In this document: positions 1 through 64,000 of the stretch, in pieces
How positions within the stretch are numbered: the first letter of the stretch is position 1
Layout: every line of letters begins with the position of its first letter
DNA from: Anisus vortex
Lineage: Eukaryota; Mollusca; Gastropoda; Planorbidae
DNA length: 64,000 nt
Reading direction: 5' to 3'
Assembly: GCA_949126835.1 (NCBI GenBank)
Contig: OX421507.1
Span: 11,803,011 to 11,867,010, forward strand
Made by a program: the position numbers and the translations under genes
Notes under the pieces: model-generated
Told to the model about the DNA's origin: nothing
Databases searched by the model: none
What the model saw: the letters and a program-made list of their open reading frames with translations, nothing else

Positions 1-385
1 AAAAAAGATACAAGGTAGGATATAATCATTTATAATAACATTATTTTTTTAACTTTTGAAATGTATACAATGGTATTGACCTAGCAAGGAGTTCAATGTA
101 CATTTTACAAAGTTGGGGGAGGTACAAGGTGGGAAGGGGGGTAAAAAGCATATAGTGTATATGGTTAAAAGGGTGTGTGTGTGTGTTCGGTGTACCGAGG
201 AAATAGTGAACCGTAGAGAAAGGGGGGAAAGAAGGTTCTTTTTCTGAAGGGTTAGGGTGCCCTATTTTCCCCTAAACTATCGACCAACTAACATTTTATC
301 TAAATCTAAGTATCAATAGTATCAAATTAGATCATTTATTATTTCTTTAAAAAAAAAAAAGAAGCAACTATAAAAAGGAGCATAA
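1..385. other. No gene seen; low-complexity left edge
   Basis: AT-rich sequence with a short GT run near 173-186 and an A-run near 350-361. No supported coding region or recognisable mobile element. Confidence 0.5.
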
Positions 386-896
386 GACGTTCCACCGTTT
401 GTACGACGTTCCACCGTTTGTACGACGTTCTACCGTTTGTACGACGTTCCACCGTTTGTACGACGTTCCACCGTTTGTACGACGTTCCACCGTTTGTACG
501 ACGTTCCACCGTTTGTACGACGTTCCACCGTTTGTACGACGTTCCACCGTTTGTACGACGTTCCACTGTTTGTACGATGTTCCACCGTTTGTAAGACGTT
601 CCACCATTTGTACGAAGTTCCTCCGTTTGTACGACGTTCCACCGTTTGTAAGACGTTCCACCGTTTATAAGACGTTCCACCATTTGCAAGGCGTTCCACC
701 ATTTGTACGACGTTCCACCGTTTGTAAGACGTTCCACCGTTTATAAGACGTTCCACCATTTGCAAGGCGTTCCACCGTTTGTAAGGCGTTCCACCGTTTT
801 GTAAGTCGTGCCACCGTTTGTAAGACGTTCCATCGTTTGTAAGACGTTCCTCCATTTGTAAGACGTTCCTCCATTTTTACGACGTTCCCCCGTTTG
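386..896. repeat. 19-bp minisatellite, about 26 units
   Basis: Tandem units close to gttccaccgtttgtacgac run through the interval. The left third is nearly homogeneous; toward the right the units diverge (gtaagac, gcaaggc, ataagac variants). Because 19 is not a multiple of 3 and the unit lacks stops in most frames, overlapping open frames appear on both strands. They encode only the repeat, so I do not call genes here. Confidence 0.95.
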
Positions 897-1640
897 AAAA
901 AATAATTGTGGGGCAGAAATGGACAATGTTGGGAGAGGAGTGAAGCACGTGCCCACCTTGCCCCAATGCTTGGCTACGCCTATGTTACCCCATAAAGTGT
1001 CAAACATACACTAAAACACAAGTTAATTTCCAATACGTCTGAAAATATAAATACCTTTCATAATTTCATCATTACACTCATAAGGTTTTGAGAATAACAG
1101 GTCTCCTCTAAACAAACATCATTACAACTCATCGATTCTGACAAAACCATCTCCATATCATGACAATAAAAGGTTTGCTATAAAACAAACATATTCAGAA
1201 AAACCACGACACAAACATTAAATTTAGTGTGCTATTAAATGGATGCAGAACAAAGGGGATTAACAAACATGTTGAAAATGATACTACACACTAAAAGACA
1301 GACTACACAGCCAATCGCACACTAATGAGGGAGTACACACATTCTAATGATAAGATCGTTTATCAATATTTTTTTTTGTTCTTCAAATTAAATGTTACTC
1401 AGGTACTCAATAAAATCACGAACCACCACTCTGCAAAAACATTCATTTTAATTTGGACTTAAAAAAATCTTGTCTCGAGAGATACCTGTAATTATTGTGA
1501 TGATGCAAAGGTTATTAAAACTAAATTATAATATGAAAATTCTGGAAACAAAACTTTGATTTCTTAATTTAAAGAGAAATTTAAACAAATACAATGGTTA
1601 GTTCTACTCCGGTACAATCATAGAAAAAAACGCAATAATA
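897..1640. other. No gene seen; AT-rich spacer
   Basis: No coding signal, terminal repeats or tandem structure recognised. Confidence 0.4.
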
Positions 1641-2585
1641 AACAAGAAAACCATAAAAACGAAGTTTTTATTATACTCCCTTTATTTGCAAACTAAGTTT
1701 ACCATCATGTAATTAAATAATTGATAGACTACTGCAATTGAAACGTACAGAAAAAATATCTGTGTCGCAAATCTCAAAAATATCTCCATACTCAGTATGA
1801 ATTGTTCTAAAAATAATCGTAGCGCATAATTATTTTTTTTTCCAGCTTTGCGCCGAAAAAGTATAAAAAGTTTCACAGGCATTTTTAACGCGAAATCAAA
1901 ATATTTCTTATACATTCCTTTTAAGAAATGAATATTGTCATAAGTGTAGTATTATTAGGTCGTTTTAACTGAAAATTTGATAGGATGTATTGTTAGGCGC
2001 CACAAATCTGCTGTCCAAATTTCAGCTTGATCGGACCACGGGAAGTGGTCGAAAAATCGAAGCCAATTTTTGCACCATTGACGATTGCAGACATCGCAAC
2101 TTAAAATAAAGGGAGGAACAAGAAAACCGTAAAAACGAAGTTTTTATTATACTCCCTTTATTTGCAAACTAAGTTTACCATCATGTATTTAAATAATTGA
2201 TTGACTGCTGCAAATGAAACGTACAGAAACAATATCTGTGTCGCAAATCTCAAAAATATCTCCTTACTCCGTATGAATTGTTCTAAAAATAATCGTAGCG
2301 CATAATTTTTTTTTTCTAGCTTTGCGCCGAAAAACTATAAAAAGTTGCACAGGCATTTTTAACGCGAAATTAAAATATTTCTTATACTTTCCTTTTAAGA
2401 AATGAATATTGTCATAAGTGTAGTATTATTAAGTTGTTTGAACTGAAAATTTGATAGGATGTATTGTTAGTCAGGGCAAGTCTGCTGTCCAAATTTCAGC
2501 TCGATCGGACCACGGGAAGTGGTCGAAAAATCGAAGCCAATTTTTGCACCACGATTGCAGACATTGCAACTTAAAATAAAGGTAG
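1641..2585. repeat. 476-bp tandem duplication, two copies
   Basis: The segment starting aacaagaaaacc at 1641 restarts at 2117 and stays highly similar to about 2585, with scattered substitutions and small indels. Each copy contains a hairpin-prone gaccacgggaagtggtc and a stretch around cgaaaaa-tataaaaagtt. That stretch resembles part of the 22-30 kb array units, so the two are probably related. The 77-residue open frame in copy 1 is not conserved in copy 2 and is not called. Confidence 0.9.
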
Positions 2586-3157
2586 TAATAAAAATAATGT
2601 TTGATCATAGACTATAATAAGATGGAACGCTTGCTCTATTTTTAGAGCTTCTATGTACTTTTTTCCGTGCGCAACCAATAAGGCTGTCTTAAATAACTTC
2701 TACGCACCTCATTGTTTCTTAAATGTTTCCGCTGTATAGAACTTTCGATTTAAATTTTTAATTGAGAAAATGGAAGCGATTCAATAAAACGGAAGTACAA
2801 AGGAAACAACGAATCGGGAATTCCGAAAAGCAGTCTTTCGAGTTATCATATAGCATAAATACTAAAGCAAGCCGTCCATTTGTATTATAGTCTATGGTTT
2901 GATCAAGAAGAAAACGCAACAATAAAATGTATGTTTGAGTTAAAGCGCAGTAGGCTACCTACAGTAACTAACAGTTGCTGTGTGGTTTATATGTGCGTTT
3001 GACTTAACGGCTCTGAGGCACATAGTAGATGTAGATCTAGTCTAAGGATTCTTCATTAGTCAATGATCTATGAAGAACCTATAGCAACTGCCGACTTGGC
3101 AGGCTAGCAATAAATGGTTCCAGATTCATTTCAAGGAAATTAGAGAGTGGACATGAA
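2586..3157. other. No gene seen
   Basis: Unique-looking AT-rich sequence without supported features. Confidence 0.4.
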
Positions 3158-3164
3158 TGATTGA

Positions 3165-3216
3165 GATAGATAGAGAGAGACAGAGAGAGGGAGAGAGTCT
3201 GAGAGAGAGTGAGAGA
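3165..3216. repeat. (GA)n-rich microsatellite
   Basis: Interrupted GA dinucleotide tract. The minus-strand open frame across it is low-complexity Leu/Ser and is not called. Confidence 0.85.
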
Positions 3217-3990
3217 GGAGCGTAACTGCGATAGGTAATCACTCCCTACAGTATGAATTGTTTCTTTGTAGGCAGTTAAAGAATGTGAGACTATTCTAGA
3301 GCAGATAAGAGATTTAGACTTTCGGCGTAGGCCTATGGTTAAATGCAATAGAAATTATTTTGAACAGTTTACAAGCCACGTATCCATGTATCAGATGTCA
3401 GGCTTATAATTTGAAGTAGCATCGATACAATATAAAACTAAACAATTATTTAACCGATATTACAAAAGAATCTGATCAGTGTTTGTTTTAAATAACATGA
3501 AATTGAGTATTCGTTATAAGCATTTATAAATAATAAGGCCTGTATATCAACTCTGTATCTGGGAAAGATTTCAGTGCAACTGAATGTAATAAACTACAAA
3601 CTACTATGTTTCTGGGCCTTTATAGTATTTTGATTGTGTTTATGGACAGTGTAGTATTTTGATTATGTTAGGGGTTTGTAAGCTTTTGTAGTATTATCAT
3701 TTATGTAGTATAATGGTGCTATGCATGTTGTGTTCTCAAGTGTCTGTGCTTGTATTAGTCTATGCATGTCTTGGTGGGATTTTTCACTGACGAATATTAC
3801 TTAGCTTCTTTGAATGACGCTTAAGTATACATGTCGTGTTAGATTGTCATTCTTTTTTTGTCGATGCAGTCTGCATTTCATTTCGCAGTCTTACAAATGT
3901 ATAATGATACTGCTAACATTCCTGACTTGTATATATAGAGAGAGACTTATCGAGAACATTTCTGCTAGCTGATATTCCGACACATATATA
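3217..3990. other. No gene seen
   Basis: AT-rich sequence with a few short repeated phrases (tagtattttgatt near 3625 and 3651). No supported feature. Confidence 0.4.
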
Positions 3991-3994
3991 AGCT

Positions 3995-4350
3995 TTATAT
4001 ATATATAGAGAGAGAGAGAGATTGATAGAAACGTATCTAGCTGGATGGATGGATAGATGGATGGAAAGATAGTTGCAGAGATGGATGGATGGATGGATCG
4101 ATAGATGGATAAATAGAAAAATAGATAAATAGATGATAAATAGATAAATAGATAGACACATAGATAAATAGTTAAACTGTTAGATAGATAAATAGATAAA
4201 TAAATAAATAGATAAATAGATAAATAGATAAATAAAAAAATAGATAAATATATAAATATATAAATCGATAAATAGATAAATAGATAAATAGATAAATAGT
4301 TAAATAGATAAATAGATAAATAATTTATTTGCTAAATACATAGATAGATT
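3995..4350. repeat. GATA/GATAAATA-type microsatellite complex
   Basis: Begins with (TA)n and (GA)n, continues as ggat/gata tetramers and then long runs of gataaata units. The unit drifts along the tract, as in compound microsatellites. Confidence 0.95.
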
Positions 4351-4797
4351 GGTAGATGGCTGGATAGACACGGCTGTATGAAAGATAGATTGAAAGCTAA
4401 ATAAATGAGATAAGCCTATATATATATGTGTGTGTTTAGCTATAAAGATAGATAGGTATATAACTAGACAGATACTTAAAAGACATATAAATCAAACATC
4501 TTTAATTACTTACGTTTATACAAGCATACAATAAAACTCCATTATGTTCAAATCCCATTAAAAAAAACAAATTTTCATTTATATCCAGTTCTACGCTCAC
4601 TACCAATAGAAAGATCTACTAAATGAAATAACAAAAGGGGAGAAAACTGAACAATGAATCAGATCCCAAGGAAGTTCCGAGATTGTAGCGGGTCTGACGT
4701 CGACTGGGCGAGATGACGTTGCTGGGTCATCGCATGGGTTTAAAAATAAAATAAAATAAAAAGCAGCCTCGCTACCACGCAAAGCTCGCTACGTTAC
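4351..4797. other. No gene seen; GATA-rich fringe
   Basis: Degenerate continuation of the GATA tract to about 4480, then AT-rich sequence and a more GC-rich stretch at 4670-4800 with no recognised gene. Confidence 0.4.
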
Positions 4798-4862
4798 AGG
4801 TCTGTGTGTGTGTGAGTGTGCGTGTGAGTGTGTGTGTGTGTGCATGAGCGGGTGCGAGAGAG
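4798..4862. repeat. (GT)n microsatellite
   Basis: Interrupted GT dinucleotide run. Confidence 0.85.
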
Positions 4863-5182
4863 GGACTCGGTGCGCGTGCTTTGTTCTCTCCTCTTTAAAA
4901 GATTTGTGGTGTTGATAAACAAGTGTAGAGATATTCTGAGGCTGGCCAGATGGGGCGTGCGTTGTTCTTAATAGGTTGATAGCGGCCGTTGGAATAAAAG
5001 CAACACACAGAAAAGGTCAAGTGACTGATTTAAATGTTTACGATACTGGTCAGTCAATATGTTGCTACCTGATACTTGGCGCAATACGTGAAGGAGGCAC
5101 AGTGACGTAACTGGGATAAATGATAAATGGCGCATATTGAGAATGTTAGTTTTGATTTATTAGTTAGCTAAGGTTAAGAATG

Positions 5183-5445
5183 AGGGCGCGGTTGCCGAGT
5201 GGTAGCGCGTTCGACTGGCGTACCGAATGTCCTAGTTTCGAATCCTGGTGAATGATTCGTTCTCGGGTCTGGAGGATGTCACTGGGTCTAACTCTAACCA
5301 TCTCTGATGGGGTACCTGACTTTAGTTGGGGTAAAGTGAAGGCGGTTGCGCATTGTCCTGGCCACACAATCTCCTAATATGCATGGCCAAAGAAACTGGT
5401 GAACGACCTATGGATACATTTAGTCAGACGAGATACTATGGTTAA
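5183..5445 (+). mobile_element. tRNA-derived SINE
   Basis: A tRNA-like head has an A-box-like gagtggtagcgcg near 5197 and a B-box-like gtttcgaatcc near 5235. The body carries the family-specific phrases acctgactttagttgggg and tggccacaca. The same body recurs at 16.2/17.9, 33.3, 45.1, 58.9 and 61.0 kb, which is the main support for a dispersed SINE. A diverged tail ends near 5445. It is not called a tRNA gene because the sequence after the B box does not close a cloverleaf. Confidence 0.85.
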
Positions 5446-6044
5446 AGAGATTGTCCTTTTGGCGCCAATCCATAATATGGCGCCTGGCACGGTAGTCCTC
5501 CCCGCCCCCTGCTACTTACACTAGAGGGAATCTCCAGTTACTAAATTTAAACACAGTACTTGTTGATTCAGAAATCTTTGTCAATATTTATATTATTTTT
5601 ATTTTTTTTAATTTAGTTTTACTGACATTGTTTCTTCTAAGTGATTTCTTGAGGGTTTTTATCTCAATCCCCTGCAGTTGAGTGTTATGTTGAATGCTCA
5701 TCACCCTGTGGGTGGCATTATGCAATCTGGTTTACATTAAGAAATGATATCTATGGATTGAGTTGCCATCCACATGTAAATATGTTTGTCTGATACTGAT
5801 TGCAAGAAACTCTGCAGACTGGTGAATAGTTAAAGAAGAATGAACAAAGAACAACAACAACAAATAAATAAAAGAAAGTTTCATTCTCATCTATTCTTGA
5901 CTTCTTATTCATTATAATTTTGTTCTCGATTTATCCACAATTTGTTCTATATGGCATGCGAAGCAGCGTTGGCACGTTTCTAAAGCCACGGCATGCAACA
6001 TTACAAGTGGATATATATTGCCAATACTAACCACCATCAGAAAA
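5446..6044. other. No gene seen
   Basis: AT-rich. A small inverted repeat lies around 5462-5485 (ggcgcc near both ends of about 24 bp). Otherwise nothing recognised. Confidence 0.4.
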
Positions 6045-6152
6045 TTCGGGGCCACCCTTTTGGAGCAAATGTATAACCTTTACTTAGATTCAAACCGGGA
6101 CCTTTGGTTCAAAAGCCGAGCGCGCTACCGCTTGTGTCATCTTTTCCGACTC
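6045..6152 (-). mobile_element. Possible tRNA-derived SINE fragment, second family
   Basis: Read on the minus strand, an A-box-like agcggtagcgcgctcggc is followed by a B-box-like ggtttgaatct with the phrase accaaaggtcccgg between them. A similar phrase occurs at 48.33 kb, suggesting a dispersed tRNA-headed family distinct from the main SINE. No body or tail could be delimited. Confidence 0.4.
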
Positions 6153-6392
6153 TTCTAATATTAGACCGAGTCTTTAACCTGTGTTTTAGAGGATCATGTT
6201 CAGACTGACATCAACGAGAAAACTGGAGGACATGTAAATAATTGGAACAAATAAGTTGACCTCATTCTTAGAAAGACATACATAGCGGATGGAGCATCAA
6301 TACTAAACAGCAAATTTCGTTTTGTTTTTGGTTTTAATTGTGCGGTTCGTGAAACAGTTCTAAAAGCTTCAATCATTGGTCATTAACTAGAG

Positions 6393-6602
6393 CAGGGGTC
6401 GGCAGCCTTTTGATTAGAGTGTGCCAAAGAAGGATTTCTAATTCATTCGGCGTGCCAAAAACTTGACAAGTCATTTTGCCCTAGTAATCAATTTCTGGTA
6501 GAAGAGACTGTGAATTGCCCTTCTTTGAAGGTCTGCCGCGTGCCATTGAAAATAGCTCTGCGTGCCAAGTCTGGTACGCGTTGCGTAGGTTGCCGATCCC
6601 TG
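6393..6602. mobile_element. hAT-type MITE, 210 bp
   Basis: Starts caggggtcggcagcctttt and ends ggttgccgatccctg, an imperfect terminal inverted repeat. The 8-bp sequence aactagag lies immediately before (6385-6392) and after (6603-6610), the size expected for a hAT target duplication. The interior is an internally deleted version of the larger element that follows: the subterminal phrases gtgtgccaaa and gcgtgcca are shared. No coding capacity. Confidence 0.88.
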
Positions 6603-6610
6603 AACTAGAG

Positions 6611-8330
6611 CATGCGTCGGCAACCTTTTGCTAACAGTGTGCCAAACTAGGATTTCTAAATCATTCAGCTTGCCAAAAGCCTAAAATGAATCGTTACAAA
6701 GTTTTAGTGATTCATCACCTTTATTTGCATTGATATCAAATTCAATATTAAAATTTTATAATTAAATATGCACATTAAAAAAGTATGGTAATTATTGTCT
6801 TAAAATTTTCATTTGTAGTTAAGCAAGTCATATATAGGATCTAACACCTGCTATTATTAATTATATTTTGATCTCAGTTTACCAGAGATCTTCTTTATTT
6901 TTTTATATATATTTTTTTTAAAGCCTTTATTGTAAAGGCTGTTCAAAAATATAAACAAACGGGACATTGTAAACTTTTAGATAATATATAGTGATTATTG
7001 TTAAGTGGAGTAGATACAAACTGGGTAGTTAATGTATTGTTTAAAAATATACATATAAAGTCTTTGATCATATAATATTTATATAATTTTTAAATACTTT
7101 TTACAGCTTGATCATTTCAAAGTTATAAATTGTAAGCCATTCAAAGAAAAAACAGAAACATTAGAAATATTAGCTCAAATAAAACGGGTTAATTATCTCC
7201 CTTTAATTAAAAAAACTGTCCACATTTGATTCAATAGTGATGCCAACAAAGTTATGTTTTGTAATATAACAAATATTACTGACTAATCATTATTTCTTTT
7301 TATCATCCAACATTTTGGTATTCATTACAAGATTGATTTATAAGCGAATAAAAAAAAATTATGTTAAACAGTTGTGAATAAACATTTCCTGCAGTAATTG
7401 TTCGTCCATTTAAGGAGTTTATAATTTAAACATTAATAATTACAGAAATTACATATTAGAGCTATTAAATAAGTCTCTTATGTTTATTAAATTAATAATA
7501 AAAAATAAATTTGTTTTAGAATTAGTTATAATTATGTTTAATTAAAAAAGATGAGCATAAATACTATATTAAATGTAATTGTAAATAGTCTGCATCAATT
7601 AATGAGTGGTCAATTGTAAGTGACCTCCTTGTATGCTTAAAACAGCTTTCATGTGTGATAAAATCTGTTCACAAGAGTAAGTTGAACCAAAAGCTGAAAG
7701 TAAAACAGCGAATGCCTAGCAGTTGAGAAAAGCAGGTGACTTTACTAGGCAGCTTTCTTCCATATTTTTTCCGCAAATGGGCACATTTGGATGGTCATAT
7801 TTTAAATTTTTAAAATTCAAACTGCTGCATATTAAAATCGCCACTATCCCTTTACTTAAAAAAAATATCTTGGCCTACATTTAAAAAGGTTGTAATAATA
7901 TTAAACCAAATAGGCTTGATGTGGTATGAAAAATAATGAGTCCATACATTTGAAAGTCTTGCCTTTGATTAGAAAACACCGCTTTGAGTGCTTCGATGTA
8001 CTTCTGAAAAGCCCAACTTTCTATCTAAATATATGCCTTAAAATAGGGATGTGCAACAGTTAAATGTTTTGAAATGGATTTCACGGCAAGATATGTCCAG
8101 TTTCAATGCAATTCCGTTCCAGTAGTCCTTGTAAATGCAAGTTCAACTCACTGAAATGTGTCGCTATGTCATTCAGAAAAATCGGCTTCAACGGTTAGTT
8201 TTCCTAATTTAGAACCGGAAAATGTTGTTTTTCTATCAATAAAATTCACCTCTTGGAGGTCTTTCGCGTGCTATTGAAAATCGCCCTGCGTGCCGAATTT
8301 GGCACGCGAGCCTTAGGTTGCCGACCCCTG
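6611..8330. mobile_element. hAT-family transposon, 1720 bp, decayed
   Basis: Left end catgcgtcggcaacctttt and right end ggttgccgacccctg form terminal inverted repeats, the first few left-end bases being diverged. The flanking 8-bp duplication aactagag is at 6603-6610 and 8331-8338. The left copy is shared with the adjacent 210-bp MITE. A minus-strand transposase C-terminal remnant lies at about 7610-7800. Related copies are at 13.3-15.1 and 63.4 kb. Confidence 0.88.
7610..7800 (-). pseudogene. hAT transposase C-terminal remnant
   Basis: Minus-strand translation contains FGSTYSCEQILSHMKA, which fits the (F)GSTYxCEQxFSxMK signature of the hAT C-terminal dimerisation region in ZBED5-like transposases. 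It is short and has no uninterrupted frame of useful length, so the copy is non-functional. The equivalent region of the element at 13.3-15.1 kb is better preserved. Family assignment rests on this motif, the terminal repeats and the 8-bp target duplication. Confidence 0.6.
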
Positions 8331-8338
8331 AACTAGAG

Positions 8339-9149
8339 TACACACCAAAAATACAAGCACCGATCTCACACATAATAAATATTTTTGATTAATTTACTGC
8401 GAGCGTAGCCCGGAGCTTCATTTTGGGTAGGATGGAGCAAGATACTCCCGGAGCTAGAGTTTAACTAGAGCTAGTTAATTTCTTAATTCTTTGAGCTTGA
8501 GCTTGCACAAGTAAAAAAAATACAAATATTTATTGATGGTCCACTTTATTTTTAAAACATGATTCCATGTATACACTTTTTGACTGATTCCAGAAATATA
8601 GTCATCTTTTAGCTTATTTTCTTAAGTAGATTTTTTTCTAAATAAAAATGACAGATTTATTGTTGTCGACCCAAATGGCCTTTTATACACTTTTATCCAG
8701 GTTGTCATGACAAGGAGTCATAAAGTATTCAACGCTGTTTGGGCGGCACATATATAAACAATGTTGCAGGTGGAGGACTTCATCTATCATGATAGTTAGT
8801 TGTGACAAGCTTTAGGACAAAGGAACATTCGTACTACGAGCGTTCGTTAAATTATCTAATTTATTATCGTTTGTGAGTTTTCCAATAGCCCAATTCTGTT
8901 CATCTTGAAGTAGAAATTCATGGCGTTTAATTGTTGCCCTTTGTTAGCGATTTTGGATATTTCAATGCTGCCAAAATGTAATATTACGGAAATATTCGGG
9001 ACCAATACAATTTTCTTATTTCATTTGCAAGAACAAACACGTGATAATTGTCTTTTAAACTTAGTGAAATTTAGACCTGGGGAACTAACAATTTAATATC
9101 ATATAAGAGATATAACACTAAAACAATGGTTAAGCGTAGTGTACAATAA
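8339..9149. other. No gene seen
   Basis: AT-rich sequence with no supported coding region or terminal repeats. Confidence 0.4.
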
Positions 9150-9332
9150 TTTTTTCAAGAACCACCCAGTGCCTGGATGTCTGCACCTATAGTATAGGAT
9201 TTGTGTTACCGAGTGACATTGGAGGTAAACGGGCGAGCCACCACGATAATGATCCTAGGGGAACAGCAGTGAACAATCGCTTGCTGCGGAAACCTTCGGC
9301 GTGTCGTGGAGAGCCCGGACAGAGCTTTGGAG
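9150..9332 (+). repeat. Dispersed repeat 'D', partial copy
   Basis: Shares ordered blocks with the copy at 62.69-63.06 kb: agtgcctggatg, gggcgagccaccacga-aatgatcc, a g-gggaa-tc-gcagt block and gtgtcgtggxxxg-gcccggaca. Only the right part of the repeat is present here. It ends close to a C-run at 9337-9349. Class unknown. Confidence 0.6.
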
Positions 9333-9409
9333 TGCCCCCCCCCCCCCCACCCAGAGCTCAACCCTAACGTTACACCCTGAACTACAGAGCCCTGCGGGCT
9401 CGTCCTGTT

Positions 9410-12400
9410 TTTTTTTTTTTTACCTTATAACTCTGTATAGAAGGAGCAACTGTAAATGAGTAGCAAGTGCATTTCGCCTCCAGGTGTGATTGATAAAATT
9501 AATTATCAACAAACATTTGTGCCTGTCTTTCAGCTTTTTGAAACGAAAGAAAATCAGCCCATCGGCAAGTTCCCTCTCAGTGAAGAGAACTGCCAAGTCT
9601 GTCAATCTTGTCTGTCAAATGTAGCACTTGGTGAGCTTCAGCTTTGAGAAAGAGCCTAAATGCTATTAGCCCGGGAAAGGAAGATTCGCAGCAAGATCAC
9701 AATACTAGGCGGCTCAATTCCTAAGGTCTCTCTGTATGAGCTATACCTTTTTCTGGAGAAGGTCTCAAGGCTGTAAGCTTGACAGAAGTTTGTTGCAGAT
9801 CCAGCATTTTATTTGAAGCTACGTCTAAGGATCATTGATTACTTAATAAGCAAGCCTAGCATTTCGTCGTGTGTTGCGCCTGCAGGCAGCAATGTATGTT
9901 GTGTTTAGTTGCTAATTCTGAACTTCTTAATTGTTTTAAAATGAATCAAAACTTTCTGCGTTACATTGGAAAAATATGCTTGAAGCGCCATACCCGTGTT
10001 GATACCAAAGTTTTTAAAATTATTCGTTGTCTCGGCGTTGGGCGTCGACCACCAACGAAACGCGGGACCAGAGCTGGGCGTCTACATCGCATTTGGTATG
10101 GCCTGTCTAACAAACCTCTCGTCGCTGCGCCTGTTGTGGGTGTGTTCGATTCTTTTCAATCTGCGCCCACTACATTCGCACATCCCCACAAAGCTACAAA
10201 CCAGAAACTGGGCGTTTGTCTGCTGAATTCTCAATCGGTCAACCCTGTCGGGAAGGCTGACGTAATTTCCGACTACATCGTTGAGAATAATATTGACATA
10301 CTATTTATCACAGAGACATGGCTACGGCCCGGGGATGACCACAAGATTCAAGAACTTACTCCGGTTGGTTACCTTACTGCTTCCTTTCCCCGCCCGGCTG
10401 GTGCGGGTGGAGGTATTGCAGTTATATACAAACGACACCTGCATGCTGCCTCTTCTTTCTCCGACACCCTCCCCTTTCCCCACACCACCTTCGAGGCCGT
10501 GGAAATGACAGTGTCCACTACCACCACCGTAACCTTCCTTTGTATATATCGCCCTCCCCCGAATGCCAGGAACAGGCTAAGTGAAGCAACTTTTTTCGAC
10601 GAGTTCGCACTGGCACTCGACAATTACAATGTGACCTCACATAGTGCTATCGTTCTGGGCGACTTCAATATTCACTGGGACTGCCCCTCTAATGCCAACA
10701 CCAAGCGGGCCCGTGCGCTACTGGACAGCTACAGTCTCGACCAGGTCGTCCCATTCCCAACCCACGACCACGGGCACATTCTGGACTGGATCGTCACCAG
10801 ACCATCTGACAACCTGGTCTCCTGCCTCGTCGCCTGCGACCAACTGGTGTCTGACCACTCTGCTGTCAGCTTCATCGTCAACATCACCAGGCCGGCCAGG
10901 AAGCGCAAGATGGTCACTCGCCGCAAGCTGCGAGCTATAGACACTGTTGCCTTCGGTGCGGAGGCTGCATCGCTTCTCGCTCTGCGTGACCCCTCTTCAG
11001 ACCCGGCCCCCTTCTTGAACTTGACTCTACGTCAACTTCTTGACAGGCACGCCCCGCCATCTTTGTGTGCCGTCTCGGAGCGACCGCCAGCTCCTTGGTT
11101 TTCTGATGACGTCAAATCTGCCAAGCAAGAACGACGACGCGCGGAGCGAGCGTGGCGCCTCTCTGGCCTCGAGGTCCACCGCCAGATCTTCAGGGAAAAG
11201 CGACTACTCGTCAAAGAAGCCATCACTGCTGCCAAGGTCCTGCATTTCCACGACCGCATCAAGCATGCCTCGTCGCCCGGGGAGCTTCACTTAATCTTGT
11301 CCTCCCTTCTTGGCTCTTCTACCTCAACGCCCCTCCCCACCACCCGCCCACTCAACGACCTCCCTGATCACTTCTCACAGTACTTTCAGCAAAAGATTGC
11401 GACTCTGCGCTGTTCCCTGGATCAGGATGTCTACAGCCCATCTCCACCCTCTCCTACTTTCTCGGGCTCCCCGCTCACCTGCTTCCTTCCTGTAACCATT
11501 GACCTTGTCAAGCGCATCATCACAAGGACCCCCATCAAGACCTGTGAGCTTGACCCTATGCCCGGCTTCCTGTTTGCCAAGTGCTTGGACAGGCTTCTGC
11601 CGTTCATCACAGATATTATTAACACCTCTCTATCCACGGGCGTGGTCCCGGACTGCTTCAAATCCGCAATTGTCCGCCCTCTCTTAAAGAAGCCCGGACT
11701 CGATGTAAATGAGTGCAAGAACTACCGCCCAGTATCCAACCTACCCTTCCTTTCCAAGATCCTGGAGCGTGTTGTCCTTGAGCAGTTAAATGCCCATCTG
11801 TCTCTACATTCGCTGATGCCCGCGCACCAGTCTGCGTATCGCCACCATCACAGCACTGAGACAGCGCTTCTGCGGATCACCACTGACCTCCTAAACGCCT
11901 CTGACAGAGGTCTCGTCTCTGCCCTGGTGCAGCTTGATTTGTCTGCTGCCTTCGATACGATTGACCACCACCGACTAATTGATCGCCTCAGGTCTACATT
12001 TGGCATTCAAGACATCGCCCTCTATTGGTTCATTAACTATCTTCAGAATCGCTCCCAGACCGTTATGATTGAGTCCATATTCTCCCAGCCTGTTCACGTC
12101 TGCTATGGTGTGCCGCAGGGGTCTGTCCTTGGTCCACTTCTTTTCACCCTTTACACTCAACCCCTATCCTTTGTCATCGAACGCCACAACCTCAAATATC
12201 ATTCTTTCGCCGATGACACCCAGCTGTATAACAGTGCAGAGCCTGAGGACTTCGACAGGCTCCTTGCTTCCATCTCCATCTGTTTCCTGGACATCCAGAG
12301 CTGGATGACGGAAAACAAGTTGAAGCTTAACAGTGAGAAGACTGAAGCTCTTATCGTCGGTACGAGACAGAGGGTCGTGTCCCTCACTGCGTCCGATCTT

Positions 12401-13166
12401 CAGCTGGCTGATGCAACTGTGCCTTTCTCCCCGACTATCAAAAGCCTTGGCGTCTATCTGGACTCCACGCTGTCCATGCAAACCCACATCTCCTTCCTCA
12501 CCAAAATCTGCTTCTTCCATCTGCGTCGTATTGCCGCCATCCGTCGTTATCTCACCAAGGAAGCTTGTGTTAAGCTCATCATCTCTCTCCTATTTTCCCG
12601 CTTGGACTATTGTAATTCGCTTTTGGCTGGTCTCCCGGCCCCCTCCCTTCAAGGACTCCAACGTATCCAGAACTGCGCAGCCCGACTAGTTCTCAAGAAG
12701 AAGAAGTCAAATGATATCAATCCTCTGCTCCGATATCTGCACTGGCTACCCATCAACAACCGGATCTCATATAAGCTGGCTTCCCTCTGTTATAGGTGCC
12801 TGAATAACTGCGCCCCGGATTATCTTCGCTCTTGTATGGAGCTCTACACCCAGTCCCGCCCACTTCGTTCGGCATCTGACGCGCTTACTCTGCGGATCCC
12901 TCGTGTGAGGCTAGTGTCCGCTGGCGAACGTTCATTTTCCTACGCAGGACCGTCCGCTTGGAATCACCTCCCACTACAGCTTCGCCAGAGCCCTAGCTAT
13001 GACACCTTCAGGAGCCGGCTGAAGACTCACCTATTTCGTCAGCAGAATTAGCGTATTACTATATATTTCGTTGTCTGTCTGTATTCTGTAACTGTCGTCT
13101 GCGCATAGAACTGTCACCAACGGGATATGCGCTATATAAGCACCGTTATTATTTATTATTTATTTA
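9410..13166 (+). mobile_element. Non-LTR retrotransposon (LINE), CR1/L2-like, near full length
   Basis: Contains one long intact ORF2 and ends with a 3' UTR of about 115 bp that finishes gggatatgcgctatataag followed by a (ttatt)-rich tail. A fragment of the same 3' end is found at 17.04-17.11 kb, supporting a dispersed LINE. The 5' end is uncertain: a T-run at 9409-9421 and a roughly 450-bp leader precede ORF2, and no ORF1 was recognised. I could not define a target duplication. The CR1/L2-like assignment is inferred from domain order and the C-terminal RIQNCAARLV...HWLPI motifs; related clades such as Rex or Nimb are not excluded. Confidence 0.8.
9896..13051 (+). CDS. LINE ORF2: endonuclease-reverse transcriptase
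   Basis: An uninterrupted frame encodes an apurinic-like endonuclease followed by a reverse transcriptase, the enzyme pair that nicks target DNA and primes cDNA synthesis from the nick. Residues are numbered from the first codon of the open frame at 9869 (a GTG). The endonuclease spans about 113-335, with N120 (LLNSQSV), E149 (TETWL), YRPP, D265/N267 (GDFNIHWD) and H330 (SDHSAV). The RT spans about 600-850, with NYRPVSN at 618, motif A D690-D696 (DLSAAFD), motif B GVPQGS at 747 and motif C FADD at 780-783. The C-terminal region has RIQNCAARLV and HWLPINNRISYK. ATG codons are at 9896 and 9941; the second has A at -3 and may be the true start. All catalytic positions I checked are present, so the copy could be young or active. 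Confidence 0.9.
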   Translation: MLCLVANSELLNCFKMNQNFLRYIGKICLKRHTRVDTKVFKIIRCLGVGRRPPTKRGTRAGRLHRIWYGLSNKPLVAAPVVGVFDSFQSAPTTFAHPHKATNQKLGVCLLNSQSVNPVGKADVISDYIVENNIDILFITETWLRPGDDHKIQELTPVGYLTASFPRPAGAGGGIAVIYKRHLHAASSFSDTLPFPHTTFEAVEMTVSTTTTVTFLCIYRPPPNARNRLSEATFFDEFALALDNYNVTSHSAIVLGDFNIHWDCPSNANTKRARALLDSYSLDQVVPFPTHDHGHILDWIVTRPSDNLVSCLVACDQLVSDHSAVSFIVNITRPARKRKMVTRRKLRAIDTVAFGAEAASLLALRDPSSDPAPFLNLTLRQLLDRHAPPSLCAVSERPPAPWFSDDVKSAKQERRRAERAWRLSGLEVHRQIFREKRLLVKEAITAAKVLHFHDRIKHASSPGELHLILSSLLGSSTSTPLPTTRPLNDLPDHFSQYFQQKIATLRCSLDQDVYSPSPPSPTFSGSPLTCFLPVTIDLVKRIITRTPIKTCELDPMPGFLFAKCLDRLLPFITDIINTSLSTGVVPDCFKSAIVRPLLKKPGLDVNECKNYRPVSNLPFLSKILERVVLEQLNAHLSLHSLMPAHQSAYRHHHSTETALLRITTDLLNASDRGLVSALVQLDLSAAFDTIDHHRLIDRLRSTFGIQDIALYWFINYLQNRSQTVMIESIFSQPVHVCYGVPQGSVLGPLLFTLYTQPLSFVIERHNLKYHSFADDTQLYNSAEPEDFDRLLASISICFLDIQSWMTENKLKLNSEKTEALIVGTRQRVVSLTASDLQLADATVPFSPTIKSLGVYLDSTLSMQTHISFLTKICFFHLRRIAAIRRYLTKEACVKLIISLLFSRLDYCNSLLAGLPAPSLQGLQRIQNCAARLVLKKKKSNDINPLLRYLHWLPINNRISYKLASLCYRCLNNCAPDYLRSCMELYTQSRPLRSASDALTLRIPRVRLVSAGERSFSYAGPSAWNHLPLQLRQSPSYDTFRSRLKTHLFRQQN

Positions 13167-13303
13167 CTTGGAGAATGGATTTCCAAAGGATCAGACATGT
13201 AAACGTCAGTACCACGTCGAAAAGATGCACTTGATATTGATACACAGTGACGTCTTCATTAATAAAATGTCTTCACTGCTATACTATACAGCGACAGCAA
13301 GAC
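13167..13303. other. Short spacer, nothing recognised
   Basis: Unique-looking sequence between the LINE tail and the next hAT element. Confidence 0.4.
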
Positions 13304-15129
13304 CAGGGGTCGGCAATCTTTCGCTAATAATGTGCCAAACTAGGATTTCTAAATCATTCTGCGTGCCAACAGCCTAAAAGTAAACCTGCTCTATTATACT
13401 TTGTAAATTATTTTTTTTTAAATTTATCTCCGTTACAAGAACAATGCAAAAAGCTATAGAGAAAATTGTTAAAGTGTTTTATATTTAATTTTTAAACAAT
13501 AAGGGTGATTATCCTCCTTTTTATTTGCATTTATACCAATTAAATTTTTTTGTTTTCCACACGTTTACATTTAGGTAACTGTTTTGTAATCTAAATCATT
13601 AGGTTGTGAAGATATGGATCTTGCAACTGCAAGTATTGAATGATTGAATATAATATTTTGTTCTCAAAATAACTTGTAGCGTAAATACAAATAGAAATAT
13701 AACCACTGTTTAGAGGAATTGATACACTTTAATCAAACAAACTGGGTAGTTAATGTGATGTTTAACTAATGTGCATATAATTTTTTGATAATATAATATT
13801 TATATCATTTTCAACTATTTTTTTGCATCCTTGTCATTATAAAGTTATAAGTTGTAGACCATTTAATTTAATGTTTTATAAAAAAAGAAACCAACAACAT
13901 AACATTAGAAATATTAGCGCAAATAAAACGGGCTAATTATTTCCCTTAACTTAAAATAAAGTTTCTAAATTTGATTCAATATTGATGCTAAATAGGTAAT
14001 GTTTTGTAATATAACAAATATTACTGATTAATTATTTTTTCTTTATATAAATCCATCATTATGGTATTCATTACAAGATTTAATTACTATAGGTATAAAA
14101 TCAATTTACGTTAAACAGTTGTAAATAAACGTTTCCTGCATTACTTGTTTATCTATTTAACCTTAAGGAAAGGAATTTATTTTTTAAACATTAATAATTA
14201 CTACAATGGCATAATATAATGCTAATAAAAAGTCTCTTATATTTATTAAATTAATAAAAACAACATTTCTTTTACAATTATATTTATGTTTAATTATAGA
14301 AGATGAGCATAAAAACTCTTTTAAATGTAATTAGTCTGTATGAATTAATGAGCGCCTTGTCTTGAATTCTCTTCGCTAATTTATAATGGCAGATACATTG
14401 ACATATTTAGTCATTTCTGAGTAGTGAAGTGTAAGTGAACTCTTTGAATGCTTTCATTTGCAATAAATACTGTTCACAATTGTAAGTTGAACCCAAAAAA
14501 CTGAAAGTAGAATGAATACCTGGTAGTTGAGAATAGCAGATGACTTTCCTTAGCAGCTTCCATCCAGATTTTCCCGAAAATTTGGCACATTTCGAGACCC
14601 ATTTGAAATCCAACTGGATGTGTTTTAAAATCGCCAATATCCACCCAATTAAAAAAAAAAAACTTCTACATCTAAGAAGGTTGTAGTAAGATCAAGCCAG
14701 TTAGGCTTGATGATGTATGAAAAGATGAGTCCATTAATTTGAAAGTCTTGAAACTTCATTTGAGTGCTTCGATGTGCTTCTGAAAAAGCCCAACTATCTA
14801 TCTTAATATATGCTTTTATAAAGGGAAGTACATATAGTTAAATGTATTGAAATTGATTTCAATCAAGATATATGCAAATCCATTCCAGTGGTCTAACAGT
14901 TCAAGTGCTGTTTGACCCCGTCCTTGTAAATGCGTTCAACTCACTGAAATGTGCCACTCTCCCATTAAGAAACATCAGGTTCAACAGTCAGACTTCCTCA
15001 CTCAGAACCGGAAAATGTTGTGTGTTTTTTTTCATCAATAAAAAAACACCTCTTAGAGGTCTCGGGTGCCACTGAAAATCGCTCTGCGTGCCGAATTTGG
15101 CACGCGTTCCTTAGGGTTGCCGACCCCTG
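13304..15129. mobile_element. hAT-family transposon, 1826 bp, second copy
   Basis: Begins caggggtcggcaatctttcg and ends ggttgccgacccctg, matching the ends of the 6611-8330 element; subterminal phrases gtgccaaactaggatttcta and gcgtgccgaatttggcacgc are also shared. Flanking octamers agcaagac (13296-13303) and tgccagac (15130-15137) match at 6 of 8 positions, consistent with an aged target duplication. Contains a minus-strand transposase remnant. Confidence 0.85.
14407..14637 (-). pseudogene. hAT transposase C-terminal remnant
   Basis: A 76-codon minus-strand open stretch includes FSFLGSTYNCEQYLLQMKAF, which matches the GSTYxCEQ signature of the hAT transposase C-terminal region (ZBED5-like group). 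In the full protein this region supports dimerisation. Upstream, the phrase LLRKVICYSQLPG is also recognisable in the copy that runs off the right edge of the window. The rest of the transposase is not readable, so the element depends on an enzyme encoded elsewhere, if it moves at all. Confidence 0.65.
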
Positions 15130-16238
15130 TGCCAGACTACGCCTTCTAGTTTCCACAGCCTACTTTATACTTTGACCGGCTACACAAATCAAGACGTCCT
15201 TGTGATGTGCAGTTGTAGAAACGAACAAGACTAACCTGTCCGATGTGCCCAAACAAATGTAGCAGCGTGAACTACCGCAGAAGTTGCAAGTACAAAAGCC
15301 AGAGTCAGGGAGAGGTCTGTGCGTGGCACGCATAGGTTTAGTTTTGGGTTTCATTTCAAAGATGCGCTTCTGCACACCATTTTTTTCGGCCACGACCTGT
15401 AACATGGTCGAAAACCTTGACTGTGAAAGTAAAAAATTGAATTTTTCATTTCTCCAGTTCACTCAATTTTCAAAAACGGCTCTTCTATGTATACTTCGTT
15501 TTCTTTCAGGTAGCGAAACACCTGGTTTTCGTGAGATGCTTCCGCAGCGGAATCGAAAGTTAAGAGAAAAACAACAACAACTGTTGTTTATTTACTTAAT
15601 CCTTGATTTTCTTTTTCACCTGCTCAATCAAACTGATCACATAAGGAAGGGGTGGGAGATTAAATATCGCATTCGTTAGTTGCAAATGAACTAAATGCTA
15701 CACCTGTAAAAATTCAATTATAAAAACAGAATCATATTTACAAGCTTAAAAACTTATTTTTGGTATCCAATGTAAGTTGTTGTTTTTATTTAGCTTTTTA
15801 TTATTGATTTCGTTTTCGTTTCCTTTTTTACCCAGTTTTTACTTTGTTTTCTTTATTTTTTCTTAAGTGACCCTCAAAATGGCGTCTTCTTGCTGTTCGG
15901 GAAGTCCCCCTTCCCCGCCGCCTTCACCTCCCATCTCCCCGCCCACCCTTCCCTTGCTACGCCACTGAGCGTCTTTAGCTTTTAAGACAGTTAATAAGAT
16001 TAGAAATTGTAACGGTAGAATTTTAGTACGTTTTGTGTGTGTGTGTGCAGCTGGAAAAAGGGAAGTAATAGAGACGCAAAGGTCGAACTCGGAATGGGCA
16101 ATAATTAATGGGACTGATAATTATGTTTTTACAGGTTTCAAAACGTTACGATATTTTTATTTACTCTATTTCACAAAAATTAAAAGTCAAAATGGGTTGA
16201 TTGGCGTATCTCTACATTACTTTCTTGTTGTACAGAGT
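15130..16238. other. No gene seen
   Basis: AT-rich and T-rich sequence with a short pyrimidine-rich GC patch at 15900-15965. The 100- and 131-residue open frames on opposite strands overlap each other and show no recognised domain. Not called. Confidence 0.4.
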
Positions 16239-16381
16239 TTATTAGCACGGTGGCCTATCGGCAACGCATTCGAGTGGCGTACCGATGGTCCTGGGTTCGA
16301 ATAATGGTGAAGGCTAGAATTTTTTTCTTTGACTCGAGGGTGTCCCCGAGGCTACCCAGCTCTAATGGGTACCTGACATTA
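16239..16381 (+). mobile_element. tRNA-derived SINE, left part (split)
   Basis: tRNA-like head with agcacggtggcctatcggc and B-box-like gggttcgaa, followed by body phrases tctacccagctctaatggg-like and acctgaca. The body stops at TTA (16379-16381), where a Harbinger element is inserted, and resumes at 17917. Confidence 0.85.
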
Positions 16382-16857
16382 GCAAGCGTTTATAGAGGCG
16401 GCGGGTTTCGGAAAATCGCACGCGCGAGTCGGCCCGAACGAACTCGTGCGAGGAATGTTACTATGTTTGCTTTGCAGGTGTTCGTAGAGGACGCGGGTCT
16501 GTCGAGGCGACAGATTTGCCGACCGGCGCGGGAAATTACCAGAACTAGTTTTTAGTTCTTGTTGCGCGTTGCCGCGCCGGACTGTGTAGGCTGTGCACTG
16601 TCTTTAAGGTGACCCCAGAATGACCCTGGTCTGTCTGGCGATGAAGCGTGACGTGTTTGTTGTTTCGTCTGGCTTTTTCCTTTTTTTGCTGGCTGTGTGT
16701 TTACAAATATTTCTTGATAAACGACGGCTCAAGATGGATGTTGACATACTTATCGCTGCAGTTTTCAAAAGACCGTTAATATAGGACAAAAGAATGAAAC
16801 ATTTGCCCACAGGAATCTCATAGACAAAGCATGGAAGGAAATCAACAAAGATATGAA

Positions 16858-17000
16858 CAGTGTCTGTCTATCTATCTGTTTGTCTGCCTGTCTGCCTGCC
16901 TGTTTGTTTCTCTGTCTGCCTGTCTGTCTTTCAGTCTACCTGTCTGCTTGTCGGACTGTAAAATGTATGTACGCGTGTTTGTCTGTCTGTTTCCCACCCA
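16858..17000. repeat. TCTG/CCTG microsatellite
   Basis: Tetranucleotide tract of tctg, tcta and cctg units within the Harbinger element. Confidence 0.85.
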
Positions 17001-17039
17001 CACATGCTTATTGTCTGTTGGTATAAACAGCTATGCTTA

Positions 17040-17114
17040 CAGCAGCGCACAGAACTGTTCTTAACGGGAACGGGATATGCGCTGTATAAGTCTCATATTT
17101 ATTTATTATTTATT
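17040..17114 (+). mobile_element. LINE 3'-end fragment
   Basis: The phrases cgcacagaactgtt, cgggatatgcgctgtataag and a following ttatttattatttattt tail match the 3' end of the LINE at 13.09-13.17 kb. The fragment lies next to the stop codon of the Harbinger transposase remnant. Confidence 0.75.
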
Positions 17115-17115
17115 T

Positions 17116-17718
17116 TTAAACTAATGGATGGCTCTTGAAGAATGCTTTGAAAATGTCTCTTGTCGACTTGGCATCATTGCTTGGCCTGCCACTTTTTTCC
17201 CAGACAATTGCAGAATTCTCACAGGAAACTTCTGTGTAGTTGTGATTAATTCTTTCCCTGTCAAAGATGACATTGTGCAAAACACAGATGTATTTTATAA
17301 TGCGATCTACAAGTTCAGCGTGTGTTTCAATTGGTATGGTCAAAGGACGCCACTTAGAAGTCAAAATTCCAAAGGCACATTCAACTGTATTTCTGCTTCT
17401 GGACAACCGTTTGTTGAAACAATCTTCATCGGGGGGTAGGTTTTGTCCTCCATAAGGTTTCAGCAAACAGTGCATCAAGGGGTAAGCTTCATCTGCGACG
17501 ATCACAAAAGGCGCCACATCATTTGAGTTGGGCAGGGTTGTTGGTTCCGGAATTTGCAGTGTTCCACTCATAATAGCTTTATAAAGACTAGAAGCTTGGA
17601 ATGTCCCTCCATCGCTCTGCTTTCCGTAGCCTCCCACATCGATCACGATAAATCGGTAATTTGCATCTACTAGAGCTTGGAGAACAATGGAGAAAAAATG
17701 CTGTTTAACAATAAAAAG
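17116..17718 (-). pseudogene. PIF/Harbinger (HARBI1-like) DDE transposase, N-truncated
   Basis: The enzyme would cut and rejoin element ends at TWA targets. The frame is open from 17718 to the TAA at 17116-17118; the first in-frame ATG is at 17646. Upstream of it the conserved core reads KQHFFSIVLQALVDANYRFI. Counting from that ATG, the catalytic triad is visible as D3 (VIDVGG, one residue into the ORF), D52 (VADEAYPL) and E89 (NTVECAFGIL), with KPYGG and FNKRLSRSRN between them, as in DDE_Tnp_4 proteins. About 200 codons remain against roughly 350 in complete members. The N-terminal helix-turn-helix part is missing, with a stop just upstream at 17719-17721. Probably inactive. Confidence 0.85.
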
Positions 17719-17916
17719 TCATCAATGAAAGAAGCCATTTTGTCTGTTTGCTATTGCAAGGAGAGACTGGATTGCATATGAAGTGTTAGTTGTCTCGTCT
17801 GGCTTTTTCCCGCTTTTGCTATAAACACCAACCGCGCGAGTGATTAGGCGCGGTTTTCTAGCGCGAGTAACCAGCTCGCGGCAACCCGCCTACCCGCCGC
17901 CTCTATAAACGTAGCC

Positions 17917-18055
17917 TTAGTTGGGGTAAAGTAAATGCTGCTGTGCATTGTGATGGCCACACATCCCCTAGTATGCAGTAGCCACTGAAACTGGTGACCG
18001 CTGCTTCACCGGCCCTATGATCAATTTGGTCCGACGGGTACTTTACTTACTATAC
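17917..18055 (+). mobile_element. tRNA-derived SINE, right part (split)
   Basis: Continues the SINE interrupted at 16381: ttagttggggtaaagtaaa, tggccacacatccc, aaactggtgacc and a final gggtactttactta, matching the distal half of the copies at 45.2 and 61.1 kb. Confidence 0.88.
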
Positions 18056-18740
18056 AGAGTTCAGATAAATGGTTTTAATTGCGGCATAGAGCGGTAGAGC
18101 AGAGAGCCAAGAGAAAGATAATGGGCAGAGACCAGAGAGACTACACCACCATATTATAGATTGAATAATTTATTGGCAGTACAGCCCAGTTGCAGCTATC
18201 AACCGAGAAGAGTTTATGTTTTTTTACTTGGCATCGTTTCAGAGATGTCAATTTGATAAAACTTATGCCATTCTTGTTATTGTATATACCTAAAAGATTA
18301 ATCAAGGCCGTCAGGTTATACCTATGTTTACACAAATTTCACTTGTGTTAAAATCTAAACATATTTTTTTCCAGAAGATACAAGTAAAAAAAATACGAAA
18401 TCTTCGCAAAACCAAACAGTTGGCCTAAACTTTAGAATATTTTACAACTTCAATTTTTAGTGTTCCTGTTGCCCCAACGGTCTGAAGCCCCAAAAATTAC
18501 TTGAATAACTTCTATGGCTGGAAACAAGAGTAAATTCACGCTTTTTTGTTGTTGTTGTTTTTTCAACTCTATATTTGTGGTTTCGTAGCTTGTGCTTTAA
18601 TTTTACTGTCTTAAATTTGTTCTAGAGTCCTTTGGAATGCCAACGCACTACCCCAGGTATCATACAGAATGCTGAGTTTACTCACTCATTTAGTCTCGGC
18701 TAACATACATTTTGGAGATTCTCCTGTTCGACGCCAGCGA
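18056..18740. other. No gene seen
   Basis: AT-rich, with a (TTG)n patch near 18547-18560. Nothing supported. Confidence 0.4.
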
Positions 18741-18769
18741 CGAAACGCTGCAAGTCCACGAGACATGTT

Positions 18770-19060
18770 ACGTGTTGGGTGCCACGTGCTTCCTCCGTCC
18801 CAACGTCTGTACCCACCATGGGGTACTCAAAGCGACGAAGTGTGGTAACCATTGATACGCTACTTTTAAGAGTACACCGGTGGGCCAACACATACCTGGC
18901 AAAGCCCCTGATACGCGACCGATTATCATTGCACTTCCGAGCGCGCCACCACGTTAAATGATCAAAGATGAATTCCGCAGGTGGGGATAAAAGGTAGTGC
19001 ATGTTGTGCGGAGACTGTACCCCTTTGTTACACAGGGCGGATCGCCTCTGACAGGATCTT
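18770..19060 (+). repeat. Dispersed repeat 'D', second copy
   Basis: Shares in order acaccggtgggc-aac, gcgccaccacg--aaatgatc, gaattccgcag and tagtgcatgt-g-g with the copy at 62.69-63.06 kb. More diverged than that copy. Open frames on both strands follow the repeat and are not called. Confidence 0.6.
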
Positions 19061-19119
19061 TGAGGACTCAAGTCTTTCCTACAAGAAAAAAAGCAGGATA
19101 ACTTATAGGCTGTTGGCAC

Positions 19120-19178
19120 GTTGAGTGAATTAGAAATCCTACTTCAGCACACTATTATCAAAAGGTTGCGGACACCTG
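19120..19178 (-). mobile_element. hAT end fragment
   Basis: Read on the minus strand it begins with a diverged caggtgtccgcaaccttttg and continues tagtgtgctga-gtaggatttcta, matching the left end of the hAT elements at 6.6 and 13.3 kb. The other end was not found nearby. Confidence 0.65.
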
Positions 19179-19383
19179 TTTTAGGATAATAAATGATCTA
19201 TGATATATGGTATGGGCCTAGACCATATATCTTGACCATAAATCCTAGAATATGTATTATAGACTATGTATCAAAAAACTCATACAATATATCATGCATA
19301 ACATTTCAAAGATGAACTTTGCAACTTGGCATTTGCAACCTATGTTATCTGGACCGCATATTCTGTAGAAATGAAATCACACA

Positions 19384-19588
19384 CTTACACACAAATATAC
19401 ACCCAAACACACACACAAACATACACACACACAACAAGTCTGCAGCTAATCATTTAGCCCAACAATACAACGCCAGCTTTCATGACATGGCTGTAGGGCG
19501 GACTATTAGCGCGAACGTCCCCATTAACAACTATTCTCAATCCTCCCAATCCTCACACTCACCCACCCCACCCCCCCCTCTCTCTCTC

Positions 19589-19654
<66 letters not shown>

Positions 19655-19655
19655 T
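19384..19655. repeat. (AC)n and (CT)n microsatellites
   Basis: A CA-rich tract at 19384-19432 and a long CT run at about 19577-19650. The 157-residue plus-strand frame over this area is mostly the Ser/Leu translation of the CT run and is not called. Confidence 0.9.
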
Positions 19656-20269
19656 CCAAAGCCCAACCCCGACTTTCAATAAACTGCTACAGATGTTTTT
19701 TTGCTTTGCGATATAAAGTTCTTTCTTTTTTTTTTACTCACATTATCAACTGGAATGGTCCGCCCTGGTCACACAGTGGTAGAAGGGGGTAGGTTGTGCT
19801 AGTTGTGGACTAATGAGGTACATTGTTGTACAGTATGTTTCAGGGATTCTTAACCTATTAACCATATTGTCGCCGGCAGGTCTTGGGCAATGCCCCTGAC
19901 GCTCTGCATGAGTTTTGGGCCAAGGGCATAATCATCTTCTTTCCAGAAAGAACGTCCGTGAACGTTTATGAAAATTCAGATATGAATGTTGTTATTTTTT
20001 TTTTCGTGTTAAATCTGGAAAATTTGATAATTCCTTGTCAATCACATTTCGTTTAACAATATTTCCATGTTCGTGCTGGAAGTAAAATGCATTTCTTACA
20101 CCTAAGTTTGCCAAATGTGCCATTAGTGGCGTCACACTTTATAAACATCCCATGTGTCTCTTTAAGTTTAGAGTTTGGATAATGGATCAGAGGTTTATAA
20201 AAAAAAAACATTTTATAGGCTTCCCATATTGCTAATCATTGTTAAAATAGTTTTAGAAATAGTTCCCAA
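19656..20269. other. No gene seen
   Basis: AT-rich sequence without supported features. Confidence 0.4.
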
Positions 20270-20655
20270 ATTCTATTCTACGGCATCCTTCCGTCTCGCG
20301 AGACGATGGTGCATCACCGTGGTTCGAGGTTGCACTTCCTCGTGTGGCTGAGCAGGCCTATCCTTGAGTGACAGTCTCTTTTACAGCCTTTGCACACGTG
20401 TTCAGTGGTTTCTATTTTCTGCGCCTTTCTTCTGGCCCTTTTTTTCTATGGTCTCATCCATCCTACTTTCCTCTCTTTTGACCCCTTCCCTGACAGCAGT
20501 GCGCCAGGTGGACCGATCCTATGCCTTCCCCTCCCAGTCATCTGTGCTTTTTCTGGCTGTTCTCATGTCCCTCTGGCAGACATCTTTGTAACGGAGGCGT
20601 GGGCGACCTGTTTACCTCTTTCCAGATGCCAATTCTCAATATAAGAGGTCCTTTA
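20270..20655 (-). pseudogene. LINE ORF2 C-terminal remnant
   Basis: Minus-strand translation reads GRPRLRYKDVCQRDM, then STDDWEGKA, a stop and DRSTWRTAV. After a frame change comes CKGCKRDCHSRIGLLSH. This is the conserved C-terminus of a group of LINE ORF2 proteins: a GRP-LRYKDVCKRD block, the W-x8-DRxxWR block and a terminal CCHH-like zinc finger CxxCxRxCxSRIGLxSH. In intact elements it probably helps bind nucleic acid. At least one stop and one frame change make it a pseudogene. It abuts, in opposite orientation, the LINE fragment starting near 20670. Confidence 0.75.
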
Positions 20656-20669
20656 TGTTCCACCTTCAG

Positions 20670-20755
20670 TTTGTCAAAGTAGATAGACGTACTACGCAAA
20701 TAAGATAATTAAGCACTGGGGCGCCACAAGGGTGCGTCCTCTCTCCAGTTCTATA
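20670..20755 (+). pseudogene. LINE reverse transcriptase remnant, left part (split by hAT)
   Basis: The plus frame reads FVKVDRRTTQIR, a stop and LSTGAPQGCVLSPVLYTI, which is RT motif B (GAPQGCVLSPxLY) with its preceding strand. Translation breaks at the hAT insertion and RT motifs resume after 30437. The GAPQGCVLSP form differs from the GVPQGSVLGP of the intact LINE at 9.9-13 kb, so this is a different family. Confidence 0.8.
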
Positions 20756-21278
20756 TACTATATCAGCGGTTCCCAAACTGGGGGGCGCGACCCCCTTGGG
20801 GGTCGAATAACCATTTCGCGGGGGTCGCCAAAGACCTTCGGAAAACGTATGTTTTTGATGGTCCTAGGAGCCGAAACACAGTTCATCTTTCCGTCTCCAA
20901 GAGAGTCCACCTACATGCAGATACATCCGCATACTACGTGTAGGCTACTTGGCATAATGTCATCAATACAGGTGTGACAAGGTCGGCACCATAATGCACG
21001 CATGCGGACCAGTAACACGTCTGTAGAGAGTTGTGTTAAAAAGCCTTTTCTCTGTTAAAAGCAGCCATTGTGTTAAAAGCAGTAGGCCTAGTATTGGCGA
21101 TAAAACGACCGACACTTCATGAATATTTTGGAATTTAGTGTAGATTCTGTTCGGTCTGGATTTCAAAACAATTAGTGACCAAAAGTAATCGGAGCTCACT
21201 TTATGATATATGGACAAATATTAGCAACAAAGACATTGTCACACCAGTTAAAAGATGTAATATAAAGCGTCATAAGTT

Positions 21279-21368
21279 GTGCCCTTTTGTAAAACAAAAT
21301 CTTTAAACAGTCGACTGTTTTCGCAATTGTGCAACGAGTATGATGCTCCGAAAATATGCCTTAATTTA
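21279..21368 (+). pseudogene. Possible hAT transposase fragment
   Basis: The frame contains CKTKSLNSRLFSQLCNEYDA, resembling the xKxxxLNSRLFxxLCxExG segment that precedes the catalytic Trp-containing stretch in ZBED5-like hAT transposases. The expected HTEVRWLSRG continuation is not readable, and the frame then runs into a GT microsatellite. Its position near the left end of a hAT element fits, but the match is short. Confidence 0.45.
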
Positions 21369-21471
21369 TCTAAAAAGATCCGATCATTCCAAATGAAATT
21401 TAGCTTTTGCATAAAAAATTTGATGAAAATGAAATGTATATGCTGTCTACTTCAGGTCCCACGAAGAGGGC

Positions 21472-21473
<2 letters not shown>

Positions 21474-21560
<87 letters not shown>
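21474..21560. repeat. (GT)n microsatellite, about 43 repeats
   Basis: An almost pure GT run. The Cys/Val open frames over it are artefacts. Confidence 0.97.
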
Positions 21561-21561
<1 letters not shown>

Positions 21562-22343
21562 TTATTGCGCTGCGCCGGGGCCCATAAGAGTTTATCTTTG
21601 TAATATTATTTGTAAGATCAATGCTAAATGTTAAGGAAAAGTTACATTAATTTAAATTAAAACTGTACTTGATTAAAGTTTGTGAATAGGCTTGTAAGGT
21701 TGTGAATGATATGATTACATTCTAATGGTAATTCCTATGGCAGTTTTATAAAATGGTCCACAGACCTTTTAAAAGATTCCTGATTTCTATACACGTATGT
21801 AATGCAAATAAATCATCTAGATTTGACTAGTGTTGAAAAGTGGGATTGAACCGCACTTTTTTTTCTCATGCGGCTCCTGGTCTACTTTATCTGCTTTCTT
21901 TGAAAAACATGACAAAATGATTACGATGATAAATTATGTGAAATAATACTTTCACATGTTTGCAGCCGAAATTTCATGATACTTTCCAAATCTACCTGAC
22001 ACTACATATCTATGTACTTGCCAGAAGCCCATTCACATTCAAAGTTTAAGATATTCATGAGAAAGCACAAAGTTCATTGAGCGTATTAACAACGATGCAT
22101 AGAGAACTGATTTCTCTATAATGCCAGGTACAAAATTATGAATCAAATGTTTGCAGTCATAAACTATTTTGACTGAGATTGTGTTGCGCCATTTTCTTCC
22201 ATTTCCAACAAAATATCTTAGTAAATATGATTTTCCACCTTGTTGGTTATCAAGTCTAAACACAGTAGACTTATTGTGCGAGGTGAACTGCTTAGTTGTG
22301 CTCTTGCAAAGACTGTCTCAAGAATTTCTGAACCTATAAGAAA
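21561..22343. other. Unassigned interior of the hAT element
   Basis: AT-rich sequence between the GT run and the array. No transposase motif was recognised; a 74-residue minus-strand frame has no recognisable domain. Confidence 0.4.
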
Positions 22344-24022
22344 CAAGCCGTTATGTGCCCGATTCTTCGAACGGGCTTTTTTTTAGAATATGCTTGACAC
22401 ATTATAGTTTTTTAGTTTTGTTTTCGCAACATACATAAAGTAGTATGTTTTTTTTTTGTGGTCAGTATTTTTTAAATTTGTTTTTGTTTTGCACACTTTA
22501 TTATACACCAATTCAATATACAACTAAAAAGGAAAAACAAATAATAATAATTTTTTTTTATTTCTTGCTCAAAGTATGACCACTATGATCGAATTTTGTG
22601 AGTTTATTGGGTAATTAAACTCTTTCTGTAAAACAGAACTCACATGTCTTTTAAAAAGTACTGTTAATTCAAAAATGATTGTTTGATTTTTTTTTTTCTA
22701 CAACATTAGTCGTAGATCAATATTTTTTTTTGTGTGTTTTTTTGTTGGTGATATTTGCTATTTATTTATTGTTGCTTTGGAAGCAAACTTAAAATTAAAT
22801 TTTAAATTCAACAGGAAAAACAATAACAACTGAAACCGATATGAATCATAGTTTATACAACGTATACGACATGAATTAAAACTTTAAAAAGTTGGTCCGG
22901 CAAATTCAAACATTGCCCGGCAATATAAAAATTTCCCGCTACATAGTTTATAAGACGTATACGATACAAATTAAAACTTTAAAACGTTGAGCTCGACAAT
23001 TTAAACATTGCCTGGCAATTGAAAAATTTCCCGCTACAAAGTTTATAAGACGTATACACAGAATAGGTATAGAACAGAATGCACAATCTCTATATACGCA
23101 GTCACTGAAAGTTACCATTTTCCGCAATGCAGCGGTCGATAGAGACGCTACTATAATAAAATGAGAAAGGATATCTACGTCTGCCATAAATATATACAAT
23201 ATATATAGGGCCTACATTATCTTTCATTATAGGCTTACTTTTATATAAATTTGACTTAATTACCCATTTTGTTTTCAACATTATAGGATTAGGCCAATAT
23301 GATGTAAAAATATTTATTACCCGGTACTGATTTGAAAAAAAATGGCTTAGACGTAGCTCGGTACCGGTAACTAAATTGCTACGGCTACCGGTACATAAAT
23401 ATATACTTTTTAAGCCAAAATAAACTTTTAAAATTATGAAGGGAAATAGGCATATAATTCATAATGAGTTAATATGAGGTTGTTTATGCCGTTGTTTATC
23501 CTTTATGGAGTCAGGAAAGCCATGCAGTTTGACATGTTTTTTTTTACGATAATCAGTCGTTTTCGCATCATTGTTGTAGTTTATTACACAACCGTTTATG
23601 CACATTTTGCCTGAACTATTAGCTTTGGGTGTTCAAACTTGTAGATTTGAAGAAAAGGACGTTGTAGGCTAAATAAGCATAAATATAGAGTGTAACCAGG
23701 ACCACTGCGTTTAAATAGGCTTAGTATGGCGTCGGTATTACTGCCCAAAACAGAAATAAAATGCGATTGCGCATTCTGTTTTATACCTATTCTGTGGACA
23801 CATACAACACGAATAAAAACGTGAAGGAATTTTGTATTTGCCAGATACAACGTAAGATACCCATTCAAACCATTAATCATTACCCATTATAACAATTTAA
23901 AAATATCCCGCTATAAATTACGACGCAAATTAAAACGTGAATATATTTTGTTCTATTCATTCATAAAGTACATTAGCAAAGGTTGAAGCAAAGTTAATTT
24001 TAAATGAATACGCAAAATTTGA

Positions 24023-24077
24023 TGACGTCATAACGAAAAGCCGGCTAGCTATCTCTGCGCAAACTTTGATGACGTCA
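24023..24077. promoter_or_regulatory. Paired CRE palindromes, unit 0
   Basis: Perfect TGACGTCA at 24023-24030 and 24070-24077, start-to-start distance 47 bp. This octamer is the consensus CREB/ATF site; function here is untested. Confidence 0.5.
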
Positions 24078-24892
24078 TCCTGAAAAAAATCTCAACGCCA
24101 TCCTTTTTTTTATTTTTTTAGCGCGATCGATCGAAAAACTATAAAATGTTGGAACGGCAATTTTAACATGAACCCAAAATATGTCGTTTTATTCGCGTTT
24201 TTTGACCAAACTGACCACTGCGGTCATTTTAATTTTTTTAAAACCTTGACAGTGTTCACCGCCGTAACGCAAAGAATATTTGTAGCAAATTTCACGTTTT
24301 TATGTCCAGTATTTAAAAAGATTATGCGGTATGTACATACCCAGCCAGCCACATATTCCTTTTGAGATTTATATATATACAAGCCGTTATGTGCCCGGTC
24401 CTCCGAACCGGCTAAAAGTTATGTTTACATACACTCTAACTACTCAGGCAGTTATAATGAGATTGCCCGCATGACCTACGACACGAATTTAAACGTGAGG
24501 TAATTTTTTATTTGCCCGCTACAACATGAATTACCCGTTAAAATCATTACTCATCACCCATTATAACAATTACAAAATTGCCCGCTATAAATTACGACGC
24601 AAATTAAAACATGAATATATTTTGTTCTATTCATTGATTAAGAACATTCGACACTACTTTTTTTTTTTTAATTAATGATTGTTTGATATATTTTTTTTAC
24701 GACAAACATTAAGTCGCAGACCTATGTTGTGTTGTTTTTGTTTTTTTGCTATTTATTTATTTATTGTTGCTTTGGAAGCAAACTTAGAATTAATTTTTCT
24801 ATTCAACATGTAAAACAATAACAAATGAAACCCTTATGAAATAATGTTTATAAAACGTATACGACACGAATTAAAACTTTAAAAATTTAGTT

Positions 24893-25382
24893 CCGGCAAT
24901 TTGAAAATTGCCCGGCAAATTAAACATTGCCCGGTAATTTAAACATTGCCTGGTAATTTAAACATTGCCCGGTATTATAAACATTGCCCGGTATTATAAA
25001 CATTGCCCGGTATTATAAACATTGCCCGGTAATTTAAACATTGCCCGGTATTATAAACATTGCCCGGTATTATAAACATTGCCCGGTAATTTAAACATTG
25101 CCCGGTAATTTAAACATTGCCCGGTATTATAAACATTGCCCGGTATTATAAACATTGCCCGGTAATTTAAACATTGCCCGGTAATTTAAACATTGCCCGG
25201 TATTATAAACATTGCCCGGTATTATAAACATTGCCCGGTAATTTAAACATTGCCCGGTAATTTAAACATTGTCCGGTATTATAAACATTGCCCGGTAATT
25301 TAAACATTGCCCGGTAATTTAAACATTGCCTGGTATTATAAACATTGCCCGGTAATTTAAACATTGCCCGGTAATTAAAACA
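24893..25382 (+). repeat. 19-bp minisatellite in array unit 1
   Basis: Two unit variants alternate: A = taatttaaacattgcccgg and B = tattataaacattgcccgg. Reading from 24933 the order is AABBBABBAABBAABBAABAABAA, the last unit being truncated and changed. Single-base variants (cctgg, gtccgg) sit at fixed positions. Confidence 0.95.
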
Positions 25383-25938
25383 ATGGCCGTTACCAAGGCG
25401 ATAAGCCTAAAGGTGCCCAGTTCTCGGAACTGGATAAAATAACCCATGGAGTTATAAGCAATTGTCTTAAGCGGGGATAAAGTATTTTCCGGTAACTTAA
25501 TTTTTTTACTTAAACCATTTAAATATTGCATTCTACAAATTACGACGCAAATTAAAACAAAATTTTGTTCCCTTCTTAAACGTATAAATACGCAAAATTT
25601 GATGACGCAATATAATTATAAGCTTAAATATAGAGTGTAACCAGGACCACTGCGTTTAAATAAGCTTAGTAATGCGTCGGTATTACTTCCGAAAACAGAA
25701 AAAAAATGCTAAATCTATTTGCTTTGTCCTATGTTTGTAAAGTTTTAAATTATTAATTAGCTTTAAGTCATGTATTCACAGTGTAAAGTATCAAAGTAGT
25801 GATAGATTAAGAAAATCAACTACAGTATTGGTAGTGTAAAGAATTTATGTTGTTTACGGCACGTAGACAATTTAAACATGAAAAAAAATTTGTTCCCGTC
25901 ATTGAGTTGAGATAATAAAATCCATGCACATAGTTTGA

Positions 25939-26013
25939 TGACGTCAATTTAAACATGAATGAAAAATGTCCCTTCATTGCTATAAAATCCATGCGCAAAG
26001 ATTGATGACGTCA
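25939..26013. promoter_or_regulatory. Paired CRE palindromes, unit 1
   Basis: Perfect TGACGTCA at 25939-25946 and 26006-26013, start-to-start distance 67 bp. Confidence 0.5.
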
Positions 26014-26263
26014 TAAAAATAATCTCAGCGCATCCTTTTTTTTTCTAACTTTGTGACGAAAAGCTATAAAAAGTTGTACTGGCAAAGACAATGTGAATCA
26101 AAAGTTGTGTTTTTTTCACGTTTTTTGACCAAACTGACCACTGCGGTCATTTTTATTTTTTTAAAACCTTGACAGTGTTCACCGCCGTAACGCAAAGAAT
26201 ATTTGTAGCAAATTTCACGTTTTTATGTCCAGTATTTAAAAAGATTATGCGGTATGTACATAC

Positions 26264-26294
<31 letters not shown>

Positions 26295-26841
26295 CATACA
26301 TACATACATATTCCTTTTGAGATTTATATATATACAAGCCGTTATGTGCCCGGTCCTCCGAACCGGCTAAAAGTTATGTTTACATACACTCTAACTACTC
26401 AGGCAGTTAAAATGAGATTGCCCGCATGACCTACGACACGAATTTAAACGTGAGGTAATTTTTTATTTGCCCGCTACAACATGAATTACCGGTTAAAATC
26501 ATTACTCATCACCCATTATAACAATTACAAAATTGCCCGCTATAAATTACGACGCAAATTAAAACATGAATATATTTTGTTCTATTCATTGATTAAGAAC
26601 ATTCGACACTACTTTTTTTTTTTTTAATGATTGTTTGATATATTTTTTTTACGACAAACATTAAGTCGCAGACCTATGTTGTGTTGTTTTTGTTTTTTTG
26701 CTATTTATTTATTTATTGTTGCTTTGGAAGCAAACTTAGAATTAATTTTTCTATTCAACATGTAAAACAATAACAAATGAAACCCTTATGAAATAATGTT
26801 TATAAAACGTATACGACACGAATTAAAACTTTAAAAATTTA

Positions 26842-27333
26842 GTTCCGGCAATTTGAACATTGCCCGGCAAATTAAACATTGCCCGGTAATTTAAACATTG
26901 CCTGGTAATTTAAACATTGCCCGGTATTATAAACATTGCCCGGTATTATAAACATTGCCCGGTATTATAAACATTGCCCGGTAATTTAAACATTGCCCGG
27001 TATTATAAACATTGCCCGGTATTATAAACATTGCCCGGTAATTTAAACATTGCCCGGTAATTTAAACATTGCCCGGTATTATAAACATTGCCCGGTATTA
27101 TAAACATTGCCCGGTAATTTAAACATTGCCCGGTAATTTAAACATTGCCCGGTATTATAAACATTGCCCGGTATTATAAACATTGCCCGGTAATTTAAAC
27201 ATTGCCCGGTAATTTAAACATTGTCCGGTATTATAAACGTTGCCCGGTAATTTAAACATTGCCCGGTAATTTAAACATTGCCTGGTATTATAAACATTGC
27301 CCGGTAATTTAAACATTGCCCGGTAATTAAAAC
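26842..27333 (+). repeat. 19-bp minisatellite in array unit 2
   Basis: Same A/B order as unit 1 over all 24 units, including the cctgg and gtccgg variant positions, with a few single-base differences such as one aaacgttg. Confidence 0.95.
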
Positions 27334-27891
27334 AATGGCCGTTACCAAGGCGATAAGCCTAAAGGTGCCCAGTTCTCGGAACTGGATAAAATAACCCATG
27401 GAGTTATAAGCAATTGTCTTAAGCGGGGATAAAGTATTTTCCGGTAACTTAATTTTTTTACTTAAACCATTTAAATATTGCATTCTACAAATTACGACGC
27501 AAATTAAAACAAAATTTTGTTCCCTTCTTAAACGCATAAATACGCAAAATTTGATGACGCCATATAATTATAAGCTTAAATATAGAGTGTAACCAGGACC
27601 ACTGCGTTTAAATAAGCTTAGTAATGCGTCGGTATTACTTCCGAAAACAGAAAAAAAAATGCTAAATCTATTTGCTTTGTCCTATGTTTGTAAAGTTTTA
27701 AATTATTAATTAGCTTTAAGTCATGTATTCATAGTGTAAAGTATCAAAGTAGTGATAGATTAAGAAAATCAACTACAGTATTGGTAGTGTAAAGAATTTA
27801 TGTTGTTTACGGCACGTAGACAATTTAAACATGAAAAAAAATTTGTTCCCGTCATTGAGTTGAGATAATAAAATCCATGCACATAGTTTGA

Positions 27892-27966
27892 TGACGTCAA
27901 TTTAAACATGAATGAAAAATGTCCCTTCATTGCTATAAAATCCATGCGCAAAGATTGATGACGTCA
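27892..27966. promoter_or_regulatory. Paired CRE palindromes, unit 2
   Basis: Perfect TGACGTCA at 27892-27899 and 27959-27966, start-to-start distance 67 bp. Confidence 0.5.
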
Positions 27967-28787
27967 TAAAAATAATCTCAGCGCATCCTTTTTTTTTCTA
28001 ACCTTGTGACGAAAAACTATAAAAAGTTGTACTGGCAAAGACAATGTGAATCAAAAGTTGTGTTTTTTTCACGTTTTTTGACCAAACTGACCACTGCGGT
28101 CATTTTAATTTTTTTAAAACCTTGACAGTGTTCACCGCCGTAACGCAAAGAATATTTGTAGCAAATTTCACGTTTTTATGTCCAGTATTTAAAAAGATTA
28201 TGCGGTATGTACATACCCAGCCAGCCAGCCAGCCAGCCACATACATACATACATATTCCTTTTGAGATTTATATATATACAAGCCGTTATGTGCCCGGTC
28301 CTCCGAACCGGCTAAAAGTTATGTTTACATACACTCTAACTACTCAGGCAGTTATAATGAGATTGCCCGCATGACCTACGACACGAATTTAAACGTGAGG
28401 TAATTTTTTATTTGCCCGCTACAACATGAATTACCCGTTAAAATCATTACTCATCACCCATTATAACAATTACAAAATTGCCCGCTATAAATTACGACGC
28501 AAATTAAAACATGAATATATTTTGTTATATTCATTGATTAAGAACATTCGACAGTACTTGTATTTTTTTTTAATGATTGTTTGATATTTTTTTTTTACGA
28601 CAAACATTAAGTCGCAGACCTATGTTGTGTTGTTTTTGTTTATTTGCTATTTATTTATTTATTGTTGCTTTAGAAGCAAACTTAGAATTAAATTTTCTAT
28701 TCAACATGTAAAACGATAACAAATGAAACCCATATGAAATAATGTTTATAAAACTTATACGACACGAATTAAAACTTTAAAAAGTTA

Positions 28788-29168
28788 GTTCCGGCAATTC
28801 GAACATTGCCCGGCAAATTAAACATTGCCCGGTAATTTAAACATTGCCCGGTAATTTAAACATTGCCCGGTAATTTAAACATTGCCCGGTAATTTAAACA
28901 TTGCCCGGTAATTTAAACATTGCCCGGTATTATAAACATTGCCCGGTAATTTAAACATTGCCCGGTAATTTAAACATTGCCCGGTAATTTAAACATTGCC
29001 CGGTAATTTAAACATTGCCCGGTATTATAAACATTGCCCGGTAATTTAAACATTGCCCGGTAATTTAAACATTGCCCGGTAATTTAAACATTGCCCGGTA
29101 ATTTAAACATTGCCCGGTATTATAAACATTGCCCGGTAATTTAAACATTGCCCGGTAATTTAAACAAT
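28788..29168 (+). repeat. 19-bp minisatellite in array unit 3
   Basis: Same two variants but a different higher-order pattern: AAAAAB AAAAB AAAAB AA, i.e. a five-unit (95-bp) period, with 18 units in total. Confidence 0.95.
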
Positions 29169-29665
29169 GGCCGTTACCAAGGCGATAAGCCTAAAGGTGC
29201 CCAGTTCTTGGAACTGGATAAAATAACCCATGGAGTTATAAACAATAGTCTTCCATTTAAATATTGCATTCTACAAATTACGACGCAAATTAAAACAACT
29301 TCTTAAACGCATAAATACGCAAAATTTGATGACGCCATATAATTATAAGCTTAAATATAGAGTGTAACCAGGACCACTGCGTTAAAATATGCTTAATAAG
29401 GCGTCGGTATTACTTCCCGAAACAGAAAAAAAAATGCTAAATCTATTTGCTTTGTCCTATGTTTGTAAAGTTTTAAATTATTAATTAGCTTTAAGTCATG
29501 TATTCACAGTGTAAAGTATTAAAGTAGTGATAGATTAAGAAAATCAACTACAGTATTGGTAGTGTAAAGAATTTATGTTGTTTACGGCACGTAGACAATT
29601 TAAACATGAAGAAAATTTGTTCCCGTCATTGAGTTGAGATAATAAAATCCATGCACATAGTTTGA

Positions 29666-29740
29666 TGACGTCAATTTAAACATGAATGAAAAACGTCCCT
29701 TCATTGCTATAAAATCCATGCGCAAAGATTGATGACGTCA
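29666..29740. promoter_or_regulatory. Paired CRE palindromes, unit 3
   Basis: Perfect TGACGTCA at 29666-29673 and 29733-29740, start-to-start distance 67 bp. Confidence 0.5.
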
Positions 29741-30050
29741 TAAAAATAATCTCAGCGCATCCTTTTTTTTTCTAACTTTGTGACGAAAAACTATAAAAAG
29801 TTGTACTGGCAAAGACAATGTGAATCAAAAGTTGTGTTTTTTTCGCGTTTTTTGACCAAACTGACCACTGCGGTCATTTTAATTTTTTTAAAACCTTGAC
29901 AGTGTTCACCGCCGTAACGCAAAGAATATTTGTAGCAAATTTCACGTTTTTATGTCCAGTATTTAAAAAGATTATGCGGTATGTACATACCCAGCCAGCC
30001 AGCCAGCCAGCCACATACATACATACATATTCCTTTTGAGATTTATATAT

Positions 30051-30087
30051 ATATATGATATGATATGATATGATATGATATGATACG
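30051..30087. repeat. (TGATA)n microsatellite
   Basis: Several tgata pentamers follow directly on the TA-rich end of the last array unit and mark the point where the array stops. Confidence 0.85.
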
Positions 30088-30436
30088 CAATGTCAATCAT
30101 CACAATAGCTGACGTTCGTGTTGTAATTAGAAATATAGGCCTAAGCCTGAACTCATACCGGTATTTTGCAATATTTAATGACATTTGTTTTTATGTCTTC
30201 TTTTTTTAAAAAATGATTAATCGCTATGCTTTAATTAGGTTCAATTTGTAACAATAAAAATACATCGTGCTAATTAGATATTTACATTACAATTCATAAC
30301 AGTCGCAAAATGCAGTAATAAACTAGAAACGAAATTATTAATTTTTTTATGGGGGGGGGGGGGGGGGTCGCCAAAGCATGATAAACTGTAAAAAGGGGTC
30401 GCGGCCTAAAAAAGTTTGGGAACCACTGTACTATAT

Positions 30437-31360
30437 AATAATATACCAATGATAGTTGAAGTTCGGCAATTGAAACATTATCCTTAATCAAATACACAGA
30501 TGACACAGTCATTGTTGGCCTTGTTTCTAGTGATGATAGTGTCAATCGCAGAACGATTTCAGATTTCTTCAAATGGTTCGGAGAGTACTACCTGATATTG
30601 ATTATCATAAAAACGGAAATGATTGTAGACTTTCGGAAGGGAAAAAAACACAAACTGGCTGATTTACAAATAAACAAACCATAAAAATAGATCAAGTATC
30701 GCAATATAAATATCTTGGCGTTACAATCAATGACAAGCTGACTTGGTCTGGCCACTGCCAAAACCTCTGTAATAAAATCCACCAAAGACTTTTCACATTG
30801 ACAAGACCATCATGAATCTCTTTTACTCGGCGACTGTTGGTAGCATCATCTCCTTCGCAATCACCTGCTGGTATGGCAATGCCACTACATTGAACAAACA
30901 CCGGATAGTCCACCTAATAAACAAATCCTCTCATACAACACAGACACAACTAGCAGCTGTTGGAGATCTGATAAATTCAAGGTGCCTGTCTATGATTGAT
31001 ACAATCCTTTCAGGACCATGCACACCCGCTTCATGACAGCTACATTTATATCTAGTCGAAGTGGTCGGTTTCTTTCAATAAGAGAAAGAACAGAGAGATG
31101 CAGTGACAATCTTTCAACAGCATCGTCAGTCAACCAGATAATGCAATAGCTGACTATTAGTGATACTTTTTTCTTGTATTATAAATAGTATGACAGTGTG
31201 CGTGAATGTCTAATTTTATCAGTGTATTTCTGTGCTAACGTATAAATAATTATTTTATATTGTAAAAATTTGCTGAAAAAGACGGAATTTATGTAATTAA
31301 GTCAAATTTCCATTTGGTTGGATCAATAAAGTAATCTTATCCATCTTATCTTATCTTTCG
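30437..31360 (+). pseudogene. LINE reverse transcriptase remnant, right part and 3' end
   Basis: Continues the RT split at 20755. From 30487 the frame reads IKYTDDTVIVGLVSS, an RT motif C of YTDD form, then WFGEYYLILIIIKTEMIVDF (motif D). After frame changes come YKYLGVTINDKLTWSGHCQN and FYSATVGSIISFAITCWYGN. The segment ends near 31360 with atcaataaagtaatcttatc and (ttatc)n, a 3' tail typical of CR1/Rex-like LINEs. Multiple stops and frame changes show old decay. Unlike the LINE at 9.9-13 kb in both motifs and tail. Confidence 0.8.
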
Positions 31361-31916
31361 TGTGTGATCTTGTTTTTAATGGTGGCTATGTGTCTATCTG
31401 TTTTTGAATTCCGTGAACCCCTGTATAACATGACATTTTGTATCGCATTGAATATTTTATTAGTGTAGCTAATGCTGGCAAAAGTGGGATTAGTTATTAA
31501 CACTACAAGCTAAATGCCAGTTGTTTAGATGTTATCGTACTCCTGTGATGTTGGCCGTGCAAATGAGGTCGTTTACAATAAATGGATTCGATTATTGCTA
31601 TGATGATGTCATAGGGTGATATATGACAATGTCATGCAAGGGGGATTCTTATGGGACTGTGATGCAAAGATAATACTCATTATATCTCATTACATCTCCC
31701 CTCTGTCCAAGCTTACTTCGGTGGCGTAACTATGGTGAATGGCGCATGGGGCGGGGGACTGACATCGAGGCCAATTTATTAAAGTCCACACTCCTTGCCA
31801 CTTGCCAGAAAGGAGCAGCTTCCAAAGCAGTCTTTGCTATGTGATATTGGGATATTATTATGTTATATACACATTTTTCTTAAACTCGAGTTCCATTTAA
31901 AATGAACTTTGTATTG
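31361..31916. other. No gene seen
   Basis: Unique-looking sequence with no supported features. Confidence 0.4.
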
Positions 31917-32112
31917 TTTTTATATGTGTTATATGTATTATATGTATTATGTGTATTATAAGTATTATATGTATTATATGTATTATATGTATTATAATAT
32001 GTATTATATGTATTATATGTATTATATGTATTATATGTATTATATGTATTATATGTATTATATGTATTATATGTATTATATGTATTATATGTCTATATGT
32101 ATTATATGTATT
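31917..32112. repeat. (TATGTATTA)n 9-bp tandem repeat
   Basis: About 20 nonamers with occasional variants. Because the period is a multiple of 3, both strands show long Tyr- or Ile/His-rich open frames that are not genes. Confidence 0.97.
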
Positions 32113-33317
32113 GTTTTTTATATGGTAGAGAAGTTTGGTCACCATCCTAGTTCTGTTTTTTGTGTTCCTAAACTTGTATTTGCATGGTGAGAGTCAAAAG
32201 ACACGTAGCCAATTTACTGACCCACGCTGGAATAGTTTGCTTAAGATTTCTGAGATAGTGGATCTTACTTTCACCATTCCATTCAACTAAGTCTGAGAAC
32301 ATGAGATTATTGACCTTAAATAAAAAATTTTTCCTCTTAAATTTGCAATGGAAACAGTCACTAATTTGAAGCTTCAATTCTGTTAAGCATCGATTTCATA
32401 TTTACCACCTGTCACCGGAACAGTATGCAGTATACACAATGTTTCAACCATGAGGGGTGTCACATTATATTAAAAGCATCATATCAATGGATTTATCATC
32501 ATGGTGCTGCAATATTATGCAATATGTAAACCATGAAAGTATCCTATTATAAAATCAATATAGTACGATAATATCATATCATATTAACCATGAACGTGTT
32601 TTTAACATTCACATAGCACTTTAGGGTTACACGTTTCTATTTGCGTTGGCGTTAGTTATCTTATAAATTAAAATACGATCCTTGCATACAGAACATTATA
32701 TAATCATACTTTTGAGGATAGACTTGCATTTTGCTTTTATAAGTTGTTGGGTTTTTCTGGTTTGTTTGGGCAACCCATTCCATGTCCATTAGTCACTAGA
32801 TTCAAGGAAGATTATATGTAAATATGTTATGTTACAATCATCGTAAGTACGGGTTCCTATACAGGACTATATTGCTGGCTATTTAGTCCTTCGGGACAAT
32901 AACACATCGGGCTATGTCTTTAACCGGGCATGTCATGCCGGGAGCGGCGGGTGATTTTTGTAAAGAATAATCATATCATGGAATTAAAGAAAAGCCAATA
33001 TCGGAAAGGTAGATATAAGTCTATATAAATCTAAAAAATAGAATTTGGCTTGCTTGTGCATGAAAGTTTGGGCATTTGTTTACCTATACTTACCTGGATA
33101 ATAAAATATACGATGTGATCAAACAATATTTTTCGCTATTGAAACATTGAAACTGTTTCCGATCATTGGCTGGGGCGGAGGGACGTTAAACGAACATTTT
33201 ATCAAAACAAAACATGTACAAAATCTACCTGATAGTTGATACTAGTTCATTTGATGTCGACAAAACTGTCAATGTATGAAAAGCAATTATTTTAACAGAC
33301 CACCCTATCACCTTACA
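32113..33317. other. No gene seen
   Basis: AT-rich sequence with no supported coding or mobile-element structure. Confidence 0.4.
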
Positions 33318-33582
33318 AGTTACAAGCGCTCGAACTTTGAACCGAATGTCCGGGGCTTGAATCTTGTTGAAAGCTAGGATAAGTGCATGGGGGATTCACT
33401 GAGTCTACCCAGCTCTGATGGCTACCTGACACTAGTTTGGGGAAAGAGACAAATGTGTAGGGGCATTCTGCTAGAAGAACAATCCGCTTGTAAGTCTTGA
33501 AAACAGACAACTTTTGTGCCGTGCTTCACAGGCTCTATACATCAAGTTGGTCTGAAATAGTTTGTTAACTTTTTACTTTACC
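33318..33582 (+). mobile_element. tRNA-derived SINE, diverged
   Basis: Carries tRNA-like caagcgctcgaactttgaaccgaatg and a B-box-like gcttgaatctt, then body phrases gtctacccagctctgatgg, tacctgacactag and an end ttaactttttacttt. More diverged than the copy it precedes. Confidence 0.75.
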
Positions 33583-33649
33583 CAATATTAACTTACTAAT
33601 AAAAATAACAGTCATAATCTAGATAGGCGCATTTTGCCCCAAGTACGCT

Positions 33650-33682
33650 CTTGCGTGTGGGGTACGGTGGTCGAGCGGCAGC
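33650..33682 (+). mobile_element. tRNA-derived SINE, head (split by the palindromic element)
   Basis: The sequence gtacggtggtcgagcggcagc is the A-box side of the SINE head. It ends in ggcagc (33677-33682), which is repeated at 45114-45119, where the SINE continues with gagttcgactgg. Confidence 0.85.
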
Positions 33683-33741
33683 AGTAGTATAGTGTGTAGT
33701 TTTCAGGTAGGATTTACGGGTGAGGGTGACGGGTGACCCTG

Positions 33742-33809
33742 TGACCTTTGACCTCATGACCCCGTGACCTTTGACCCCGGCACCGGAAGTGATGTCATCC
33801 AAGATGGCG
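33742..33809. promoter_or_regulatory. Terminal cluster of transcription-factor-like sites, left end
   Basis: Within about 130 bp of the left terminus lie two DR1 nuclear-receptor-like sites, TGACCTTTGACCT (33742-33754) and TGACCTTTGACCC (33765-33777). They are followed by an ETS-like ACCGGAAGTG core (33782-33791), a CRE-like TGATGTCATC and a YY1-like AAGATGGCG (33801-33809). The sites match animal consensus motifs; binding is inferred only. Confidence 0.45.
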
Positions 33810-34661
33810 TCTCGTCGTGTTCTTACACGAGCTTTGTTAGCACGTGCTTTGATCATATGATTATTTTTGTCTGGTATTATTTTTGTGTGGTATTATTTTT
33901 TCCCATTGTCTTACAATGATTGACACATGTCCTATTTTTTTTCTCCTATTGTTTTATAAGGGTCTTTCTAAGGTTCAGCGGATCTAAAATTTTATAATTA
34001 ATTAATAATATTAATTAAGTAATTGATCACTGGTATAGTGTTCTTTATAATTTTCAATAGTAAAAGGCTTTTTTCAATAAGTTTAATGTGTTTATTGCCC
34101 TAATTAGCACCTTTGAATCGATAATTGATGTGTAAGGGTTATTTTTACTTACTTGGCGGCAGTAATTATCTTAATTTTATACTTAATTAATTAAATAATT
34201 GAAATTTTTATAGCCATTATTAGCGTGTAAAGGAACGTTTTTAAATACTAAGGGTCGTAATTAGCACTAAATATCCCACGTTTTTTTAATACTTTTTTTA
34301 CTTTTTACTTACTGGCATACATTGATTGTCTCTATTTTATACTTAATTAACATATTATAATTTTTATAGTTATAATTAACTTGTAAACAGGTGTTTTTAA
34401 TGACTAAGGGCCGTAATTATCACTAAATAGAAAACATTTTAATACGTTTTTACCTTATTAATTACATGGATACATTAATTGTCTCTATTTTATACTTAAT
34501 TAACATATTATAATTTTATAGTTATAATTAACTTGTAAACAGGTGTTTTTAATTACTAAGGGCCGTAATTATCACTAAATAGACAACATTTTAATACGTT
34601 TTTACCTTATTAATTACATGGATACAGTAATTTTCTTAATTTATTCTTAACTAATGAACTA
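33810..34661. other. Arm interior, AT-rich, diverged repeat units
   Basis: No gene. From about 34140 the phrases ctaagggccgtaatta and gttataattaacttgtaaa recur in diverged, longer-spaced form, an apparent decayed fringe of the 159-bp array. The mirror is 44135-44986. Confidence 0.6.
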
Positions 34662-35775
34662 ATTATAATTTTTATAGCCATAATTATCTCGTAAAGGGAC
34701 GATTTTAATTACTAAGGACCGTAATTATCACATTTCAAGCAACAATTCTCATGTAAGGAACGCACATTTACTTACTTCGATACGGTAATTATCTTAATTT
34801 TATTCTTAACTAATTAACTGATTATAATTTGTATAGCCATAATTATCTCGTAAAGGGACGATTTTAATTCCTAAGGGCCGTAATTATCACATTTTAAGCT
34901 ACAATTCTCATATAAGGAACGCACATTTACTTACTTCGATACGGTAATTATCTTAATTTTATTCTTAACTAATTAACTGATTATAATTTGTATAGCCATA
35001 ATTATCTCGTAAAGGGACGATTTTAATTACTAAGGGCCGTAATTATCACATTTCAAGCAACAATTCTCATTTAAGGAACGCACATTTACTTACTTCGATA
35101 CGGTAATTATCTTAATTTTATTCTTAACTAATTAACTGATTATAATTTGTATAGCCATAATTATCTCGTAAAAGGACGATTTTAATTCCTAAGGGCCGTA
35201 ATTATCACATTTTAAGCTACAATTCTCATGTAAGGAACGCACATTTACTTACTTCGATACGGTAATTATCTTAATTTTATTCTTAACTAATTAACTGATT
35301 ATAATTTGTATAGCCATAATTATCTCGTAAAAGGACGATTTTAATTCCTAAGGGCCGTAATTATCACATTTCAAGCAACAATTCTCATTTAAGGAACGCA
35401 CATTTACTTACTTCGATACGGTAATTATCTTAATTTTATTCTTAACTAATTAACTGATTATAATTTGTATAGCCATAATTATCTCGTAAAGGGACGATTT
35501 TAATTACTAAGGGCCGTAATTATCACATTTCAAGCAACAATGCTCATGTAAGGAACGCACATTTACTTACTTCGATACGGTAATTATCTTAATTTTATTC
35601 TTAACTAATTAACTGATTATAATTTGTATAGCCATAATTATCTCGTAAAGGGACGATTTTAATTACTAAGGGCCGTAATTATCACATTTCAAGCAACAAT
35701 GCTCATGTAAGGAACGCACATTTACTTACTTCGATACGGTGATTATCTTAATTTTATTTTTAACTAACTAACTAA
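34662..35775 (+). repeat. 159-bp tandem array, left arm, seven core units
   Basis: The phrase tacggtaattatcttaatt recurs every 159 bp (34781, 34940, 35099 and onward). Each unit also has tagccataattatctcgtaa, gacgattttaatt and a variable caagcaacaat-ctcat-taagg segment. Diverged units extend on to about 36290. Confidence 0.95.
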
Positions 35776-36289
35776 TTATAATTTTAATAACCATAATTAG
35801 CTTGTAAACGGGTCTGTTTTTAATTACAAAGGGCTGCAATTATCCCTAAATAGACCACATTCTATATACTTTTTACCTTTTTACTTATTGGGATAGAGTA
35901 ATTATCTTAATTTTATTCTTAATTAATTAAACAATTGAAATTTTTTATAGCCATAATTATCTTGTAAAGGGGTGTTTATTAATTACCAAGGGCCGTAATT
36001 AACACTAAATAGGCCACATTTTTTTACTTTTTAAACTTTTTACTTACTTGAATATAGTAATTGTCTTTATTGTATACTTGATTAACTAACTAATTATAAT
36101 TTTAAGAACCATAATTATCGTGTAAAGAGGTGTTTTTTTAATTACTAAGGCCACAAAATTAGCACTAAATAGGCCACCTTTTATATACATTTTACATTTT
36201 TACTTACTTGGATATAGTAATTATCTCTATTTTATACTTAATTAAATAACTAATTTGTATTTTTATAGCCATAATTATATTGTAAAGTT

Positions 36290-37147
36290 TTTTTTTAAAT
36301 AAGATGACGTCTATTTTGTTCTTACACATGATTTTAACACATGATTTTTTAAATTTAAGAATGTTTAATAATAATATTTCGGTTTGTTTAAGCCTTTTCC
36401 TTATTTATTGACAATAAACAAAAGTACGACATAAAGTACAACAGGACAACACTACAACAGTACAACATATATAAAAAAAAAATAGGTTTAAGTTATTATG
36501 TGATTTTATTCATAGTATTATATAGACATAGTACGTACATCAATTAAATAAGTTTATTTTTAATAATACTTTCATAGTATGTACATCAAACAAAAAGTTT
36601 ATTTATAACAATACATATATACATACAATAGCAACCAAAAAGCTTTATTTAGACCAATTCATATATACAGTATAATGTATTTATAGCAATCAAACAAGTT
36701 TATTTATAACAATGCGTATATACAGTATAGTGTATTTATAGCAATTCATAGAGACAGTATAGTGTATTTATAGCAATCAAACAAGTTTATTTATATCAAT
36801 TGATATATACAGTATAGTTTATTTACAGCAGTAAACAGGAAGCGTTGACAAGATCTGAAATAAATAAATGCTTGTCTTATAAAAAATTTAATAATAGTAC
36901 TATGTATATATTGTAAGCAGGTTAAAAATAAAGCCACCACCTATCTATATAACGATACAAGCTAAATTAACATATTGTGATAAAAAGGCAAAAAATAACT
37001 TACCTTTTTTTCTGTATATAACAGCGACCTAGACACAAAAACTGGAACAAGGGTAGATTTACGATGCTAGAACAAGTGAAATTTAGCAATCTGCCTCGGA
37101 CTATATATAGCGTATTTTGACCACACCTGTATTTATCAGTATCATCT
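36290..37147. other. Arm interior between array and LTR
   Basis: AT-rich; the phrases agtttatttat-a-caa and atatacagtatagtgtattta repeat several times at 36530-36830. No gene. The mirror is 41649-42506. Confidence 0.6.
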
Positions 37148-37771
37148 TGTTACGAATATCGGTCATAAATGAATGACGTAGTAAGGCGTTGACCTCTTAA
37201 CAAGTGCGTATCAGAGTCCAAAGCGACCAAGGTTTGACCTTTGTGCCCTGAGGGCAGTTTAAATAAAATAATTCGTCCAACCCCGTGGAAATTGGAGGAT
37301 AATTCTAGATCGTAGTAATTATAGAGAAAGGTTAAAATGCGTATTAAGACCCTGTAGAATCTTCGATGATAGTTTTCTTTGTAAAGTCCCGACCTCCTTA
37401 GAGAAAGTTCAGTTCGAAAGTTTGTAGAGTGAAGTCGCTATATTAATGCTTGTATATTTCATGTCATATTATTGATACTTATGTTGCCATCAGTTGATGA
37501 AATTTATTGATCGTTTATATTGAGTCTACAATTTAAATAAAATTGTTTATTCAACAACTGGAGTTGTTTGATCTATCATTGTTGAGAAAGGTGTTGAAGA
37601 TAATTATCACGAATATAACTACATTGCTGCATAGACCTGTCAGTCAAGAAACCCCTAGCTTGGGCTACAGATTAGCAGAATCTAGAGACTTCTAATAAAG
37701 ATACAACTATATGCATTGAATCCGATTTAACGAGTCGTAATAATAGTCATCATAACAAAGAGGCCATAACA
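37148..37771 (+). repeat. LTR of a gypsy-like retrotransposon, left arm
   Basis: Starts TGTTA and ends TAACA, a 5-bp inverted terminus of TG...CA type. It is followed one base later by a putative primer-binding site and then by gag, so it acts as a 5' LTR. Length 624 bp. No 3' LTR exists in the element, so there is no within-element LTR pair to compare. Confidence 0.75.
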
Positions 37772-37772
37772 A

Positions 37773-37790
37773 TTTGCGGGCTACGTCCGA
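37773..37790 (+). other. Putative primer-binding site, left arm
   Basis: The phrase tttgcgggctacgtccga directly after the LTR resembles, with differences, the tRNA-Pro-type site of some LTR elements. The tRNA match is not verified. The mirror is 41006-41023. Confidence 0.4.
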
Positions 37791-37945
37791 TATAGTTGTA
37801 TAGTGAAGCATATATTCAAGTTGTGTTGTGTTGTGTGTTGAAGCCGTGACCTACTGAGCAAGCCTAATAACGCTGAATTCATTCTTCCGATTGGAAAAAC
37901 GTAAGTTGGAAAAATGTACCACTTTATAAATCTCTTAACTAAAGA

Positions 37946-38646
37946 ATGGAATTTATTGAAAATCCAGAAGAAGAAGTTCTAAAAACTTTATCAATAAAGA
38001 AGTTAAAAGAGATCGCTGAGATCTTGAAGATAGAAGTTACTGAGACTACACCATCGAGGACTGTGTTGACACAGCAGATAAAAGATGTGTTGATTGCGAG
38101 TGGAAAGTTGGAAGTAGAATCAAGAGCGGAGGGATATCAAGTTGAAGGTCAGATGTCTGAACAGTTACGGTTTCAGTTAGAAATGAAACGGATGGAAATG
38201 GAGATGGAAGAAAAACGTCTTCATCGTGAGATGGAAGATAAGAAAAGTCAAAGAGAAATAGAAAGTCAGGAAAGAGATAAGAAAAGTCAAAGAGAAACAG
38301 AAAGTCAGGAAAGAATAGAACTGGCGAAGAAAGGAGCTACTAAAAAAGAATCTCATAATGATGTAGAGATGGCCAGGTGGAAAAAGCTAGTCCCTACCTA
38401 CTTTGATAAAGAAAGTGAAATAGCTAATTTCTTCCAGACCTTTGAAATTTCTTGCAGAGATTTTAGTTCCCAGAAGATAAATGGGGAATATTAGTAAGAA
38501 CAGCTTTTACTCAGGGAAGGGCAAGAGATTGTGTTCTATTGTTAAAAGAGGAGCATTTAAATGATTATGAAGTCATTAAAGACACTGTACTTAAAGCGTA
38601 CAACCAAATACCTGAAAGTTATCGGAAAAGGTTCCGTCAGTACACA
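37946..38646 (+). pseudogene. Gypsy-like gag, 5' part only (left arm)
   Basis: Gag would form the particle shell of the retroelement. A 182-codon frame starts at ATG 37946: the first 60 residues are mixed, then a charged Glu/Lys/Arg/Met-rich coiled-coil-like stretch (about 70-130), then a region ending YFDKESEIANFFQTFE that fits SCAN/retrotransposon-gag-like proteins. The frame ends at a TAG near 38494. Similarity continues in another frame to the arm boundary at 38646, where the copy is cut by the inversion junction. The same frame lesion is in the right arm, so it pre-dates the palindrome. Gag identity is inferred from domain style and LTR context. Confidence 0.75.
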
Positions 38647-39707
38647 GGTTTGCATTGTTGTTTGAGCATGCTGTGGTCTATCTGTTCATAGACATCAGTA
38701 GTAGGAGTTTCTTCCTCGTCGACAGCTTTCTCATGTAGCTGTAGCAACTCTGGGTCTACTTTCTGTTCAGCAATCAATTCATTTTGCGATGACTTCTTTG
38801 ATTGTTCATTTCCTTTCGGACAATCTTCAATCATGGAGAAAATAGTAGTATCGAGTTCCACTTCTCCTTCCTCTTTCTTCTCTCGTGGGAGAATTTCTTC
38901 TTTCTTTTTCTTTTCTTGTGAGATAGTTTCTTCTTTCTTTTTCTGTGGTGTCATACCATTTATGACATCACCTACAGGATAAAGTTCTTTTTCTTTTCCT
39001 GTCTCCACAATAGGAATAGGGTCTGGATTTTCCTTCACAATCAGTTCAGGTCTCACCCTCCCTTTCGCCAAATCATTTGCTAGGATAACGGATATGCCCT
39101 CAACAGGAAGTTTTGATATTACTCCAACTGTCACATATCCTGTCACCAAGTCAGATGCGAGGTATATCCTATGTAGAGGTATTTCTTCTTTCCATTCAAA
39201 ACCTCTCAATAGGACAGTCTGTCCTGTCAATGTATTATCATTCAATGGTAATACATCTTTAAGCAGCAGTGTTAATGATGCTCCTGTGTCTCGTAATGTG
39301 TTTACGGACTTCAGTGGTCCTTCCTTTTGTAAGGCCACACAACCTTCACTAATGAACGGTTGAAAACTGCACAGGGTCTCTGTGTCAATTTTATTCTTCC
39401 CTTGACCATGACTTTCGGGTGTTGTTTCATCTTTCGATGACTTCAGACTCTTGTTCGAGTCAAAAATACTTTGGTCTACTTTCTCGTCTCTGTGGACTTG
39501 GACAATTAACCCAATAGTAGCCATTCTGTATTTATAATCAGGATATTTATCCTCATTATCTTCAGTTGTAGATTTCTCTACCTTCTGACTTTTGCTCTCA
39601 GGCAAATCCACCCTCAGTGTTTCTGGTTTAGAAGAACTTTCTTCGAATTCAGTTCGTTTGTATTTTCGCTTTCTTGTACATTCTGTATTGGTGCATGTCT
39701 GACGCAC
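38637..39707 (-). pseudogene. Gypsy-like retropepsin region
   Basis: An open minus-strand frame of about 356 codons, starting at a GTG rather than a clear ATG. Residues around 141-147 read LRDTGAS, the D(T/S)GA signature of retroviral-type aspartic proteases that process gag-pol polyproteins. The following VLLRGFEW and VILANDLA blocks fit the protease fold. The N-terminal part is polar and the C-terminal part is Glu/Lys-rich. It lies in a different frame from the upstream zinc knuckle. Its final codons and stop come from the inverted left-arm copy, so the 3' end is a rearrangement junction. No reverse transcriptase or integrase follows. Confidence 0.75.
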
Positions 39708-40149
39708 ATTACCACTTTATTAGGTCCTTTTTCTTTCCTTATACTCCAACAGTCTTCAATGCTATGTCCTGTTCTTTTCAAAAAGTACATTGGACGTTTT
39801 TGTTGACAGGTTTCTTATTCACATCATTTTGTTTCACAAAATGCTCTTTTTCACGATGTTTTTGTGGTGTGTTTTCTGCTTGCCGTTGTGCCCTATTAAA
39901 ATTCTTTTCACCAGCTGTCCTATGACACAGTGTATACTGTTCCGCTAAATCAGCAGCCTTATGTGGGTCAGTGATGTCACGCTCGGATAAATACATTCTT
40001 ATATCCGGCCTCACTTTGTTAATAAAATCCTCTAACAGAATGATATCTTTCATTTCTTTTAATGTGGAGATATTTCTGGATTTTATCCACTGATCCATTA
40101 ACTTTTCTTCTGCTCTAAGGAAGTCTAAGTGTGTTTGGTAAGGGGACAT
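38647..40149. other. Unique spacer of the palindrome
   Basis: 1503 bp present once. On the minus strand it continues the right-arm retroelement with the rest of gag, a zinc-knuckle position and a retropepsin-like region. It ends abruptly at the left-arm copy, which lies in inverted orientation. Confidence 0.88.
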
Positions 40150-40850
40150 TGTGTACTGACGGAACCTTTTCCGATAACTTTCAGGTATTTGGTTGTACGC
40201 TTTAAGTACAGTGTCTTTAATGACTTCATAATCATTTAAATGCTCCTCTTTTAACAATAGAACACAATCTCTTGCCCTTCCCTGAGTAAAAGCTGTTCTT
40301 ACTAATATTCCCCATTTATCTTCTGGGAACTAAAATCTCTGCAAGAAATTTCAAAGGTCTGGAAGAAATTAGCTATTTCACTTTCTTTATCAAAGTAGGT
40401 AGGGACTAGCTTTTTCCACCTGGCCATCTCTACATCATTATGAGATTCTTTTTTAGTAGCTCCTTTCTTCGCCAGTTCTATTCTTTCCTGACTTTCTGTT
40501 TCTCTTTGACTTTTCTTATCTCTTTCCTGACTTTCTATTTCTCTTTGACTTTTCTTATCTTCCATCTCACGATGAAGACGTTTTTCTTCCATCTCCATTT
40601 CCATCCGTTTCATTTCTAACTGAAACCGTAACTGTTCAGACATCTGACCTTCAACTTGATATCCCTCCGCTCTTGATTCTACTTCCAACTTTCCACTCGC
40701 AATCAACACATCTTTTATCTGCTGTGTCAACACAGTCCTCGATGGTGTAGTCTCAGTAACTTCTATCTTCAAGATCTCAGCGATCTCTTTTAACTTCTTT
40801 ATTGATAAAGTTTTTAGAACTTCTTCTTCTGGATTTTCAATAAATTCCAT
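39778..40850 (-). pseudogene. Gypsy-like gag, right copy
   Basis: Starts at 40850 with the same 182 codons as the left copy. It breaks frame near 40302 and resumes as a 159-codon frame (40257-39778) reading YRKRFRQYTMSPYQTHLDFL, EDFINKVRPDIRMYL and DPHKAADLAEQY, typical of SCAN-like retroelement gag. It stops at 39778 where a CCHC zinc knuckle would lie: the first Cys precedes the TGA, and a spaced His and Cys follow it, so the stop replaces the second Cys. Two disabling changes are therefore visible. Confidence 0.8.
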
Positions 40851-41024
40851 TCTTTAGTTAAGAGATTTATAAAGTGGTACATTTTTCCAACTTACGTTTT
40901 TCCAATCGGAAGAATGAATTCAGCGTTATTAGGCTTGCTCAGTAGGTCACGGCTTCAACACACAACACAACACAACTTGAATATATGCTTCACTATACAA
41001 CTATATCGGACGTAGCCCGCAAAT

Positions 41025-41648
41025 TGTTATGGCCTCTTTGTTATGATGACTATTATTACGACTCGTTAAATCGGATTCAATGCATATAGTTGTATCTTTA
41101 TTAGAAGTCTCTAGATTCTGCTAATCTGTAGCCCAAGCTAGGGGTTTCTTGACTGACAGGTCTATGCAGCAATGTAGTTATATTCGTGATAATTATCTTC
41201 AACACCTTTCTCAACAATGATAGATCAAACAACTCCAGTTGTTGAATAAACAATTTTATTTAAATTGTAGACTCAATATAAACGATCAATAAATTTCATC
41301 AACTGATGGCAACATAAGTATCAATAATATGACATGAAATATACAAGCATTAATATAGCGACTTCACTCTACAAACTTTCGAACTGAACTTTCTCTAAGG
41401 AGGTCGGGACTTTACAAAGAAAACTATCATCGAAGATTCTACAGGGTCTTAATACGCATTTTAACCTTTCTCTATAATTACTACGATCTAGAATTATCCT
41501 CCAATTTCCACGGGGTTGGACGAATTATTTTATTTAAACTGCCCTCAGGGCACAAAGGTCAAACCTTGGTCGCTTTGGACTCTGATACGCACTTGTTAAG
41601 AGGTCAACGCCTTACTACGTCATTCATTTATGACCGATATTCGTAACA
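41025..41648 (-). repeat. LTR of a gypsy-like retrotransposon, right arm
   Basis: Mirror of the left-arm LTR at 37148-37771, oriented to read into the minus-strand gag. Confidence 0.75.
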
Positions 41649-43020
41649 AGATGATACTGATAAATACAGGTGTGGTCAAAATACGCTATATATAGTCCGA
41701 GGCAGATTGCTAAATTTCACTTGTTCTAGCATCGTAAATCTACCCTTGTTCCAGTTTTTGTGTCTAGGTCGCTGTTATATACAGAAAAAAAGGTAAGTTA
41801 TTTTTTGCCTTTTTATCACAATATGTTAATTTAGCTTGTATCGTTATATAGATAGGTGGTGGCTTTATTTTTAACCTGCTTACAATATATACATAGTACT
41901 ATTATTAAATTTTTTATAAGACAAGCATTTATTTATTTCAGATCTTGTCAACGCTTCCTGTTTACTGCTGTAAATAAACTATACTGTATATATCAATTGA
42001 TATAAATAAACTTGTTTGATTGCTATAAATACACTATACTGTCTCTATGAATTGCTATAAATACACTATACTGTATATACGCATTGTTATAAATAAACTT
42101 GTTTGATTGCTATAAATACATTATACTGTATATATGAATTGGTCTAAATAAAGCTTTTTGGTTGCTATTGTATGTATATATGTATTGTTATAAATAAACT
42201 TTTTGTTTGATGTACATACTATGAAAGTATTATTAAAAATAAACTTATTTAATTGATGTACGTACTATGTCTATATAATACTATGAATAAAATCACATAA
42301 TAACTTAAACCTATTTTTTTTTTATATATGTTGTACTGTTGTAGTGTTGTCCTGTTGTACTTTATGTCGTACTTTTGTTTATTGTCAATAAATAAGGAAA
42401 AGGCTTAAACAAACCGAAATATTATTATTAAACATTCTTAAATTTAAAAAATCATGTGTTAAAATCATGTGTAAGAACAAAATAGACGTCATCTTATTTA
42501 AAAAAAAACTTTACAATATAATTATGGCTATAAAAATACAAATTAGTTATTTAATTAAGTATAAAATAGAGATAATTACTATATCCAAGTAAGTAAAAAT
42601 GTAAAATGTATATAAAAGGTGGCCTATTTAGTGCTAATTTTGTGGCCTTAGTAATTAAAAAAACACCTCTTTACACGATAATTATGGTTCTTAAAATTAT
42701 AATTAGTTAGTTAATCAAGTATACAATAAAGACAATTACTATATTCAAGTAAGTAAAAAGTTTAAAAAGTAAAAAAATGTGGCCTATTTAGTGTTAATTA
42801 CGGCCCTTGGTAATTAATAAACACCCCTTTACAAGATAATTATGGCTATAAAAAATTTCAATTGTTTAATTAATTAAGAATAAAATTAAGATAATTACTC
42901 TATCGCAATAAGTAAAAAGGTAAAAAGTATATAGAATGTGGTCTATTTAGGGATAATTGCAGCCCTTTGTAATTAAAAACAGACCCGTTTACAAGCTAAT
43001 TATGGTTATTAAAATTATAA

Positions 43021-44134
43021 TTAGTTAGTTAGTTAAAAATAAAATTAAGATAATCACCGTATCGAAGTAAGTAAATGTGCGTTCCTTACATGAGCATTGT
43101 TGCTTGAAATGTGATAATTACGGCCCTTAGTAATTAAAATCGTCCCTTTACGAGATAATTATGGCTATACAAATTATAATCAGTTAATTAGTTAAGAATA
43201 AAATTAAGATAATTACCGTATCGAAGTAAGTAAATGTGCGTTCCTTACATGAGCATTGTTGCTTGAAATGTGATAATTACGGCCCTTAGTAATTAAAATC
43301 GTCCCTTTACGAGATAATTATGGCTATACAAATTATAATCAGTTAATTAGTTAAGAATAAAATTAAGATAATTACCGTATCGAAGTAAGTAAATGTGCGT
43401 TCCTTACATGAGCATTGTTGCTTGAAATGTGATAATTACGGCCCTTAGTAATTAAAATCGTCCCTTTACGAGATAATTATGGCTATACAAATTATAATCA
43501 GTTAATTAGTTAAGAATAAAATTAAGATAATTACCGTATCGAAGTAAGTAAATGTGCGTTCCTTAAATGAGAATTGTTGCTTGAAATGTGATAATTACGG
43601 CCCTTAGGAATTAAAATCGTCCTTTTACGAGATAATTATGGCTATACAAATTATAATCAGTTAATTAGTTAAGAATAAAATTAAGATAATTACCGTATCG
43701 AAGTAAGTAAATGTGCGTTCCTTACATGAGCATTGTTGCTTGAAATGTGATAATTACGGCCCTTAGTAATTAAAATCGTCCCTTTACGAGATAATTATGG
43801 CTATACAAATTATAATCAGTTAATTAGTTAAGAATAAAATTAAGATAATTACCGTATCGAAGTAAGTAAATGTGCGTTCCTTACATGAGAATTGTAGCTT
43901 AAAATGTGATAATTACGGCCCTTAGGAATTAAAATCGTCCCTTTACGAGATAATTATGGCTATACAAATTATAATCAGTTAATTAGTTAAGAATAAAATT
44001 AAGATAATTACCGTATCGAAGTAAGTAAATGTGCGTTCCTTACATGAGAATTGTTGCTTGAAATGTGATAATTACGGTCCTTAGTAATTAAAATCGTCCC
44101 TTTACGAGATAATTATGGCTATAAAAATTATAAT
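43021..44134 (-). repeat. 159-bp tandem array, right arm, seven core units
   Basis: Mirror of the left array with the same unit number and period but different variants at units 2-5. Confidence 0.95.
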
Positions 44135-44986
44135 TAGTTCATTAGTTAAGAATAAATTAAGAAAATTACTGTATCCATGTAATTAATAAGGTAAAAACGT
44201 ATTAAAATGTTGTCTATTTAGTGATAATTACGGCCCTTAGTAATTAAAAACACCTGTTTACAAGTTAATTATAACTATAAAATTATAATATGTTAATTAA
44301 GTATAAAATAGAGACAATTAATGTATCCATGTAATTAATAAGGTAAAAACGTATTAAAATGTTTTCTATTTAGTGATAATTACGGCCCTTAGTCATTAAA
44401 AACACCTGTTTACAAGTTAATTATAACTATAAAAATTATAATATGTTAATTAAGTATAAAATAGAGACAATCAATGTATGCCAGTAAGTAAAAAGTAAAA
44501 AAAGTATTAAAAAAACGTGGGATATTTAGTGCTAATTACGACCCTTAGTATTTAAAAACGTTCCTTTACACGCTAATAATGGCTATAAAAATTTCAATTA
44601 TTTAATTAATTAAGTATAAAATTAAGATAATTACTGCCGCCAAGTAAGTAAAAATAACCCTTACACATCAATTATCGATTCAAAGGTGCTAATTAGGGCA
44701 ATAAACACATTAAACTTATTGAAAAAAGCCTTTTACTATTGAAAATTATAAAGAACACTATACCAGTGATCAATTACTTAATTAATATTATTAATTAATT
44801 ATAAAATTTTAGATCCGCTGAACCTTAGAAAGACCCTTATAAAACAATAGGAGAAAAAAAATAGGACATGTGTCAATCATTGTAAGACAATGGGAAAAAA
44901 TAATACCACACAAAAATAATACCAGACAAAAATAATCATATGATCAAAGCACGTGCTAACAAAGCTCGTGTAAGAACACGACGAGA

Positions 44987-45054
44987 CGCCATCTTGGATG
45001 ACATCACTTCCGGTGCCGGGGTCAAAGGTCACGGGGTCATGAGGTCAAAGGTCA
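44987..45054. promoter_or_regulatory. Terminal cluster of transcription-factor-like sites, right end
   Basis: Mirror image of the left cluster: YY1-like at 44987-44995, ETS-like at about 45005-45014, DR1-like at 45019-45031 and 45042-45054. Confidence 0.45.
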
Positions 45055-45113
45055 CAGGGTCACCCGTCACCCTCACCCGTAAATCCTACCTGAAAACTAC
45101 ACACTATACTACT

Positions 45114-45372
45114 GGCAGCGAGTTCGACTGGTGATCTGAAAGTTCTGGGTTCGAATCCTGGTGCAGGCTAGGATTTTTTTCCCGGGACTTGAGGGTGTCT
45201 CCGAGTCTACCCAGCTCTTATGTTTACCTGACACTAGTTGGGGTAAAGTAAAGGCGGATGGGCATTGTGCTGGCCACACATCCCCTAGTATGCCGTGGCC
45301 ACATAAACTGGTGAACGCTGATTCACCAGCCCTATGATCAATTTGTCCAACGGGTACTGTACAGACTGTACT
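45114..45372 (+). mobile_element. tRNA-derived SINE, main body (split by the palindromic element)
   Basis: Starts with the second ggcagc copy, then gagttcgactgg, B-box-like gggttcgaatcc, tctacccagctctta, cctgacactagttgggg, tggccacacatcccc and gggtactgtaca. It is the best-preserved SINE body in the window. Confidence 0.9.
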
Positions 45373-46175
45373 TTACTACGCCCTTGTTTCCAGAAGTTAT
45401 GAACGGGCACTGTGACCTGTCTTGATGTTTTTTGAATCAGATTGTCAATGTACGTTGTCAAATTTATCAATGGTGGTACATGGGTAGCAAAACCAATAGG
45501 ATGAAGGGGGTGAGGTGGCGAGAGCATTACATATCCATTAAAGAGGATACTTCTAAAAACACTGCAAACTATGTTACTTGATAGACTTTTCAAATTTTCT
45601 ACTTGTTCAAAACGAATCGGAAACAAACATTTTAATTTCCATAACCTAAAAATTTATATAGTTTACAATGCATAGAAAAAGCAAATCAAACCGCTGTTCT
45701 TTTTTCTTTTCTTTTTTTTTTGCTCTTTCGTAGTTTTTGCTAGACAGTGCTGCTAACGTTGCATTTTTTGTGCCAGAAATAACTTCAAGATTTACAGGAA
45801 AGTCTCCGTGAATTGTTGTTTTATCATCAGGAAGTCCAATACTGGATTCTGAAGCTTAAATTACTCGCAGTTCGACGCTATTGTATTCCGTGATTCCAAC
45901 AAGACATTTTCCATTCATTGTTCTTCATGTGTTTGTTATTTGTAGTTTTTCTTTTTACGCTGTTGTTATTTTTGTTTCTGGTGTGCGTGCGTGCTAGGGT
46001 GTGTGTTTTAGAGATCATATTTTTAGAGAGGGTGGGAAATAGTAGTCATGAGGAAAGAGACTGCGGAAGGTTAAGGGGAGCTAAAATTGTCTTAAAACCT
46101 ACCAGACGAGCCTTGCGGCTCTTTCGTCCAGAGTGTAACGATGGTTAAGGGGTGAATTAAGGGGAGGCACACCAA
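45373..46175. other. No gene seen
   Basis: No supported coding region; a GT-rich patch lies near 45980-46005. Confidence 0.4.
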
Positions 46176-46351
46176 GATCCTGTCTGAAACTAACCACCAC
46201 GTAACAAAAGGTGACGGTCTCCGAAGTAAATGCACTACACTTCTCTCTGACGGAGAAAGAAACGATCCTGTCTGAAACTAACCACCACGTAACAAAAGGT
46301 GACGGTCTCCGAAGTAAATGCACTACACTTCTCTCTGACGGAGAAAGAAAC
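46176..46351. repeat. 88-bp direct duplication
   Basis: The segment beginning gatcctgtctgaaactaacc at 46176 restarts at 46264, and the two copies appear identical through ggagaaagaaacga. Confidence 0.93.
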
Positions 46352-46359
46352 GAGGAAGT

Positions 46360-46880
46360 AAAAGAACATTGAAATATGATTCGGAGAAAGGAAAGACATG
46401 GATAAAGAGAGACACAGAGAAACAAGGACACAGAAAAAGTCACACATGGAGAAAAAAGAAGACATTGAAAGAAAGAAACGAGAGAGACACAGAAGAAAGA
46501 AAGACACCCAGAAAGATCTGTAGAAACTGGTAAAATATATGAAAGAGAAAGAGCGGAAGAAATGGAATTTAAGAGAGAGAGAACGCGCGAGAGAGTGAGA
46601 GAGAGAGAGAGAGAGAAGGGGAGATAAATAAAGAGAAAGAAGGAAGCGTAGAAAATGGTAGAGAAAAACAGAAAAGTAGCAAAACAATTAAACAAATTTG
46701 GTGGTGAGTTAGAATGAAAAATAAAAAAGGAGAAATGAGCAAAACAGAAAGAGAGAGAGGGGAGGGAGAGAGAGAGAGGAGGGAGAGAGAGAGGAGGGAG
46801 AAAGAGAGAGAGTGAGAGGAGAGAGAGAGAGAAGGAGAGAGATGAAGGAGAAGGGTGGATAAAGAGAAAGAAGGAGACAG
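46360..46880. repeat. Purine-rich (GA)n tract
   Basis: About 500 bp almost free of pyrimidines in places, made of gaga, gaaa and ggag units. The three long minus-strand Ser/Leu/Phe open frames over it are low-complexity shadows. Confidence 0.9.
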
Positions 46881-48310
46881 GTATTGTGACGCCATTGTTC
46901 TCAATTACTTTGTCATCAACAACATCTCTTTATGGTGTCAATGTCATCAAAAGAATCAAGTGGAACATCTCAGATTCAGTTAGCAGCCATTACTCCTGGG
47001 ATTAGACGTGTCCAGACATTCAGAAATGTGTGAAATTAATTTTGTTCATGAGCAATGGCCTCTTGTTTATTTTTTGTCTCACAGATTGAACGATTTTTAA
47101 AGCAACAACATAAAATGCAATAATATTATCCATGCCCATATCCATAATAATATCCATAAAAACATCCATATCTAAGCTCAATTACAACAACATATTAGAA
47201 GTGTTTAGGCCTAGCATGTAATAATAGTTTCTATTTTATTATTATTTGTTTGAAATAATCTGGCTAGTTCATGTAGAGTTATATTTTTAAATTAAACTTT
47301 GGTTTAGAGAGTATTTGTGTAGATAGTTATTTATTATTACGTAATATCACCAACACTTCATTAGGAAAGTTTCGGGAAAATCCATTCTAATATCAACGTT
47401 CTAGCAAGTCTACATTGCTGGGCTAAAACCAAACTTATGAATAAAACTTAAAACAATAACTTAAATATACTTCACAATAATCTAATCAAATATTCACTAA
47501 AACATCGACTAGCTTTTTTTTTTACCGAGTGACATTCAGGCATAGAATTTTTTTTTCTTAAACCAGTCGGGAAAAACCAGCAGACCTACTTACCATAATT
47601 AAAAACACTAATCAAAATGCAAGACTAGACCACGGGATATGCGGAGGTCGCAATAATCGTTTGTATAGATAAGAGGTCTGTTGGGAGCCTGTGTGGAATA
47701 GAACAAAATTTCAATATATCACAATAATGTGACTTCGGGTTTTTTGTCTCTGTCTTTCCAATTTGCTGACCTCCAGAGAAATGATACTTTTATTGTTTTG
47801 TTGTGTTTGGAACTTTGTATTCTACTTCTTACCATTTCATCTGTAAAAATAAGTTATATCGTTCAGACCATGTTGGTTTATGGGTGCGACTGCCGCAGAG
47901 TTTACAAGACTCGTTTTTCAAGCTAAAGGGCATGTGCCTATCTTTTGTTCTTGAATCCTGAAACGACTCATGAACGAGGTCTGTGATACAACGTCCGAGT
48001 GTCAACTGCAATATCCACACCCCGACTCTGATTGTACTCTTCGAGCCTGTGTTTAAAAATAAGCGGTAGCAGGCAATGTAGGTTTTATGCAGACAAGGGT
48101 TGAGGAAGTTGTCTTAGCTCTAACCTATGTCCGAGGCTAGCCACCGCATATAGGGCGGTTTTATGTTAGGTCGACATGCTCCTTTCGTGCCTTACTGAAT
48201 GTGAATTTGTTTGACCCCTCAAGGCTGCGGGGCCTGCCTTGTAATCCTGCAATATATTCTGGAGGACACGCACTTTTCAGAAATGTGTAGACTCGAGGAC
48301 CAGACTCGGG
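46881..48310. other. No gene seen
   Basis: AT-rich to mixed sequence; short open frames only, with no recognised domain. Confidence 0.4.
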
Positions 48311-48324
48311 TTAAAAAACAACAA

Positions 48325-48385
48325 CATTGGGTTCGAATCCGGGACCTTTGGTACTCGGCCATGTAAGCTCGTTGAAGCTCAACCA
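48325..48385 (-). mobile_element. Possible tRNA-like SINE head
   Basis: Plus-strand gggttcgaatccgggacc is B-box-like. The phrase cgggacctttggt is also found at 6.09 kb in the same orientation relative to an A-box-like segment. Weak. Confidence 0.3.
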
Positions 48386-48904
48386 CACTTTCCCCACTCC
48401 CTTTTTTACATGTACACAAAAAATCGAAGACCCTTACTTCTTTTAATAACATGCCCGTTTTATCGGCAAAAATTGAAAGCATAAATTTAGATTATATTTT
48501 AAGTGGGCCAATTAGCCGTATGAAGATTTTGTCAGCCAGCTTAAAAAAAAAGGGAAGTTAATGTAATGGATTTAAATATATGTTTCTTGCTATAATACAC
48601 CACCATATTAACTTAACATTGAACAGAAAAGTTTAAAAAAATTAGATTCTCGAGTATTGAATAATTTTAAAAGATACAAAGAGGAGATAATGAAGTAATC
48701 AATCAAGTCTTTAAAGAATCATTTTAAAAAAGAACAGCTGGAGTTGTGTTTTCCTCGCAATGACATTTAATATTTATTGCAATGTCAAAACATGGACGTA
48801 ATTAATTAATTGTGATGTAGTGGTTTTTATTTCCTCTAGTATTTCAAGCCAAACTATTGTTCTGTTCAATTCACGAAGTTTAGTTCAATGATTGTTTGTA
48901 GTAA
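48386..48904. other. No gene seen
   Basis: AT-rich sequence. Confidence 0.4.
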
Positions 48905-48917
48905 TTAGTTAGTCTAA

Positions 48918-49135
48918 GTCACCAAGAGTCTACGTCACATCACAATGAGTCTACGTCACCATTAGTCTACGTCACAATGAGTCTACGTCACAATGAGTCT
49001 ACGTCACATCACACTGAGTCTACGTCACATCACAATGAGTCTATGTCACCATGAGTCTATGTCACCATGAGTCTAAGTCACCATGAGTCTACGTCACCAT
49101 GAGTCTACGTCACCATGAGTCTACATCACCATAAG
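48918..49135. repeat. 16-bp minisatellite (agtctacgtcaccatg)
   Basis: Units of 16 bp alternate with some 21-bp units containing an extra atcac. Many units contain tacgtcac, a CRE-like half palindrome. Confidence 0.93.
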
Positions 49136-52100
49136 TGGCATAACTCTCAACCTGCTGTTTATCTTGTTATTTTATTTATCTGCAACAAATATTATTCTGC
49201 CACCATTTGTCCAAAAACAATTATCACTTCTCCTACTTCGCTTCCAACAAATAGTTTAATCGCGAACTTTCACCTTATTTAATTTTATCTCCGTTCTAAA
49301 TTTCTTACTGGGTGTTTTCCATCTTGAATTTTAAGGGTTTCCTTTATTTATTTTTTTATGTTTATCTCTGCTGCAATAAGGTTTATGATGTGTGTATGCA
49401 TTATTGGTGCAGTAATGGCGAGAAGAATATAACTAAAGACATGTCAGTTGAAAATTGTATATGTCAGGCTGGAAGATTTAGATTGAACAAATGACTTCAC
49501 ATTGTTTTTCACCAACATAAAAGCGATACAAGATAAATCAGCTACAATAACAAAACAAAAAAAAAGCATAGGATAAACTCTACGAAATCCAATATATTGA
49601 AAATGAAGACCGGTCAGAAAATCTTTCTAAAGTTACATGCTCGAAGTAATAGCTTATTTACAAGAAAGATACAACTCCACATTGAAAAGGTAATCTTTAA
49701 CCAGATGACTCTTCTAAATTTCAATCCACTCAGCAAAAAAAAAATGGAAATCAACGTTTTCTTCAGAACAAACGCAGGTTTTTTGTTATAATTTTATGAC
49801 ACTACATAATAGAAAATACCTTTATAAAAACATAAACATCAGAAAAAGAGGCACTTAACAAGCTGCTCGAGAAAGAGAAATGTCAATGTAGATAAAAAGA
49901 GCAAGGGATTAAATATAGAATGAAAACAATAAATTGTCCTAGGAGCGAATGTCACGGTAGAGTAATGTTGGTGTTAAGGAGTGACTTAAATGTTCAATAA
50001 AGTGTAAGGCACATATTTAGGTGATCCGAACAGATACATGGCTCTATCTTCTGATCAGATTATATGGATCCATCTTCTGATCAAATTATTTGATTTTACT
50101 TTCTGATCAGATTATGAAGCTCTATCTTCTATCTATATATCTATAGATAATCTTGTATATTATAATTATATTTTACATGCATCTCTGCTTACACAGAGTT
50201 TCTTTTGTGTTTTCCATTATAGTTGAGAACACATTTGTTTGTTCAAAAACATTGATTAATAGCATACTACAAACTTTTTGATCAATAAAATCAATATTTC
50301 ACAGCTTAAAGGTTTAAAGCAGACAAAATAAAACCAGTAAAGTTTCTGCTAAAAAAAATTCTAACGTAGCAAACAAACCAGAAAAAAAGAAAAAAAAAAA
50401 ACCAGAAAATTTTGTTGACCACTGTGGTCAGCGTTAAACTATTAATGTATCGTCTGCCATTGTAAGCAGCACCTGTTCTAACGATTTTGCAATGATGATC
50501 AATCAGTTCTGAAAGAAAAACATCCGTTTACTCTATATTCAACTCGGAAATTTGTTGTGAGTTTTTTCCTTTAAAGTTTCTCTTGTTCTGATTTTTTTTT
50601 TTTACCAAACAGAAAGACTAAGAAAATACTTTGTTTTTAAAATAGAAATACAGCGAATAATCAAAAGGAATATGAAATTAGTTTTTGCTTTTGGTTATGT
50701 TTATTCCACTTGGGAGAATTAAAACAAAGAATATCACATAACACTCTAACTGCTCGTTCTCAGCCATAAAAAAAAATGTAAGCGCGTTTATCATACACAT
50801 ATGTTTTGAATTAGTGTTTTCATGTACGGCATAAAAAAAAAAGGTTTAGGAATTATAAAGTTCTAATTAGTTTAATTTAACTAGGAAAAATAAGCTTACA
50901 GACTGCTTAAAGTGGTATAAAAAAAACAACTAACTATCAAATTTTGAATAACTATTCTATTTGGAAACTCTATCTCTTACAAATAAGTCAAAACTTGGAC
51001 ATTTGCGAGTGTTTAAAACCTAAACTTCGGGTGAATTCGGAAAATACGTCAAATTAGGACGGCAAACGTATACAAACTGATAACTTATAGTACCTATCTT
51101 CATATCTAAAACACTCAAATTCTTTTCAAAACACTTTTATGCTATAAAACTTTATTATAAACTTGCATGTCATCAGGCAATACACATTAAAAATCATATA
51201 TAAGCTTCAATTAAACATGTCATTACTGCACAAATACGTTAATTCAGTTGGATAATCTTACGGTATTACTGTAAGCACTGTACGTTCGTATATGCCCGCC
51301 TATAATTCTCGGCACGGTCTTCTCTGAGACTCGGAGCTCTTGTGAGATACTTATTCTATGACATACAGGATGCTAAAGCTAAATTTTTCCCCCTTGAAAT
51401 CTGGGACTTAAGTGTATATTTTTACTTTATGTGTAAAGAAAAGTATCTTTTTCGAAACATGTAGGTCTATGAGGCAAGTGAAGAATCGTTCACAAGATAC
51501 AAGAGCAACGTGTGACCCGAACATAAGCCCAGTTAATTTAAAATTGGCCCATTACTGACAGGATACACTAAGGGACACCCTCCAGAATCGGCCAAAAAAA
51601 AATCATAGTCTTCACCACGACTGTAAATATGTAACCTTTTTACCGGTATAGTTCATTTTTTTGCTTCAGTCTGTAAAAGCTCAACTCAATCTTAAATATA
51701 GATTCATCATCATCCATCCTGATCCAGCAGCCATCTGGGTATTTCCTTTTTGGGCTATTAATAATTGATGAGTAATATATTTGATGAGATATTGTTTCAT
51801 ATCACATACATTTTCTGTATTCGTTTAAAACGCATTCTGAGCAGAGACTGTGTATTCTGTGTGATCTATTATTCTATATAATATTATTATTATCACTGCT
51901 TTAGTCTACAGGCTATTCAAATATCATCGTATCTTGTTTGACGTGCCATCGACCATGTCTGCTTACGTGCAGGAGGTCTTTTATTTTGGTTGTATACACA
52001 TGGGTGTTTGTTTTATTTCAAATACAAACTATCTGATAAAATGAAACGATTTTACGGATCAATCATGGTGTCTTTTTTTTAGACTTATCTTCTTATCCTA

Positions 52101-53799
52101 TATTATTAGAGACGCTCCTTCTATAAAGAAGATTATTGTATCCTACGCTCATCCGTGGTCTGAGTCTAGACTTGTATATTGATTTAAAAATGTGCTCCAA
52201 TGTGAAAGAATGATGTAAACTTGTAAAAGCACTGATATTTAGAAACACGAAGATTACAAAGGTAAAACAAAAGAAATGGCAATAAGGTTTAACGTGAGAA
52301 CATTTCAATGCCCACTTGTGTGCCATTTCAACAGATTCATTGAACATAAAAGTCAAACTGTCAGAAAATGCCCTTTACACACCCGAAGTGTAGACTTAAT
52401 CAAAGTCTATTTTAAACAAATCACATTAACAAAAGTCATTAATTTTACAAAATTCCTTTTTACAAAATCCCATTTCAAAATGCCTATTTTGTCATAACCC
52501 ATTGACAAAAGCCAGGTTTACAGATGTAGAATTACTAAACTCATTACATTTTAATAAACCCAATTACAAAATAATAAAAAATTATAAAGCCCAAATTTAC
52601 GAATATCCATTAACAGAAGCTTATTACAAGATTCCATTTACAAAAACCCGTTGCATTTATTTCCTTGGTCTATAAACTTTACAAACATTTAACTTCAGGA
52701 CAGCTGTCCTTCCTTCGGGACAGCAAAACCTTCTAACGGTAAGATATCAATCTATTGACGCCTAAGTCAACTGTTTGTGTTAAGGGAATGGTGTGCAATA
52801 GGCGGCCCGTGGGCCACAATCGACCGGCCAAGAATGTTATTTTGGCGCCCAACATACTTTCTAATGGCGGTTTTTCAAACTCATTCTATTAAGAATGTAA
52901 ATTAATAACAAATGTGTTTATCTTTTTAGAACACTTTAAAAAAAACTAAAAACAAGAAAAAAAGCTGTCGCTTATCATTACACGAAGCCACGAAATTACA
53001 TGAAACAAAACATTAAAAAAAATCTTCATAAATAAACAACAACAATATTCATTTGGCTTTTTGAAAATATATTTTTTTCTAAGGATTTAACCCAAATAAA
53101 GAGTTTCTTCAAGATTAAACGCTGTTTTAATTAAACCATAAAAAAATAAAACCAAGCTAAACTCTAAAAAATGAAATCATAAAAAAATAATGGACATTTT
53201 TCTTTCAAACCACAGCAAGGAAGTAGAAAAAAAAAGTCTGAGGCGATAATCGAATGTTCTTTGGCTGATATCTGACAATGGATCGAGCGCTAGCCGGTGG
53301 GTAGGGAAGGGCGATGGTGTGGGTAGGGTAGGGTGATGTTCTGGGTAGGGTAAGGTGATGTTGTGGCCTGGTTAATGTGTAGATAAGATGGCATTAATGA
53401 GACGATAACAGTCGGCTTCAATTTCCTTTTAAAGGTTTTTCTGTGTTGTTTTTTTCAGAACTAGTGAGCTTCTGTTTCGAGACTTAAGATTATTCTAAGT
53501 TTTAGTATGAGATTTCATCTGGGTTAATGTCTGGTTGTGTAAAAAAATCTATTAAATCAGTATTTTTGTTAGTCAGGTAATACGTTTCCTTCTTTTAAAA
53601 ACCCGTTAACCTTGCAACAATTACTGAGTAGTATTATCGGCTATATACTGTGTGGGTCAGGGTCATTTCAGATAAATTAGGTGTAATTTTGTAAGGTAAT
53701 TCAATGAGAGGAGTATACTACAGTGCCTGGGAAAAAAATTGATTTATCTTAGACCGTCGATGCAGAGCGTTATTTTGAAAGAGCGTAGATTGCGTTGTA
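49136..53799. other. Long stretch with no gene seen
   Basis: AT-rich sequence. Minor items: three diverged repeats of cttctgatcagattat at 50045-50120; a hairpin-prone gaccactgtggtc near 50417; degenerate cccatt-acaaaa phrases at 52480-52660; and a GC-rich patch at 52800-52850 (gtgtgcaataggcggcccg) that resembles a hAT end without a found partner. Confidence 0.45.
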
Positions 53800-54123
53800 G
53801 GTGCATTACTCTATAGGACACATTACTCTGTAGGACACATTACTCTGTAGGGCACATTACTATGTAGGACACATTACTCTGAAGGACACATTACTCTGTA
53901 GGACACATTACTTTGTAGGTGCATTACTCTGTAAGACACATTACTCTATAGGACACATTACTGTGTAGGTGGATTACTCTGTAGGATACATTACTCTGTA
54001 TGCGCATTACTCTGTAGGTGCATTACTCTGTAGGACACATTACTCTGTAGGGCACATTACTCTGTAGGATACATTACTCTGTAGGACACATTACTTTGTA
54101 AGCGCATTTCTCTGTAGGACATT
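53800..54123. repeat. 17-bp minisatellite (tctgtaggacacattac)
   Basis: About 19 units of around 17 bp; several are shortened to tctgtaggtgcattac. Confidence 0.93.
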
Positions 54124-55427
54124 ACTAAGGAAGAATTAGTAATCTAGGACTTGAAATAGGAGAGCGAGAGATAGACCAGTAAATCTTCTGTAAAGATTAT
54201 TAACTAGCCAAGTATCAATGGAAATGGAAGGCCTAAATAGGCCTACCATTGGAATAAGCTAATTTTGTAAATGATTGTAATAGCTAAATATCGTAACTCG
54301 TTCGAGGTGATGTTTGTAGATTTAATCAATAAAGCAGTGGCTAAACCTCCCTATGAAAAACTGCCATTTAAAAAATAAAAAAAAAAATTGTTATAGAAAA
54401 TCTTTTACTGCAAAAACGATAACAACAAACCAACGAACTGGGATCAAACAACTGCATCGAAATTGAAGGACATAGAAAATAAAAACTTGATTGTTGTATG
54501 GGATTAATGTGGGGATTATATTAAGACATTTAAAAGTCAACAATGAAGTTTTGTGTGAGCATTTAATTGTTAGGGCAAGCGATATAACTACTATCAGTAA
54601 AGAGGGGTTTAACTTCATTACTAGCGCCCGTACAGTGGCGTAGTGCGGTTTTGGGAGAGCGGGGGTGGGTGATTTTATGTTTTAAGCCTTTTTTTTATTA
54701 TAAGCATCAAGGTATAGCAACAATTTACTCCAGAGCAACAACACCCCCCCTCCCACCCTCGCACCTTCCTAATCACATTGAACGAACTACACAATCCGCT
54801 GCTGCAATCCGCTGCAGCTGTACAACTATGTGCAACGATTTACAAAACACGCGTTACGTGGAACCGGCGCGTTTAAAAGAAAAATGTACCATTTACCAGA
54901 GTTGTTCACTCGCTAAGTGTCTTTTACACTTTTAACCCTTACAGTCCCGGGCGCGTATATAGCGGAACTGAAGGCAGCATAGATAGAAGTAGGTCGGTAC
55001 GGGAAGGGTTAAACGTCCGTTGGCTTATCTCCAGAGATTCAACGCCCCTTCCCTTCTCCCTCATCCCCCGCTTCCCCCCCTACCCCACGATGTTAAATTA
55101 TTTAAAACGTTTACAAAATTGTACTCTTGTGCGCACGCTCTTAATACATTGAAGCAGACAGCAGCATCAACAACAACAACAACAACTACTACGCAGTCGA
55201 AACGCTGAGGAGAAAACTTCATTTATTTAACGGTACTTATATAGAGAGATGAGCCTTGACGATCGTTGACTTGGAATGTGGTTGGAAGTGAAATGGTATT
55301 GATTTGTTTCAATTCACTATCAGTCACTAAACACCGCATGGCTCTGATTCTGCTCACCAACTGCATATTTTATCTTTTTAAACACCACTTGACTAGGTAT
55401 GGGACCCACTGGTTCTCTGAAATGTGA
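54124..55427. other. No gene seen
   Basis: AT-rich with pyrimidine-rich patches at 54745 and 55045-55085 and a short (CAA)n at 55165. No supported gene. Confidence 0.4.
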
Positions 55428-55435
55428 CACCAGAC

Positions 55436-56380
55436 TAGGGATGTTAAAACCGGTTTGTTTTCAAAACCGGTTTTCAATTCTCTAAAACCGGTTTAAAACC
55501 GGATTTCGATTCCCCCCCCTCCCCGCAATTAAACAAGTCACAGGCCGGAAAAGACAAATGTGCGTAGTTTTGTAGGTGTATTTGAAAAATAGTTCAAACT
55601 TAATAAGTGTTTGCAGAGCATTCAAGAGGTTGATTTGTGCGAATACATTATGATTTTGTACACTTTAACATAATATTCTTTAGAACTAAAATAAATTTTG
55701 GGCTAATTGATTAAAACCAATTTAATAGCTTTCAATAGTGATAATGTGTGCACCGTGGACTTAGACTTGTAAAATAATGTATTGAATAGGATCACGTAGC
55801 ACCAATCAAAAGACAAAAGAATGCGTATTTAATGCTGCCGTTAATAATAAAGCACAGACGCGGTGTCTAGCCGAATTGTTCAGGGTCACAGGACAAAACT
55901 AGTTTGCGTCTCTCCATTGCGTACATCAAAGAGTCGTCGTCGGCATCCGTCCGTATCGAAAGACGATGGTGTAGCTTCATGGGTGAGGTATCCAACTGCA
56001 CGCCGAGAATGGCTGTGTAGGCCAACCCGGGAGGGCAATCCCTGCCGCACTTGAGGCACATCAAAAAGATGAGCCGACATTTGGTTTGATGTTGTTTTTA
56101 TCGCAAGCCATAGTTGGTATTTGGAGAGAAAAAAAAAGAAACACAATATCGAAGACTAAATAGTGTTAGCAAAGGAATTTCAAAAATTGTTTTGCGAGAA
56201 TCCAAAATTATTTTTTTTTAATATTTCCATCAGAACCAATAAAAAAAATAATAAAAGGTGTGCTACATGAAGTAATGACTACCTTCCAACCAACAAACCG
56301 AAATCCGGTTTTCAAAATCAAAACCGGTTTTCAGATTCAAAACCGGAATCCGGTATTCCGGTTTTCGTTTAACATCCCTA
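55436..56380. mobile_element. hAT-type element, 945 bp, with AACCGG-rich ends
   Basis: Starts tagggatgttaaaaccgg and ends ccggttttcgtttaacatcccta, terminal inverted repeats. The exact octamer caccagac flanks both sides (55428-55435 and 56381-56388). Subterminal regions repeat the palindromic word aaccggtt many times, which may bind transposase. Contains a LINE fragment; no transposase. Confidence 0.92.
55900..56062 (-). pseudogene. LINE ORF2 C-terminal zinc-finger fragment
   Basis: Minus strand reads CLKCGRDCP followed, in a shifted frame, by SRVGLHSHSRRA: the same CxxCxRxCxSRxGLxSHxR finger as at 20.27-20.65 kb. The phrase cgaaagacgatggtg and its neighbourhood also match there as 3' UTR. 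It lies inside the hAT element, so it was either captured or inserted later. One frame change is visible. Confidence 0.65.
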
Positions 56381-56397
56381 CACCAGACACATTACGT

Positions 56398-56535
56398 GAC
56401 TCGAGACTCTGTAATCCGCGCACCGCTTGTAATCCGAGACCCAGTTTGTAGTTTGAGACCCAGTTCGTAGTCTGAAACCCAGTTTGTAGTCCGAGACCCA
56501 GTTTGTAGGTCCGAGAGACAGTTGGTAGTTCAGGA
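56398..56535. repeat. 18-bp minisatellite (gtagtccgagacccagttt-like)
   Basis: About seven diverged units of 18-19 bp begin just beyond the hAT target duplication. Confidence 0.85.
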
Positions 56536-56734
56536 CACTTTTGCCCCCGAAAATAAATATAAAGGTAGATAGCATTTCAATGTGTCCTTGGGCAGGAGCC
56601 CAACCTCAGTTTGTGGTAATGTGTATGGAGAAGCCACGTCGGCGAACTACTAGGTCAACAAAGAGTAGGTCACGGTCAGCTAGTGCAGTATTTGAAGACT
56701 ACCTCAAACATAAAATAGAGGTTGAGAAAAGAGA
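56536..56734. other. No gene seen
   Basis: A 65-residue plus-strand frame with an Arg/Ser-rich middle has no recognised domain. Not called. Confidence 0.4.
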
Positions 56735-56820
56735 GTGAGAAAAAGAGAGAGAGAAGAGAGAAAAAGAGAGAGAGAGAAAAGAGAAAGAAAAAGAGAGAGG
56801 AAAAAGAGAGAGAAACAAAG
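56735..56820. repeat. (GA)n purine tract
   Basis: Runs of gaga and gaaa. Confidence 0.85.
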
Positions 56821-58934
56821 ATAAAATAGATACAGACCGACCATCAGACGGTTCTTACACAAGTCAACATTTTGAGACTTAAAGACCGACCATATTATTT
56901 ATCTATCGGTATTGCCCAGCAGACTTCAGACAGGCGCTGTGAACTATTCACCTCATCATGTTCAGGGTTCCTACAGATTAATTATTAGCCCTGAATTTTT
57001 CCCCGCGTTTCTCCCCAATCCGCGCCCCCATTTCAATGGAACGTCTGCTACTTTCATTAAAGGATATGTAATCCTTTTCTCTGCCCCCCCCAAACCCTTT
57101 GCCTCCCCACTTTTTTTCCCTCCACGCCCCTCCCTACTCCCATTTATTTTCCACCCTGTAAGATGGACGTAAAAAAAAACGATATCTCCCCCCCCCCCCA
57201 GCAAACTCTCACAACACGCACTGGCTACCATTAAATCCCTAGTTCAATCTGGAGGAGTGCTCCCTCCTCTGACGGACGAGTAACTTAAACATGACAGAGA
57301 ATGAGATTAAAGTGTGTGGCAGTTTCTGGAGAAATACTTAAATACTTTTGATGAACTGAGGCAAATGTTTGGCTAATGGTTGAATGTTTATTTCTATTTC
57401 ATTCTCGTCCACCCTGAAAAAATAAAGTCATTTTAATCAACAATTTGATTATAACATTTAGTTAATTTTATGAATTTGTTTTTTTAAAGCTTACAAATTT
57501 TTATTGTTTGGGACTTTTAAAGTCTGGCATAAGCGACATTTTATTGATGACTATTTAACAATCATTGCTTACAAATGCATAATTTCAGATTTTCTATGAA
57601 TACTTAATTACAACTTGCTAAGACTTCCTAATCAAAAGTTGCTAGAACTATTCTACTTAATTACACCTTTCTGCAAATATTTTTTTTAAATTGTTAGGAC
57701 TTCTTAACTACAACTTGCTACAAATACATAATTACAACTTTGAAGGACTACCTAAAAAATGGCGCATTTCTCACCAGATGTTGACTATATCCATCGTATC
57801 ATTTAATTTAGGATTTAACATTTTTTTGAATTTTTTAGCAGCTTGAATAGACACAATTCCACAGTAATATTAATAAAGTAATATATAATAAATGTAATAT
57901 TAATAATGTATTAATGTAATAATCTAATGAAAACAGTTAAAATAAATACTAGATCCATTAACCCCTCTGAGATCATTACATTTACTGGGCTGAGGAAGCG
58001 AATTATGGAATTTTCCATAACTGCGCTAGGATATTGTGACGAGTCCAGTCGTTTTTAATGTCCCGCAATTTCCAAGTCTTAGTTAGGTGGCATGCGTGAA
58101 AAGTGTCTGGACTCTGCAGAGTCACCCTGCAGAATTCGAACACGAGAACTTAAAAAAGTTACTATCGATTCATAGACCATACCAATAAAAAAAATAAGCT
58201 CATAGACCTGTTGCCTGATACTGAAATTCTGATTTCGCATCTTCTCCACCACAACTTCCACAACCCACCTTAAACAACAGATCACATCAGTGACATTTCA
58301 TGTTCATGTTTCATTTAGAATTAAATTTTAAATCGTGAACAGTAATGTAGCTATAATTTATTTCCATTCTCAAAATGTCAGATCGCTTCATGTGTGCGGG
58401 TAATAATGACTTTCATGTGACGAATTGCAATAATTTTATTTGCAATGGTCTGATCTTTGTGTGTGATATTTATCTTGAAAGATCAAGGCAAAGTATAGAT
58501 CTATTCACCTATAAAGAATATGAGAATCTACTCAGAAAAGGGTATTAAAGAAGAAACGAATAATATATATATGTCAACTTCACGATTATAAGAATCTTTG
58601 CATAAATGGATCCATTTTTTATACACATTTAAAAATGTGTTTAAAAAAGAAACGGTATATAAAAGTGCCATTGCAGAACATTTATATATTTTTTAGACGT
58701 TGTAAATGTTATAAGTTATTTGTTCAATGTTTGTTATATTACTATATATGTTTGTGTATGCAAATACGTACTTCTGTGTGTATTTGTAATAATTCTATAG
58801 ATTCATTTTCCCTTTTTTTTTTAAAGGAACAAAATGGAATTCTAGCGAATCGATGACAGAATTATATGGTACGAGAAAAAAATGGTTTTATTTTAATGGA
58901 CACAATAAAGTATTGGGGTATTATTATACAAATT
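56821..58934. other. No gene seen
   Basis: Pyrimidine-rich patches at 57000-57200, including a C-run. At 57595-57755 a degenerate repeat with taattacaacttgcta-like phrases. Otherwise AT-rich. Confidence 0.4.
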
Positions 58935-59075
58935 GGAGCATGGTGGCAGAATCCTGGTGATGGCTGGGATTTTTTCTCGGGTCTGAAGGGTGTCCCTGAG
59001 CTTACCCTGCACTGATGGGTCCTTGACATTATTTTGGGCAACTAAAAGGCGTCTGGGGATTATGCTAGGGTCTTA
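58935..59075 (+). mobile_element. tRNA-derived SINE fragment
   Basis: Contains ggagcatggtggcagaatcctggtg-like head remnants, then gggtgtccctgagcttaccc, actgatgggtccttgacatt and ttgggcaact, matching the SINE body. The distal half is missing or decayed. Confidence 0.65.
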
Positions 59076-60204
59076 AATGATGCTAAGTTCTTGGTTTTCC
59101 AGGTATGTTCAGGCAACCCACTGCGTGTCCCACTCTGGAAAAAAAAGAAATTTTATGCATTTGATCTTGCATATGTAAAAAGATCATTGTTTTATATAAT
59201 ACTTATGACTATATGAGCATTGCAGTAGAGTATTGTTATCTTGTCTTATTAAGTTACATTGTAATACTGAATGTATTAATACTACTTTGGTCTCTGTCCT
59301 TCTTTCCTCTAATGCTTATATTTGACATTTCATTTTACATTTCATTACATTTACGTTTACATCAGTTCACTTATTTCACTTACATCACCAAATCATGTCA
59401 GTGGTTCACTTTTTTTTTTTCACTATTTCATTGTTTTCGTTATTCGTCCATTTTGTTGGGTATTTTTTCTTAGATTCAATCACTGAGCTATAAAAATGGA
59501 TAGAGCCGCCCTGTTAAATTGATATGTACCTATTGATGAAATCGGAAGCTACAATTGTATACCATTTATACACAATTCACATATTCATATAATCGAGGTA
59601 TAGGAATAAACGACCTATAATTAGAACAAATCTATACGATAATGAGGAAGTCTAATTCACTTGAAATGTATTTAAAGGTCATGCATTTTATAGATAAGTG
59701 ATAGCATATAACAATGGCGGGTGCTTTTTTTTGCATCCATAATATTGTTTCTTTGCCTAATCCATTCTTTTTATAGATGAGTGGATTAAACTTCCTCCGC
59801 TATTTGACTTGCATGAATCATTTTACTCGATGAACCCTAATCTCAGGTTAAACATAAATAATCACTTAATGACCGATGTATTGTGCAAGTGTCGTATTTA
59901 CCGTGACCTACTTGTGGCAAGATCGAGGCAGCCAATGGGATAATTTATATATAAATGGCACTGTCTTATTTACAAAGTGCAAAGTTCAAAGTTCAATAAG
60001 TGCGATGTTTTGAATGTCAAACACATAATACTATTTGTTAATTATTTTGTTTAGTCTAATATGTCACGTAGATGCAGAAGGTGTCAAAAAGCATATTTTA
60101 TGTGATATGGTGATCACAATTTTTTAATGTACAAGAATATTTTATATGCTTTTATATTATCGATTTTTAACAATATCTATTACATGGGTTACATCAACAA
60201 GCAA
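59076..60204. other. No gene seen
   Basis: AT-rich; an 86-residue hydrophobic frame at 59213-59473 is T-rich low complexity and not called. Confidence 0.4.
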
Positions 60205-60434
60205 ACGGCGCAATCTGACATGGTTCGGTCATGTGTCGCGGCATAATAAAACCTGCCAAATACAATGCTCCAGGGCACTGTAGAAGGTGGACGTCGGAGA
60301 GGCCGTCAGCGGAAATACTGGTTCGACAATATAAAAGATTGGACAGTGATGCGTTTGACTAAACTATTGACAGCCGCTCAAAAACAAGAGTTTATATCCA
60401 GCGATGACGAACAGAAGGATCAAAAGAACTAGAA
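60205..60434 (+). pseudogene. LINE ORF2 C-terminal remnant, third family
   Basis: The plus strand reads NLTWFGHVSRHNKT and, after a frame change, LQGTVEGGRRRGRQRKYWFDNIKDWT followed by LLTAAQKQEF. The WFGHV...GxRxRGRQRKxWxDNIKxWT block is a conserved C-terminal segment of many invertebrate LINE ORF2 proteins. A frame change and loss of the RT domain make it a fragment. A 198-bp hAT MITE interrupts the downstream sequence, which resumes at 60641. Confidence 0.75.
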
Positions 60435-60632
60435 CAGGAGTGTGCAACATTTTTCTGCTTTGGGCCGCATATAAAATTTTATACAAGAAGACGGGCCACA
60501 CAGTCTGAAAATTAATTTGCATTATCAATGCAACGAATTTTTAAAAAATGCCATCAGAAGCTATTCGAGGGCCACACTTAAAGGCTTGGCGGGCCGTTTT
60601 GTTGCCTGCGGGCCACCTTTTGCACACCCTTG
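60435..60632. mobile_element. hAT-type MITE, 198 bp
   Basis: Starts caggagtgtgcaacattttt and ends ccttttgcacacccttg, imperfect terminal inverted repeats. The exact octamer aactagaa flanks it at 60427-60434 and 60633-60640. Internal gggccgcat and gcgggccac subterminal motifs are typical of this hAT style. No coding capacity. Confidence 0.9.
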
Positions 60633-60640
60633 AACTAGAA

Positions 60641-60944
60641 CATCAGAGCTCTAGCAACAACATGTAAACTGGTAACCAACACAGGCTCCAGTGGCTGCAA
60701 GGACTAAGGATGGCATCCTAGCTATAGGAATAAAATAAGAGGCCTTCCATAAGTGTCGTCATGCGATTTTTGTCAATTTTAACCAACTCCTTCATAGTCA
60801 CAAGTTGTCACAAAAACGTCAGACCCGCACATTCTCCCTTTCCAAAAATTAGTATGTTTCAATTTATGTTTACTATCATTGTCGTATAACTATTACAATA
60901 AACAATATAAATATATATAAAAATATATATTATATAAAGTTTAA
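60641..60944. other. LINE remnant continuation, then unassigned
   Basis: To about 60720 the phrases catcagagctctagcaac and ggctgcaaggact plausibly continue the interrupted LINE 3' end. The rest is AT-rich with nothing recognised. Confidence 0.4.
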
Positions 60945-61197
60945 ATAGCGTGTTTGACTGGCGTTCCGAAGGTTCTGGGTTCGAATCCTGGTGAAGACGA
61001 GGATTTCTTCCCGGGACTGCAGGGTGTCCTTGGGTCTACCCAGCTCTGATATAAGTACCTGACTTTAGTTGGGATAAAGTAAAGGCGGCTGGACATTGTA
61101 TTGGCCACACAATTCCCAAGTATGCCGTGGCCACAGAATCCGGTGAACGCTGCTTCTCCGACCCTATTATCAATGTAGTCCAAAGGGTACTTTACTT
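60945..61197 (+). mobile_element. tRNA-derived SINE
   Basis: tRNA-like agcgtgtttgactggcgttc and B-box gggttcgaatcc, then tctacccagctctgat, cctgactttagttggg, tggccacacaattccc and gggtactttactt. Nearly complete except for the first part of the head. Confidence 0.88.
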
Positions 61198-61401
61198 GAA
61201 TGAAGTGTAACATTTTAAAGTGGAAATTTCATTTAAAAGATGCACAATTATTGTGACGTAAGATTGTTTAAATACCTCCAAACATAATATATCGTCATAC
61301 ATGTTTGACCCCATCTTTCTCTTAAATGTGAGACGTCATTTAAGAACATCTGCTTAATCGGCTAGGGTGTTCTCGTAAACTCATAAAACCAATCACATTG
61401 G

Positions 61402-61515
61402 GGCTGTTGTGTGTGTGTGCGTGTGTGTGTGTGTGCGTGCGTGTGTGTGCATGTGTGCGTGCGTGCGTGTGCATGTGTGCGTGCGTGCGTGCGTGCGTGT
61501 GTGTGGGGGTGTTTG
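61402..61515. repeat. (GT)n/(GC)n microsatellite
   Basis: gtgtgtgc and gtgcgtgc units. Open frames on both strands are artefacts. Confidence 0.95.
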
Positions 61516-61865
61516 TGGGTGTGGGTGCTAAGTAAGAACTTCAACAACCAAGATTGGTTGATAGCACCTATTGCAGGCGTAGGCAGAAATCCGATTGCCT
61601 ACGTAAACTACGACTTGTTTTGCCAAACAGTCATTGGAGCTAACATTTTTATAGGATTGAATGTTGTCTTCTTCTAGCTATGGGCAACTGACTGGTTGAA
61701 TTGTTTTCATTACTTATTAAATACTTCTCTATACTGTTCTATGTCTCATTAAATCGGATGACTATAGCCTTGAAAAAAAGTGTGTACAATCCATTGTGGT
61801 GTATGTTGCACGTCTAGAATTGTGTACATTTTGTTATCATATAATCTTTGCAAATGTTTTGTTTG

Positions 61866-61915
<50 letters not shown>

Positions 61916-61932
61916 TTTCTCTCTCTCTCGCT
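61866..61932. repeat. (CT)n microsatellite
   Basis: CT run with rare interruptions. Confidence 0.95.
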
Positions 61933-62133
61933 TTATCTGTCCCTCTCTTTGTTAGTTTTGTGTTGGCATATTTATTCTTGTTATAGGAAAAAGTATCATT
62001 TAACCGGACACACTCACGCACGCACAATCAGACACAAATGTTGAATGGAAAGTTCAAAGGTCGGTGTGAGTCGATCAGCCTGGATAGAAATGTCATCGGT
62101 ACGCTCATAATTCTGCCCCATTAACTCACTGAA

Positions 62134-62222
62134 ACCCACACACACACACGCATACACATTCACACATACAAACATGCACATACAAATACACACACATATA
62201 AACACAAGCAGTCCAACACACA
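62134..62222. repeat. (CA)n-rich microsatellite
   Basis: Interrupted cacaca and catacaca units. Confidence 0.88.
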
Positions 62223-62569
62223 AACCGCACACTCAATAGACACAATTCCCTGACAGGGCAACAGTGTTTTTTTTATTGTCGTCAAGGTCAAACGTGAGTA
62301 GTGAGTACACTGGGATTGTGGCAATAGTTTTGTACAATTATGTAAGGAGTTAGTGGATGTGTGTGGGAGGGGGGGGGAAGAAGGGGCTGGAGTTGAAATG
62401 AAGATAGTGAGTTTAAAGAATGAGCAATATGTTGCGATTTATGAATACTATTTGGTGAGTAAACAATTAGAAAGTAGTTTAGTATGTGGCTAAGTGTGCA
62501 GTGAAGAGTGCGACTAACAGTGGGGTGACTAATAAGAAGTATAGTTGTCAGTGAATGGACATGATAGCC
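62223..62569. other. No gene seen
   Basis: Purine-rich mixed sequence; nothing supported. Confidence 0.4.
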
Positions 62570-62672
62570 AAAGAAGCGTTTAGCGAAAGGCGCGACCAGC
62601 GAAAGGAGCGTCTAGCTAAAGAAGCGCCTATTGAAAGGCGCGACCAGCGAAATGAGGGTCTAGCGAAAGTAC
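62570..62672. repeat. Imperfect short tandem repeat (gcgaaaggcgcgaccagcga)
   Basis: The phrase aggcgcgaccagcgaaa occurs twice, about 47 bp apart, with related gcgtctagc and gcgcctatt words between. About two to four degenerate units. Confidence 0.7.
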
Positions 62673-62689
62673 CGAATTGTCATTTCTGT

Positions 62690-63060
62690 ACCCATGGGCC
62701 TCATCGCTAGCGCAGTGTGGAAACCACCGGTACGCTTGCGTCAAGAACACACCGGTGGGCTAACGCGTCCAAAAGCTGTCGGTCTTACTTGTATTCAAAA
62801 ATTTCTAGGCCTCGTTGGGGAGGAAGCAATGTGCACAGCGTTTCCGCCTCAACCCAGCCCTAGTGCCTGGATGCCCATACCTAATGTATGAAATTTGCGC
62901 TACCGGGCGACAGTGTAGGAATACGGGCGAGCCACCACGAAAATGATCCGAGGGGAATTCCGCAGTAAGAGAAAATAGTGCATGTGGCTGTGGAAACCTT
63001 ACCCTTAGTTACATGTCGTGTCGTGGGGTGGCTGGCGCCCGGACATATCTTTATTTATCT
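62690..63060 (+). repeat. Dispersed repeat 'D', longest copy
   Basis: Contains acaccggtgggctaacgcg, agtgcctggatgcccat, acgggcgagccaccacgaaa, gaattccgcagt, atagtgcatgtgg and gtcgtgtcgtgggg. Parts match 9.15-9.33 kb and others match 18.77-19.06 kb, so this copy bridges the two. No coding region recognised; class unknown. Confidence 0.65.
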
Positions 63061-63396
63061 CTGATTTAAGGCGTATAGATCTAGCCTTGAGGGCTTGCTC
63101 CACCGTTCTTCTCCGTTCCTTAGGTCTTCCTTTTCCCCTGGGAAGGGTCCATCTCAAGCCTGTCTTGGGGAGGGGGACAGCTAACATTTAAATGACGGGT
63201 CCAATCCATCGCCATCTGCTTGCTGAGATGCTCTCTGCTAGTGTTATCCTTACGTAGATCCTCATACGATATAGTTAATAAACAGGCCTAATTTAAAAAA
63301 ATAGTTTTTAAAAAGGTTTGTGTACCGTTGTAGAATGAGACACCTATTCCCCCCCCCTCTCTCCCTCCTTTTAACGTTTTTTTTCATATCGTACAC
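63061..63396. other. No gene seen
   Basis: Mixed sequence with a C/T run near 63350. Confidence 0.4.
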
Positions 63397-64000
63397 TAGG
63401 GGTCGGCAACCTAAGGCACGCGTGCCAAACTTGGCACGCAGAGCGATTTTCAACGGCACGCGAGAGACCTCCAGGAGTGTTTTTTTTTTAATTGATTTCT
63501 GGTTCTTAGTGAGGAAAACTGATATTTGAAGCCGGTGTTTCTGAATGACTTAGCGACACATTTCAGTGAGTTGAACTTGCATTGACTAGGACGGGGTCAA
63601 ACAGCACTTGAACTGTTAGATTACTGAAATGGATGTCCTTATATCTTGAAAGAAATCAATTTTAAAACATTTAACTATATGTACTTACCTTTATTAAGGC
63701 ATATATTAAAATATAGTTGGGCTTTTTAGTATATAGTTTGAAGCACTCATAGCGGAGTTTTCTAAGCAAAGGCAAGACTCTCTAATTCATGGAATCATTT
63801 TTTCATATCTCATCAAGGCTAACTGGCTTGATCTTACACAACCTTATTAGATGTAGATGTATTTTAAGTGGAGGGATATTGACGATTTTAAAACGCTGGC
63901 AAGTGAATTTTGAACATCCAAAAAACAATGAGCATCGAAATGCCAGTTTGCGGGAAAATCTTGAAGGAAGATGCTTAGGAAAGTCATCTGTTATTCTTAA
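63397..64000. mobile_element. hAT-family transposon, third large copy, cut by window edge
   Basis: Begins taggggtcggcaacctaagg and continues with gcgtgccaaacttggcacgc and gcacgcgagagacctc, the right-end sequence of the 6.6 and 13.3 kb elements in inverted orientation. Near 63975 the plus strand encodes LRKVICYS, the same transposase C-terminal phrase as in the 13.3 kb copy, so the gene lies on the plus strand here. The other end is outside the window. Confidence 0.85.

Follow-up and report, generated by a model that had tools for sequence, protein, structure and literature searches.

The window analyzed here, a 64,000-nucleotide stretch of the genome of the planorbid snail Anisus vortex (contig OX421507.1), holds at 33683..45113, on C16 at 11836693-11848123, an 11,431-bp element that reads nearly the same on both strands and that interrupts a SINE, which raises the questions of what kind of mobile DNA it is and how its two halves came to be copies of each other. 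The element is probably a giant-palindrome, non-autonomous satellite of the Mavericks (Polintons). During replication, one LTR-bearing arm of a parent similar to a copy on chromosome C14 was likely copied back on itself, and a Maverick integrase acting in trans then likely put the new palindrome into the SINE. The next subsections give the evidence for this reading and weigh the alternatives.

Architecture and insertion site

The element, its target site and its main parts are as follows.

33640..33682, + strand: 5′ part of the interrupted SINE head (joined flanks compared with intact SINE copies)
33677..33682, no strand: target-site duplication GGCAGC, left
33683..33688, + strand: tip (AGT)2, Maverick end motif or jump-back repeat (motif in PMC8097293)
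33683..38646, + strand: left palindrome arm, 11 mismatches in 4,964 against the right arm
33742..33776, + strand, mirrored at 45020-45054: subterminal pair TGACCTTTGACC (word count)
34144..36287, + strand, mirrored at 42509-44652: 159-bp tandem array, left arm
38647..40149, no strand: single-copy loop of 1,503 bp separating the arms, retroelement gag-pro
40150..45113, - strand: right palindrome arm, in parental order, collinear with the relative on C14
45108..45113, + strand: tip (ACT)2 (motif in PMC8097293)
45114..45119, no strand: target-site duplication GGCAGC, right
45120..45300, + strand: rest of the interrupted SINE (joined flanks compared with intact SINE copies)

When position x is paired with 78796-x, the inverted arms (33683-38646 and 40150-45113) differ at 11 of 4,964 positions with zero gaps, and together they make up 86.9% of the element, so that both the near-perfect palindrome in exact register and the share of about 87% given in the preliminary description hold. 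All 11 mismatches are confined to the 159-bp tandem array and, because for 10 of them the right-arm 31-mer is present in another array unit of the left arm, they look like differences in unit order. The subterminal TGACCTTTGACC has 4 matches within the window against 0.21 expected, when at most one mismatch is allowed. Scans of the window with Rfam (gathering threshold) and for tRNAs gave no matches, and the single-strand fold of the tip is unremarkable (z -0.41).

The GGCAGC duplication described earlier is present on both flanks and its boundary is unambiguous, the outer bases being C vs T and the inner bases A vs G. The claim that excision restores a continuous SINE head is likewise borne out, as the joined flanks align gap-free across the insertion point with two uninterrupted SINE copies of the window (near 5189 and 16247).

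Maverick-type ends across the genome

In vertebrate Mavericks, (AGT)2//(ACT)2 is the commonest end motif and the target duplication is 6 bp long (PMC8097293). With (AGT)2//(ACT)2 or (AG)3//(CT)3 accepted as the Maverick jump-back end motif, the window element combines such a motif with a 6-bp duplication and terminal inverted repeats (TIRs). The tip pattern AGTAGT...ACTACT occurs in the genome 116 times in forward and 116 times in reverse orientation, against 0 and 0 for the control, and 90 of the 100 tips listed make 45 inward-facing pairs, 7.6-19.5 kb apart. Furthermore, the tip variants are identical at both ends in 43 of the 45 pairs (shuffle mean 18.0, maximum 31).

The preliminary description had called for other copies with 6-bp duplications and had named copies whose ends do not coincide as a refutation; in the copies compared the ends coincide, and the duplications are exact in 20 of the 22 elements checked (9/10 and 9/10 in two sets, plus the C14 relative and the window element). 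One further element fits a 6-bp duplication if its left tip is read as (AGT)3, a slip of one triplet relative to (AGT)2, and at C7:22.92 the arms are 80.6% alike and the duplication does not match. The duplications of the family (e.g., CCCGGG, AACAAC, and TCTCTC) are unrelated in sequence and lie in varied flanks. The idea of the window as a lone rearrangement was dropped once this family of similar elements appeared. A 15-base tip word also gave 39 hits in viral contigs, which are taken as chance because none of the 39 extends past 17 matching bases and none has an inverted partner word.

Gene-bearing Mavericks in the same genome

The genome also contains a 16.3-16.5-kb class with the same tips and with TIRs of 493-670 bp in five of five elements, whose integrase, protease, and PolB-type proteins come from different copies of this ~16.4-kb class. 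An integrase with a chromodomain occurs in two copies, C4:8.71 and C7:24.08 (PF00665, E 3.4e-15 and 1.8e-15; PF00385, 2e-9), and an adenovirus-type protease in two others, C5:14.20 and C6:27.87 (PF00770, 3e-5 and 2.1e-4, both passing the cut-off). The copy at C2:51.67 has a PolB-type ORF of 1,394 aa, whose homologues carry PF03175 (such as P0011, P0014, and P0015); a PF03175 profile search of the genome found seven loci, four of them on C1, C4, and C5 outside all listed tip pairs, and missed this ORF on C2. ATPase and capsid genes were not identified in the co-resident gene-bearing elements.

At the sequence level, the palindrome C5:1.37 has its first ~430-460 bp in common with all five Maverick-class tips (87.0-95.9%), and the window tip resembles these tips only in stretches of 69-168 bp (71-88%). 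No Maverick gene appeared among the palindrome ORFs scanned (seven in the window arm; two in L125 and L127; nine in L077-L079, L081, and L082), in agreement, for these ORFs, with the earlier statement that the window element has no polymerase, integrase, or ATPase gene. Because PolB, integrase, protease, ATPase, and capsid genes of its own were not recognized in the scanned ORFs, the element is filed as a non-autonomous Maverick derivative. The evidence supports placing it in a family of the foldback type whose ends are those of Mavericks and which shares its genome with gene-bearing Mavericks of the same ends; the choice originally offered, between non-autonomous membership of a known superfamily (Polinton/Maverick) and a new foldback-type family, is answered by both at once.

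The retroelement and the putative fold-back junction

The inner arms and the centre of the palindrome consist of LTR-retroelement sequence, with the LTR start, a gag with a SCAN domain, and a protease region.

37148..38646, + strand: 5′ part of the LTR retroelement, with LTR start (TGTTACG...), leader, and truncated gag
37943..38494, + strand: gag N-terminal frame, left-arm copy
38637..39716, - strand: protease region and beginning of the next pol segment (integrase domains in one of 5 homologues)
38645..38648, no strand: fold-back junction 38646/38647, 2-bp microhomology TG
39778..40329, - strand: gag SCAN-type capsid frame (PF02023, E 9.4e-11)
40302..40853, - strand: gag N-terminal frame, right arm

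The LTR start was located from 40 scored genome hits of window 37000-37950: both window arms and C14 align from query position 1, and of the remaining 37 hits, 35 begin at 139-151 (window 37138-37150) and two at 129 and 134. TGTTACG stands at the LTR boundary in L050, L051, and L053. The SCAN frame and the N-terminal part of gag are in different frames, and an identical break is present in the left arm (38467-38691 frame). The SCAN frame as a protein-search query gave zero hits. The first reading of the window had missed this retroelement, as well as the kinship to a C14-like copy.

Read on the - strand from 45113 to 38647, the window follows C14 collinearly from C14:28283349 for 6,467 bp at 99.4% identity, a match that spans the right half and the loop and departs exactly at the junction, where TG is common to both. 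A 6-bp duplication of its own flanks the C14 relative, whose two arms resemble each other for >3.3 kb, as far as the LTR site; only one of these arms carries the retroelement, and the corresponding site of the other is empty, whereas in the window the 5′ part of that retroelement is present in both arms. Because the same retroelement occupies the same internal site in two places, each with its own duplication, the Maverick-type element moved after the retroelement had landed.

The junction 38646/38647 is spanned by one of the 40 scored genome hits, which is the window itself, and it forms a new axis inside the retroelement with 2 bp of microhomology. The two marks of a snapback (copy-back) product, an inverted duplication of one parental end and an axis absent from the parent, are therefore both present. 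As a rearranged relative of a C14-like copy, the window palindrome belongs to a second generation. As to the donor, the T-run at arm position 611 is one T longer in both window tips and in the LTR-bearing arm of C14 than in the seven other aligned tips; this indel, in a homopolymer, is the sole informative site in the C14 tips. The nine differences between these tips had been considered as proof that the left arm derives from the LTR-bearing end, a use that was dropped as eight of the nine are confined to a single arm of C14, which leaves them uninformative on the donor.

Arm identity within the family

Long inverted arms are present in seven of ten systematically sampled tip pairs. At 3.8-5.0 kb from the tips, the arms of six of the ten elements are 98.7-100% identical, and the identity between elements at this distance has a median of 73.8% (n = 22), a value that mixes arrays and unlike stretches and includes pairs reaching 95-99.5%. 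The three sampled pairs that are non-palindromic at 3.8-5.0 kb are two protease-bearing Mavericks and one 19.5-kb element. In the outer 1.2 kb, the TIRs of the Maverick class are also 98.5-99.8% equal, as in the palindromes, so equality of the outer arms speaks for end-from-end copying in general and not for palindromes in particular. The matched tip variants and the arm equality within copies both favor such copying.

Proposed origin and alternative explanations

The parent of the window copy would be a C14-like copy, through its LTR-bearing arm. Replication may be initiated by a terminal protein at the AGT repeats, for which these repeats and the single (AGT)3/(AGT)2 slip are indirect signs, and the growing strand would switch template or fold back at the 2-bp match within the retroelement; recopying of the freshly made arm out to the tip would then yield a linear genome whose two ends are identical. 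The proteins of helper Mavericks would replicate and integrate this palindrome, which would enter the SINE via a Maverick integrase acting in trans. Copying arm from arm in this manner would keep the arms of one copy near-identical while the copies diverge. This fold-back model rests on end products, no replication intermediate having been seen. Further points against it are the short stretches that the window tip shares with the Maverick-class tips, the PF03175 loci outside the listed tip pairs, the sampled pairs that are not palindromic, and the mismatched C7:22.92.

An in-situ repair of a resident element is the best of the alternatives, although an unlikely one. A C14-type palindrome would have been in the SINE first, and after a later break its LTR-bearing arm would have been copied across, with end-joining inside the retroelement. 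The similarity of the C14 arms up to the LTR site would let them serve as mutual templates, 2 bp of junction microhomology is what end joining is expected to leave, and the product would be the same as that of fold-back replication. However, this account requires an insertion and a second event at one site, and the matched tip variants and within-copy arm equality need end-from-end copying anyway. Moreover, the retroelement of C14 is still in one arm only, indicating that chromosomal arms are not steadily converted.

It is quite improbable that the family resembles Mavericks by chance at its tips and owes its mobility to another transposase making 6-bp duplications (e.g., of IS3EU or Dada type), an idea that agrees with the absence of any Maverick family among the palindrome ORFs scanned. 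IS3EU/GingerRoot was considered and rejected, since with the same duplication length its termini are TA..TA, occasionally TG..CA (PMC10045372), vs AG..CT here, and Dada-U6 and Dada-U1 lack TIRs (PMC3706591). In addition, the gene-bearing Mavericks alongside the palindromes share their tips and tip cassettes and likewise have 6-bp duplications.

Giant palindromes are a known assembly hazard, and a fold-back chimeric read or a misjoin might be suspected. Such an artefact is very improbable, as the flanks are different halves of one SINE, the arms end exactly at the tips with a duplication, and this architecture recurs in other family members, with duplications of their own.

A Dada element, autonomous or non-autonomous, can be practically dismissed: Dada makes 6-7-bp duplications at fixed sites in small RNA genes (PMC3706591), which drew attention to it as an early alternative for the tRNA-like SINE head, but the element here has TIRs, unlike Dada-U6 and Dada-U1, and its checked relatives lie in varied flanks with unrelated duplications and have no such target in common.

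Comparison with known systems

The window element resembles the Mavericks in its (AGT)2//(ACT)2 tips, its 6-bp duplication, and its co-residence with gene-bearing elements of the same tips. Intact vertebrate Mavericks are 12.7-24.6 kb long, have eight conserved genes, and end in TIRs of 46-1,447 bp (PMC8097293), whereas the window arms, at 4,964 bp, are far longer than those TIRs and the scanned ORFs hold no Maverick gene. Among the open-licence literature matches listed, no title or abstract start reports a palindromic Maverick.

The snapback genomes of AAV, a defective interfering DNA, are similar in being self-complementary: PMC8235507 describes half genomes that keep one parental end and are either symmetric or, where a loop stays unpaired, asymmetric. 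They are packaged virion genomes, whereas the palindromes here are chromosomal insertions forming a family. AAV uses parvovirus priming, not terminal-protein priming. A lineage of such palindromes may be the counterpart, among DNA viruses, of copy-back defective interfering genomes, established in the germ line of an animal.

The foldback-type Galileo of Drosophila shares very long terminal inverted repeats and internal tandem repeats, but it is a P-superfamily transposon. Its target duplication is 7 bp, unlike the 6 bp here.

A possible snap-back lineage and the symmetry of its members

The palindromes may well constitute a self-perpetuating germ-line satellite of the Mavericks, without recognized genes and palindromic from end to end, that would depend on a helper polymerase, an integrase, and perhaps capsids; each round would rebuild arm from arm, and a foreign insertion that breaks the symmetry could be followed by a restart with a new axis, of which the window copy would be the record. 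Gene content and end motifs have so far been the main grounds for inferring how Mavericks replicate, and here end products record their replication, in the one-triplet AGT slip, the matched tip variants, and the near-identical arms within copies. The window adds one palindrome in which the parent type, the insertion marker, and the junction are all readable, and the family offers a natural system for testing errors of protein-primed replication, satellite parasitism of Mavericks, and the chromosomal stability of 11-15-kb palindromes.

The symmetry of the members varies, which weighs against the fold-back model. Self-inverted middles are absent in five of 12 elements, and of the six axes computed, four are shifted by 33-794 bp and two fit the tips exactly, to the single base, the arms of these two palindromes being 5.2 and 6.4 kb long.

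The Palindrome at 33683-45113

As the preliminary description had proposed, the two arms (33683-38646 and 40150-45113) pair in register, x with 78796-x, the target duplication GGCAGC lies on both sides, and excision restores a SINE. The arms show 11 mismatches over 4,964 positions and no gaps, and the duplication has an unambiguous boundary. Once joined, the flanks match two SINE copies of the window that are uninterrupted, without a gap where the element had inserted. All 11 mismatches sit within a 159-bp tandem array, and the arms are identical over their outermost 1,229 bp and innermost 2,755 bp. For 10 of the 11, the right-arm 31-mer is present in a different unit of the left-arm array, indicating that ordinary point differences between the arms number a couple at most. 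Two such differences correspond roughly to 25,000-200,000 years, if the neutral rate is assumed to be 1-8e-9 per site per year.

Inward of 37148, both arms consist of the 5′ portion of an LTR retroelement, and GC content rises stepwise near this point. When 37000-37950 was used as the query, the match began at query positions 139-151 in 35 of the 37 other scored genome copies (both window arms and the relative on contig C14 excluded) and at 129 and 134 in the remaining two; the three loci read (L050, L051 and L053) have TGTTACG at the LTR boundary. The gag, spread over more than one frame, includes a SCAN-type capsid domain (PF02023, 9.4e-11). A protease region follows; of its five homologues, one has integrase domains. 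On the minus strand, tip, array, LTR, gag and protease follow uninterrupted from 45113 to 38647, and the left arm breaks off within gag at 38646. Thus, the parental order is kept on the right, and the left arm is the addition.

Paired TGACCTTTGACC motifs are located just inside the tips (33742-33776 and 45020-45054). This motif, which we take to resemble a nuclear-receptor half-site, occurs four times in the window versus 0.21 expected, and pairs of this type are also visible in the subterminal sequence of the gene-bearing, Maverick-class elements with the same tips.

A Family with the Same Tips

In the 863-Mb host genome (159 contigs), the first 301 bp of the arm have 85 matches, mostly inverted pairs (best 40 of 575 candidates scored), and the tip pattern AGTAGTATAGKRKGKWSTTTTC has 116 occurrences in each orientation, versus none in either for the control. 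At least 45 inward pairs cover 90 of the 100 tips listed (232 in total); those 45 range from 7.6 to 19.5 kb in length, with a median of 13.9 kb, and eight measure 16.1-16.6 kb. Relatives with 6-bp duplications do exist: the duplication is exact in 9 of 10 pairs from the 301-bp search, and in the tenth, with (AGT)3 at the left tip and (AGT)2 at the right, ATAGTG matches given a one-triplet slip. It is also exact in 9 of 10 pairs of a systematic set (every fourth of 39 pairs, six previously examined being set aside), which, with the window and C14 elements, makes 20 of 22. The 7-base tip variant is equal at both ends in 43 of 45 pairs versus a shuffled mean of 18.0 (maximum 31). Tip positions 11-17 are mostly one of three cassettes among the listed tips (TGTGTAG, GATGGTC and TAGGGTC), each found on Maverick-class elements and nearly always the same at both ends; they are possible specificity types for a terminal protein or polymerase.

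Inverted arms at 3.8-5.0 kb from the tips are present in seven of the ten systematic elements (six 98.7-100% identical, one 80.6%) and absent in three; between different elements the median identity at this depth is 73.8% (n = 22), with some values of 95-99.5%. In the outermost 1.2 kb, identity between the two ends of the same element is 97.4-100% in all ten (palindromes and Mavericks pooled), against 97.3% at most, and 89.4% in the median, for ends of different elements (n = 100). Among the middles of two batches of six family elements (the C14 piece not counted), 7 of 12 are long inverted repeats flanking a centre of 863-1,452 bp. In two of six computed, the middle axis equals the tip axis to the base, so that the arms measure 5.2 and 6.4 kb; in the other four it is displaced by 33-794 bp, a shift of the kind that indels in one arm would cause. 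One family centre, which holds a 122-bp array, recurs at 40 or more genome places (40 scored of 214 candidates). The family pair C7:22918484-22930044, with deep arms just 80.6% alike and without a matching duplication, is possibly a recombinant of two copies.

Gene-Bearing Elements and Classification

The 16.3-16.5-kb elements with the same tips have TIRs of 493-670 bp in five of five checked. Two encode a protease of the adenovirus type (PF00770 at 3e-5 in one and 2.1e-4 in the other, each over the cut-off), two an integrase with a chromodomain, and one a 1,394-aa ORF that ends at the edge of the sequence piece. Homologues of this ORF number 1,582 (E ≤ 1e-3), and many of the 120 listed bear DNA_pol_B_2. 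Named sources among these are the gastropods Bradybaena, Pomacea, Littorina, Nucella and Elysia. These elements are taken to be Mavericks, in a host that is probably a gastropod.

The Polinton/Maverick affiliation suggested earlier agrees with the duplication length, the co-resident gene-bearing elements and the tips, which carry the published Maverick motif (PMC8097293). The absence of Maverick genes also stood: no Maverick families were found in the seven window-arm ORFs scanned, nor in two from palindromes L125/L127 and nine from palindromes L077-L079, L081 and L082. The element is therefore filed as a non-autonomous Maverick derivative. Its ~5-kb arms exceed the 46-1,447 bp reported for TIRs of intact vertebrate Mavericks (PMC8097293), and no report of palindromic Mavericks was found among the matches listed in the open-licence literature searched. 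Dada, the alternative put forward at first, does not fit, as Dada-U6 and Dada-U1 are described without TIRs (PMC3706591) whereas this element has long inverted arms. IS3EU was rejected for its TA..TA termini (PMC10045372).

Seven genome loci with PF03175 have long open frames (858-1,516 aa; e.g., C5:32440853-32451900, C1:21421605 and C4:35422050), and at one place two polymerase genes lie 10 kb apart. Four loci, on C1, C4 and C5, fall outside the listed tip pairs and are perhaps a second Maverick lineage.

Origin of the New Junction

The relative at C14:28283349-28299173, which represents the probable parent type, has the tips of the window element and its own duplication, GCCGGG. Its left part matches the window minus strand 45113-38647 over the full 6,467 bp (99.4%, 25 mismatches, 3 gaps), and the match ends exactly at the palindrome junction, with two shared bases, TG. 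Its two arms show 22 differences in the outer 1,800 bp; the other arm matches the first at 99.1% over arm positions 1,834 to 3,466, and its LTR site is empty. With a 300-bp query across the junction, the window alone spans it among 40 scored hits, all the others ending at query 150 or starting at 149. Taken together, the end of the match, the empty arm and the junction private among scored hits indicate that the window element, with the retroelement in both arms and a new axis inside it, is related to a palindrome that holds the retroelement in one arm.

The most likely explanation is fold-back copying. A strand would begin at one tip, pass the array, LTR, gag and protease, switch or fold back at the two-base match and then copy its own arm outward to the tip. 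The product would have two identical origins, and helper proteins could replicate and integrate it. The Maverick tip motif is thought to permit jumping back in protein-primed replication (PMC8097293). Such an event would have preceded integration, which fits the matched ends within copies. In-chromosome repair following insertion would yield the same local product. Eight of the nine markers separating the C14 tips are private to one C14 arm, hence mostly uninformative, and one T-run indel fits fold-back copying. Comparable snapback genomes, both symmetric and asymmetric, arise in AAV; for these the authors of PMC8235507 prefer end joining to template switching.

A second copy of the start of the C14 element (~1.5 kb), together with its 40-bp flank, lies 6.4 kb upstream at C14:28276927-28278457, either a local tandem duplication or an assembly duplicate.

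Other Features of the Window

9860-13051, long non-LTR retrotransposon ORF (1,063 aa) with endonuclease and reverse transcriptase
17116-17718, DDE_Tnp_4 transposase fragment, presumably Harbinger-type
24056-30053, tandem units of ~1.95 kb, 92-98% similar, with a 19-bp satellite array in each
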